A stretch of DNA of 38,112 nucleotides, from positions 1-38,112 of the IMG/VR virus record IMGVR_UViG_3300048839_001335; one strand, 5' to 3'. The notes under the pieces are model-generated. The model had not been told where the DNA came from. It saw only the letters and a list, made by a program, of their open reading frames with translations, and did no database searches. Shown here piece by piece: positions 1-38,112 of the stretch; positions within the stretch are counted from its first letter, which is position 1; each line of letters opens with the position of its first letter. Made by a program: the position numbers and the translations under genes. This stretch comes from a virus.

Positions 1-24
1 GTCCATAGTCTTTATCGTTAAGGT

Positions 25-882
25 TTAATCCATTCTTTCCCATTCAACGTATGATTTCTCTCTGATGATTGTTACCAGGCTGCCAGCATTTGTTGAGCGG
101 AACCTTGGCGTTATTGTCCAATTTTGGGTTGTCCAGGCTACAGCCTCAATAACACACAAATTCTGTTTATTCGATGGACTCTGAAATCGTGAAGTAGTCG
201 GGTTAGTGTTAACATCGTACTTATCGTAGTAACTCACGTGTGTGGTTTCATCACCAGAACTTACCTCTTGTCTGGCTGTGAAAAATGATTCATTCGTTGA
301 ACCTGGGTTAGGGAATAAACTTATTTTTACTGAGTGTGATGAGTTCACGGTTCGGAAACAAATAACCCACTTTAGCTTGTACCGCTGGCCTCCGTTCAAT
401 CTTGCAGTGAGTTCTGTTATATCTGTATAGTTTACTGTTGAATTAGTTGCATTGGAAGTAAGTGTTCTCTTTCCTCCCTTCTCAATGGTAAGTAAATTAC
501 GATTGCCTGAAGATGACTCGGACAAAATAAATTCACAAACCACATGATCAGCCAATCGGATTTCTTTGTAAAGGTTAGCAAAAACAAAGTAGACTGAAAC
601 CTTTGCAAATGTTGTATTCCTCAAAAGTAATGTAACACGTGCGCCAACTGGTGCGTTTTGAAGGCTTGGAAAATCCCAAGATATAATATGCTCACCTGCT
701 TCTAAATCATAAACAAGAACAATATTATTTTTATCGGTTTCAGGTAATTCAACATTCCATGTACCTGACTTACTTCCCATTTGAAATACCTCAGTATCTG
801 AACTTGATGGGGTTGGGTTTTCATTAACCTTAACAACAACCTGTTCAACCTGGTCTGTTACATTTATAATTACGTTGCTCAT
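25..882 (-). CDS. Putative tail fibre / distal adhesin protein, 285 aa
   Basis: I do not recognise the family. The protein is beta-rich, threonine/serine/asparagine-rich and has no transmembrane segment or signal peptide. It is the last complete gene of the leftward tail operon, and its start overlaps the stop of the BppU-like gene by 4 bases (ATGA type). Position after the baseplate genes and alongside other fibre genes suggests a receptor-binding or fibre-tip component (inference). On the minus strand a further ATG lies at positions 6-4, so the next gene probably begins at the very edge of the window and continues outside it. Confidence 0.6.
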   Translation of the reverse strand: MSNVIINVTDQVEQVVVKVNENPTPSSSDTEVFQMGSKSGTWNVELPETDKNNIVLVYDLEAGEHIISWDFPSLQNAPVGARVTLLLRNTTFAKVSVYFVFANLYKEIRLADHVVCEFILSESSSGNRNLLTIEKGGKRTLTSNATNSTVNYTDITELTARLNGGQRYKLKWVICFRTVNSSHSVKISLFPNPGSTNESFFTARQEVSSGDETTHVSYYDKYDVNTNPTTSRFQSPSNKQNLCVIEAVAWTTQNWTITPRFRSTNAGSLVTIIREKSYVEWERMD

Positions 883-1229
883 CGTGTTACATCGGCTAAA
901 ATTGTCCAGGTTCCTTCTACATAGGTTTTTACCTTACCATCCGGAAAGGTGAATTGCACATCGTACACATAGGTTTTAGCGGGCAGGTTTATTACCTGCT
1001 CTTTAAAAGCAAATGTGCCGTTTTCTGCATCGGTAATTTCAATGCCTTCGGTTTCGGTTGAAAGTGTAAGCCAATGATTAGCTTCGTTTTTACGCTGCCT
1101 GAATTGACACTTGATATTGCAATCAGTTATGTCAATCGGGTTTTCATTGGCATCTAACAACTGCATGGAGAGGCCCTTCCAGGTGTCTCCGGTAGTGTGA
1201 TTCTTTATGTTATAAACTGCTGGTTTCAT
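879..1229 (-). CDS. BppU-like baseplate/fibre N-terminal domain protein, 116 aa
   Basis: This small all-beta protein resembles the N-terminal domain of phage upper baseplate proteins. It opens with a 'DTWKGLSMQLLDANENPIDI' type strand pattern and ends with 'YVYDVQFTFPDGKVKTYVEG', the layout typical of BppU N-terminal domains, which describe a linear or field-like input and end in a TW-x-I strand. In such phages the domain anchors receptor-binding proteins to the baseplate. It overlaps both neighbours by 4 bases, implying translational coupling. Assignment is by pattern memory only, and a generic fibre-attachment protein is the alternative. Confidence 0.6.
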   Translation of the reverse strand: MKPAVYNIKNHTTGDTWKGLSMQLLDANENPIDITDCNIKCQFRQRKNEANHWLTLSTETEGIEITDAENGTFAFKEQVINLPAKTYVYDVQFTFPDGKVKTYVEGTWTILADVTR

Positions 1230-3361
1230 GCTTCATAGTCAATTTCAAGTACGTTAACGTATGCCTGGCCAGTAGCTGTTTTGGTTACCGTAATAGTGAT
1301 AACCCCGCTGCTTGGCATTACCGGATCGAACACCATTTTGTTATTGATGTTAGCCTCTGTTTCCTGGTTACTCAAAGTGCCACCACCACTTGCACCGCTC
1401 ACTTGTACGGTTACCAGGTGCGAACTGCCTGACAAGAATGACGCAGCCGAACCAAGCAATGATATGGTATACGCCTTCGAATTATCAAGTCCTGTAATTG
1501 TGAATACTCTGCTTGTACCCGCGCTACCAGGGTTACTCCAGTTGCCTATAATTGCTGCATCAGGGTAAGCCCCGCTGTTGTCTGGGCTTGGGTCTTGACC
1601 AAGGGTATTGCCTTCAAACTGACTGGTAATGGATATACCATAGCCAGTGAGTTCTCCATCAGTATTCCGTAGCGAGGCAAGCGTGTCATCATTATTATTG
1701 CCTTTGATGGTTTGTGCACCTGTGGCGAAGGATTGGAACACGTGATTCCAGTTACCACTACCGACATAGTTTGCACTTGTGCCGCCAAGGTTAACCAATA
1801 TCTTCTTGGCGCTGGTAGGCTCAGGCAAAACAGTTACGCTTATTGTTGGAGCTACATTGAATGTGTTTACAATGCCGCCAGGCAAAGTTGGTGTGCCCGT
1901 TATAATTTGCTCACCTTCTGTTTCTCCATCGTAATCAAGCGTATCCCAGGTAACAGGGTAGCTTACATACAAACCATCTTGAATAAGAAATTCGGCAGTT
2001 GCCGGAAGTTCCAAATCGCCAAATTCTGTACCCCAGGGCACATCAACAATAGGTGCAATTTCTTTTACTTCGCAAACCAACTTATCGCCAGTAGGCACAA
2101 GGCCACGCCCCATTCTGCGGGTAAAGTATTCAATCCCTTGCTGAGCTGATAAATAATCCTTGTGCGTAAGCGCGGTTGAAACATAGGACGGAAGGTCTTT
2201 GCTGGAAATAATCTGATTGCCATTGGTGCTGAGTGTTCCCACTAATGAGTTTGAGTGGCCAGCAACCCGGTTGTCAAAAAACAAAGCTGATATATCTCCG
2301 ACAAATACATTGTCTTCAAAATCAATATCAGCAATCCGCTCAGCTACCTCAACTAATGAACTCAATGTGCTGCCACCGCGCCAGTGAAAAATGTTGTTTT
2401 TATAGTGCTGCTTAACTCCATTGAAGCGAGGGTTACTACCGTAGTAAGACAAATCATCCGTTCTGCCGATGTAACCACGTGTGGCCGTGAAACCGAAGTA
2501 ATTATTTTCAAACAGCACATCGTGTGTGAAGATGTTGAACAAGGCAGGCGCTCCATCAAATATGTTGTTGGCAATAATTCCATTACAGTCCACCACCTGC
2601 ATTAAATGATCTTGCGGATGGGCCACTGTTTGGCCTACAGATTTAAAAGTACCATTGAACACAAGTGCCCGCCCAACGTGGCCAAGCTGCAAGCCTTCAC
2701 GGCCTTTGTTTTCAATGCCCGCATGAATCAGGATGAATAAATCAGTGACTGAAAAAGGTGTTCCTGTGTTACCCTTATAAACACCTTCGCCTTCAGCAAC
2801 AAGTCCTTTAACTTTTACCCAACGGTGAACCTCTTTCTTGTAGATAGCTGAACCCGAACCCTGATTGGATAGTATGCCTGCATAGCCAACATCTTCCATT
2901 TGCAGGTTGGTTGTACGCAGTATGGTTCCTCCATCGGTTGTTTTAGCCAGCCAAACAAGACCGCTTTGTCCTGTACCGGCAGAAAATCTTAGGGGTGTGT
3001 TTCTGTCTTTACCCCACAATTCAATGTTATCAGTATTGTTGAGCACCGACATACCATGAACTGAGGGATTAGCCGGATCGCCAAGCAGCGTATTCGCATC
3101 AAGGTTAACAAACCGGATAGGGCGATGTCGAGAACCTATAATAGCGTTAAGCGCACAACCATCATCCCAATGGCCTTCCAGAATAACATCAAGTTTGCCA
3201 GCAAGATCAGCGGTAAATATTGATCCATCCAGTGCGTTTCCAACCGGGTCGAGCTGAACAGGATCAGCAAATACAGGTGCATCAGGTGGATATATGTATG
3301 GACTTACAAATTCACCTGATCTCGCGCTTGCCAATGCCGCTAAAATATTTCTGTTTCTCAT
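1226..3361 (-). CDS. Large tail-spike-like protein: beta-helix, Ig-like and carbohydrate-binding-like modules, 711 aa
   Basis: Residues about 70-400 show short repeated strands with N/D/G turns (for example 'NNTDNIELWGKDRNTPLRFS', 'NNIFDGAPALFNIFTHDVLF'), as expected for a right-handed parallel beta-helix. Residues about 440-510 look like a bacterial Ig-like module, with 'YPVTWDTLDYDGETEGEQII' followed by a threonine-rich strand. Residues about 515-711 resemble a malectin or CBM-like beta sandwich starting 'KKILVNLGGTSANY'. Such modular proteins are usually tail spikes that bind or cleave surface polysaccharide. I cannot identify catalytic residues, so depolymerase activity is inference. Its 4-base overlap with the upstream fibre gene places it in the tail operon. 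Confidence 0.65.
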   Translation of the reverse strand: MRNRNILAALASARSGEFVSPYIYPPDAPVFADPVQLDPVGNALDGSIFTADLAGKLDVILEGHWDDGCALNAIIGSRHRPIRFVNLDANTLLGDPANPSVHGMSVLNNTDNIELWGKDRNTPLRFSAGTGQSGLVWLAKTTDGGTILRTTNLQMEDVGYAGILSNQGSGSAIYKKEVHRWVKVKGLVAEGEGVYKGNTGTPFSVTDLFILIHAGIENKGREGLQLGHVGRALVFNGTFKSVGQTVAHPQDHLMQVVDCNGIIANNIFDGAPALFNIFTHDVLFENNYFGFTATRGYIGRTDDLSYYGSNPRFNGVKQHYKNNIFHWRGGSTLSSLVEVAERIADIDFEDNVFVGDISALFFDNRVAGHSNSLVGTLSTNGNQIISSKDLPSYVSTALTHKDYLSAQQGIEYFTRRMGRGLVPTGDKLVCEVKEIAPIVDVPWGTEFGDLELPATAEFLIQDGLYVSYPVTWDTLDYDGETEGEQIITGTPTLPGGIVNTFNVAPTISVTVLPEPTSAKKILVNLGGTSANYVGSGNWNHVFQSFATGAQTIKGNNNDDTLASLRNTDGELTGYGISITSQFEGNTLGQDPSPDNSGAYPDAAIIGNWSNPGSAGTSRVFTITGLDNSKAYTISLLGSAASFLSGSSHLVTVQVSGASGGGTLSNQETEANINNKMVFDPVMPSSGVITITVTKTATGQAYVNVLEIDYEA

Positions 3362-4599
3362 ACTTCTGTTATCAAAATATCCGCGAAGATTGTAATTCTA
3401 TGGCCTAACGTTGTTGGTGCACTCCAATCAATCTTTACGTATTCAGCGGTTACTCCGGGCGTTATCACCATGTCGCTTCCACCATTTTCCTCATCATGTA
3501 AACGGGTGAAGCCTGTCATAACTGGGTTTGAAGTGCCTTCCTTATGAAAGCCCGCAGTTATTACATCTGTTTTAGCCATACTTCCATCACTAACTTTAAC
3601 AGAAACGCAATGGAATGTGATGAGCGCGCACGCATTCTCATAACCGAGAAACACATTAAATGATTGTGATCCTGCCGAAGATGCATTATTGACAAACCAT
3701 TCAGTGTACTTTTTTCTTTTCTTGCCCGAATCAGCATATCGTACACCAACTGCGGCATCTTGATTAATTATAAAGTACTCAACCCGGCCACTGCCGCAGA
3801 ACTCTGCGAATATCAAATTCAGTTCATCAGCAACGTATTCACCTGCAATCTTAACCCATCCACTTGGGTAGGTTGGCTCAGCCGAATCTTCATGGTAGAT
3901 TTTTTGAACGAAGCCAAGTCGGGCGTTGGTAAGATCATGGGTGAGGTTTCCGGTTACCGGTGAACTCTCAGTTCCATACACCCTTGGGGTACTAAAATTA
4001 ATATCTCCTGTGCTTTGCGATGTTCGGTAAGCTGCTGTAAGGGTTAGCGGAGTAATTACACGGTTACCATCAGTACCAGCCACAGCTTCATCAATATCAG
4101 CTAACTCAACAATACCCTTTTCTGTATCACTCGCATCACCAACAATACTCGCAAACGGCAAATAGAAAAACTCACTTGCCTCATCGGCATCGGCCTGCTT
4201 GGCAAACAATACATCGCCTACAGCTAAATCACCAAGGCCTGCTATGGTGCCGGGCGTGGTTATAAACCAGTAGTCGCCTTTGTCAATGGCTCCACCTTCA
4301 CCACTGCCGGTTGTGGGTAGGCCGGTGCTGGCATCGTGCTCGCCAACAAGCTCACCTACGGAGGTGATGAGGTTGTACAGTTTGTTGAGTGTATTGCCTT
4401 GCGTAGGCACACCATCACGCAGGGCAGCTATCGTATCAGGCCCAATGCTGTTAAGTGTTGAGATCAATTCATCAACACTGGCCATTGGTATGGCTTCATC
4501 TTTATGCCAGTAGCTGTTTATCCAGGCTTCAAATTGGGTGGCAAGCGGCTTCAAACCCCGCTTAAACCAGTTAATAAGTGTGCTCTTTGATGTTGCCAT
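3358..4599 (-). CDS. Tail fibre protein, 413 aa
   Basis: The central motif 'EKGIVELADIDEAVAGTDG' followed by 'RVITPLTL' (residues about 160-190) is a hallmark of phage tail fibre shafts: an 'A-x-T-EKG-V-LA' repeat followed by 'GTD...RVVTP'. The N-terminal 60 residues are helical and may be the baseplate attachment part. The C-terminal half is beta-rich and probably forms the distal domain. The gene overlaps the downstream spike gene by 4 bases and is separated by one base from the upstream adhesin gene. Which bacterial receptor it recognises cannot be read from sequence. Confidence 0.75.
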   Translation of the reverse strand: MATSKSTLINWFKRGLKPLATQFEAWINSYWHKDEAIPMASVDELISTLNSIGPDTIAALRDGVPTQGNTLNKLYNLITSVGELVGEHDASTGLPTTGSGEGGAIDKGDYWFITTPGTIAGLGDLAVGDVLFAKQADADEASEFFYLPFASIVGDASDTEKGIVELADIDEAVAGTDGNRVITPLTLTAAYRTSQSTGDINFSTPRVYGTESSPVTGNLTHDLTNARLGFVQKIYHEDSAEPTYPSGWVKIAGEYVADELNLIFAEFCGSGRVEYFIINQDAAVGVRYADSGKKRKKYTEWFVNNASSAGSQSFNVFLGYENACALITFHCVSVKVSDGSMAKTDVITAGFHKEGTSNPVMTGFTRLHDEENGGSDMVITPGVTAEYVKIDWSAPTTLGHRITIFADILITEV

Positions 4600-4600
4600 G

Positions 4601-5263
4601 TTAGTTTACTATAAAGCTTCTTCCTCTTACATTAAATAGTGCCAGGTGAACTGTCGCCCATCCTTCTGTACTCCCTCCAATTGATGTTGCAGCAGGTGCA
4701 GCATCTACATCCTCTTTATAAAAGCATCCGATCTCACCTGTAGGGATGCTTGGTACTGCAAAGGTGTGTGCTGTGTAATCAGCCGGAGAACCTACACCAC
4801 TGTCATCATTCTGAGCGAAGAAACCGATTAATGTTCGCTCGTTACCGTTAACCACCAGTGCATTGTATGTTACCGTTGATGAGTATCCTGTATTATTGGA
4901 TACACTTTCTATTTTTAAAAGACCGCCCCTAAAGGCAAACATCTGCGCAATAAACAATGTACTCGGGCCTGTGCTCCCTGTGCGCGATACCGGTAATGTT
5001 CCTGATTCGGTTCCATCAGCAACTTTCATGAATACCGACATGCCACCTAATGGTTGTGACAATGAATTAACCATGCCAGCTCCACCAACCGGTGTAAAAC
5101 CTGCTGGTGTATTTATGGCGCCAATTGTGGCCCCCAATTGCTGGCTGAAGGCTACCAGGAATATAAAATCACCTTCCTGTATTGACACAGGATATAATGG
5201 GTTAATTGTTAACCCATCTCCAAAATCTGCTGATCCCTTTTGTATGTATCCAGGTGCCGCCAT
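4601..5263 (-). CDS. Putative adhesin/structural protein of the tail operon, 220 aa
   Basis: This glycine-, threonine- and proline-rich all-beta protein has no signal peptide or membrane segment. Phrases such as 'INTPAGFTPVG', an internal 'VFMKVADGTESGTLPVS' and the terminal hydrophobic strand 'WATVHLALFNVRGRS' are typical of short phage structural proteins whose domain packs as a jelly roll. Its start overlaps the stop of the preceding gene by one base. A role in the fibre or baseplate periphery is inferred from position; the family was not recognised with certainty. Confidence 0.55.
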   Translation of the reverse strand: MAAPGYIQKGSADFGDGLTINPLYPVSIQEGDFIFLVAFSQQLGATIGAINTPAGFTPVGGAGMVNSLSQPLGGMSVFMKVADGTESGTLPVSRTGSTGPSTLFIAQMFAFRGGLLKIESVSNNTGYSSTVTYNALVVNGNERTLIGFFAQNDDSGVGSPADYTAHTFAVPSIPTGEIGCFYKEDVDAAPAATSIGGSTEGWATVHLALFNVRGRSFIVN

Positions 5264-6003
5264 TAATTCTTCTCAACTTGTAAAACAATGGTTACGCGCT
5301 GCACCGTAGTAGCACTATCAACATTAAAGGCCAGTATGTCACCCTTATTCAGTGCTGCCGTCCAGGTGTTTGGGTCTGTATTTTGATTTTTTACAGCCGA
5401 ACTGAGTGTTGGCTTTTGTGAACCTGTAATAGTATCGGCATTGGTTGGCGGAAAGTTTGCATATGTATCCTTCCAAATGTCCACAACAATACTACCTGAA
5501 GCGTTGGAAAATATTGTCCATCCCTTTACTACACAATTGAAAGGAACTTCAATGTGTCCTTTCTGGCCTGTAGTAATAGCTGCGCCACCACCGTCAATAA
5601 TAAACTGAATAGTGTCATACTTTCGCTGTGTAGACTTGGCAATGCCGTCAACACGAACGAAATCAGCGAACGCATTACCACCTGAACCAGCCAAATTAGC
5701 TGTTCGTGTAAAGTAAACGTTCTTACTGTTTCCATCTCCAAATTCTTCGGCTGCTATAGCCTCTTGAATAATTACTCGTGCAGCTTTCGTTCCTCCTACA
5801 AAAGGAAGAAGCTCACCATTGATACACATCCAACCATTACCCCAATCTGTACCTAAGTCATCAACTCCGGAAACAATTACCAAAGGCCCGTATGATTGTG
5901 CAATGGCACCAATCGCATCGCGGTAACTGCTCTGTAAAAAGTCAAGCAGGTCTTGTGTAAAATTTATCCCTTCAAGTTTCGTAAAATCAATACGCTTGTT
6001 CAT
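5263..6003 (-). CDS. Putative baseplate-fibre connector protein, 246 aa
   Basis: No confident family. Residues 1-120 are mixed: 'MNKRIDFTKLEGINFTQDLL' at the start and later 'WMCINGELLPFVGG', a pattern often seen in proteins that introduce a fibre-tip module. Residues about 140-246 are beta-rich with 'GHIEVPFNCVVKGWTIFSN' and 'GSIVVDIWKDTYANFPPT', resembling phage collar or fibre-head domains with a jelly-roll appearance. It sits between the baseplate-wedge-region gene at 6000-6506 and the adhesin genes, overlapping the former by 4 bases, so a bridge between baseplate and fibres is plausible (inference). Confidence 0.55.
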   Translation of the reverse strand: MNKRIDFTKLEGINFTQDLLDFLQSSYRDAIGAIAQSYGPLVIVSGVDDLGTDWGNGWMCINGELLPFVGGTKAARVIIQEAIAAEEFGDGNSKNVYFTRTANLAGSGGNAFADFVRVDGIAKSTQRKYDTIQFIIDGGGAAITTGQKGHIEVPFNCVVKGWTIFSNASGSIVVDIWKDTYANFPPTNADTITGSQKPTLSSAVKNQNTDPNTWTAALNKGDILAFNVDSATTVQRVTIVLQVEKN

Positions 6004-6506
6004 GGTTCGAAAGTTTGGATGATGTAGTTCTTTTTACTGGCCAGCCGGTACGTATCAATCAATGCTCTGATCTCCACCGCATCAAACGATACAGCCGTTG
6101 GCACAAACACCACAAAGTCGAAACCACCAGTGGTTACTTCACCTTTGCGGTACAAAAATGTTTTAGGTTCAAAGGCTTCAGCTTTTGTGTGGACGTACAC
6201 CGGCTTCAGCTCACTCTTTAGGTACACATACAGCTTTGAAAACTCAGCCCCATCATCAATGTAAATTCGCCTCTCCGTTGTATCGTACCGGTCGTTCAGC
6301 ATCTTCTCCATGAAGCACACCTGTGGTGTAATGGTTAACCGGTACAACACATACAACCTGAAGGCCAGCAACAAGCTATACAGGTAAATAACTGGTGTTA
6401 TAAGCGCCATAACCCATTGCGGCAACGGTTGTATCCGTAACGCTTCGGGTATTCGCTCACTCACGAATTTGCTGTAGCTGATTGTATAGCGATTGGTGTT
6501 GGTCAT
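6000..6506 (-). CDS. Baseplate-region protein of unknown family, 168 aa
   Basis: The gene occupies the slot of Mu gp48 (directly after the gp47/J-like gene), but I do not see the gp48/YmfQ signature. A strongly hydrophobic helix lies at residues about 29-58 ('WVMALITPVIYLYSLLLAFR'), which is odd for a virion protein and could be buried in the baseplate or be membrane-contacting. The C-terminal half is alpha/beta with 'GFDFVVFVPTAVSFDAVEIR'. It overlaps both neighbours by 4 bases. Function is inferred only from gene order. Confidence 0.55.
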   Translation of the reverse strand: MTNTNRYTISYSKFVSERIPEALRIQPLPQWVMALITPVIYLYSLLLAFRLYVLYRLTITPQVCFMEKMLNDRYDTTERRIYIDDGAEFSKLYVYLKSELKPVYVHTKAEAFEPKTFLYRKGEVTTGGFDFVVFVPTAVSFDAVEIRALIDTYRLASKKNYIIQTFEP

Positions 6507-7345
6507 AACAAGGGCGACTGTGGTATGTATTCAATGGTTAAGTCTCCTTCATTTTCAAAGCGCAGGTAACCGGCATCGGGCAGGTATTGAACATTTACCG
6601 TTGTAAAGGCCAATGCGCCATAGGCTGTCTCGCAGGTTACAATGTGTGGTATTATAATTCCTTCAACCTGCTGCAAGGCATCAACCAGGTAAGCCAATAC
6701 AAATACACCGTTGAAGGGAAGATTCTTTAAAAAAGTATCTACGGCATCTTTAACCGGAGTTAGTGATGTACCATCAATTCGTTGCCCGTCTCCATTCAAT
6801 ATCAGCGGGTCGTAATAGATTTTTAAGCCAAGCTTAAGCTTATCGGCTGGCAAGCTGTTTATGTTAAGCCGAACGCCCGCATCTTTTATGCGCTTCATGT
6901 ACTCGCTGAAAGCCTCCAGTTGTGGCTCGGTAAGTGGTTCAAGGTCGGCCCCTTCAGTTGCTACCTTAATGCGAAGCCTTCCATCTTCACCTTCCGTTAC
7001 TGCGGCATACTTCACAATCTGGCTGTCTTCAATCTGCTCTTCGGTTAGCAGTGAGTTGTCATACTTATCTGTGTCAGCCGGTAGGCTGTACCCATATTGA
7101 AAAGCACGAGCCTTCTGTGCATACCACCTGGTATTGTGTGGCTTCAGGTTATCCAGTAGTTCAAGCACTTCAGCTTTCACGGTATCAAACAAAACTTCCA
7201 GTCCCCAAAAGGCTACGGCAACAACACGGGTCAAGAGTCGCCATATTGCTGTTTTGCTGGTGCTGGTAAACGCAACACTCAGCACCGGGTCGGCCTGTAT
7301 GTTGTCGATTATGCTTTGCTGAATCTGATCTATTGTACGTGCCAT
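6503..7345 (-). CDS. Baseplate J-like wedge protein (Mu gp47-like), 280 aa
   Basis: The order and features fit the baseplate J family: a helical N terminus ('ARTIDQIQQSIIDNI'), a mid section with 'GRLRIKVATEGADLEPLTEP' and a helix 'QLEAFSEYMKRIKDAGVRLN'. A paired-strand region 'LKLGLKIYYDPLILNGDGQ' and the closing 'LAYLVDALQQVEGIIIPHIV' follow. In Mu and P2 this protein forms the baseplate wedge around the hub. It overlaps the LysM-like gene by one base at its start. At 280 aa it is shorter than Mu gp47 (about 350-360), a common state in Bacteroidetes Mu-like phages as far as I recall. Confidence 0.75.
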   Translation of the reverse strand: MARTIDQIQQSIIDNIQADPVLSVAFTSTSKTAIWRLLTRVVAVAFWGLEVLFDTVKAEVLELLDNLKPHNTRWYAQKARAFQYGYSLPADTDKYDNSLLTEEQIEDSQIVKYAAVTEGEDGRLRIKVATEGADLEPLTEPQLEAFSEYMKRIKDAGVRLNINSLPADKLKLGLKIYYDPLILNGDGQRIDGTSLTPVKDAVDTFLKNLPFNGVFVLAYLVDALQQVEGIIIPHIVTCETAYGALAFTTVNVQYLPDAGYLRFENEGDLTIEYIPQSPLL

Positions 7346-7641
7346 TAGCTTACGATAAAGTCTACTTCAAGTGCCCAGAATTCAATGCCTTCTTCATTCA
7401 GTTCACCACCTGGTGGAATCGGGTTAACACCACTGGCTGGCTTTCGGTCGCGCAGCAGGTTAGCTATGCGTTGCTTCTTTGTTTCCGGCTCAGGTACATT
7501 CATCATGTTGCCTGGTACCAGGTCGTCAGTTACACCAATGCCATTCAGGTCGGCCAGTTCAAACAACCTGCTTTCGTCACCACAGCTTTGCAGTGCCAGG
7601 TCAACCAATGTTTGTCCGTATTCAACCTTAATAGCTGGCAT
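7345..7641 (-). CDS. Small LysM-type tail protein, 98 aa
   Basis: Residues 1-50 show the LysM-like pattern 'VEYGQTLVDLAL' ... 'LFELADLNGIGVTDDLVPGN' ... 'MMNVPEP', with a Y-G-x-T-L opening, a helix containing L-x-x-L-N, and a 'L-x-P-G-x-x-x-x-V-P' close. LysM modules in contractile phages sit in tail proteins such as Mu gp43-type or P2 gpX and may contact peptidoglycan or rigidify the hub. It overlaps the gp46-like gene by 14 bases. Residues 51-98 are unassigned. Confidence 0.7.
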   Translation of the reverse strand: MPAIKVEYGQTLVDLALQSCGDESRLFELADLNGIGVTDDLVPGNMMNVPEPETKKQRIANLLRDRKPASGVNPIPPGGELNEEGIEFWALEVDFIVS

Positions 7642-7912
7642 CTATCTTCAGTTTTCCGTTCTCCACCACAATGCGGCTTACTTTCATTCCATCGGCAGCA
7701 AACTGCTGCCGTACTTCCTTTATAAACTCAGCCGGGTTTTCTGCTTCCAAATAATTGGCTGCGCCAACTCCGGCTGTTGGAAATTCCTTCCACGCTCCCT
7801 TATCGGTTATCAGCAACAACTTCTGGTTTTGTCTGTCGCTTTCACCAATTCGGAAGTCGCCATTTTGTATGGCTAAAGAACCTGTTTCGGTATCGAGTAA
7901 AATGTCGGTCAT
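7628..7912 (-). CDS. Baseplate protein, Mu gp46 / gp25-like, 94 aa
   Basis: The small protein starts 'MTDILLDTETGSLAIQNGDF' and continues 'IGESDRQNQKLLLITDKGAW'. That is the pattern of Mu gp46, in which a target list 'G-D-x-x-x-x-x...Q...LL-x-x-x-G-W' precedes 'P-x-x-G-x-x' (here 'EFPTAGVGAANYLEAENP'). Gp46/gp25 proteins polymerise at the baseplate periphery and seed sheath assembly. Gene order (hub, spike V, gp46, J) is the standard Mu order. Overlaps both neighbours. Confidence 0.78.
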   Translation of the reverse strand: MTDILLDTETGSLAIQNGDFRIGESDRQNQKLLLITDKGAWKEFPTAGVGAANYLEAENPAEFIKEVRQQFAADGMKVSRIVVENGKLKIDASY

Positions 7913-8388
7913 CGTAACAGGTTGTTAATTTTATTCTGTGCCTGAATAAGCTTGGTATAGTCCGGGTTGGTGCCTGAGCTTACTACAATCACCTGCACGG
8001 CCTCAACAATCAGACTTAATGCTTCTTTTAATGTGTCGGAACCTTTACTCACCAACAGGCCACTTTCGGTCTGTTCAATCACCGCTTCACCAACGTTTAA
8101 GCGCCACTTATCCAACTGTGTAGCGGCTATTAAAAAGAAGTCGTCACTGTCTTCCAACCTGATGGCTACAGCCCAGCTGCCCACTTTTGGAACAAGCGTA
8201 AATGATTCGTCTCCATCAATTACCGGCTGAAGGCGCACATCATAAAACTCAAGGCCGTCATCATCCTTTATGTCGCATACCAGGTCACCTTCGTTCACAC
8301 TGCTAACTTTTCCAATAAGCGTGTTATCAGGCCCTACTTCGCTGGCCATTTGCCTCAGTCGTTCACGTATCTGTTCAGGATATTCCAT
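7909..8388 (-). CDS. Baseplate spike / gpV-like protein (Mu gp45-like), 159 aa
   Basis: Residues 20-80 show an OB-fold style pattern ('GKVSSVNEGDLVCDIKDDDG', then 'VPKVGSWAVAIRLEDSDDFF'), as in gpV/gp45 central spike proteins. A short helical tail ends the protein. In P2/Mu the trimeric spike punctures the outer membrane. The usual C-terminal metal-binding HxH apex is not evident here, so the tip may be on another protein. It sits between the hub and the gp46-like gene and overlaps both (14 and 4 bases). Confidence 0.7.
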   Translation of the reverse strand: MEYPEQIRERLRQMASEVGPDNTLIGKVSSVNEGDLVCDIKDDDGLEFYDVRLQPVIDGDESFTLVPKVGSWAVAIRLEDSDDFFLIAATQLDKWRLNVGEAVIEQTESGLLVSKGSDTLKEALSLIVEAVQVIVVSSGTNPDYTKLIQAQNKINNLLR

Positions 8389-9367
8389 TACCTAAGCTGT
8401 TTCCAATTTTTACTTTTTGCCTGCCGCCACTTGTTGAAAACTCGCCCTCAACAGCGGTTATAAAATAGGTTCCCTTTCTTTCCGGGTATCGCTCATCATC
8501 AATCTGAGCGGCCATACCAGGGCCTGCAAATGGAACCAGGAAGGTTGTAATACTTCCTTCATAGCCACGGTTTACCAATTGGTTGCGCTTTTCTTCGGCA
8601 ATCTTCTTCAGCGTTGCTGAATCGGTAATGGCTGAGCGAAGGCGTTTAACCTGGCCGTCCTTCTTACCAACAAAAGCTTTCTCTTTGTTGCCGTCTTTCT
8701 TTCGGCCACCAACCTGTATGCGTACATCTGCAAATTCCTTCTGGTCGTTAAAGCGCAGCTCGCTGTCTTTAATCACATTCCAACCAAGCCTGTACTTTAC
8801 AGTTGCCGCAGGCGCAAGCTGTAGCGCACCCACATACAGCGTGTTGTAGGTGAAGTATACCGTAAGCAGGCATTTGCTTTTAAGCCACTCCAATACCTGG
8901 ATGCCCGTAACATTTACAAACGTGGCCTTGGCCAGTGGTATGTTCGGTATGTCATTGCTCAGCTTAATGGTTGTGCCTTCAACAACATCTTGCAGTATTT
9001 TTTTTACCGTAGTATTCCGGTACGATTTGCTGAAGTCAAGCTTCTTGCGCAGCTCATAACTGTAGCCCTCGCACTCAAGCTCAACGGGTGTGGTAAAGTT
9101 TACGCGCCTCAAAAATCCTTCGAAGCGAAGCAGGTTATCATCATCATACCCGGCATAAACCTGTACCTTCATGCCTTCAGTAAACTGTAAGCCGGTTTGC
9201 ACCCGTTCGTATGTGTCTCCATCCTTTACCAGGTTAGTTATGGAGGGCAGTTTAATGGTGCAACTGTCGCTGAAATCCTCCACGGAAGATTTCCAACGCA
9301 CTGCATGTGGAGCCAATGCTTTGAAGTTTGCAATCTTTACCTTTGCTGTCATTGAAAATGCCATCAC
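8375..9367 (-). CDS. Baseplate hub / late control D-like protein (Mu gp44-like), 330 aa
   Basis: The features are those of gpD/gp44 hub proteins: an early strand pattern followed by 'EGMKVQVYAGYDDDNLLRFE' (residues about 65-85), a mid region 'TGIQVLEWLKSKCLLTVYFT' with the classic helix-strand of the second hub domain, and 'QVGGRKKDGNKEKAFVGK' near 220-240. The C terminus, 'GMAAQIDDERYPERKGTYFI' and 'STSGGRQKVKIGNS', matches the beta-domain end of the family. It should form the trimeric hub connecting the tube to the spike encoded downstream. Confidence 0.78.
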   Translation of the reverse strand: MMAFSMTAKVKIANFKALAPHAVRWKSSVEDFSDSCTIKLPSITNLVKDGDTYERVQTGLQFTEGMKVQVYAGYDDDNLLRFEGFLRRVNFTTPVELECEGYSYELRKKLDFSKSYRNTTVKKILQDVVEGTTIKLSNDIPNIPLAKATFVNVTGIQVLEWLKSKCLLTVYFTYNTLYVGALQLAPAATVKYRLGWNVIKDSELRFNDQKEFADVRIQVGGRKKDGNKEKAFVGKKDGQVKRLRSAITDSATLKKIAEEKRNQLVNRGYEGSITTFLVPFAGPGMAAQIDDERYPERKGTYFITAVEGEFSTSGGRQKVKIGNSLGNGIS

Positions 9368-9999
9368 TCCACCTCCAGTTCAAAAATGCTGTCACTCTCA
9401 AGCTTCAAGCTAAAAGGCCGTATGTGCTTGCGGCCACCTTCAACTTCAGGCAGGTCTAAACTTTCAACAACCACGCGCTGCATGCTGCCAGCTTCGGCTG
9501 ATAGCGTTGGATTGATTAAGAAGATGTTGGTAAGCGGGCAGTCCAGGCCAACAGCCTGCTTGCTTTCCGCCAGGTACTTCAACACTTCCAGTTCACGTTC
9601 CGGAAACACCCGGTTCTCGTCAATGGCAAAGCCTTTAATGCTTATGGCATAGTCATCAACCCCGTACACTTCCTTTACTGTGCCCTTACGGTTGGGCAGT
9701 GCGGTTTTGATTATGGTTTTCTTAACCGAAATTTTCACCACCGTGTACGGCAGCAAAATCTGGTTGAAGCTGAATATGTCCTGTGGTAAATCGAAAAACG
9801 TAACGGGCAACCAAACTTCTTTGCCCATGAATGTATCCGTTAATGGCTGACCGCTCCGGCTGTATGTGGTATCATCCTGCTGGCCTTCCAGGTTAAAGGG
9901 CACACCATCTGTTTGAGCCCTGCGGTTATCCGTAATTACAGGCCTGGTGCCAAATGTTTGGCGATAGAGTTCAGCAAGATCGTACAGTAAAAAACTCAT
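9364..9999 (-). CDS. Tail/baseplate protein between tape measure and hub, 211 aa
   Basis: It occupies the position of Mu gp43 (historically called a DNA circularisation protein). The sequence reads as a Bacteroidetes phage family that I associate tentatively with DUF6046: 'LTDTFMGKEVWLPVTFFDLP', then 'IKTALPNRKGTVKEVYGVDD' and 'IKGFAIDENRVFPERELEVL'. These motifs resemble LysM-less tail proteins that fit a tube-baseplate junction. No membrane segment or signal is present. The gene overlaps both neighbours by 4 bases. Confidence 0.6.
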   Translation of the reverse strand: MSFLLYDLAELYRQTFGTRPVITDNRRAQTDGVPFNLEGQQDDTTYSRSGQPLTDTFMGKEVWLPVTFFDLPQDIFSFNQILLPYTVVKISVKKTIIKTALPNRKGTVKEVYGVDDYAISIKGFAIDENRVFPERELEVLKYLAESKQAVGLDCPLTNIFLINPTLSAEAGSMQRVVVESLDLPEVEGGRKHIRPFSLKLESDSIFELEVE

Positions 10000-11771
10000 T
10001 GTACTGCGGCCCCACTGTTTAATATTCTCAAAAACACTTCTTCAACCTTGCGTTCAACTTCGCCAAGTCCTTCACTCAGTTGTGTTGTGTGTATTTCCAG
10101 TCGTTCAACCATGCGATCAATTTGAATGTTGATTACACGTGGGCCACCGCCTGTAATTCCTTTAACCGCTTCATCACCAGCTCCTGCACCAACAGGTTTA
10201 CCGGGTGTAATGGCGTTTGTCAGGGATGATCCTCCTGGAGCTGATGCACTTACTGATGAGCCTGCCTGCTGGCCACGGTTCCAGGCATCGGCCAATGTTT
10301 TACCAAAGCCACCTGAGCCTGCCTTACCCAACAACCATTTTACTGCGTTGATGATGGGCGCAAACACCTGTGCAAAGTGATCGCGTATTTTAATGAAGAT
10401 GTCTTTGAACACATCCCACAACCACAGGAAAGCATCTTTCAACACATTAACCAGCTTAACGAATAGTTTAAACTGCCAGATAATGTGATTGATGATGGGT
10501 TGGAAGAGAACCTTCAGCACTTCCCAAATACTCAGTATGGTTTTCCGGAATCCTTCAAAGTTGTTATAAGCCCAGATAATACCAGCTACAAGTGCACCAA
10601 TGGCCACAATAATTAACCCGATTGGGTTGGCCGTCATAGCAGCATTTAAAAGCCACTGAACGCCCGTCCAAACCTGTGTGGCAAGGGCTACACCTTGCAT
10701 GGCAAGTACATACGCATAGTATCCGGCTGTTGCGCCTCCAATTATGGCTACCAGGGCCGAGAGCCAGCTCCAGTTTTCTTTTATCCAGTTTACGGTTTGC
10801 ACAGCTGCCGGTACAATGGTATTCACCAGCAGCATACCCAAATCAATAAGCCCATGCATGAGTGGTTGCAACGCAGTGCCCATTTCGGCTGCACCCAATG
10901 ATATTACGTCTCGTAGTGTGCTGAATCTTCCGGTAACGGTTTGACTCTGTGCATCCATAGCACCGGCATACAAGCCACCTGCCTGGGCTGCACGGTTAAG
11001 TGCATCGCTCAGCAGGTCATAACTCACATCCATCTCCTTCACCTGGTCAATACTTTTACCAGTTGCTGTAGCCAACAGTTGGTATATGTTAATACCAGTC
11101 ATAGCAAACTGCCGTATATCCATTGCAGTTGCTTTGCCTACCGTTTTAATCTGCTGCATGTTTGCAGCCATACGCGAAAGCACATCGTTACCACCGCCAA
11201 CAGCTGCAACAGCATTGGCAAGGTTAAGCGTATCCTGCCGGGCTGCATCAGCATTTACACCGGCACTGATCAGCGCACGGTTTACCTGTAATAATCCGGC
11301 AACACTAAACGGAGTACGCGCTGCGTCTTGCTGCACGTTTGAATACACTTGCTCGGCTCCTTGCTGGCCGAGGAAAGTGCGCAGGCCTACAATGTCCTGC
11401 TCTTTTTGTGCACCAGCACCAAACACACCACCAATGGCACCGGCAATTGCCAAAGGCCCCAGGTAGTTGCGGGCCATAGCCATAATGCCAAGCCCGCCCC
11501 CACCACCTGAGGCAACACCGCCAGGATGCCTTGCTGCCACGCGCTGCAATTGTTCCAGCTCGCGCCTGGCTGCACGTATGTGAGAAATTGATGTTGATTT
11601 TGAGATGGCTGATTCCAGCTCTCCGATTTTTCGTCTTACCTGGTCATAGCTTTGTGAAAGTGTACCGTTTACGCCTTTTATGGATGCAGAAGTGCTGCGT
11701 GCAGTGTTGGCCATTTTTACCAGGCCACTGCTTACCATTTCCCGTAGTCGTATGAAGAATTCGAGATTCAT
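9996..11771 (-). CDS. Tail tape measure protein, 591 aa
   Basis: Residues about 95-300 contain the TP901-type tape measure core ('GAQKEQDIVGLRTFLGQQGA', 'NLANAVAAVGGGNDVLSRMA', 'TAMDIRQFAMTGINIYQLLA'). Residues about 335-400 are very hydrophobic ('LSALVAIIGGATAGYYAYVL', 'PIGLIIVAIGALVAGIIWAY'), which is normal in this family and probably concerns DNA ejection. A glycine-rich linker precedes a helical C terminus. At roughly 1.5 angstrom per residue, a short tail of about 90 nm would follow (inference). It starts directly on the stop of the chaperone fusion frame (ATGA). Confidence 0.9.
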   Translation of the reverse strand: MNLEFFIRLREMVSSGLVKMANTARSTSASIKGVNGTLSQSYDQVRRKIGELESAISKSTSISHIRAARRELEQLQRVAARHPGGVASGGGGGLGIMAMARNYLGPLAIAGAIGGVFGAGAQKEQDIVGLRTFLGQQGAEQVYSNVQQDAARTPFSVAGLLQVNRALISAGVNADAARQDTLNLANAVAAVGGGNDVLSRMAANMQQIKTVGKATAMDIRQFAMTGINIYQLLATATGKSIDQVKEMDVSYDLLSDALNRAAQAGGLYAGAMDAQSQTVTGRFSTLRDVISLGAAEMGTALQPLMHGLIDLGMLLVNTIVPAAVQTVNWIKENWSWLSALVAIIGGATAGYYAYVLAMQGVALATQVWTGVQWLLNAAMTANPIGLIIVAIGALVAGIIWAYNNFEGFRKTILSIWEVLKVLFQPIINHIIWQFKLFVKLVNVLKDAFLWLWDVFKDIFIKIRDHFAQVFAPIINAVKWLLGKAGSGGFGKTLADAWNRGQQAGSSVSASAPGGSSLTNAITPGKPVGAGAGDEAVKGITGGGPRVINIQIDRMVERLEIHTTQLSEGLGEVERKVEEVFLRILNSGAAVQ

Positions 11772-12351
11772 TTCACTTTTGATTCCTCTTTGCGTATTCG
11801 TTCTATGTGTGCCAGCTTCATGGCGAGGGCGTCATCACTAAGCTGCGAAGCGTCACGCCCGGTGTAGTATTCCACTACAGTTTCAAGAAGGCCAAACACA
11901 TCCTGCTTGGCCTTCTTTTTCGCTTCGCTTATCTTTTTAGCAGCGCAGCCTTTTTGCCTTCCAGTATTTTGTTGAACTGGTTAGCAGCAGGAATGAAGTA
12001 GTTGTCATCATTGAGTATTACCTCATCGCCAGCTACAAAACATTCCCGCATGGCGGCTTCTAAAAATTCGTAAAGTCCTTCATCCTGAATTTTGGTTGAA
12101 GCATAAGAGAGTATGCTTCGTGTGATGGGCCGCATAATGGCCAGGGCTTCAATCTTCTCGCCCGTTTCATCCATTACCGGTAAAAACCACAAGCCTTTGT
12201 TGGCGTTGCTCCAATCGGCCAGTTGCTTTTTGGTAAACTTTTCGGTGGCAAGTGCTTCGCATTGTTCGCGCAGCTCTTTTTCCTTTCGTTCGGCTTCGCG
12301 CTTACGTATTTCCTTAACGCTGGCGCCCTTTGTCGTCTCTGTTTTAATCAT
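11768..12351 (-). CDS. Tail assembly chaperone, -1 frameshift fusion (gpG-T-like), about 194 aa
   Basis: Reading from 12351 in frame and slipping back one base at the five-A run just before the stop of the short form (CTA AAA AGA, around 11932-11938) yields a continuation. It begins KKISEAKKKAKQDVFGLLE and runs about 54 residues, ending 'RIRKEESKVK', with its TGA at 11770-11768 overlapping the tape measure ATG. The frame has no earlier stop. Conserved -1 frameshifting in exactly this gene position is established for phage tail chaperones, where the T extension recruits tube protein to the tape measure. The slip site is not a perfect X XXY YYZ heptamer, so the exact site is an inference. Confidence 0.65.
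11929..12351 (-). CDS. Tail assembly chaperone, short form (gpG-like), 140 aa
   Basis: This charged helical protein lies between the tail tube and tape measure genes, where nearly all tailed phages encode the gpG-type chaperone. Features are a lysine/glutamate coil at residues 10-45 and a folded core ('MRPITRSILSYASTKIQ', 'YEFLEAAMRECFVAGDEVIL'). It ends 'GKKAALLKR'. The last codons read CTG CTA AAA AGA TAA, and the -1 frame stays open across this point, giving the long form described separately. Confidence 0.8.
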   Translation of the reverse strand: MIKTETTKGASVKEIRKREAERKEKELREQCEALATEKFTKKQLADWSNANKGLWFLPVMDETGEKIEALAIMRPITRSILSYASTKIQDEGLYEFLEAAMRECFVAGDEVILNDDNYFIPAANQFNKILEGKKAALLKR

Positions 12352-12370
12352 AGGTGGTGGTGGTTAAAAT

Positions 12371-12404
12371 GTAAAAAAGAAGTGGGGAGGCTTATGTGCC
12401 TCCC
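12371..12404 (-). terminator. Hairpin with T-tract after the tail tube gene
   Basis: A perfect 7-bp stem (GGGAGGC at 12385-12391, loop 6, GCCTCCC at 12398-12404) overlaps the end of the tube gene. In the direction of transcription (minus) it is followed by CACTTCTTTTTTAC, so it resembles an intrinsic terminator or attenuator. It could keep tube and sheath expression above that of the downstream chaperone and tape measure genes. Confidence 0.55.
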
Positions 12405-12835
12405 TTACTCAAGTGCTGTATGCGCATGGATAGGAATGGAAGGGTGACTTCCGTCATCTTTGCATTCTGTTCCATTGCCACGGATAGTTCGGTAAAGGCC
12501 ATGCCTGGCACAACAATTAACCGGGTCTTATCGGAAGGTAATTTCTTGTACTCAACCGTGCAGGTGATTAACGTGTGCGGAACTTCAAGAATGTCGGCAA
12601 AACCGGCAGTAAGCGCTGCATCATTCAGCAGGTCAACTTCATACTTCAGCAACTTTACGTTGCCTTCATATTTCTTGTTGCCGCTTTGAATGTCAACCGG
12701 CTCATCACCGCTTGCGTACACATGCTCCTTCTCAACGGTCTTCTTTAACTCAAAGCCCCTGAGGCCAGCAAGTCGCCTGCCAAGCAGTGTAATGCTTACG
12801 TTACTCCAGGCGCAATCTTTTGTGTTAAACTCCAT
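12392..12835 (-). CDS. Tail tube protein, 147 aa
   Basis: It immediately follows the sheath gene and precedes the chaperone pair, the invariant place for the tube gene. The sequence is beta-rich with the tube-protein style opening 'NTKDCAWSNVSITLLGRRLA', then 'EHVYASGDEPVDIQSGNKKY' and 'GNVKLLKYEVDLLNDAAL', close to the Mu-like tube families in which a loop with G-x-x-P/D-x-x-x-x-G-x-x-x-x-x-G appears. It would form hexameric rings inside the sheath. A hairpin follows its stop codon. Confidence 0.78.
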   Translation of the reverse strand: MEFNTKDCAWSNVSITLLGRRLAGLRGFELKKTVEKEHVYASGDEPVDIQSGNKKYEGNVKLLKYEVDLLNDAALTAGFADILEVPHTLITCTVEYKKLPSDKTRLIVVPGMAFTELSVAMEQNAKMTEVTLPFLSMRIQHLSKGGT

Positions 12836-12841
12836 AGTTCC

Positions 12842-13990
12842 TTATTCGGCTATCTGTGAAACAATACCTATCTCAACATCAATAAAGCTGTTGTAACCTT
12901 TAGGCTGAACGCGCACCTTAATGGTGGTTTTGCTTGTATTGATGATGTCCTGTGCCGGGTTGATGTAAATTTCAACACCGCTAATCTGGTTACCCATAGC
13001 AACGTTCACCTGTTGTTCAATCTTCTTCTCCAGGTACGTAACTGCGTAGCTGGCCAGGTTGCCATTCGGCTCAACATCAACTTCGCCTTCCAGCTCTTCC
13101 ACATAAGTGGCGGCTGCAATAATGGCTGCTTTATCGGCTAATCTTCCGTAAGCCAGCAGTCGATAGTCATCGATGCTGCACATGCGGTCAATGCCAAAGA
13201 AGAACCCGGCCTTTTGCGGGTGCGTCATAAAGCTGATGAAGCCTGCATCATGAAGAGTGGTGAGGTTAGTTACATCCTTCAACAGCGATGTGCCAATGTA
13301 TACCTGGCTAATGCTTAGCGGGCCATTGGCCACCTTGCCAAGTTTTATTTCAGCAGGGTATTTCACCGCACGACCAAGCGCAAGCCCAACACTCGCTGAA
13401 CCATCGTTCAAACTTCCACCAAGCACCACTCCGGCAAAACCGTTCGTGCTGTTTTTTGGTGTAAGCGCATTGGCAGCAGCAGGGTTTTCAACCCGGCCTT
13501 CAATAAGTACACGCAACGGTGCAGTCTCTGCCAGGCGGGCTTCAGCAAACACTTTGCTGTTGGTAATGGCTGTGGCTACATCACTGTCAATGAAGTCTTC
13601 ACCGCCATCATAACCCACACCAGGCTTCCGGTAAACGCCCAACAAGCGAACGCGACCGGGCACATGGTTAATCAGTTTTTTAGCGCCATTTGCATTGGTG
13701 TTGTCCAGCATTTGAGCCATCGTCATCGTATCGGGTACGATCATGATGTGAAGCTCCTGGTTACCACCAAGCTCGCCATAAAACTCCTTCAAATGCCTGT
13801 GCATATCAGGCTCATCATCCTCTGTGAAGCCCTGAGCTTCAGCATCGGCCAGACTGTACACCGTTTTGGGAACGCCCAACAATCCGGCTGAAGTGCCGGT
13901 ACCGCAAATGGCAGCAATGCCGTCAAGTGCAGCAATGTCAAGCAACAGGTTTCCGTTGGCGTACAGTATGGTTACTTTTGGTAAACTCAT
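12842..13990 (-). CDS. Tail sheath protein (DUF2586-like), 382 aa
   Basis: The protein has the sheath layout: an N-terminal alpha/beta part including 'GIAAICGTGTSAGLLGVPKT', a middle with 'HIMIVPDTMTMAQMLDNTNA' and 'AAANALTPKNSTNGFAGVVL', and a C-terminal polymerisation part with 'DKAAIIAAATYVEELEGEVD' and 'ISGVEIYINPAQDIINTSKT'. The latter matches the strand-exchange ends of contractile sheaths, where a helical insertion is followed by long strands. Bacteroidetes phages often carry such DUF2586-type sheaths. The next gene in the operon is the tube, as expected. Confidence 0.78.
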   Translation of the reverse strand: MSLPKVTILYANGNLLLDIAALDGIAAICGTGTSAGLLGVPKTVYSLADAEAQGFTEDDEPDMHRHLKEFYGELGGNQELHIMIVPDTMTMAQMLDNTNANGAKKLINHVPGRVRLLGVYRKPGVGYDGGEDFIDSDVATAITNSKVFAEARLAETAPLRVLIEGRVENPAAANALTPKNSTNGFAGVVLGGSLNDGSASVGLALGRAVKYPAEIKLGKVANGPLSISQVYIGTSLLKDVTNLTTLHDAGFISFMTHPQKAGFFFGIDRMCSIDDYRLLAYGRLADKAAIIAAATYVEELEGEVDVEPNGNLASYAVTYLEKKIEQQVNVAMGNQISGVEIYINPAQDIINTSKTTIKVRVQPKGYNSFIDVEIGIVSQIAE

Positions 13991-14001
13991 TGGTTAGCTG
14001 G

Positions 14002-14373
14002 TTACTTGGTTTTACCTGATTTCTTCTCGGCCTCAGCAGCTGCTTTCTCAGCCTCTTCTTTAGCCAGCTTTTCGGCCTCGGCCTTTTCAGCTTCCTCTTT
14101 GGCAAGCTTCTCGGCTTCGGCTTTTTCGGCCTCTTCCTTAGCCAGCTTTTCAGCTTCAGCTTTGGCAGCAGCTTCCTGATCTTTCTTGCTCAGCTTCAGC
14201 TTCGGTTCTTCAGCCTGGCTTTCGCGCCTGTGCGTTTTCACGCCCTTGTCTTCAAGGGTTTGTGCATGGGCAGTAGCCCTGTGGCGCACGTGAAACAACA
14301 ACCCATCAGAGGTTTCAAAACACTCCTTGCTTTCAGGGTAATTCTTGAAATAGTTCTTTACTCTTTCCATCAT
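14002..14373 (-). CDS. Small protein with E/A/K-rich 13-residue repeats, 123 aa
   Basis: Residues 1-45 form a small domain ('VKNYFKNYPESKECFETSDG'). Residues 60-118 carry three near-identical 13-residue repeats AEAEKLAKEEAEK, giving a long alanine/glutamate/lysine helix with a strong alternating charge pattern. The encoding DNA shows three 39-bp degenerate tandem copies (about 14045-14160). The gene sits between the head-associated 113-aa gene and the sheath gene, where Mu-like phages place small head-tail joining or completion proteins. Function is unknown. Confidence 0.6.
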   Translation of the reverse strand: MMERVKNYFKNYPESKECFETSDGLLFHVRHRATAHAQTLEDKGVKTHRRESQAEEPKLKLSKKDQEAAAKAEAEKLAKEEAEKAEAEKLAKEEAEKAEAEKLAKEEAEKAAAEAEKKSGKTK

Positions 14374-14382
14374 TAGGTTGGA

Positions 14383-14724
14383 TTAAGCTGCGTCAACAAT
14401 TTTTTGCCAGGCACCGCCAATAAACTCGGCACCATCCCAGGTAAGGGTAATGCAGTCACGGTCATTGGCTACGCCTGTGAGATCAAGTGCAACGATGTTC
14501 GTGCCCAGGGTAACGTTACGCTGTGTAGCGCCCTGAACCACATCAATCACAACCTGTGCGCCTGGTTCCAGGTCAGCTCCAGGAGTAAGGTTAATGGTTG
14601 GCGCACCAGTCATGCCGGTGAGCTTGATGAACGTCAGTTGATTTTCAACTGTGATGTCGTGTGTGGCAGCATGTGCCGGTGTTAACCGGGTTGCATCACC
14701 AAAAGGATATTTAACTTTTTGCAT
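14383..14724 (-). CDS. Hypothetical virion-associated protein, 113 aa
   Basis: I chose the ATG at 14724 ('MQKVKYPFGDATRL') because the longer open frame begins inside the preceding spanin gene, while this start lies just two bases after that gene's stop. The protein is all-beta, with 'NQLTFIKLTGMTGAPTINLT', 'LEPGAQVVIDVVQGATQRNV' and a terminal 'ITLTWDGAEFIGGAW'. That is the look of a capsid decoration or fibre-tip jelly roll. Location between lysis and tail genes gives no firm role. Confidence 0.6.
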   Translation of the reverse strand: MQKVKYPFGDATRLTPAHAATHDITVENQLTFIKLTGMTGAPTINLTPGADLEPGAQVVIDVVQGATQRNVTLGTNIVALDLTGVANDRDCITLTWDGAEFIGGAWQKIVDAA

Positions 14725-14726
14725 GG

Positions 14727-15200
14727 TTAGCGTTTTAGTTTTAAAATGATATAACCAGTAGTAAGCAGCAGCACTATACCTGTGAACCATCGGCAAAACT
14801 TGTCGATGCCACGGGTTAAGTACTGTACCTCTACAATTGTTTTCTTTTCATGTTTAAGCCTGAATATGAGTGAGTCCTGTGCCTTCACTATGGCGGTCAG
14901 GCTATCGCAACCGCCTGTTACGTTTAACTTGCCCTGCTCATCAATGCTGCCGGTAACAACGGCCTTCTCTCCACGGGCTTCAAATTTTTTTGGTTTTGGT
15001 TTGTTGGTTGTGCTGTCGCATTCAATGTATTCGGTGATGGTTACGGTTTCACCTGGTACCGGTACCGGAACATCGCGGTACTTTACTTCAACACGGGTAC
15101 TGTCAATAACAACCGTGGTGGTGGAAGGCGCACCCTTACGGGTACACCCAACCACAACCAGGATGCTAAAACACAGACCTATGAAGAATGAGTTTTTCAA
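14727..15200 (-). CDS. Probable unimolecular spanin (lipoprotein with C-terminal TM), 157 aa
   Basis: The N terminus is a lipoprotein signal peptide with lipobox 'LVVVGC' (cysteine at residue 19). The middle is periplasmic: beta-like 'VEVKYRDVPVPVPGETVTIT' followed by a helix ('TAIVKAQDSLIFRLKHEKKT'). A hydrophobic segment 'FTGIVLLLTTGYIILKLKR' sits at residues about 138-157. An outer-membrane lipid anchor plus a C-terminal inner-membrane anchor in one chain is the phage T1 gp11 type of u-spanin architecture, which fuses the two membranes at lysis. Adjacency to the endolysin and holin candidates supports this. Confidence 0.7.
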   Translation of the reverse strand: MKNSFFIGLCFSILVVVGCTRKGAPSTTTVVIDSTRVEVKYRDVPVPVPGETVTITEYIECDSTTNKPKPKKFEARGEKAVVTGSIDEQGKLNVTGGCDSLTAIVKAQDSLIFRLKHEKKTIVEVQYLTRGIDKFCRWFTGIVLLLTTGYIILKLKR

Positions 15201-15213
15201 TGGATGTATCGGC

Positions 15214-15819
15214 TTATTCGGTGTGCAGTTCGTTTAGGTCTTCGCTTTTTGTAAACTCCGTCACCTTCCCGTGATCCTGCATTATTCGTGTTGCCTTCAA
15301 CGGTAAAAAAAAATCGGCATCACGAGGCCATCGGTCTACAAACCCGGCATGTGCAATTCTTCCTAAACTGTTGTTGTAAAGTCCAAATACATCGGCCTGT
15401 TTTGGTATTTCCCTATTGTGATCAATAGTAGCATACTTCGGAAACCAGGCAGGACTCCACGCGCTCTTTGGATTGGGAATGTCGTTAACCGTAAAGCAGT
15501 ACGCTGCAAATGCTGCGCACCAGGGATTGCCCTCTGCAAATCCGGTAACGGCAAGAAACATTTTAACTTCAGCGCCATCGTTTCTTCCAGTGGCTTCTCT
15601 TACGCCAATAAATGAGTTGTACGTTTCTGCAACCTGTAACCTCAGTTCATCTGCGGTAGGTGCTGCGTACTCAATGATGTCAACTGCCGGGTATTCAATT
15701 GCGGCTACCTGGTGAACCGATGCGAAACAGTTATCCTGCGCTACAGGACTGTCATAGCCAAAACAAGTGCCAGCAAATAGCAGGCAAATGCCGAGAATGA
15801 AAGCTTTAATTTTTGCCAT
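15214..15819 (-). CDS. CHAP-type endolysin with N-terminal signal/anchor, 201 aa
   Basis: Residues 5-20 are a hydrophobic signal ('IKAFILGICLLFAGTCFG'). Residues about 55-165 are an NlpC/P60-CHAP type amidase/endopeptidase domain with the catalytic cysteine in 'GNPWCAAFAAYCF' (C101) and the histidine in 'GRIAHAGFV' (H157). The 'IGVREATGRNDGAEV' block just ahead is typical of phage CHAP lysins in Bacteroidetes. The start lies inside the upstream holin-like gene (79-base overlap). No alternative methionine precedes the domain, so the overlap seems genuine. It should cut peptidoglycan in the periplasm. Confidence 0.8.
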   Translation of the reverse strand: MAKIKAFILGICLLFAGTCFGYDSPVAQDNCFASVHQVAAIEYPAVDIIEYAAPTADELRLQVAETYNSFIGVREATGRNDGAEVKMFLAVTGFAEGNPWCAAFAAYCFTVNDIPNPKSAWSPAWFPKYATIDHNREIPKQADVFGLYNNSLGRIAHAGFVDRWPRDADFFLPLKATRIMQDHGKVTEFTKSEDLNELHTE

Positions 15820-16118
15820 GGATTTAATTGGTTAAAGTGAAGTGGTAAGTCATCTACCAACGTGTAGAACAGATTAGGAAATGCCAGCCGTATAGCCAGC
15901 AATGCGCTGAATGTTGAGATTGCAAACACAGCATGCCCGAAGATGATCTTCTGGAAGGCATCCATTGTGTAGGGTACAGCTTGCGGATCAAGATCACGAA
16001 CGAAAGCTTCACTGATAATGAACAACACAATGGCAACAGGGCCAAGCCACAGTTCATTGTACCGTTTCAAAAAAGGCTTTGCCTTCTCATTCCAATACTG
16101 CTTCAGTTGTTCTTTCAT
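15741..16118 (-). CDS. Holin-like membrane protein, 125 aa
   Basis: Three hydrophobic segments are visible: residues about 23-42 ('ELWLGPVAIVLFIISEAFV'), 57-80 ('KIIFGHAVFAISTFSALLAI') and 104-124 ('LKLSFSAFACYLLALVLAMT'), with a basic amphipathic N terminus. Small size, three TM helices and location immediately before the endolysin fit a class I holin. The family was not recognised, so the assignment depends on context. Its 3' end overlaps the endolysin signal sequence in another frame. Confidence 0.65.
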   Translation of the reverse strand: MKEQLKQYWNEKAKPFLKRYNELWLGPVAIVLFIISEAFVRDLDPQAVPYTMDAFQKIIFGHAVFAISTFSALLAIRLAFPNLFYTLVDDLPLHFNQLNPWQKLKLSFSAFACYLLALVLAMTVL

Positions 16119-16348
16119 CGGTTTATTAATCGTTCAATAAGTACTGTACCAAGTCCGGTAATGAAACCCATTACCCCGCCCGAAACCCTTGCACGTGTTT
16201 TTAGTGAGTTCACGTCAAGTGCTATAGTCTGCTGACCCTTCTTCAGCTCCTCAACTTCTGCTGTTAGCTTTTGTTGTTCTTTGGCTGTGAGGATCAGCAG
16301 CTCCCGCTGCGTTAATTCGTTCAGGTTGATCTTCGCATCTTCCGCCAT
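16115..16348 (-). CDS. Coiled-coil plus C-terminal TM protein of the lysis cassette (XhlA-like), 77 aa
   Basis: Residues 8-48 form a predicted coiled coil ('ELLILTAKEQQKLTAEVEEL'). Residues about 53-72 form a glycine-rich hydrophobic segment ('ARVSGGVMGFITGLGTVLIE'). This is the architecture of small XhlA/hemolysin-like holin partners. Its stop overlaps the holin candidate start by 4 bases (ATGA). A holin accessory or antiholin role is inferred. Confidence 0.6.
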   Translation of the reverse strand: MAEDAKINLNELTQRELLILTAKEQQKLTAEVEELKKGQQTIALDVNSLKTRARVSGGVMGFITGLGTVLIERLINR

Positions 16349-16369
16349 TCGTTACGTCCGTTTGATTAT

Positions 16370-16395
16370 GGGAGGCCTCATCCCTGAGGCCTCCC
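16370..16395. terminator. Strong 11-bp perfect hairpin after the major capsid gene
   Basis: GGGAGGCCTCA (16370-16380) and TGAGGCCTCCC (16385-16395) pair perfectly around a TCCC loop. It lies between the capsid and lysis genes. Neither strand has a clear T-tract behind it, so it may act as an RNA processing or 3'-stabilising element for capsid mRNA rather than a simple terminator. Confidence 0.5.
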
Positions 16396-16425
16396 GATTC
16401 AGCTATTCGTAAAAATGGAGGTGTA

Positions 16426-17337
16426 TTATGCTGCCTCTGCCTGGATGATCGCGATCACGCCAAGATCATCTTCGCGTCTACGCCTTCCACCTGCCCGTAG
16501 CAATGCCGAGTAGATGTCGCCATAGTATTGCGGGTTTCCTTTGTCTTCAAAGAAATCCTTCTCACCAATGGCGCGGGTTACCGCATCTTTCTGCCATGCC
16601 AGTGACGCTACGTGGTCAGTTGAATCAACTGCCGCATCCAAAGCTTCAATGGCCAGGGCACTGGTGGCGATGGCCACTGAGCTGCGATCCAGGATGTTGA
16701 ATCCGTACAGGCGACCGATCACACCGTTCTTCGCATCATAGTACTGCGAAAAGTCGCGGTACTGCGAATCGCTCAACGAGTTGGTTAACTCGTCCAGCAT
16801 GTTGCTTTCCAGCAACACGTAACGGTCGCTCTTTGGCACATTCTGAAGGTTCATTTTGGTTTGAACCTTCTTCAAATCCTGGTGAACCATAACCTTGCGC
16901 TGGCCTGATTGGCCGGTCACCTTCACATCGGCATTTGCGCCAGATGTGCGCACCACATGTGTGCTTGGTATGCCTGTAAGCCACTTGATGATCATGTCAT
17001 CGGCTACAGTTTGCACCAACTCACCTGCATGATCACCAAACACAGAGCTGATCTTGTCGTAGGTGATTTCCTGCATATCTGCTTTTTCGATATGCGTAGG
17101 GTCGCTGGTGTAGCGATCAAGCACGTAGGTAATATCCCCATCGTTACGCAAAACGGTAACTGCCGGGTAGGTGCCACGGTTCTTCACAATTGTTGGCTTG
17201 GAACCAGGCTGCGGAATGTGCACAATCTTTCCACCAACCACATACTGGTCATCGTTGAAAGCGTGCTGCAAGAACTGGTTGTCCTTCCAAAGGCGGTTCA
17301 TGATGTAACGAACCCAAATTTCCTTTTGTACTGCCAT
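16426..17337 (-). CDS. Major capsid protein, 303 aa
   Basis: It directly follows the protease/scaffold gene, the Mu order (I then T). The sequence has the look of an HK97-fold Mu-type capsid: 'EIWVRYIMNRLWKDNQFLQH' at the N terminus, 'YTSDPTHIEKADMQEITYDK' and 'DHAGELVQTVADDMIIKWLT' corresponding to the E-loop/spine helix region, and 'VPKSDRYVLLESNMLDELTN' plus 'NGVIGRLYGFNILDRSSVAI' in the P/A-domain region. The last of these, 'G-R-x-x-G-F-x-I-x-x-x', is characteristic of major capsid proteins. A strong hairpin follows the gene. Confidence 0.82.
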   Translation of the reverse strand: MAVQKEIWVRYIMNRLWKDNQFLQHAFNDDQYVVGGKIVHIPQPGSKPTIVKNRGTYPAVTVLRNDGDITYVLDRYTSDPTHIEKADMQEITYDKISSVFGDHAGELVQTVADDMIIKWLTGIPSTHVVRTSGANADVKVTGQSGQRKVMVHQDLKKVQTKMNLQNVPKSDRYVLLESNMLDELTNSLSDSQYRDFSQYYDAKNGVIGRLYGFNILDRSSVAIATSALAIEALDAAVDSTDHVASLAWQKDAVTRAIGEKDFFEDKGNPQYYGDIYSALLRAGGRRRREDDLGVIAIIQAEAA

Positions 17338-17372
17338 CGTTATTTTCGTTTAAAAAGTTTTTCGTTTAGTTG

Positions 17373-18347
17373 TTAGGCCGTAGGCTCAGTGCCAAAAGTT
17401 TCCTTGAACTTTTCCTTGTACTGTTCAGGCCACTTAGCCTTCAGCTCGGCAGTTTCACCGCTGGCAAACAGGTCGTCCCATGATTTAGCCATCAGGTCTT
17501 GAAGGCGCTTGGTGTTGGTATCACCACCGTTGTTACCTTCAATTTTATTCACCACGCTTTCATAAGCGGGCATCGCATCCAACAAGTCTTTCAATTCAGC
17601 AGGCTTGTTTTCAAACTGCTTCTTCAACTTGTCGCTCACCTCCTGGGTGATTTTTTTGGCAGCCAAAGCAGCGCTTAAAAGGCCCTCAACTTTGTCTTTG
17701 CTTACCTGAGCGTGCAGGTCATTGAGTTGGGTTTGCAGCCCTTCGGCTTTCGCTGCCTTAGCTACCAGGTCGTTGAAAGCTGTTGCCACGGTAGCATCGT
17801 CAGCATCAGCTTTTAGGTTCATAGCCTGCAATTGTGCAGGGGTAAAAAAGATTTGCTTCATGTCTTTGGTAAGTTTTGGTTTCGAGAAATCAGCCAGATT
17901 GATTTCGTTCTCGTCTTTGTCGAATAGCTTCAAGGCATTGAAGTTTCCGGGTATGTCAACCAGCGAGCATTCGCGGTTAAACCATTTGGTAATTGTGGGG
18001 CCAACCTGGTTGGGCAGCTTTAAAGCCGGATCGTCACTCAGTTCGAGCGCAACAATGTGTCCTACACTTGCTGCATTCAGAAAACCGTTTTCTATATCAT
18101 CAACTGTTTTCTGGCCCTGCGGATGATTGAGGTTAATCACGGGCTTGCCGTAAACCTTATCTCCATCTGTGCGCAAATCCTCCCAGCGAACCAAAACACC
18201 CATGTCGCGCTTGTGCATGTCAAAGCCAATCGGGTTGCGTTTATACTCATCAATCAGATAGCCATTTGTGAGCAGACGAAATCCGTAACTGTTCACACTG
18301 CTGTCTGTGAGTAAAAATTCTTTGTCGATTTTCTTTAGCTTGCTCAA
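17373..18347 (-). CDS. Prohead protease fused to scaffold (Mu gpI/Z-like), 324 aa
   Basis: Residues 1-155 look like the phage maturation protease: 'LLTNGYLIDEYKRNPIGFDM', 'GKPVINLNHPQGQKTVDDIE', 'GFLNAASVGHIV' and 'WFNRECSLVDIPGN'. These include a histidine near residue 45 and the E-x-S-x-V-D-x-P strand seen in HK97/Mu proteases. Residues about 165-290 are alanine/lysine-rich helical scaffold ('LVAKAAKAEGLQTQLNDLHA'). In Mu the same gene makes protease and, by internal start, scaffold Z; an internal ATG at 'MKQIFFTPAQLQAMNL' could serve here (inference). First gene of the leftward operon. Confidence 0.75.
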   Translation of the reverse strand: MSKLKKIDKEFLLTDSSVNSYGFRLLTNGYLIDEYKRNPIGFDMHKRDMGVLVRWEDLRTDGDKVYGKPVINLNHPQGQKTVDDIENGFLNAASVGHIVALELSDDPALKLPNQVGPTITKWFNRECSLVDIPGNFNALKLFDKDENEINLADFSKPKLTKDMKQIFFTPAQLQAMNLKADADDATVATAFNDLVAKAAKAEGLQTQLNDLHAQVSKDKVEGLLSAALAAKKITQEVSDKLKKQFENKPAELKDLLDAMPAYESVVNKIEGNNGGDTNTKRLQDLMAKSWDDLFASGETAELKAKWPEQYKEKFKETFGTEPTA

Positions 18348-18547
18348 GTTTGCGTGGATTAATTTTTTTTCATTTGCTTTGTGCCTTCGTTTTCTTAATC
18401 GTCAGGCACAAAACAATCCGTATTGTGCAAGCCTTACAAATCGCAAATTCATCACAGTCGCTTATCTAAACCTTTATGGTTCAGCATCATCACCACGTTG
18501 CATTGAATAATTAAATCGTACGCCTATGCCTGTGCATTTTTGTGCTG
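18348..18547. promoter_or_regulatory. Divergent promoter/operator region between the two morphogenesis operons
   Basis: About 200 AT-rich bases separate the leftward protease/capsid/tail operon from the rightward terminase/portal operon. It contains a 9-bp perfect inverted repeat, TTTGTGCCT at 18378-18386 and AGGCACAAA at 18404-18412, centred near 18395 about 48 bases upstream of the leftward start. This is a good candidate operator for a late activator. Promoter boxes of the Bacteroidetes type could not be placed with confidence. Confidence 0.5.
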
Positions 18548-19000
18548 ATGGCAAACAAAAAAGAAGAGCTAAGCCGTAAGAAGCGACTTGCGTACACGCT
18601 TTATGTCGATAATGGCTTCGAACAAAAAGTAATTGCCGAGATAACCGGCATCAGCGAGAACAGTATTTCCAAATGGAAGAAAGAACACAACTGGGATAAT
18701 GACCGTGAAGAAGCCCGCTTAGGGTTTGAACCACAACGCAAGCGCATACGCAAGCAGCTCGATACCTTACTCGATACCATCGAGAAACGAGAGACCCCAT
18801 TAAATGTGCCCAATCAAAAAGAAGGTGTGCTCATCAATTGGCTGGCCGATGCCGTGAAGAAGCTTCAAACTGAATTGTCATTTCAACACAAAGCTGAAGC
18901 CGGTAAACAGTTTGTTCGGTACGTACAAGAAACACATGGGCAAGCCAAAGCGATTGACATAGTTGAATTGTGGCATGAATACCTGATGGCTACCGTATGA
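18548..19000 (+). CDS. Terminase small subunit-like / DNA-binding HTH protein (Mu gp27-like), 150 aa
   Basis: I favour the ATG at 18548 ('MANKKEELSRKK') over the in-frame GTG at 18542. Residues about 10-45 are a helix-turn-helix of the terminase small-subunit type ('LAYTLYVDNGFEQKVIAEIT', then 'ISENSISKWKKEHNW'), as in Mu gp27/DUF1804-like proteins. A helical C terminus follows. It would select phage ends for packaging together with the large subunit, whose start overlaps it by 4 bases. First gene of the rightward head operon. Confidence 0.75.
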   Translation: MANKKEELSRKKRLAYTLYVDNGFEQKVIAEITGISENSISKWKKEHNWDNDREEARLGFEPQRKRIRKQLDTLLDTIEKRETPLNVPNQKEGVLINWLADAVKKLQTELSFQHKAEAGKQFVRYVQETHGQAKAIDIVELWHEYLMATV

Positions 19001-20544
19001 GTGTACAGACCAGGCAAATTATTGATTGGGAGAAATTCCGCGAAAGCGTACGGAAGGATACTGCTGTTAACCTTAAGGAAACTGCTGCGGAAAAGAAGAA
19101 GCGCATGGCCGAACTGGAGGCCAACCCGCAAAAATGGAAAGCATATTACTTTCCGAGGTACTTCAAATACCCATCGCCTGAGTTTCATTTAAACGCCTCT
19201 AAAAGACTACTTAAGAACTTTGAGCGCAATAAACACTGGTACGAAGTAAGACATTGGGCGCGTAACCTTAGTAAAACTACGACAACAATGTTTGATGTGC
19301 TGTACCTGGTGCTAACCGGAAGGCTCAAAAACATTGTGCTTACCAGCAGCACATACGATGCTGCCGAGGGATTTCTAACCAAGTACCAGGTACAGTTGGA
19401 TAGCAACCAGAAAATTATTGCCGATTACGGTAAGCAGGAAAAGCCAGGCAGTTGGTCGCTCGGAAACTTTACTACACGCAGCGGTGCCATGTTTACTGCG
19501 TTGGGTGCAAGACAAAGTCCTCGCGGTAAAAGCAATGAAGAAATTCGACCCGATTGCATTATTGTTGATGACTTCGACACTGATGAGGAGTGCCGAAACC
19601 CGGACATCATCAATCAAAAATGGGATTGGTTTGAAAAGGCTCTATTCTTTACTGTCGACACAGCACAACCATACCTGGTCATTTGGCTCGGTAACATAAT
19701 TGCCCCCGATTGCTGTGTAGTACGCGCAGGTCACGTTGCTGATCATTGTGAGATCATCAACATACGTGATGAGTTTGGTAAAAGTGTGTGGCCTCAAAAG
19801 AACAGCGAAGAAGACATTGATTACCAACTCAGCAAGGTAAGCTATGAAAGCGGCCAGCAGGAATTTTTCAACAACCCAATCCGCCAGGGCCAAACTTTTA
19901 AAGAAATGGTGTGGGGTAAATGCCCTCCGTTGAAAGAGCTTGACTTTTGTGTTGTCTATGCTGACCCTTCACCATCAAACCGCGATAAGCCAACGGTTAA
20001 AAGCCGGTTGCAGAACAGCGCGAAGTGCGTGGCTATAGTTGGTTTTAAAGACCTGAAGTATTACGTGTACACCGTATGGCTGGATAACACCACCAACGCA
20101 AACTTTGTGGATTGGCTATACCATTCACGTGAATACATTGGCACCAAAACAACAGCGTTCTACCTGATTGAAAACAACACACTCCAAAACCCACACTATG
20201 AACAGGTGGTGTTGCCACTGATCTTTCAGAAAGGTAAAGAAACCGGAGAGGTGCTTGGCATTACACCCGATACCCGCGATAAACCCGACAAGTGGGTGCG
20301 TATTGAAGGAACGTTGGAACCACTCAACAGGCTCGGCTTACTCATCCTCAATGAAGATGAGAAAAACAATCCGCACATGAAACGATTGGTTGCACAGTTT
20401 ACTTCAGCAGGTGCCAGCAGCAAAACACTTGATGGGCCTGATACCATTGAAGGCGCGGTGTACATCATCCGAAGCAAAATAGCCGTTCAATCCGTTGGCG
20501 ATATAACCATCATTAAACGAACCACAAACCCTAAACGATTTTAA
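18997..20544 (+). CDS. Terminase large subunit (Mu gp28-like), 515 aa
   Basis: The N-terminal ATPase domain carries a P-loop-like 'HWARNLSKTTTT' (residues about 87-97) and Walker B 'CIIVDDFD' (187-194). The nuclease domain begins with 'VVYADPSPSNRD' (319-330), providing the first metal-binding aspartate. Later acidic residues include 'LDGPDTIEGAVY' near 487-498. Length is normal for the family. It packages DNA headfully into proheads through the portal encoded two genes downstream. Confidence 0.85.
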   Translation: MSVQTRQIIDWEKFRESVRKDTAVNLKETAAEKKKRMAELEANPQKWKAYYFPRYFKYPSPEFHLNASKRLLKNFERNKHWYEVRHWARNLSKTTTTMFDVLYLVLTGRLKNIVLTSSTYDAAEGFLTKYQVQLDSNQKIIADYGKQEKPGSWSLGNFTTRSGAMFTALGARQSPRGKSNEEIRPDCIIVDDFDTDEECRNPDIINQKWDWFEKALFFTVDTAQPYLVIWLGNIIAPDCCVVRAGHVADHCEIINIRDEFGKSVWPQKNSEEDIDYQLSKVSYESGQQEFFNNPIRQGQTFKEMVWGKCPPLKELDFCVVYADPSPSNRDKPTVKSRLQNSAKCVAIVGFKDLKYYVYTVWLDNTTNANFVDWLYHSREYIGTKTTAFYLIENNTLQNPHYEQVVLPLIFQKGKETGEVLGITPDTRDKPDKWVRIEGTLEPLNRLGLLILNEDEKNNPHMKRLVAQFTSAGASSKTLDGPDTIEGAVYIIRSKIAVQSVGDITIIKRTTNPKRF

Positions 20545-20546
20545 TC

Positions 20547-21122
20547 ATGCCATTTCTAACAAAAGCCGAACTGGTAACACACCTGTATGCGGATATTATC
20601 GATAACATCATCCGCAGGTACATTCTGTCATTTGCCAATGCAGCTGCTTTTCCTGCTACTGGTGTAAAAGGCTACACCTATAAAGCAAATGATACTGAAG
20701 CATTGTACCGGTGGACGGGCACTGCCTATGAAGTTACCAGTGATCCTGATCAGATAGTTGTGATGGCCATTAACAGTGCAATAGCTGAGGCAAAGAGCTA
20801 CCTGAACCGTTATGACTTGGTAAAGCTTTTTGGCGATCCAACCACTGACCCTGTAACCGAGCCTGAAGTACTCAGTGAACACCTGAAGTCACTCGTGAAA
20901 GATATTGCCTGCTGGCACTTGATCAAGCTGGCCAACCCGAATGTAAACCTTGAACTATTCCGCACCGGGTATGAAGATGCAATCAAATTTTTGGAGAAGG
21001 TTATGAAAGGTCAGGCCGATCCGGATGGATGGCCCTACAAAGAAGATGATCCGGAAACACCTGGCAATGAAAATCAGGGCATTCAATGGAGCAGCAATAC
21101 AAAACAAACCCAACACTTTTAA
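20547..21122 (+). CDS. Head-tail connector protein (DUF1320/gp36-like), 191 aa
   Basis: The protein begins 'MPFLTKAELVTHLYADIIDN' and continues with helices 'QIVVMAINSAIAEAKSYLNR', 'HLKSLVKDIACWHLIKLANP' and 'YEDAIKFLEKVMKGQADPDG'. This all-helical pattern (AI-x-x-A-x-x-x-x-x-Y-L, then W-x-L-x-x-x-x-x-P) is that of DUF1320/Mu gp36 adaptor proteins, which bind below the portal. An insertion around residues 32-65 looks like a small beta module. It lies two bases after the terminase gene, whereas Mu has gp36 after the capsid gene. Confidence 0.72.
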   Translation: MPFLTKAELVTHLYADIIDNIIRRYILSFANAAAFPATGVKGYTYKANDTEALYRWTGTAYEVTSDPDQIVVMAINSAIAEAKSYLNRYDLVKLFGDPTTDPVTEPEVLSEHLKSLVKDIACWHLIKLANPNVNLELFRTGYEDAIKFLEKVMKGQADPDGWPYKEDDPETPGNENQGIQWSSNTKQTQHF

Positions 21123-21125
21123 CGC

Positions 21126-22466
21126 ATGAAAAAACCACGGGTTAAAAAAACTACTGAGCAGGCAAAGAGCCTTGTTATCCAGGAGATCAACATTACCAGT
21201 GTTGACCGCAGCCGGAAAGATATTGGTGAACTAAAAACCGCTTTACAGTCTGCTGAAAGTATACACTATCCAAACCGCACACGCCTGTACGATTTGTACG
21301 AAGATGTAGTACTTGACGGGCAGGTTACGGGTGTAATTGAAAAGCGTATTGAATCCGTTCTAAACAAAAAACTAACCTTTAACAAAAAGGGCGGCAAGCG
21401 GGTTGATGAAATGGATCACACCATTCGTAGCCGCGAATTTAGAAAGATCATCCGCAGCATTATGGAAACACAAGCCTGGGGAACCAGCGGCATGGAATTC
21501 ATACCCGGCCCTGAGCTTTCCTTTGTGTCCATTCCGCGCAAGCATATCAAACCGCACAAGCAGGTAATTGCACTTGAGCAAACCGGTGAGGATGGAATTT
21601 CATACGCAGGTGTAAGTAACCTGTGGGTACTCGGTGAGCCTGATGATTTAGGTTACCTGTTAAAGTGTGGACTATACGCTACATACAAACGTGGTGCGCT
21701 TGGAGATTACGCGCAGTATGTTGAAATATTCGGCCAACCGGTTCGCATTATCTATTACGATGCGTACGACACTAAAACGAAAATGGAACTTCGCCAGGTG
21801 TTGGATGAAAGCGGCTCATCCCTTGCCCTGATGATTCCAAAGCAGGCGCAGTTTGAAATAAAAGACGGCAAGCAAACCAATGCGAATGGCGATCTTCAAA
21901 AGAAGTTCTTAAGCTACTGCGATGATCAGATTTCAATCATTGTGCTGGGTAATACTGAAACAACACAGGCCAGCAGCAGCAGCGGTTACGCGCAGAGTAA
22001 AGAGCACGGCAAGCAGCAGCTTGAAAAAACAAAAAGTGACATGGAGTATGTACTCAATGCACTTAACTCCGATCACTTCTTAAACATACTCAAAAGCTAC
22101 GGCCTTCCTGTTGACGGAGGCATGTTTGAGTTCGAAAAGGAAATTGATCTGGATGAACTTAAGAAGAAGGCTGAGATTGAAGAAATTGTAATGCGAACAT
22201 TTAAGGTGCCTATTGATGATGATTATGTGTACCGCACGTATGGCATTGAGAAGCCTGACAATTACGATGAGCTGAAAGCCAAACAGGAGGAAGAAAAACT
22301 GGCTATGCAACAACAACTTGCAAAGCCGGGCAATCCATCTGAAGAAAAACCGGATGAGAAGCCAAAGCCAGCTAAGCCAAAGCCGCAAAGCAAAGATTTA
22401 GTGGCCCCTACTTTTTGGGATAAGTTCCGGTCGCAGCTCGCTGATTTTTTCGACCCGGCCCCCTAA
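21126..22466 (+). CDS. Portal protein (DUF935, Mu gp29-like), 446 aa
   Basis: It shows the DUF935 portal pattern: 'RTRLYDLYEDVVLDGQVTGV' and 'EKRIESVLNKKLTF' near the N terminus, 'MEFIPGPELSFVSIPRKHIK' (residues about 122-141) and 'QISIIVLGNTETTQASSSSG' (about 273-292). These are followed by the long helical region typical of the crown and a lysine/proline-rich tail. The C terminus ends 'FWDKFRSQLADFFDPAP'. The TAA stop falls directly after a run of five C residues, and the next gene's frame is open through this point (see findings). Confidence 0.85.
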   Translation: MKKPRVKKTTEQAKSLVIQEINITSVDRSRKDIGELKTALQSAESIHYPNRTRLYDLYEDVVLDGQVTGVIEKRIESVLNKKLTFNKKGGKRVDEMDHTIRSREFRKIIRSIMETQAWGTSGMEFIPGPELSFVSIPRKHIKPHKQVIALEQTGEDGISYAGVSNLWVLGEPDDLGYLLKCGLYATYKRGALGDYAQYVEIFGQPVRIIYYDAYDTKTKMELRQVLDESGSSLALMIPKQAQFEIKDGKQTNANGDLQKKFLSYCDDQISIIVLGNTETTQASSSSGYAQSKEHGKQQLEKTKSDMEYVLNALNSDHFLNILKSYGLPVDGGMFEFEKEIDLDELKKKAEIEEIVMRTFKVPIDDDYVYRTYGIEKPDNYDELKAKQEEEKLAMQQQLAKPGNPSEEKPDEKPKPAKPKPQSKDLVAPTFWDKFRSQLADFFDPAP

Positions 22467-22525
22467 CTGTACAAAAACGGTTAAGGGGGCTGAAGGGCCT
22501 GCCGATTGATGACATCAACAATCAG

Positions 22526-23326
22526 TTGCAGCAACTGTATACAGATTGCTGTGATCATGATGAGCAACTTCCGGATTTAAGCGAAGATGCACTGGCACAA
22601 GCCCTGCGCGAAATGATTGAGGAGCTTTACCGCTTACAGGGTTTTGATGGAAACATCAATCAAACCGTGGCTAAATTCTTTGCCGATAAACTCTGGAACG
22701 GTGTGGTGAAAGGCTACGGTTCCGACATGGACAACCTTGACTTTGAATCGCCTGATTATAAGATGCTGGCCGCGCTAAAAGAAAATGTGTGGCAATTCAG
22801 TGCTGCCGCAAACTACCAGCAACTGCGCGAGCTTACCGATGCACTGTTGGATGAAAACGGCATGCTCAAAACCTTTGCCGCATTTGAAGAAGCTGCCCGT
22901 GCCATCAATGAAAAGTACTTGAAGCATAGACTTAAAGTGGAGTATAACCTGGCTATAAATGGCGCTCAAATGGCAGGTAAGTGGGTAAGCATTACCGAGA
23001 ATGCCGGTGTGCTTCCGCTGCTTCAGTTCGATGCTGTGGTCGACAGCCAAACCACACCGATTTGCTCCGGCTTAAACGGCACTATATTACCGGTTACACA
23101 CAGCTTTTGGAACAAGTTCTATCCGCCCAATCACTTCAACTGCCGAAGCACAGTAAGGCAATTGGCCACCGGTGTTGAAACACCCGAACACAAAATACCT
23201 GGTGCCGAAATTCCGGATATGTTTCAAACCAACCTGGGCAAGCAGGGCCTCATCTTTCCGGAAGATCACCCGTATTTTATTGGCTTACCCATTGAAGTTA
23301 AAAACCAGCTGAACAGTGGAGCCTGA
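22526..23326 (+). CDS. Mu F-like minor head protein (gp30-like), 266 aa (start uncertain)
   Basis: The C-terminal domain is the classic Mu F/SPP1 gp7 head-morphogenesis domain: 'VDSQTTPICSGLNGTILPVT' and 'FWNKFYPPNHFNCRSTVRQL', with the conserved D...C...L-G and P-P-x-H-x-N-C-R-x elements (residues about 172-215). It is thought to enter the prohead near the portal. No ATG or GTG start exists upstream of the domain in this frame back to 22445; the track start is TTG at 22526. The frame extends upstream in the overlap with the portal end, so the true start or mode of expression is uncertain. Confidence 0.78.
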   Translation: MQQLYTDCCDHDEQLPDLSEDALAQALREMIEELYRLQGFDGNINQTVAKFFADKLWNGVVKGYGSDMDNLDFESPDYKMLAALKENVWQFSAAANYQQLRELTDALLDENGMLKTFAAFEEAARAINEKYLKHRLKVEYNLAINGAQMAGKWVSITENAGVLPLLQFDAVVDSQTTPICSGLNGTILPVTHSFWNKFYPPNHFNCRSTVRQLATGVETPEHKIPGAEIPDMFQTNLGKQGLIFPEDHPYFIGLPIEVKNQLNSGA

Positions 23327-23804
23327 ACAAGCCATACGATTACTTGAGCGCAGGTTTCGTAGTGCTTGGCCGCGCATACCCATCATAGTGGGTAATGAAG
23401 CTGTAAACTTTGCGCTGGATAACTTCAAGCGGCAATCGTTCCTGTCGCACATAGCCGAGCCGTGGCCTGCACGTAAGTGGGTAAAAAGGGATAATCGTAG
23501 AAACCGTGGACTACTAATTGACACCGGTAGGCTTCGAAGATCAATACGCATTGTAAGCGTTACACAAAGCAGCGTAACCATTGGCAGTGATGTGCCCTAC
23601 GCAAAAGCACACAACGAAGGCTCACGCCTGGGTCTTATTCAAAGTGTAAAGTCATTTACCCGTAAGTCGGGTGTGGAGGTGAAAGCCCACACCCGCAAGG
23701 TAAACCAAAACATACCACGCAGGCGCTTTATCGGCAACAGCCCTTACCTGCAAGCTCGCATAAAACGTGTTGTATCCGCTGAATTGATGCGGGCACTTAA
23801 ATGA
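23316..23804 (+). CDS. Virion morphogenesis protein (Mu gpG-like), 162 aa
   Basis: It starts at GTG, overlapping the end of the F-like gene by 11 bases. The sequence fits the phage virion morphogenesis family: 'PRIPIIVGNEAVNFALDNFK', 'WPARKWVKRDNRRNRGLLID', 'TGRLRRSIRIVSVTQSSVTI', 'VPYAKAHNEG' and the C-terminal 'RRRFIGNSPYLQARIKRVVS'. The G-x-L-x-x-S-I ... Y-A-x-x-H-x-x-G ... P-x-R-x-F-x-G chain is diagnostic. In Mu the G protein is needed for tail or head completion. Confidence 0.85.
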   Translation: MEPEQAIRLLERRFRSAWPRIPIIVGNEAVNFALDNFKRQSFLSHIAEPWPARKWVKRDNRRNRGLLIDTGRLRRSIRIVSVTQSSVTIGSDVPYAKAHNEGSRLGLIQSVKSFTRKSGVEVKAHTRKVNQNIPRRRFIGNSPYLQARIKRVVSAELMRALK

Positions 23805-23823
23805 TTATTAAACCACCAATACT

Positions 23824-24333
23824 ATGAATTCATTTTTCAGCAAACTCTATCTTGATCTTTCCGATCACATCCGGCAAGCCGTTCCTGAAATTATGTGGAT
23901 CGATATGGATTTCGGGCAGCTTGAGCGCTTCCGTTACCGCCCTGGAGTAAACTTTCCGTGCGTACTCATTGACTTCCCGCAGGCCAACTATTCAAACATG
24001 GCTGAGCTTTCTCAAATCGGTGATGTACTGGTAGCTGTACGCCTGGGCTTTGCTCCCTTCAGTCAAACCTACCAGGAAGCTCCACAGAACATTCGTGAAG
24101 AAGGTTTGAAATACTTTGACCTGGAGCAAAAGCTTTTTGAGGCTGTGCAAGGTTGGAATAATGAATACTGCCAACCCTTATCGCGTGTTTCAGCAGCAAC
24201 CGAGCAGCGCGATAATGATGAAGAAGGCCTGCGTGTGCGCGTGTTAACCTTCAGCACCGGCTATGAAGATGACAGCAACTACAGAACCTACCAGAAGGTA
24301 GCAGCTTCGCCTGAAATAAACCTGAACGATTAA
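23824..24333 (+). CDS. Tail completion/terminator-like protein (gp37-like), 169 aa
   Basis: A small alpha/beta protein with 'LYLDLSDHIRQAVPEIMWID', then 'VNFPCVLIDFPQANYSN' and 'GDVLVAVRLGFAPFSQTYQE'. It ends with the strand pair 'EGLRVRVLTFSTGYEDDSNY'. This arrangement (helix, F-P-x-V-x-V/I-D strand, then a V-x-V-R-L strand) resembles Mu gp37/tail terminator proteins that cap the tail tube. It is the last gene of the rightward operon; the next genes are convergent and no terminator is visible between them. Confidence 0.65.
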   Translation: MNSFFSKLYLDLSDHIRQAVPEIMWIDMDFGQLERFRYRPGVNFPCVLIDFPQANYSNMAELSQIGDVLVAVRLGFAPFSQTYQEAPQNIREEGLKYFDLEQKLFEAVQGWNNEYCQPLSRVSAATEQRDNDEEGLRVRVLTFSTGYEDDSNYRTYQKVAASPEINLND

Positions 24334-24422
24334 CAGTTGCTGAGCAGGGTAATAAGTACAGCCACAGAAAGCAGAAGTAAGCCCGCTTTAAGCTGATCGG
24401 CATAGGTGTTTGATCGCCTCAT
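24330..24422 (-). CDS. 30-aa single-TM peptide
   Basis: An open frame starts at ATG 24422, overlapping the stop of the 104-aa gene in an ATGA, and runs to a TAA at 24332-24330. The product has a short polar N terminus (MRRSNTYADQLK) and a hydrophobic helix (AGLLLLSVAVLITLLSNC). The ATGA coupling and clean membrane segment make it likely to be real. It meets the rightward operon tail to tail with a three-base overlap. Function unknown. Confidence 0.5.
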   Translation of the reverse strand: MRRSNTYADQLKAGLLLLSVAVLITLLSNC

Positions 24423-24733
24423 GCCCACACCAGGTGAGGCCACTTCTTTTTGAAATAATCGCGCTGAGGCTTTTTGGCTTTCAGTTCAGCCAACTGATCA
24501 AAGTTTTGATTGATGCGCTTTTGAATGGTGAACTCCTCAATAAAGAATTCATCCTGCAAATCTTGCAGAATGGCATCGTAACGCTTTAAAGAGAATTTGC
24601 CGTAGTAGTAGTAGCGGTCAACCAGGCATTCATCGCGCTTGTTAATCAGGTCTTCATTGCGCCCTGGCCGCGAAACAGTAAGCTCCGGAACGGAAACAAA
24701 AACATCGTTAAATAACTTAGCCTGGCCGTGCAT
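24419..24733 (-). CDS. Hypothetical phage protein, 104 aa
   Basis: The family name is not known to me, but the type, with 'GRNEDLINKRDECLVDRYYY' and a terminal 'YFKKKWPHLVW', recalls small proteins of Bacteroidetes Mu-like prophages. It is helical and strongly charged (mixed K/R and D/E), with helix-turn-helix-like spacing around residues 40-80 ('YGKFSLKRYDAILQDLQDEF'). A transcriptional or regulatory role near the early/late junction is possible, but unsupported. The TAG/TAA-free upstream 84 bases hold its probable promoter and the terminator of the upstream gene. Confidence 0.6.
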   Translation of the reverse strand: MHGQAKLFNDVFVSVPELTVSRPGRNEDLINKRDECLVDRYYYYGKFSLKRYDAILQDLQDEFFIEEFTIQKRINQNFDQLAELKAKKPQRDYFKKKWPHLVWA

Positions 24734-24786
24734 ACCACAAATAACGAAAATTTTAACGTAATAGGTTTAAAAAGATATTAACCAAC

Positions 24787-24816
24787 AAAAAAGCCCCACT
24801 TAAAGTAGGGCTTTTA
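24787..24816. terminator. Bidirectional intrinsic terminator
   Basis: AAAGCCC (24790-24796) pairs with GGGCTTT (24808-24814), with one mismatch and a further short stem inside. It is flanked by A-runs on the left and T-runs on the right, so it can terminate in both directions. It lies directly after the stop of the exported-protein gene (minus strand). Confidence 0.75.
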
Positions 24817-24817
24817 G

Positions 24818-25291
24818 TTACCTGTGAAACACCTCAATTACCCATGCTCCTGGGCCTTTTTTGAACGTTGCCCTTCGTCTTTTATCATCTGCCAGTAAAA
24901 TCATCTTACCGTGTCCGTCATAACTTATTACCTGGTCATCTGCATCAGGTTGAAATTTGCTCTTCCAGTAGGGAAACAAATCAAGGTATGGCCCTACAAT
25001 CTTTGTGAAGTACCATTGTTGTTTTGGTGCTTGCTCAAAGTCAACGTTTCCGCCATGTTCAAGTAGGCTGAATACTACAGCGATATTTCTTTCATCATAT
25101 TTGAGATTGAAGATGATACCGCGCTTGGTTTTCGTGGTATCAATCGATTCAACTACGTATGCCTTTCCGGATAACAATTTAACTTCATCCACAATTAAAT
25201 CCATTTGTGATGCAGTTACCGGCTCAAGAAACTTAGCCTGCCCGAATACAAGAGCAGGAACAAACAGCATTAAAAAGATGAATATTTTCAT
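24818..25291 (-). CDS. Exported protein of unknown function (moron-like), 157 aa
   Basis: I prefer the ATG at 25291 ('MKIFIFLMLFVPALVFG'), which gives a clean Sec signal peptide. The longer frame starts at 25318. The mature protein is about 138 aa, alpha/beta, with 'AVVFSLLEHGGNVDFEQAPK' and 'WYFTKIVGPYLDLFPYWKSK'. It has a terminator of its own and is the only clearly secreted soluble protein of the accessory block, so it may be expressed in the lysogen and alter the host envelope (inference). No family recognised. Confidence 0.65.
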   Translation of the reverse strand: MKIFIFLMLFVPALVFGQAKFLEPVTASQMDLIVDEVKLLSGKAYVVESIDTTKTKRGIIFNLKYDERNIAVVFSLLEHGGNVDFEQAPKQQWYFTKIVGPYLDLFPYWKSKFQPDADDQVISYDGHGKMILLADDKRRRATFKKGPGAWVIEVFHR

Positions 25292-25320
25292 ATTAGTTAT
25301 GGTTTGAGTGGTCTTCAAAA

Positions 25321-25599
25321 TTAAACAGTTTTCGGATAGAATATATCCGCTCTTCCTTTGAGTTGGATGTAGCCTAAAAGCTTCATTTTTTCAATCGATT
25401 CGCCATCAACAGCGATGTATCCATGTACCTTGTTATGCCCACAGCAACTTTCCAGGGTACGTATTCCGGTTTCCCAAAGCATTAGTATTTCTTCCAAAAT
25501 GCAGTTATCAATACCGACCCCCTTGTAGGGAAACCAAGGTGTGATCATCACTGTCTGATTGGAATAGGTGCCCATTTTTACGTTTACACACTTACACAT
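25321..25599 (-). CDS. Small cysteine-containing protein, 92 aa
   Basis: The N-terminal 'MCKCVNVKMGTYSNQ' and the central 'ETGIRTLESCCGHNKVHGYI' form a C-x-C ... C-C-G-H-N pattern. I recall it in small Bacteroidetes phage proteins, in which C, H residues could bind zinc. It ends 'KGRADIFYPKTV'. The gene is the sixth in the apparent DGR-containing operon, separated by a few bases from the 98-aa gene. Function unknown. Confidence 0.6.
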   Translation of the reverse strand: MCKCVNVKMGTYSNQTVMITPWFPYKGVGIDNCILEEILMLWETGIRTLESCCGHNKVHGYIAVDGESIEKMKLLGYIQLKGRADIFYPKTV

Positions 25600-25605
25600 G
25601 GCTGT

Positions 25606-25902
25606 TCAGGTAAACTCATAGTAATCATTATCGCCACGAATAACTGTGGTGAAGGGGAACCCGTTTTCGGGTACGCGCTTAATCTGGTCTATCAGCACGG
25701 TTGAGCCGGTGAACACTATGCGTTTCTCACTGCCCTTTTCAATTTGCAGGGTTAGCAGCTCGGTGCCCTTCTTATGCTTTGAGGGTTCAATCTTAAAGGC
25801 CAATACTTTTATGGTGAGGTTGAACAGCTTTTGAACCTGTATTTTCTCGCCCACAAAGTTGTTAATGCGCGGCTTGATGTTGAAGTCTTTGAAGTTATTC
25901 AT
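25606..25902 (-). CDS. Small beta-rich protein, 98 aa
   Basis: The pattern 'VGEKIQVQKLFNLTIKVLAF', 'IEPSKHKKGTELLTLQIEKG', 'RIVFTGSTVLIDQIKRVPEN' and 'FPFTTVI' recurs, as far as I remember, in small proteins of Bacteroidetes mobile elements. It looks like a single OB-like or ssDNA-binding-type barrel with the 'V-F-T-G-S-x-V-L' loop. Nucleic acid binding would be consistent with its place behind the reverse transcriptase and DUF4031-like genes but is inference. Start overlaps the preceding gene by 4 bases. Confidence 0.6.
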   Translation of the reverse strand: MNNFKDFNIKPRINNFVGEKIQVQKLFNLTIKVLAFKIEPSKHKKGTELLTLQIEKGSEKRIVFTGSTVLIDQIKRVPENGFPFTTVIRGDNDYYEFT

Positions 25903-26171
25903 AAAATTTTGGGGGCTTCTTTTCTTGAGTATATAATTTTAGCCAATTCCATCATGGTAACAGGTTTGGCTCCGTACTTTTCAATGGCTAATTTTTTCTT
26001 AGATAAGCAAATATCAAAGTGTTCACGATATGTTCCTTCCGATTGAATCCACTTGCGATTAACGCCAATCTTATCTGCCATTTGTAAGAGCTCCTCTCTT
26101 GTGTCGGCAATCATGTGACACATGAGCATTCGCCCGTATGGGTGATTCATGTTATCAATGTAAACCGCCAT
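25899..26171 (-). CDS. DUF4031-like protein, 90 aa
   Basis: The sequence opens 'MAVYIDNMNHPYGRMLMCHM' and continues 'IADTREELLQMADKIGVNRK' and 'REHFDICLSKKKLAIEKYGA'. These are the core motifs of DUF4031 (V-Y-x-D-N-M ... M-C-H-M-x-A-D-T-x-E-E-L-x-x-x-A-x-x-I-G-x). The conserved aspartate and histidines suggest a small enzyme or nucleotide-related fold, but its biochemistry is not established to my knowledge. It overlaps the RT gene by 17 bases, so both are translated from one message. Confidence 0.75.
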   Translation of the reverse strand: MAVYIDNMNHPYGRMLMCHMIADTREELLQMADKIGVNRKWIQSEGTYREHFDICLSKKKLAIEKYGAKPVTMMELAKIIYSRKEAPKIL

Positions 26172-27114
26172 GTATTAGTTTTTTAGTCAGGTGCTTTGCG
26201 TTGGCGTGTTTTAGCCAGCCCATGTATGAGGCTACCGTGGCGGGCTTGGCATTGCGGGTAAGCTTACGGGCAAAGTTCTTTTTAATTTGCTTGCGCAGCC
26301 GTATGTGCGTGTGGTAAAACACGTAGCCCACGTAATCGATACCGCGAGCGACCACCGGAAACACCTGGTGGTTGGGTTTCACCTCCAGCTTCAGTTCTTC
26401 CAGGTATAGCTTTATGTCTTCCAGCAGTTGGTGCAGCTCGCGCTTGTTGCTGCCCAATATCACTACATCATCGGCATAACGGTAGTAATACTTCACGCGC
26501 TTCTCTTCCTTCAGCCAGTGATCGAAATATGTTAAATAGAAGTTAGCCAGGTACTGGCTCAGGTAGTTGCCAATGGGCAAGCCAGGTGCACTGTCAATAA
26601 TCTCATCGAGCAGCCACAGCAGGTCTTTATCTTTAAACTTTCTGCGCAGCAGCTGCTTGAGCGTGTGGTGATCAACGCTGGGGTAAAACTTCTTTATGTC
26701 AAACTTCAGGCAATAGCGGGTGCCTTCAGTGTCGTTTAAGTCACGTTTTAGTTTGTTGAGCAGAGCATGTATGCCGCGCTGCTTAATGCAGCTGTAGGTG
26801 TCAGCCGTGAAGGTGCGAACGAATATCGGCTCCAGCACATTCATAATGGCGTGGTGTGTAATACGGTCGGGGAAGTACGGCAACCGGTACACAATGCGTT
26901 CTTTTGGTTCGTGCACGGTAAAAATATCGTAGGTGCTGGTGCTGTAGGTTTTACTCTGTAGCAGGTCTTGCAAAATAAGCAGGTTAGCCTCGCGGTTTTG
27001 GTTGTGTTTGATTACGCCATACTGGTTGGCCTTGCCCTGCTGTGCCTTGCGGTCGGCTTCTTGCAGGTTGGCCATGCTGGTAATTTGTTCGTAGAGGTTG
27101 GTGAGGCGTTTCAT
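26155..27114 (-). CDS. DGR-type reverse transcriptase, 319 aa
   Basis: Palm motifs are clear: 'CLKFDIKKFYPSVDHH' (residues 135-150, D139), 'GLPIGNYLSQYLANFYL' (178-194), 'YYRYADDVVILGSNK' (210-224, catalytic YADD 213-216) and the thumb-side 'GIDYVGYVFYHTHIRLRK' (258-275). The 'IGxxxSQ' box in place of QGxxxSP separates DGR enzymes from group II intron RTs. There is no maturase or endonuclease domain. It copies the template-repeat RNA with adenine-specific errors. Start overlaps the 65-aa gene by 4 bases. Template and two variable repeats lie upstream, confirming the class. Confidence 0.93.
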   Translation of the reverse strand: MKRLTNLYEQITSMANLQEADRKAQQGKANQYGVIKHNQNREANLLILQDLLQSKTYSTSTYDIFTVHEPKERIVYRLPYFPDRITHHAIMNVLEPIFVRTFTADTYSCIKQRGIHALLNKLKRDLNDTEGTRYCLKFDIKKFYPSVDHHTLKQLLRRKFKDKDLLWLLDEIIDSAPGLPIGNYLSQYLANFYLTYFDHWLKEEKRVKYYYRYADDVVILGSNKRELHQLLEDIKLYLEELKLEVKPNHQVFPVVARGIDYVGYVFYHTHIRLRKQIKKNFARKLTRNAKPATVASYMGWLKHANAKHLTKKLIHGGLH

Positions 27115-27308
27115 CTGGCTTGATATGTTTGAAACACTACAATGTCATCTTTGAATATTTTGGACTCACCTTCGCCACTTTGTAATTCGAATGCAGAGGC
27201 ATTTCTTACAATCCTCTCGTCAATCTTATCGCCAGTGCACAATACTTTAAATTGCAAGCAGCATGCAGCATAGTAGCGTTCCTCAAGTAATACAACCTGG
27301 CGTTTCAT
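27111..27308 (-). CDS. 65-aa protein between template repeat and RT
   Basis: A short protein, 'MKRQVVLLEERYYAACCLQF' then 'KVLCTGDKIDERIVRNASAF', beta-like and roughly neutral in charge, with three cysteines. It starts one base after the stop of the 36-aa membrane peptide and overlaps the RT start (ATGA), so it is translated with the RT. The position is where many DGRs have the accessory protein Avd, but Avd is a larger, basic, four-helix protein and this sequence does not resemble it. Unrecognised; possible unusual DGR accessory. Confidence 0.6.
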   Translation of the reverse strand: MKRQVVLLEERYYAACCLQFKVLCTGDKIDERIVRNASAFELQSGEGESKIFKDDIVVFQTYQAR

Positions 27309-27309
27309 C

Positions 27310-27420
27310 TCACTTTTTGAGTTTGTCTAAGATGTAATACCATAGAATTATTAAACACAGAACAACCACCAAAACTATTCCTACAATGTCGGTTGCTGAT
27401 AAGAAGAATATTGATTTCAT
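27310..27420 (-). CDS. 36-aa single-TM peptide within the DGR
   Basis: ATG at 27420, TGA at 27312-27310. The product reads MKSIFFLSATDIVGIVLVVV then LCLIILWYYILDKLKK: a hydrophobic helix of about 20-24 residues, then a basic tail, i.e. a membrane peptide with the C terminus probably inside. The next start (65-aa gene) lies one base after its stop. It lies between the template repeat spacer and the RT and was too short to be called automatically. Function unknown. Confidence 0.6.
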   Translation of the reverse strand: MKSIFFLSATDIVGIVLVVVLCLIILWYYILDKLKK

Positions 27421-27590
27421 CTTTAAGTTGGTTATTTTAAAATATCCTTTGCTTCTTTCAAGTCGCCTTCGCTTTCACTACCAACGACCTGGTGTTTACG
27501 TTACGTGATTTTTTGCCTTTCGGCATGGCCTGCAACAGTTTTTTGCCTTTCCACCCTCTCCTTTAAGGAGAGGGCCGGGGTGAGGCTTTT
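27421..27590 (-). ncRNA. DGR template RNA 3' spacer with hairpins
   Basis: The 170 bases between template repeat and the 36-aa gene carry no convincing gene. They hold a perfect stem CCCTCTCC/GGAGAGGG (27554-27561, 27567-27574; one more A-T pair possible) only 17 bases 3' of the template in the transcript sense. A TGCC-GAAA-GGCA stem with a GNRA loop lies near 27513-27524, and a repeated 12-13-base segment GAAAGGCAAAAAA occurs twice. In studied DGRs the equivalent RNA between template and RT is required for cDNA priming, so this is the expected functional position. The 27554 hairpin also resembles common intergenic palindromes of Bacteroidetes. Confidence 0.55.
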
Positions 27591-27666
27591 AAGCATAGGT
27601 GCGAGCTGACATTCGAATTCGTGTTCCAGTTATCGGAGTCGTTAAACCGAAACCCGGACGGGCCGC
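27591..27666 (-). repeat. DGR template repeat (TR), 76 bp
   Basis: On the minus strand the repeat begins with an adenine-free block of 23 bases (encoding GPSGFRF), then a stretch with 16 adenines, many as AAC/AAT codons: in the target frame it would read N D S D N W N T N S N V S S H L C. Aligned without gaps to VR1 (offset 178) and VR2 (offset 564) it differs only at adenines: 14 and 12 of the 16. It is located between the VP1 gene and the RT, as in typical DGRs. Confidence 0.95.
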
Positions 27667-27694
27667 TCCAACCGTTGCACAGCCTTTTGTTTTC

Positions 27695-27712
27695 ATTACT
27701 TCACAAAGTAAT
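27695..27712. other. Hairpin across the VP1 stop codon
   Basis: ATTACTT (27695-27701) and AAGTAAT (27706-27712) form a 7-bp perfect stem with a 4-base loop that includes the VP1 stop codon. It lies between VR1 and the template repeat. DGR target genes often carry a hairpin near the variable repeat that aids homing, but this one is 57 bases from VR1, and VP2 has no equivalent. Confidence 0.35.
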
Positions 27713-28085
27713 CGCGGTACAAGTCAATAAACTGCTGCGCGATGTAATCGCTCACTTCTTCACTCAAAAAGCAAAGGCGCGAGCCGACATCCGAAAACGC
27801 GCGCCAGTCAACGGAGCCGCGAAACCGAAACCCGGACGGGCCGCCATTCAGGTAAAACCATGGATGCCACTTGTCCCACTGGCCGTTGTCCCAATTGGGT
27901 GCCCATTCGTTACCATCGTTGGCCAGCTTGTTGGCAGCGCGGGTAACAATAACAAGTTTGGCGTGTGCCTCCAGTGCCTTGCGGTCTTGCTCCGGGTAGC
28001 ATGAGAAATCAGGAACAACTTTTTCAGGGTCGAGACTCAAGACCTTGCAAGCGTCTTCGAACGTTTTTAAATCGGTGTACTTCAT
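27696..28085 (-). CDS. DGR target protein VP1, 129 aa
   Basis: Residues 1-70 are helical with no signal peptide ('FEDACKVLSLDPEKVVPDFS', 'LEAHAKLVIVTRAANKLAND'). Residues about 72-100 hold W-rich segments 'WDKWHPWFYLN' and 'GGPSGFRF', followed by the variable stretch RGSVDWRAFSDVGSRL (VR1) and a constant tail 'SDYIAQQFIDLYRDYF'. The final domain is shared with VP2 and with small proteins I have seen in Bacteroidetes phages ('P-W-F-x ... G-S-G-F-x-F ... G-S-R-L-C-F-K'). Ligand unknown. Starts on the ATGA of VP2's stop. A 7-bp hairpin covers its own stop codon. Confidence 0.85.
   Translation of the reverse strand: MKYTDLKTFEDACKVLSLDPEKVVPDFSCYPEQDRKALEAHAKLVIVTRAANKLANDGNEWAPNWDNGQWDKWHPWFYLNGGPSGFRFRGSVDWRAFSDVGSRLCFLSEEVSDYIAQQFIDLYRDYFVK
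27769..27844 (-). repeat. DGR variable repeat VR1 in VP1
   Basis: Ungapped 76-bp match to the template repeat (offset 178). All 14 differences are at template adenines (coding strand), giving G 8 times, T 4 times and C twice; the two unchanged adenine sites correspond to template positions 27612 and 27630. The first 23 bases are identical. The repeat ends 73 bases before the end of the gene rather than at it. Confidence 0.95.
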
Positions 28086-28531
28086 ATAGTCATAAATTGT
28101 TTGTAGAGGTCAATGAATTGCTTGCCCGCATAATCGCTCAGCTCGCGGGTTTTGTAGCAAAGGCGCGAGCCGACACCCGAACACGCGTCCCAGTAATCGG
28201 AGCCGTCAAACCGAAACCCGGACGGGCCGCCCATTTCAAACCACGGGAAGTACTTGTACTCATTGGAGTTATTCCAATCGGGTGTCCAGCCCTGGTTGAG
28301 TGCTTTAGCCAGCAGCTTCAGCAAGCGATAGGCTTTTTCATCATGGCTCAAATCGGCACATGATCTGTCAAAGCTTGCTTTGTCCAGGTTGTGCCACGCC
28401 AGCACATCATCAACCGTTTTAATGCGCTCGGTGATGTTCTTGGGCCGCTCTGTTAATTTGATCACACCTGACTCTTTGTCGATGCTGTCAATAACAAACC
28501 CTTTCGGGATTTCAATTTTTAGTGTTTGCAT
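28082..28531 (-). CDS. DGR target protein VP2, 149 aa
   Basis: Residues 1-30 are beta-like ('KIEIPKGFVIDSIDKESGVI'). Residues 35-85 are helical ('TVDDVLAWHNLDKASFDRSC', 'EKAYRLLKLLAKALNQGW'). The C-terminal domain starts 'YKYFPWFEMGGPSGFRF', followed by the variable stretch DGSDYWDACSGVGSRL (VR2) and the constant tail 'KTRELSDYAGKQFIDLYKQF'. No signal peptide or membrane segment, so it is cytoplasmic or packaged (inference). It is coupled to VP1 by a 4-base overlap and lies 11 bases after the 4-TM protein gene. Confidence 0.85.
   Translation of the reverse strand: MQTLKIEIPKGFVIDSIDKESGVIKLTERPKNITERIKTVDDVLAWHNLDKASFDRSCADLSHDEKAYRLLKLLAKALNQGWTPDWNNSNEYKYFPWFEMGGPSGFRFDGSDYWDACSGVGSRLCYKTRELSDYAGKQFIDLYKQFMTI
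28156..28230 (-). repeat. DGR variable repeat VR2 in VP2
   Basis: Ungapped match to the template repeat (offset 564) over 75 bp. All 12 differences are at template adenines, read as G (9) or T (3) on the coding strand. The 23-base adenine-free block is identical to template and VR1. Seven substituted sites have the same new base in VR1 and VR2. Confidence 0.95.
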
Positions 28532-28542
28532 ATAATTGTGGT

Positions 28543-28983
28543 TTAATGGTTACACGGATTGTAGAAGGATAGAATTTTGCCGGGGCAGGTGTAAATGATT
28601 ACACACACACCGAACAGCACCAGCAGTATGAACAGCCTGCCGTACCAGGGTGTCATGCGCCACAGGTATACTTTGTCGGGCCAGGCGGTTTTACTCAGGC
28701 TATCCCACCAGCGCTTTTTCTTGTGCGCAATGTTTATCAGGTATGGAAAGAAGAGAGAGAAAATACCAAAGCTCAGTGCGAAGTTTTGTCCGAACTTTTT
28801 GAAGTAGTCGGCAATGCCAGTGTACTGCTCAATGTACATGAATGCCGTAATGGCCGCGAAGATGATCATTAAAAAGCCGCGCCAAATCCAATCGTGGTTT
28901 GGGTGCTCGTCACCGTCTTTGTCGTCATACAACTCTGCGAACAGCGGTGCGCAGAGCAAAAGGATTGCGAAGAATTCTGTCAT
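28543..28983 (-). CDS. Four-TM membrane protein upstream of the DGR targets, 146 aa
   Basis: Hydrophobic segments lie at residues about 3-18, 33-52, 66-87 and 112-133, with an acidic D/H-rich first loop ('LYDDKDGDEHPNHDW') and a basic stretch 'AHKKKRWWD' between the third and fourth segments. No family recognised. It is the first gene of the block that leads into VP2-VP1-TR-RT and is separated from VP2 by only 11 bases. A partner that anchors or presents the variable proteins at the membrane is one possibility, but this rests on position alone. Confidence 0.6.
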   Translation of the reverse strand: MTEFFAILLLCAPLFAELYDDKDGDEHPNHDWIWRGFLMIIFAAITAFMYIEQYTGIADYFKKFGQNFALSFGIFSLFFPYLINIAHKKKRWWDSLSKTAWPDKVYLWRMTPWYGRLFILLVLFGVCVIIYTCPGKILSFYNPCNH

Positions 28984-28996
28984 AATTTATAAGTGT

Positions 28997-29395
28997 TTAA
29001 ATTGATTTTAAGTAGCTCTTGTACATTTCTTCAAACTGACTTACCAGCTTGGGCAACTCCTGGTGTGTGTAGGCATCTAATCGCTTGTGCAGGTAGCTCT
29101 TTTGAAGGCACCAGTTATTCACATGATCCATATCAACCTTTACAGTGCCCTTTAATCGCCAGCCCATTTCGTGTGCCATGCTCAGTATTTTGTTGCGCAT
29201 TTTATCATTGGCGCGTTGTTCCGGGTTAAGGCTTTTCAAATGGTCAATGAGTGCATAAGCCTCACGATGATGCATGTCAGTTACATGCGTTGTTCTGCCT
29301 CCAGTAAATGCACTTACCAGGGCTTCTTTCTCATCACGCAAATGATGATCGCCCAGCAAAGCATAAATAGCCCTTACCTGTTTTGGGTTTATCAT
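28997..29395 (-). CDS. GemA-like regulatory protein (Mu gp16-like), 132 aa
   Basis: The sequence 'MINPKQVRAIYALLGDHHLR' followed by 'FTGGRTTHVTDMHHREAYAL' and 'RNKILSMAHEMGWRLK' matches the GemA/DUF1018 layout (Q-x-x-x-I-H/Y-x-x, 'S-x-x-x-L-T', then 'I...L-x-x-L-G-W'). It ends with 'AYTHQELPKLVSQFEEMYKS'. Mu GemA modulates host gene expression and DNA gyrase supply during lytic growth. It sits at the end of the early operon, its Mu location. Adjacent to the DGR block. Confidence 0.7.
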   Translation of the reverse strand: MINPKQVRAIYALLGDHHLRDEKEALVSAFTGGRTTHVTDMHHREAYALIDHLKSLNPEQRANDKMRNKILSMAHEMGWRLKGTVKVDMDHVNNWCLQKSYLHKRLDAYTHQELPKLVSQFEEMYKSYLKSI

Positions 29396-29604
29396 GGCTT
29401 TTCAGTTGCTGTTGCTTTTGAAAGTACCTGTACCTGGTCATCAACCTGCCGTTCAAGCTGCTTACTCATTTCAAGTACCTGCCTGGCATTTTTAAAATCA
29501 TCGGGGTGTTTGCTTTTTTTGGCGCGGCCCATCAGTTCGAAGTAGCGTGTTTGCGCAAGGCGCATTTTCGCAACGAGATCAACAAAGTTTTTTAGTTCAT
29601 TCAT
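29392..29604 (-). CDS. Small helical protein, 70 aa
   Basis: I use the ATG at 29604 ('MNELKNFVDLVAKMRLAQ') because it lies after the stop of the preceding gene, while the longer frame (29637) overlaps it. The protein is a single long amphipathic helix or helical pair ('YFELMGRAKKSKHPDDFKNA', 'VLEMSKQLERQVDDQVQVLS'), which could dimerise. Stop and next start overlap by 4 bases. Unrecognised; small early phage proteins of this kind are common here. Confidence 0.6.
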   Translation of the reverse strand: MNELKNFVDLVAKMRLAQTRYFELMGRAKKSKHPDDFKNARQVLEMSKQLERQVDDQVQVLSKATATEKP

Positions 29605-29623
29605 GGTTGTGTTGTTAAAGGTT

Positions 29624-30052
29624 TTATTTCCATTCACTCTCCCAATACCGCTGGCGCAGGTAAGTATCCGGGTCGGCTTTTGTTTTCCATGGGTTTAAGC
29701 TCAGGTGTCGTTCATACTGGCCAAGTTTGAAGTATGCGTTCACCTGGTCGGCCTGGCTAAGTTTATTCCACAAGGCAAGGCAGCGTACTTTATTTCGTTT
29801 CAGGTTGTAACGCTTCCACCACATTTCAAATGTTACCGTGTAGTTTTCTTCAATCATGTTCAACTGTGAGCCCGGAAAGTTTTCCAGAAAGGTTTCGGTG
29901 AAGTACACCGGGCACCGGGTTTTGAACATGGTTATTTGTGCATCCGTTAAATCGGCCCGCATGAAATCGATAAACATGAGTTTGTTATCGAGCCCATACA
30001 GCACGTTGATTTCTCCGCTAAAGCGTGGCGATGTAATGATGTACCGCTTCAT
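29624..30052 (-). CDS. Replication-associated protein candidate, 142 aa
   Basis: Residues 80-142 have the layout of the C-terminal DNA-binding domain of phage replisome-organiser/DnaT-type proteins: 'FEMWWKRYNLKRNKVRCLAL', 'WNKLSQADQVNAYFKLGQYE', 'KTKADPDTYLRQRYWESEW' (K...A...W-x-x-L ... Y ... P-x-T-Y-L-x-x-x-x-W). The N-terminal half is alpha/beta. It directly follows a P-loop ATPase gene. A role in loading the ATPase or helicase on DNA is inferred. Confidence 0.6.
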   Translation of the reverse strand: MKRYIITSPRFSGEINVLYGLDNKLMFIDFMRADLTDAQITMFKTRCPVYFTETFLENFPGSQLNMIEENYTVTFEMWWKRYNLKRNKVRCLALWNKLSQADQVNAYFKLGQYERHLSLNPWKTKADPDTYLRQRYWESEWK

Positions 30053-30744
30053 GCTACCTTCAGTTTTGTTTCACACTGTTCAATCAATTCTTTTGATGGT
30101 GTAGCCTGCCGCTTTATATCCTGGTATTTCCGCTTCCAGTATTTGCGGGCACCTTCTTCCCAAACTATGTAAGGGTTGTTGCCGCCAAGCCGTGAGCTTA
30201 TAAAAACCACAAAGCCTTGCACGTGTGCTTTTATGGCACTGTCGTATCGTATCTTTTCTGCCACAAATCCATCAGGCTCTTTGCCCTTGGCGTGGCTGAT
30301 GAACAAAAATGTTTTGTTTGGAAACATTTCCTTAAGTTCCTGGTATTGCTCATAGGTAATGCGCCAGTATTGCAATGAATCAACAATGATGAAGCGCGGG
30401 CTCTTCTTCTTCTTCAGCCGCTTCTTAAGTTCATCCATTGTCATGCTGTGGTCAGCAAACTGAATGTTCTTATACTCATCAACCGAAAGATTGCGCAGCA
30501 CATTCATTTGTGTAGTTACCTCAAAGCCTTCTTCCAGCGCCAGGTACAACACTTTTCCGTAGGGCATCAGTACTTTTAAAAAGTCCATCATAAAACTGCT
30601 TTTCCCATTTCCGCTTTTGCCCCAAACCGTCATGGTGAAGTTGTAGGTAAGGCGACCGAAGCTGTGTATTATCTGTGCTGGCAATTGTCCTAAAAATTTG
30701 TAGCGCTTTTGCGATAGCTGTTTAGCCGATAGAACTTTTGCCAT
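30049..30744 (-). CDS. RecA/DnaB-type P-loop ATPase, 231 aa
   Basis: I chose ATG 30744 ('MAKVLSAKQLSQKRYKF') instead of 30786. Walker A is 'VWGKSGNGKSSF' and Walker B is 'PRFIIVDSLQYWR', with an acidic, hydrophobic beta strand pattern and 'FLFISHAKGKEPD' as the sensor-like strand typical of RecA/DnaB-like folds. The basic C terminus follows. Probably a replication or recombination motor for the phage, or a DNA-repair ATPase. It overlaps the upstream 76-aa gene by 23 bases and the downstream gene by 4. Confidence 0.75.
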   Translation of the reverse strand: MAKVLSAKQLSQKRYKFLGQLPAQIIHSFGRLTYNFTMTVWGKSGNGKSSFMMDFLKVLMPYGKVLYLALEEGFEVTTQMNVLRNLSVDEYKNIQFADHSMTMDELKKRLKKKKSPRFIIVDSLQYWRITYEQYQELKEMFPNKTFLFISHAKGKEPDGFVAEKIRYDSAIKAHVQGFVVFISSRLGGNNPYIVWEEGARKYWKRKYQDIKRQATPSKELIEQCETKLKVA

Positions 30745-30952
30745 TGTTTTTAGTAGTGGTTTTACGGTTATACAATCCGCGCTCAAAGCGCTCTAAATTT
30801 TCACGCAACTCCCGCAATCGGGCAGCTGCACCGGCCATGTCACCTTTGTCAATCAGTGCCTTTGTTTCATGCAGGCTTGCTGCGCGAAATGGCACCTTCA
30901 ACTTAGGCGGCTGGTAGCCGAACAAACTAAACTGGTGAACAACCTTACCCAT
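30722..30952 (-). CDS. Small helical early protein, 76 aa
   Basis: The open frame is longer, but the ATG at 30952 ('MGKVVHQFSLFGYQPPKL') is the likely start, overlapping the stop of the preceding gene by 8 bases. The upstream extension reads as noise. The C-terminal half is a helix ('DMAGAAARLRELRENLERFE'). Function unknown; genes on both sides are replication-like. Confidence 0.6.
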   Translation of the reverse strand: MGKVVHQFSLFGYQPPKLKVPFRAASLHETKALIDKGDMAGAAARLRELRENLERFERGLYNRKTTTKNNGKSSIG

Positions 30953-31280
30953 TGAACTTGATGTTAAACTCCTGGTTGACCAATGCCCGGTAGTAATTGT
31001 CCTTACAGGCTGGCAGGTTTTTGTAAAACTTGGGGTTGTACCGGTTACGCACAGTGGTAAACAGTGATCCATCCGGCTTTTGAAACAACAGCAGCAGATA
31101 ATGATCGCTATACGGTATTTTGTATTTACCGTTATCAGTATCGTACTCGTAAAAGTGCTTGGCAGCATTCAGCTCTTCCAGGCTTATTACAGTTACCAGC
31201 AACAGCCGGGCAGTTTTAACTGGCTGGCCGTTGGCATCCAGTAGCTTGTTGTACACGTGCGAGAATTTTATTTCAGGCAT
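30945..31280 (-). CDS. Hypothetical early protein, 111 aa
   Basis: Unrecognised alpha/beta protein with 'TARLLLVTVISLEELNAAKH' and 'YEYDTDNGKYKIPYSDHYLL', then 'FTTVRNRYNPKFYKNLP'. No signal or membrane segment. It overlaps the next upstream gene by 8 bases and the 76-aa gene by 8, so it belongs to the early operon. No function is suggested by sequence. Confidence 0.55.
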   Translation of the reverse strand: MPEIKFSHVYNKLLDANGQPVKTARLLLVTVISLEELNAAKHFYEYDTDNGKYKIPYSDHYLLLLFQKPDGSLFTTVRNRYNPKFYKNLPACKDNYYRALVNQEFNIKFNG

Positions 31281-31623
31281 CGTATACCTCTCTTTCCAAT
31301 GTGTTCTTAATACACATTAAAGTGGCAATGCGCTCGCACATCAAGGCGCGTTCAAAGCCATCAAGCTGGTCGCGTTTCTGGCTGTGCAGTTTTATCTCTG
31401 CGTCAATCACATCCAGGGCTTTGGTGCCCATGCGTTTTTCGGCCTCAATGAAAGCCTTGGCGCCAATCAGGTTTTCTTCAATGGCGGTAAGCAACTCATA
31501 ATGCTGCTTGGTAACTTCTACCTGGCGTTTTTCATCACTCACCAGGTGGCGGGCCCCGCGCACAAATTCAATTTGCATTTTTATATCGGGCCGATTTTGT
31601 GTAACTGGTTGATCCATTGTCAT
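31273..31623 (-). CDS. Hypothetical helical early protein, 116 aa
   Basis: Lysine/glutamate-rich helices dominate ('VSDEKRQVEVTKQHYELLTA', 'KALDVIDAEIKLHSQKRDQL'), giving a probable coiled coil. The start could be residue 1 or 3. It is the first gene downstream of the 340-base non-coding interval, so its translation depends on a leader that passes that interval. Function unknown. Confidence 0.6.
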   Translation of the reverse strand: MTMDQPVTQNRPDIKMQIEFVRGARHLVSDEKRQVEVTKQHYELLTAIEENLIGAKAFIEAEKRMGTKALDVIDAEIKLHSQKRDQLDGFERALMCERIATLMCIKNTLEREVYDA

Positions 31624-31963
31624 TTAAAGTTTTTAGAGGGGTCAAACCCCCCGGTTTATTCAATCATTTAGGGTCAACTTCGCAACCCGTAAGCCCCGGT
31701 TAAGGGGCTTTGGGCGGCATGCTTAACTCGCATTAACGTGGCCATGCATGCTACGGCAGGGCTGCGAATTGCCCCGATGTCTTTCCATCAGTCAGTCTTT
31801 ACAGCAGATTCCGCCAATGATAACTTGCGAACCTCACAGCGGTTTATGCACATCGGTTGTCAGGTTCTACTCAAATCGAGGGGAAGGGCCCTGAGCTGTT
31901 GATTAGCATCTGCTGCCGCACAGCCCCCGACAAGGGGATGCTGTCTTGCGTGAGATTCCCTTC
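31624..31963. ncRNA. 340-base non-coding interval with many complementary segments (candidate structured RNA)
   Basis: No reading frame here looks like a gene. Local hairpins: ACAGC-CCCC (31920-31928) with GGGG-AT-GCTGT (31934-31944), and AAGCCCC (31691-31697) with GGGGCTT (31704-31710). Longer helices: GGAAGGG (31882-31888) with CCCTTCC (31958-31964), CCGATGT (31774-31780) with ACATCGG (31850-31856), CAGCAGAT (31802-31809) with ATCTGCTG (31908-31915), GAACCT (31829-31834) with AGGTTC (31862-31867). Several of these cross, as pseudoknots would. Matches of 7-8 bases also occur by chance in such a length. No known RNA family was recognised; strand undecided, though the surrounding operon is minus. 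Confidence 0.5.
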
Positions 31964-32398
31964 CTAATTCGTTTTCACCTCCATTACATCCTCGGTTGAA
32001 ACCTTGATGCCGAATTCTTTCAATTGCTTGCGGCCTTCCTTGTCAAGGAAGAGTTCCTTCACTGGCTTTACTCTTAATTTGAAATCAACCAGGTCGGGGT
32101 TTTCTTCCAGCACCTGGCTTACATCAAACTTGCGCGAGGTGGTTACAACGGTTTGCTTGCCAATGTGCAGGTAACCGCGCTCCAGGTAAAGATTGTTGTC
32201 GGCATCAAACTGGTCTTTGTTGGCATTACCTATTTCAATCAGCTCGGCCTCCAGTTCCTTCATGTTTTTGTTGTAGGCATCCAACTCATTTTTGATGCTA
32301 TCAAGCAGGCGCTTTCGGTTCTCGCACACCGTTGCGTAGGTGGTCATCAGTTGGTTGGCCTTCTTCAGGTCTTTGGTCATCTTGGTTGTTGTTGTCAT
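31964..32398 (-). CDS. gam: Gam-like host-nuclease inhibitor, 144 aa
   Basis: The protein has the Gam layout: a long N-terminal coiled coil ('ENRKRLLDSIKNELDAYNKN', 'MKELEAELIEIGNANKDQF') and a small beta/alpha C terminus ('GKQTVVTTSRKFDVSQVLEE', then 'KQLKEFGIKVSTEDVMEV'). Mu Gam binds double-stranded DNA ends and blocks RecBCD-type exonucleases, like Ku. Here it is shorter than Mu Gam (174 aa). The N-terminal coding region overlaps the upstream gene by 98 bases. Gene order matches the Mu early region. Confidence 0.68.
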   Translation of the reverse strand: MTTTTKMTKDLKKANQLMTTYATVCENRKRLLDSIKNELDAYNKNMKELEAELIEIGNANKDQFDADNNLYLERGYLHIGKQTVVTTSRKFDVSQVLEENPDLVDFKLRVKPVKELFLDKEGRKQLKEFGIKVSTEDVMEVKTN

Positions 32399-32846
32399 GA
32401 TTGTATTGTTTTAGTTTTAAAAATTGATTTTCGATCAGGTTGATCTTGCGCACGATTGGATCGTTGATTTCAACAAAGCTTTCCATGCGCATAATGGCAT
32501 GTGTTACTAAACTTCTTTCCCGCTTTATTAATGGAGCAATTTGCAGGTGCGTGAGTTTGATGAGTTTATTTGCCAGGTAGCAAAAGACCTGGCGGGCATC
32601 AACAAATGTTCGAAGCTGCCGCTTGCCTTTTATATCAGCCTTGGTCATCATAAACTCATCACATACCAATGCCATTAGCTGTTCAGCTTCATTGAATAGC
32701 CGCACTGAACTACCTGCCCACTCATAACCTTTTTGCAATGCAGGCAATTGCTTGGGCGCAATGGTCACGTTTACCTTTACCCGTGTGCCAAGCAGGTTGC
32801 TCAGTTCAGCTTCACAGTTTGAAATGATGCTCTCAAAATCTTTCAT
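32301..32846 (-). CDS. DnaA domain IV-like DNA-binding protein, 181 aa
   Basis: Residues about 65-125 resemble the C-terminal DNA-binding domain of DnaA: 'KGKRQLRTFVDARQVFCYLA' (the K-R...aR-x-x-x-x-Y-L helix), 'LQIAPLIKRERSLVTHAIMR', matching the conserved signature 'I-x-x-x-x-x-R-x-H/S-x-V-x-x-A'. No AAA ATPase domain is present. It may bind DnaA-box-like sites and recruit or displace the host initiator. The residues 130-181 tail is charged and disordered-looking and overlaps the gam start. Confidence 0.55.
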   Translation of the reverse strand: MKDFESIISNCEAELSNLLGTRVKVNVTIAPKQLPALQKGYEWAGSSVRLFNEAEQLMALVCDEFMMTKADIKGKRQLRTFVDARQVFCYLANKLIKLTHLQIAPLIKRERSLVTHAIMRMESFVEINDPIVRKINLIENQFLKLKQYNHDNNNQDDQRPEEGQPTDDHLRNGVREPKAPA

Positions 32847-33007
32847 CGCTTCATCAGTAAAATGGAAATGAGAAACAGTAAGAACGACAGCACAACACCT
32901 ACCAGGTAGGCGCTTATCGGGCTAAAGGTTAACCACCACACCAGCACACCACCGGCAATCAGGTAGGCTATTACAAGTGCTGCAATAAATTTTGCTTTGG
33001 TACTCAT
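32843..33007 (-). CDS. 54-aa two-TM membrane protein
   Basis: ATG at 33007, overlapping the stop of the upstream gene (ATGA); TGA at 32845-32843 overlapping the next start. The product has two hydrophobic helices: 'FIAALVIAYLIAGGVLVWWL' and 'AYLVGVVLSFLLFLISILLM', and ends 'KR'. Both overlaps argue that it is translated. It lies in the early operon between unrelated genes. Function unknown. Confidence 0.6.
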   Translation of the reverse strand: MSTKAKFIAALVIAYLIAGGVLVWWLTFSPISAYLVGVVLSFLLFLISILLMKR

Positions 33008-33420
33008 GCCGGTTGGGTTTCGGTTTCAATAAGCTCATCAATCATTAGTGCGTAGCTCTCATTCAACACCACGGCATTGGGGTGTATGCTATTGGCCAGC
33101 AACCGACCACGGTTGTATTGCGCATACAGTTGCCGGGCAATGTCAACCCTGCGCAGCGGGTGCTCATGGTGTATGGCCATAAAGGTTTCATCGCGCTGCA
33201 TCCAATGGTTGCGCCACCATGCCCAAAAAATGGGGCTGTACTCCAGCAGGCGTATGTCGTGCTCGTTGCCTTTCAGGTAGGTTTTCAGGTATTCAACTCC
33301 CTGGTTAAACTGAAGCTCGCCATACTCCATTTCGCTGTAGTTAAGCAGGGCCATTACGCGGGCTTTAAGCAATGCCGCTTTTTCGCGCTGGAGTGTTCGA
33401 CTCGATCCTTGATTTTTCAT
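33004..33420 (-). CDS. Hypothetical early protein, 138 aa
   Basis: A charged, helical protein with many tryptophans ('SPIFWAWWRNHWMQRDETFM') and a 'YAQYNRGRLLANSIHPNAVV' middle. I have the impression of small proteins found behind the MuB gene in Bacteroidetes Mu-like phages, but I cannot name the family. No membrane segment or signal peptide. It lies 22 bases downstream of the MuB gene. Confidence 0.6.
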   Translation of the reverse strand: MKNQGSSRTLQREKAALLKARVMALLNYSEMEYGELQFNQGVEYLKTYLKGNEHDIRLLEYSPIFWAWWRNHWMQRDETFMAIHHEHPLRRVDIARQLYAQYNRGRLLANSIHPNAVVLNESYALMIDELIETETQPA

Positions 33421-33442
33421 TTTGAGCGTTTTTAAGCGGTTA

Positions 33443-34306
33443 TCAGGCTGCTTTTTTCATTGTCCTCATGCGGCTCTTGTGTACACCTCGTTCAAGCCGC
33501 CTCAAATCGCCCTCATACTCATTATATATAGAGGTAATCAGTGAGGGGTCTTTCAGTCCGTTTGCCTTGCATATTTCAGCCACCTCATCCTTATCGGTAC
33601 CGCGCAGGCTAATGAACCTGCGGCCCAAACGGCTGTATATTTCCGAGTAACCCTTTTTGTTTATGCGCCTGCCGCGCACAATGCGCTTGGCAAAGAAGTC
33701 GGTGGCAAGCATTACAATGCCGCACTTGCCATGCAGGTGGTTGTACAGGGTAATGAAGAAGTACAGCACCGGGTCGGGCAGTTTGTCAACCTCATCCAAT
33801 ATTATCAGCGGGTTCTCCTGTCGCATCAGCAGGTCTACAATCAAGTCCATCATTTCGGCCACGTTGTAGCCAGTGTTTTCCTTACCCATCTTTTCAAGAA
33901 TTTTGGTGAGGAACACTTTTCGGTTGAAGTACTCTGCGCATGAAATGTGGTACACGTTATGGCGCTTGCCTTCGTACCACTGGCTTACATAGGTTTTGCC
34001 GGAACCACTTGGAGCAGTGATGGCAAATACATTGCTGAACTCTTTGGCATCTTCAAAGTAGTGGATCAGCATTTTGGCATCTACCGTCTCCACAAAATTC
34101 CAGGTTCCCTTCTTGCTAAAGCCAACCTGCTTACCAACGTTGCGCCACATATCGTCACTTATGTTCTCCCACTTACCCGTGCGGATGTTGATAATGGTGG
34201 ATTCACTTACATTGCGCAGGCTGGTTGATGCCTTAGCCTGGCTTGGGTACTGCTCAACGTAAAGTTTAAGCAGCATTTGAATTTCCTTTTTCTGATGATC
34301 TGTCAT
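33443..34306 (-). CDS. MuB-like AAA ATPase, transposition target-selection protein, 287 aa
   Basis: The N terminus is a helix-turn-helix region (residues about 15-65: 'SQAKASTSLRNVSESTIINI'). Walker A 'APSGSGKT' (98-105) and Walker B 'PLIILDEVDKLPDP' (166-179) follow, with the family-typical 'GKCGIVMLATDFFAKRI' sensor strand and arginine-rich 'RRINKKGYSEIYSRLGRRFI'. MuB binds target DNA, forms ATP filaments and delivers target DNA to MuA. The gene is directly behind the MuA gene, as expected. Confidence 0.88.
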   Translation of the reverse strand: MTDHQKKEIQMLLKLYVEQYPSQAKASTSLRNVSESTIINIRTGKWENISDDMWRNVGKQVGFSKKGTWNFVETVDAKMLIHYFEDAKEFSNVFAITAPSGSGKTYVSQWYEGKRHNVYHISCAEYFNRKVFLTKILEKMGKENTGYNVAEMMDLIVDLLMRQENPLIILDEVDKLPDPVLYFFITLYNHLHGKCGIVMLATDFFAKRIVRGRRINKKGYSEIYSRLGRRFISLRGTDKDEVAEICKANGLKDPSLITSIYNEYEGDLRRLERGVHKSRMRTMKKAA

Positions 34307-34340
34307 AGCTTTGTGTTTATCGTTTTACATTTATTTAAGG

Positions 34341-34366
34341 CCCTTGCTGTTCGCGCAGCAGGGGTT
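34341..34366 (+). terminator. Hairpin between the MuA and MuB genes
   Basis: CCCTTGCTG pairs with CAGCAGGGG (34341-34364) around TTCGCG, with one G-T wobble, followed on the plus strand by TTTTT. It therefore resembles an intrinsic terminator for antisense transcription, while in the early-operon sense it is only a hairpin. A modulator of MuA to MuB ratio is one option. Confidence 0.35.
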
Positions 34367-34367
34367 T

Positions 34368-36338
34368 TTACATTTGGTCATACAAGTCATCTGCATTGAA
34401 GCTCCTGCGCTCAATCACCGGTGCCAGCACCTTTTGTTCGGCTGTTTGGCGCAGCTCCTTCACCACAACACCGGCTTGTAGTATGGCTTCAGCGTCAATG
34501 CCCGCAGCTTGCAGCACTTCCTTCCTGCGATCAGCTTTGTTGGCGATGTAATCCACATCTGTTTCCTTTTCTTTCAGTACTGCGTTCAAGTAAATGCGGC
34601 TGTCGGTGGTGGTATCCTGCAAAGCGCGTTGGCTCAATCGTGCATCGGTGGCAATCACTCTAACTTTATCAAAGTCGGTAACCAATACACGGCTCATGTC
34701 AAATGGATCGTATAGTATGCTTACCGGCTTGCCAACGTACTCCATAAGTGATGGCACTTGCAGGTCGTAGCTGTAGCGTACTCCGTTTATCTGTGGCTCA
34801 ACACCACGGTTGGTAATGCGCAGCACCCGGCTTTCATTTCGGTGCTCAATACCAAACTTGAGCAGGAATTGTTCATCGTTTATAAGCCGCTTATCTTGTG
34901 CGGGCAGTTGGTTCCAGGCATCGAGCCATTGTTGTTGTTTGCTTACACCATTACTTTGTGGCATGTGGCGAAGGCGGTGAAAGAATCCTTCAATTTGCTG
35001 TGAAGCTTCAGCGCCAATAAGTGGATAGTCCTTTTTGTTCCGTGCCAGTGCTTCGGTGTTTACACCACGAAACTTGGCCGTCATGTTGTTACCGTTGTAA
35101 TTGTTGGCGCCAATTTTAATGCAGCGCTTCCAGTGTGGTGAGCCGAAGAACTGTTCAATGTATCCACGGTTCTTACTTCCGGCAGGGCTCTCAATATACT
35201 TGCCTATCGATTCATAAAAGGGCTTCAGGTTTTTAATGTCCCAATTGTCAGTCTTTGTTTCGTGGGGTAAATACCAGGCACCGGTAAGGCTCCTTATATA
35301 ATACATCGCATTCAGATATGCGGCACGTATCAATTCAGTGGTTAAATTTTGCGCATAGGCATAACCAAGTGGCATGTCGTTAAAGCTATCGGTAACCACC
35401 ACTGCTATGTAGCGGTTGTAGTATTTGCTCGTACTGTTGTCCTCAGGGTTTATAAACAGTAGGTCGAGTGTGTTGTCATCACTCTCAATCATGTAGAGTG
35501 GTGCACTTGGCCTTACACCTTTGGCTTGCTTCAAATAGGTATTGCGAAGAGCAGCATTGCCTTCACGTTCCATAATAATCTCCTCTTCCTTCTCACGTCT
35601 CCACACACCAACAGTTGCTGCCTTTATCGGCTTGTAACCGTTCTGCTTAGCCCACTTGTTGTACTGCATGGCAATGAAAACATCATCGTATTGGTTGGGA
35701 TGAGCAATCATTTCAAGCAGTGTGCTGCTGCTCAGTTCATCGGTTATCTTTTTCGCCAGGTCATTTCCAAACCGCCAATCAACCAGTGATTTGTAACCAT
35801 CGTTTATGTACTTCTTAAGGGCCGAGTCATGGGCAATGGCAAGTCTGCGGTAAGAGGTAGGCAGGTCTATCTTGTCCTCTTTAATAATCTCGCAAACCTT
35901 CTCATAAAATTGTTGGATGGATAGCTTCAGTAGTTTCTTCAGCGTCTTCTTATCCTCGGTAACTTGTTTCAGCATATTCAGTACACTCGCAGCTTGTGTG
36001 TACTTCTTTACATGCTCGGTTGGCAGGGGCTTGTTGTTGTATCGATAGTCTAAGTAGTATTGCTCAGCCTGGTCATCCCACTTAATCAGGTTTCGAATTG
36101 GTTGCTTGGCTGCATATTCGTAAGGGTCTCCGAAACGAGCTTCAATCTTTTTCTTGTGGTCATCACGAAGTTTATCAAATCCAACCAACACTGCTCTTCC
36201 ATCATCCGGATCATCAATAAACTCCCATGATGGCGATTTACGATTTCGTGCACCGTCTAATGTTCCTTTTGGAATGCCACATTCAAGAGCTGCTTTCCAG
36301 GTAATAAATGCGCGGTTATCGATCAGCTTAATATTCAT
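34368..36338 (-). CDS. MuA-like DDE transposase, 656 aa
   Basis: The layout is that of MuA. The N-terminal end-binding domains cover residues 1-250, including HTH-like 'AALECGIPKGTLDGARNRKS' near 16-35. The catalytic RNase H-like core spans about 280-400, with D287 or D288 in 'MIESDDNTLDLLF', D364 in 'HETKTDNWDIKNL' and E395 in 'NRGYIEQFFGSPHWKRC'. A beta-barrel domain (about 500-560) and a C-terminal helical tail that would contact MuB follow. It cuts and joins the phage ends for replicative transposition. Stop overlaps the next gene region by a normal spacing. Confidence 0.9.
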   Translation of the reverse strand: MNIKLIDNRAFITWKAALECGIPKGTLDGARNRKSPSWEFIDDPDDGRAVLVGFDKLRDDHKKKIEARFGDPYEYAAKQPIRNLIKWDDQAEQYYLDYRYNNKPLPTEHVKKYTQAASVLNMLKQVTEDKKTLKKLLKLSIQQFYEKVCEIIKEDKIDLPTSYRRLAIAHDSALKKYINDGYKSLVDWRFGNDLAKKITDELSSSTLLEMIAHPNQYDDVFIAMQYNKWAKQNGYKPIKAATVGVWRREKEEEIIMEREGNAALRNTYLKQAKGVRPSAPLYMIESDDNTLDLLFINPEDNSTSKYYNRYIAVVVTDSFNDMPLGYAYAQNLTTELIRAAYLNAMYYIRSLTGAWYLPHETKTDNWDIKNLKPFYESIGKYIESPAGSKNRGYIEQFFGSPHWKRCIKIGANNYNGNNMTAKFRGVNTEALARNKKDYPLIGAEASQQIEGFFHRLRHMPQSNGVSKQQQWLDAWNQLPAQDKRLINDEQFLLKFGIEHRNESRVLRITNRGVEPQINGVRYSYDLQVPSLMEYVGKPVSILYDPFDMSRVLVTDFDKVRVIATDARLSQRALQDTTTDSRIYLNAVLKEKETDVDYIANKADRRKEVLQAAGIDAEAILQAGVVVKELRQTAEQKVLAPVIERRSFNADDLYDQM

Positions 36339-36679
36339 CCAACTAAGAGTTTATGAAGTTTCGATTTGAGTGTAAGCAACACGATGTTGTTATCGTGATG
36401 GCGGAGTAACCAAAGCACAGCAACAGCTTCAGCCGGTCTAAAAAGTATGTTCGATGGTTTGTCCTCTAACAGGCGAAAGTTGGTTCGCTTGGTGAACTCA
36501 TTCAGCGTGGTATAGTGAAGCATCTGGTTCACTTCCTCAACCGTATTAAGTTTCAGCTTAAGCCATACCGATTCAGTGGCATCAAGCCAGTCAGTGAGTA
36601 CTATTTGCAGATTGCTCCGCATGGCCCAACTGGTATTCAGGCTAACCTTTCCGCTCGGTGTAATTTTATCCCGCTGCAT
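36335..36679 (-). CDS. Hypothetical early protein, 114 aa
   Basis: Unrecognised. Helical, with 'RSNLQIVLTDWLDATESVWL' and 'AEAVAVLWLLRHHDNNIVLL', and a C-terminal 'TLKSKLHKLLVG'. It overlaps the transposase start by 4 bases (ATGA type) and the upstream HTH-type gene by 14 bases, so the three are translationally coupled. A small regulator of transposition is possible because of its place before MuA. Confidence 0.55.
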   Translation of the reverse strand: MQRDKITPSGKVSLNTSWAMRSNLQIVLTDWLDATESVWLKLKLNTVEEVNQMLHYTTLNEFTKRTNFRLLEDKPSNILFRPAEAVAVLWLLRHHDNNIVLLTLKSKLHKLLVG

Positions 36680-36992
36680 AGAACTCCTCCACTAAGCGGT
36701 TTTTGATTTCTTCAAATTGAGCCTGAAGGGCATCAATCTGTTCCTCCAGCAGGTAGGCATCCTGGTACCGGCCACTTTTGGCGGCTTCCCGGTATACCTC
36801 CTGTATTTGTTTGATCTTTTCGATCACCCGTTTCTTCTCCTGGCTGTAGTCAACCAGGGCGGCTACTACCTCATCATTATTGCGTACACCTTGCTTTACC
36901 TTTTGTACAAGGCTCACAGAAACCCCTACTATATCAGCAGCTACACGGGTCGAATCGTCTACTGTTCGGGTCGTTCTTGTTGTTTTATTCAT
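36666..36992 (-). CDS. Small HTH-type early regulator (Ner-like position), 108 aa
   Basis: Residues about 8-40 contain a helix-turn-helix-like stretch ('RVAADIVGVSVSLVQKVKQG'), with an XRE-like A-x-x-x-G-x-S-x-x-x-V-x-x-x pattern. A long helix follows ('EKIKQIQEVYREAAKSGRYQ'), probably for dimerisation. It is the first gene of the early operon, transcribed divergently from the repressor gene, exactly the position of Mu ner, which represses the early and repressor promoters. Sequence similarity to Ner itself is not claimed. Confidence 0.6.
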   Translation of the reverse strand: MNKTTRTTRTVDDSTRVAADIVGVSVSLVQKVKQGVRNNDEVVAALVDYSQEKKRVIEKIKQIQEVYREAAKSGRYQDAYLLEEQIDALQAQFEEIKNRLVEEFYAAG

Positions 36993-37103
36993 AGTTTCAG
37001 TACCTTCGTTTTTGTGCTACTTGTTTAGCACACTGCAATAATTCTACAAAATGACGAATAAGTCAACATTTTGGCGAATTAATTTTACATTCACTGAACA
37101 TTT
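36993..37103. promoter_or_regulatory. Divergent operator/promoter region (repressor versus early operon)
   Basis: The 111-base interval holds a perfect inverted repeat, TGTGCTA (37013-37019) and TAGCACA (37026-37032), spaced by 6 bases and just upstream of the early operon start. It also holds TGAC-GAATAA-GTCA (37052-37065) and the related element TTTTGGCGAATTAA (37070-37083). On the minus strand, TTGACT (37065-37060) is 14 bases before TAGAAT, a possible early promoter. These are candidate repressor and Ner-like sites. Confidence 0.55.
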
Positions 37104-37439
37104 ATGTCACTGCTCGCAAAAAATCTGAAGGCATTAAGGCTCGAAAGTGGCCTTACACAGCAAGAAATAGCGGTTTTAGTCGGTATTACAGATAAAAATT
37201 GGTCGAGCTATGAAAGAGGCAGAACTCAACCAGATGTAGAAACACTCGTCAAAATGGCGGATGCGTTCAAGGTTTCAACAGATGCTTTACTAACCCGTGA
37301 TGTAAGCCTAATTGCAAAGGAGCTTGTGCGTAAATCGCAGGAAAATGTAAGCCTAAATGCAAGCCTAAATGCAAGCCTAAACCCTAAAAACGCATCTTTT
37401 CAGGGTTCTTTTGGGAATACCCAAAATAGTAACGGTTGA
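37104..37439 (+). CDS. Repressor N-terminal part: XRE-family HTH protein, 111 aa
   Basis: Residues 6-60 form a complete XRE HTH ('NLKALRLESGLTQQEIAVLV', 'DKNWSSYERGRTQPDVETLV') and a short 'FKVSTDALLTRD'. The linker has an NASLNASLNP repeat from three 12-bp DNA repeats (37349-37381). It ends in frame at TGA 37437-37439 after 'GSFGNTQNSNG'. In Bacteroidetes prophages such an HTH is normally fused to an S24 peptidase domain in one protein. Here the S24 part is in the +1 frame, overlapping by 29 bases. Confidence 0.75.
   Translation: MSLLAKNLKALRLESGLTQQEIAVLVGITDKNWSSYERGRTQPDVETLVKMADAFKVSTDALLTRDVSLIAKELVRKSQENVSLNASLNASLNPKNASFQGSFGNTQNSNG
37349..37381 (+). repeat. 12-bp tandem repeat in repressor linker
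   Basis: AAGCCTAAATGC occurs twice in full (37349-37360 and 37361-37372) followed by a partial AAGCCTAAA (37373-37381). It encodes SLNASLNASLN. The repeat length is a multiple of three, so copy changes lengthen the linker without shifting the frame. Confidence 0.8.
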
Positions 37440-37956
37440 TGTTAGTGGGGCTGAAAATGTGGTGCTTGTTCCGGTTCGGGCACAGGCAGGCTATCTTTCC
37501 GGCTATCAGGATGCTGAATTCATTCAAAATCTACCAAGCTACCGCATGCCAGGCCTTAATCACGGCACTTTCCGCATGTTTGAGGTCTATGGTCACAGTA
37601 TGGTGCCAACCTTCTATGAAAGCGATATTGTAATTGGCCGTTTTGTTGAAAGTTGGGCCGAAATCCGCGATGAAAGGGCCTATGTGGTCGTAACCAGGCG
37701 CGATGGAGTGGTTATTAAGCGGGTCGTAAACCGTATTCAAAAGGAGGGTAAGCTCATCTTAAACAGCGACAATCAACGGCATTCTGGCGAATATCCGCCA
37801 ATTGTGGTTGATCCTGAAGAAGTCATTGAAATCTGGTATGTAAGGCGGTATTTGAGCAGTCAAATGCCAAAGCCAGGTGAAATCTACAATCGGGTCACTG
37901 ATCTCGAATCTCGATTAACGCTACTGGAGGAAAGGGAGAAGAAGCGGCTCAAATAA
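37411..37956 (+). CDS. Repressor C-terminal part: LexA/CI-type S24 peptidase, 181 aa
   Basis: Catalytic serine lies in 'VYGHSMVPT' (S63) and lysine in 'GVVIKRVVN' (K103), the dyad of LexA/CI autoproteases. The N terminus 'GIPKIVTVDVSGAENVVLVP' matches the sequence that, in homologues I recall, follows the HTH linker. The given start is TTG 37411; no ATG exists for the full domain, so it may be made only by a +1 shift from the upstream HTH frame, or be a broken gene. A C-terminal coiled-coil tail ('EIYNRVTDLESRLTLLEERE') is extra. Confidence 0.7.
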   Translation: MGIPKIVTVDVSGAENVVLVPVRAQAGYLSGYQDAEFIQNLPSYRMPGLNHGTFRMFEVYGHSMVPTFYESDIVIGRFVESWAEIRDERAYVVVTRRDGVVIKRVVNRIQKEGKLILNSDNQRHSGEYPPIVVDPEEVIEIWYVRRYLSSQMPKPGEIYNRVTDLESRLTLLEEREKKRLK

Positions 37957-38112
37957 TCAAACCGAAATCCAACACCATTGAACGTTTCGTTTTTTGGCTC
38001 CCGTCTCAAAATCGCCTAATCTGTGCAAAAATCGAACTTTTTATATTGTATAGAATGTATCATGTGGTTTTTACCCCCCTGCAAGAGCGGGATGTTGAAA
38101 AGAAAAGAATGA
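37957..38112. other. Non-coding right end of the window
   Basis: The 156 bases after the repressor hold no convincing gene. In Mu-like layout the phage left end lies here or just outside. A weak stem AACG-TTT-CGTT followed by T residues (about 37980-37995) could end repressor transcription. Two similar segments, TCAAAATCG (38006-38014) and GCAAAAATCG (38025-38034), about 20 bases apart, are candidate transposase-binding repeats. The prophage boundary itself could not be placed. Confidence 0.35.

Follow-up and report, generated by a model that had tools for sequence, protein, structure and literature searches.

A DGR with two small paralogous target genes in the early region of a Mu-like phage

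Introduction

The usual explanation of DGRs in phages is that they act on tail fibres and thereby switch host range. In the window, which is the whole 38,112-base virus record analysed here, a DGR lies between the transposition genes (MuB) and the late genes, which raises the question of whether this cassette is complete and working, which proteins it rewrites, and where these proteins act. In the present study, the repeats, the reverse transcriptase (RT), the spacer RNA, the accessory genes and the targets were compared with those of related loci. We conclude, with a probability of about 0.92, that the window carries a complete and active DGR of a Mu-like, contractile-tailed Bacteroidota phage, which rewrites two paralogues by the mechanism proposed below.

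Results

Cassette, repeats and phage backbone

All of the DGR features lie on the minus strand (Table 1), in the order target 2, target 1, template repeat (TR), spacer, RT, DUF4031 gene and ORF98. The TR aligns gaplessly with 81 nt of VR1 and 77 nt of VR2, the mismatches fall exclusively at template adenines, and both VRs are in frame within intact protein-coding ORFs. The initial annotation had described one TR and two gapless VRs with adenine-only differences, and this description was borne out, as the probability that all mismatches fall on adenines by chance is 1.7e-13 for VR1 and 7e-11 for VR2. In the 76 columns originally compared, 14 of 16 (VR1) and 12 of 16 (VR2) template adenines are changed and the other bases are unchanged; the sole apparent non-adenine mismatch of VR2 is the last column, beyond the end of homology. 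The adenine specificity stands, but three of the differences counted in each VR are fixed boundary differences and not products of mutagenesis. Likewise, the DGR is complete as described, but the earlier coordinates did not extend to the conserved spacer RNA or to the candidate gene for an accessory protein. A TR/VR search of all 38,112 bases revealed no third VR.

Table 1. Positions of the DGR and backbone features in the window
Feature	Position	Strand	Remarks
Target 2, distal paralogue, 149 aa	28082-28531	-	4-bp overlap with target 1; phrog_11581
VR2 in target 2	28156-28232	-	core 28176-28207; putative IMH block ~28158-28172
Target 1, TR-proximal paralogue, 129 aa	27696-28085	-	VR at ~residues 80-107, then predicted C-terminal helix; phrog_11581
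VR1 in target 1	27765-27845	-	core 27790-27821; putative IMH block ~27772-27786
Template repeat (TR), ends extended	27587-27667	-	mutagenised core 27612-27643 (13 adenines); IMH*-like 3' block ~27594-27608
Hairpin-rich insert CCCTCTCCTTAAAGGAGAGGG	27539-27585		between TR and RNA element; most relatives without the extra spacer length
Structured RNA element, ~90 nt, in TR-RT spacer	27445-27538	-	relative of Rfam RT-17 (RF03020)
RT, 319 aa	26155-27114	-	YADD and IGNYLSQ; PF00078 (E 3e-22); phrog_1423 (E 3e-123); ORF intact
DUF4031 gene, between RT and ORF98	25899-26171	-	PF13223 (E 3e-22)
ORF98, 98 aa, pI 9.6 (basic)	25606-25902	-	candidate DGR accessory protein
MuA-type transposase	34368-36338		phrog_310, PF09299
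MuB-type ATPase	33443-34306		phrog_296
Portal	21126-22466		
Terminase	18997-20544		
Tail sheath	12842-13990		
Tape measure	9996-11771		
Tail fibre	3358-4599		

The presence of both a MuA-type transposase and a MuB-type ATPase identifies the phage as Mu-like (transposable). The earlier description as a Mu-like prophage is thus retained for its first part and not for its second, as no host sequence was identified on either side of this viral contig. A 711-aa protein (1226-3361), encoded next to the tail fibre, has no PHROG match and is a possible receptor-binding protein.

The RT carries its SQ motif in place of the QGxxxSP of group II enzymes. In a tree of DGR and group II intron RTs, 22 DGR RTs were separated from 2 group II intron RTs with support of 100/100, and the window RT groups with those of BPP-1, Hankyphage and crAss-like DGRs; some long branches meet in this tree, and the exact placement of BPP-1 and Hankyphage is unsure. 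The retron model St85 scored 62 against the RT, below its cut-off of 235, and the PADLOC library gave general RT matches only. The expected position in the DGR clade was confirmed by the motif and the tree. No ORF lies between target 1 and the TR, where Avd was sought, and none of the nearby proteins scanned gave an accessory-protein match; the absence of Avd is typical of the lineage of this RT (PMC7290462). From the RT grouping, the target-TR-RT order and the lack of avd, the window DGR appears to be of the crAss-like, or lineage 3, type.

Mutagenised core and homing boundary

A position table was built from 161 VRs of 82 loci, anchored on the 3' block. At TR adenines from -35 to -4, all four bases appear in the VRs. 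On either side, the changes are nearly fixed: adenine +1 is replaced by G in 154 of 161 VRs, +8 by G in 114 of 115 and +12 by T in 89 of 97, and in the 5' part, G takes the place of adenine -54 in 44 of 46 VRs and of adenine -47 in 49 of 52. The three 3'-most differences of the window, template A to G, G and T at 27607, 27600 and 27596, are the same in VR1 and VR2. These differences were considered as products of mutagenesis and rejected, since they are nearly fixed across the 161 VRs. The comparison across VRs thus reveals the fixed 3' TR/VR differences by which IMH and IMH* are recognised, and we read them as marking the homing boundary, whereas the fixed 5' differences are read as upstream homology that is not overwritten. 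The mutagenised part comprises 13 adenines in eight codons, of which 11 are changed in VR1 and 9 in VR2, and allows 4^13 possible DNA variants.

Relatives and activity

Among viral contigs, 80 relatives of the RT were found by scanning, and 73 of these have TR/VR pairs with adenine bias, nearly all with 0-2 other mismatches; in most of the relatives with such pairs, the VRs form tandem sets of two or three with similar spacing. When viral and genome loci are taken together, adenine-biased pairs are present in 135 of 152. Two pairs of contigs are nearly identical. L002 and L003 are identical over 2,257 bp except at 6 sites, each a VR template adenine (Fisher 1e-13), and the 5,995 bp of L063 and L064 contain 13 differences, again each at a VR template adenine (Fisher 1e-27); variation confined to these positions, proposed earlier as a check, was thus observed in both pairs. 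The remaining contigs of the group L059-L068 have a few differences elsewhere too. Between L079 and L080, changes were found at 11 of 48 VR template adenines, 0 of 122 other VR positions and 38 of 10,937 positions outside the VRs. Because all of the differences within the two near-identical pairs fall on VR template adenines, the DGR system is active, as demonstrated in these relatives of the window phage.

Two arrangements differ in copy number. In Dyadobacter sp. Leaf189 (L111/L177/L178), one TR serves four target genes over ~50 kb. One of these targets is ~48 kb distant and has the opposite orientation; it shows 17 adenine-only changes and adjoins phage-type auxiliary genes. In Dysgonomonas sp. 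PH5-45 (L137), the TR and targets seem to be tandemly duplicated, with two TR copies 617 bp apart.

Spacer RNA

The TR-RT spacer contains a predicted structured RNA with 13 consensus pairs. Pairing holds in 92.8% of cells, a value biased towards the structure because the latter was derived from the same alignment; the stronger evidence is that 10 pairs are changed on both sides. None of 500 shuffles was equally good, and pairing dropped to ~41-46% when the partner was shifted by one column. The covariance model R1 located the RNA directly upstream of the RT in 51 of 51 held-out target-family loci, and matched 16 of 16 Bacteroidales long-TR loci and 2 of the 2 crAss-like loci tested; with the same model, the RNA was not found in BPP-1 or Hankyphage. 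In Bacillota and a Margulisiibacteriota genome (L142, L143, L146, L147, L149), R1 gave weak but well-placed matches upstream of DGR RTs, which suggest that the RNA may be older than the Bacteroidota family. The Rfam cut-off for RT-17 is exceeded at the homologous site in six loci (L026, L046, L055, L079, L082, L138), and the window copy aligns with RT-17 over its full length at 22.1 bits, under the cut-off of 40.4. The corresponding spacer of BPP-1 is folded, recruits RT-Avd and serves to prime the cDNA (PMC12875486), and for this reason it is a reasonable inference that the spacer RNA here would be the 3' region of the template RNA that recruits and primes the RT. The candidate for the priming adenine lies in an invariant A-run that follows the first hairpin.

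In the window, 554 bp separate the starts of the TR and the RT, versus 170-200 bp in most relatives. The hairpin adjacent to the TR (27539-27585) was considered as a conserved DGR element and rejected, because the spacer is far shorter in most relatives. It consists of a perfect inverted repeat, CCCTCTCC TTAA AGGAGAGGG, with flanks GGGGTGAGG, and resembles a mobile intergenic repeat; Rfam matches to this segment (mir-320 and snoR19) were far under cut-off. The lengthened spacer also contains a possible 36-aa ORF, MKSIFFLSATDIVGIVLVVVLCLIILWYYILDKLKK (27310-27421, minus strand), with a single predicted membrane helix, which adjoins ORF65 (27111-27308). ORF65 itself was rejected as an accessory gene, as it is present in no other locus.

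Accessory genes

Profile searches found ORF98 after the RT in 98 of the 100 target-family loci with enough downstream sequence, and 106 of its 110 matches lie no more than 60 bp from where the RT ends; a displacement of ~250 bp is seen in the window and in L002/L003. A homologue is present in 27 of 38 sister loci. Moreover, the ORF98 domain is fused to the C-terminus of the RT in Hankyphage (E 4e-22) and three other loci (fusions L154, L132, L152 and L120). This fusion, together with the strict linkage, makes ORF98 a strong candidate for a partner of the RT. The DUF4031 gene is rare at its position, with a homologue in only 2 target-family loci, and is probably outside the DGR system.

Target proteins

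The target family ranges from 97 to 197 aa (median 138), and the sole family match of the two window targets is phrog_11581, of unknown function; Pfam and PDB-sequence searches gave no match, and target 2 had none among INPHARED phage records at E<1e-5. AlphaFold models, for which 120 and 83 relatives were used, reached a pLDDT of 87.8 for target 2 (m04348ce30fdf) and 84.7 for target 1 (m917594e4ff05), and both predict a confident helical scaffold, a low-confidence loop for the VR and a C-terminal helix. No C-type lectin fold was recognised by a PDB fold match at E<=0.001, but as the VR part is of low confidence in both models, a divergent lectin fold may have escaped this search; a BFVD fold search returned uncharacterised phage proteins only, five of them at E<0.001. 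The VR is internal, followed by ~22-30 residues of coding sequence such as the usual DGR targets lack (PMC8144416). The BPP-1-type hairpin 3' of the VR was also sought in 188 VRs: the mean longest stem was 3.85 bp versus 3.80 bp in shuffled sequences, one VR had a stem of at least 7 bp, and the BPP-1 control gave 8 bp.

In the target tree, TR-proximal proteins are largely set apart from distal ones, with 7 label changes versus 18.2 in shuffles, and so the target pair is old, with its order kept and a few local replacements. In a reverse search from the target proteins by single-protein scans, the RT was found in 28 of 35 loci; six other target records were searched whole, one of which contains only a distant RT. 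Target-family proteins on five viral contigs without a detected related RT (L200, L204, L206, L216, L218) are possible orphan or non-diversified homologues.

Discussion

Herein, we propose the following mechanism for the window DGR. A transcript consisting of the TR and then the spacer RNA would be bound by the RT, probably together with ORF98 in the place where BPP-1 has Avd; this role of ORF98, like the direction and priming of cDNA synthesis, is inferred. The cDNA would be primed near the TR 3' end and would receive random bases opposite the 13 template adenines, and it would then replace the matching core of VR1 or VR2. The 3' block (CGGCTCGCGCCTTTGC in the VR versus CAGCTCGCACCTATGC in the TR) would act as IMH/IMH*, with upstream homology supplied by the GC-rich 5' block. 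The outcome would be the rewriting of eight codons in each of two small paralogues encoded with early genes. The two targets may cooperate as variable binding proteins, more likely in the infected cell than on the virion.

Two other explanations bear on the cassette itself. The fixed 3' differences (A to G, G and T) might result from protein selection on the GSRLC motif and not from absent cDNA transfer, and indeed two of the three alter conserved residues (S to G, H to R). However, the third is silent in the window phage (CTA to CTT), so that protein selection fails to explain why +12 is nearly always T; where the TR has G or C at +12, the VRs are still mostly T (10/17 and 9/17); a silent 5' adenine (TCA/TCG) is likewise nearly always G; and sister-lineage DGRs with tail-fibre targets have the same signature. 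We therefore regard selection on the protein as improbable and retain the homing boundary as the reading of these positions. Even more improbable is that the cassette is a degenerate remnant in the window phage, as might be supposed from the additional 370 bp between TR and RT and from the gene inserted between RT and ORF98, because the RT, TR, RNA element and ORF98 are all intact, as is the IMH block of either VR, and the close relatives L002 and L003 have the same long spacer and RT-ORF98 gap and vary only at VR template adenines.

Where the targets act is a more evenly balanced question. If they were virion proteins, such as small tail-tip or fibre-associated adhesins, the DGR would alter host range as in BPP-1 and Hankyphage. 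Phage DGR targets are mostly tail proteins (PMC8144416), tail-collar fibre or tail proteins are also what is diversified in crAss-like phages, whose RTs are the closest outside the family (PMC7290462), and the VR block has ~30 columns, ending GSRLCF, in common with crAss-like tail targets, the likeness to the lectin-type tail targets of the sister lineage being limited to this block. Yet the targets are small and match no structural-protein family, the tail genes of the window lie 12-25 kb away from them, and in other phages they are not beside tail genes. By the tests made here, they do not appear to be tail proteins, and we consider a virion role a definite but lesser possibility. Alternatively, the targets may act inside the infected cell, for example by binding varied host proteins (defence, transcription) or the proteins of other phages in an intracellular arms race. 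They are found in the early region of many unrelated phage backbones, where the genes with a name beside the cassette encode methyltransferases, helicases, RecT, HNH nucleases, replication initiation proteins and terminase, and no tail family is among the 25 commonest neighbour families listed. Moreover, they are predicted to be small and soluble (pI 5.1 and 6.1), with no apparent signal or membrane segment, and have no match in the anti-phage-defence library, so they are not known defence proteins. Because the neighbours are early and DNA-metabolism genes with no tail family among the commonest, we rate an intracellular recognition role above a virion role, at close to an even chance judged from gene context and protein sequence.

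Several DGRs resemble that of the window in part. The crAss-like phage DGRs (crAssphage LMMB; RT 'lineage 3', PMC7290462) share the target-TR-RT order, the absence of avd, IMH/IMH* and a detectable spacer RNA, and their RTs are ~48-55% identical to the window RT. However, they have one large tail-collar fibre target in a structural gene block with the VR at its extreme C-terminus, whereas the window has two small early-region targets, internal VRs and a short TR of ~80 nt. Hankyphage p00 (PMC6199706, PMC12135933) is also a Mu-like Bacteroidota (Bacteroides) phage with a DGR, and its RT has an ORF98-like C-terminal domain; in contrast, this RT is 37% identical to the window RT, its TR is 117 bp, model R1 detects no spacer RNA, and the VR of its target lies at the C-terminus of an ORF that exceeds 2,200 residues and has a C-type lectin domain. 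BPP-1 of Bordetella is similar in adenine mutagenesis, IMH/IMH* logic and a structured TR-RT spacer RNA (PMC12875486), but has Avd and a VR at the gene end followed by a hairpin with an 8-bp stem, and the window has neither Avd nor hairpin. The gut phage DGRs nd4 and nd12 (tentaclins, PMC10743442) combine one TR with two target genes in a phage, but their targets are dissimilar C-type lectin proteins with receptor-binding roles, unlike the paralogues of the window, which have no detectable lectin fold. Thus, DGRs in Mu-like Bacteroidota phages (Hankyphage, PMC6199706) and two-target phages (PMC10743442) were known already. As far as the literature shows, the paired small early-region targets, the internal VR without a hairpin, the link between RT-17 and DGRs, and ORF98 are apparently new, and the 2018 DGR-lineage survey or the RT-17-defining paper may cover the last two. 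The loci may also be present, among target clusters that carry no annotation, in large surveys (PMC8144416).

The cassette is present in more than 100 Bacteroidota phage or prophage loci, always with small early-gene proteins and mostly with a pair of long-separated paralogues. We tentatively suggest, as a rather doubtful extension, that these loci represent a widespread class of Bacteroidota phage DGR, in which an Avd-free machine of RT, ORF98 and an RT-17-type template RNA would diversify two small cytoplasmic proteins that form an obligate pair and have a helical scaffold other than a lectin fold; this would be a phage-encoded hypervariable intracellular recognition system. The candidate structured RNA RT-17 is now linked to DGR template transcripts, and an accessory factor is proposed for a DGR lineage that is listed with none, which makes reconstitution directly testable. 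If the targets are indeed intracellular, DGRs would serve a second arena of the conflict between phage and host.
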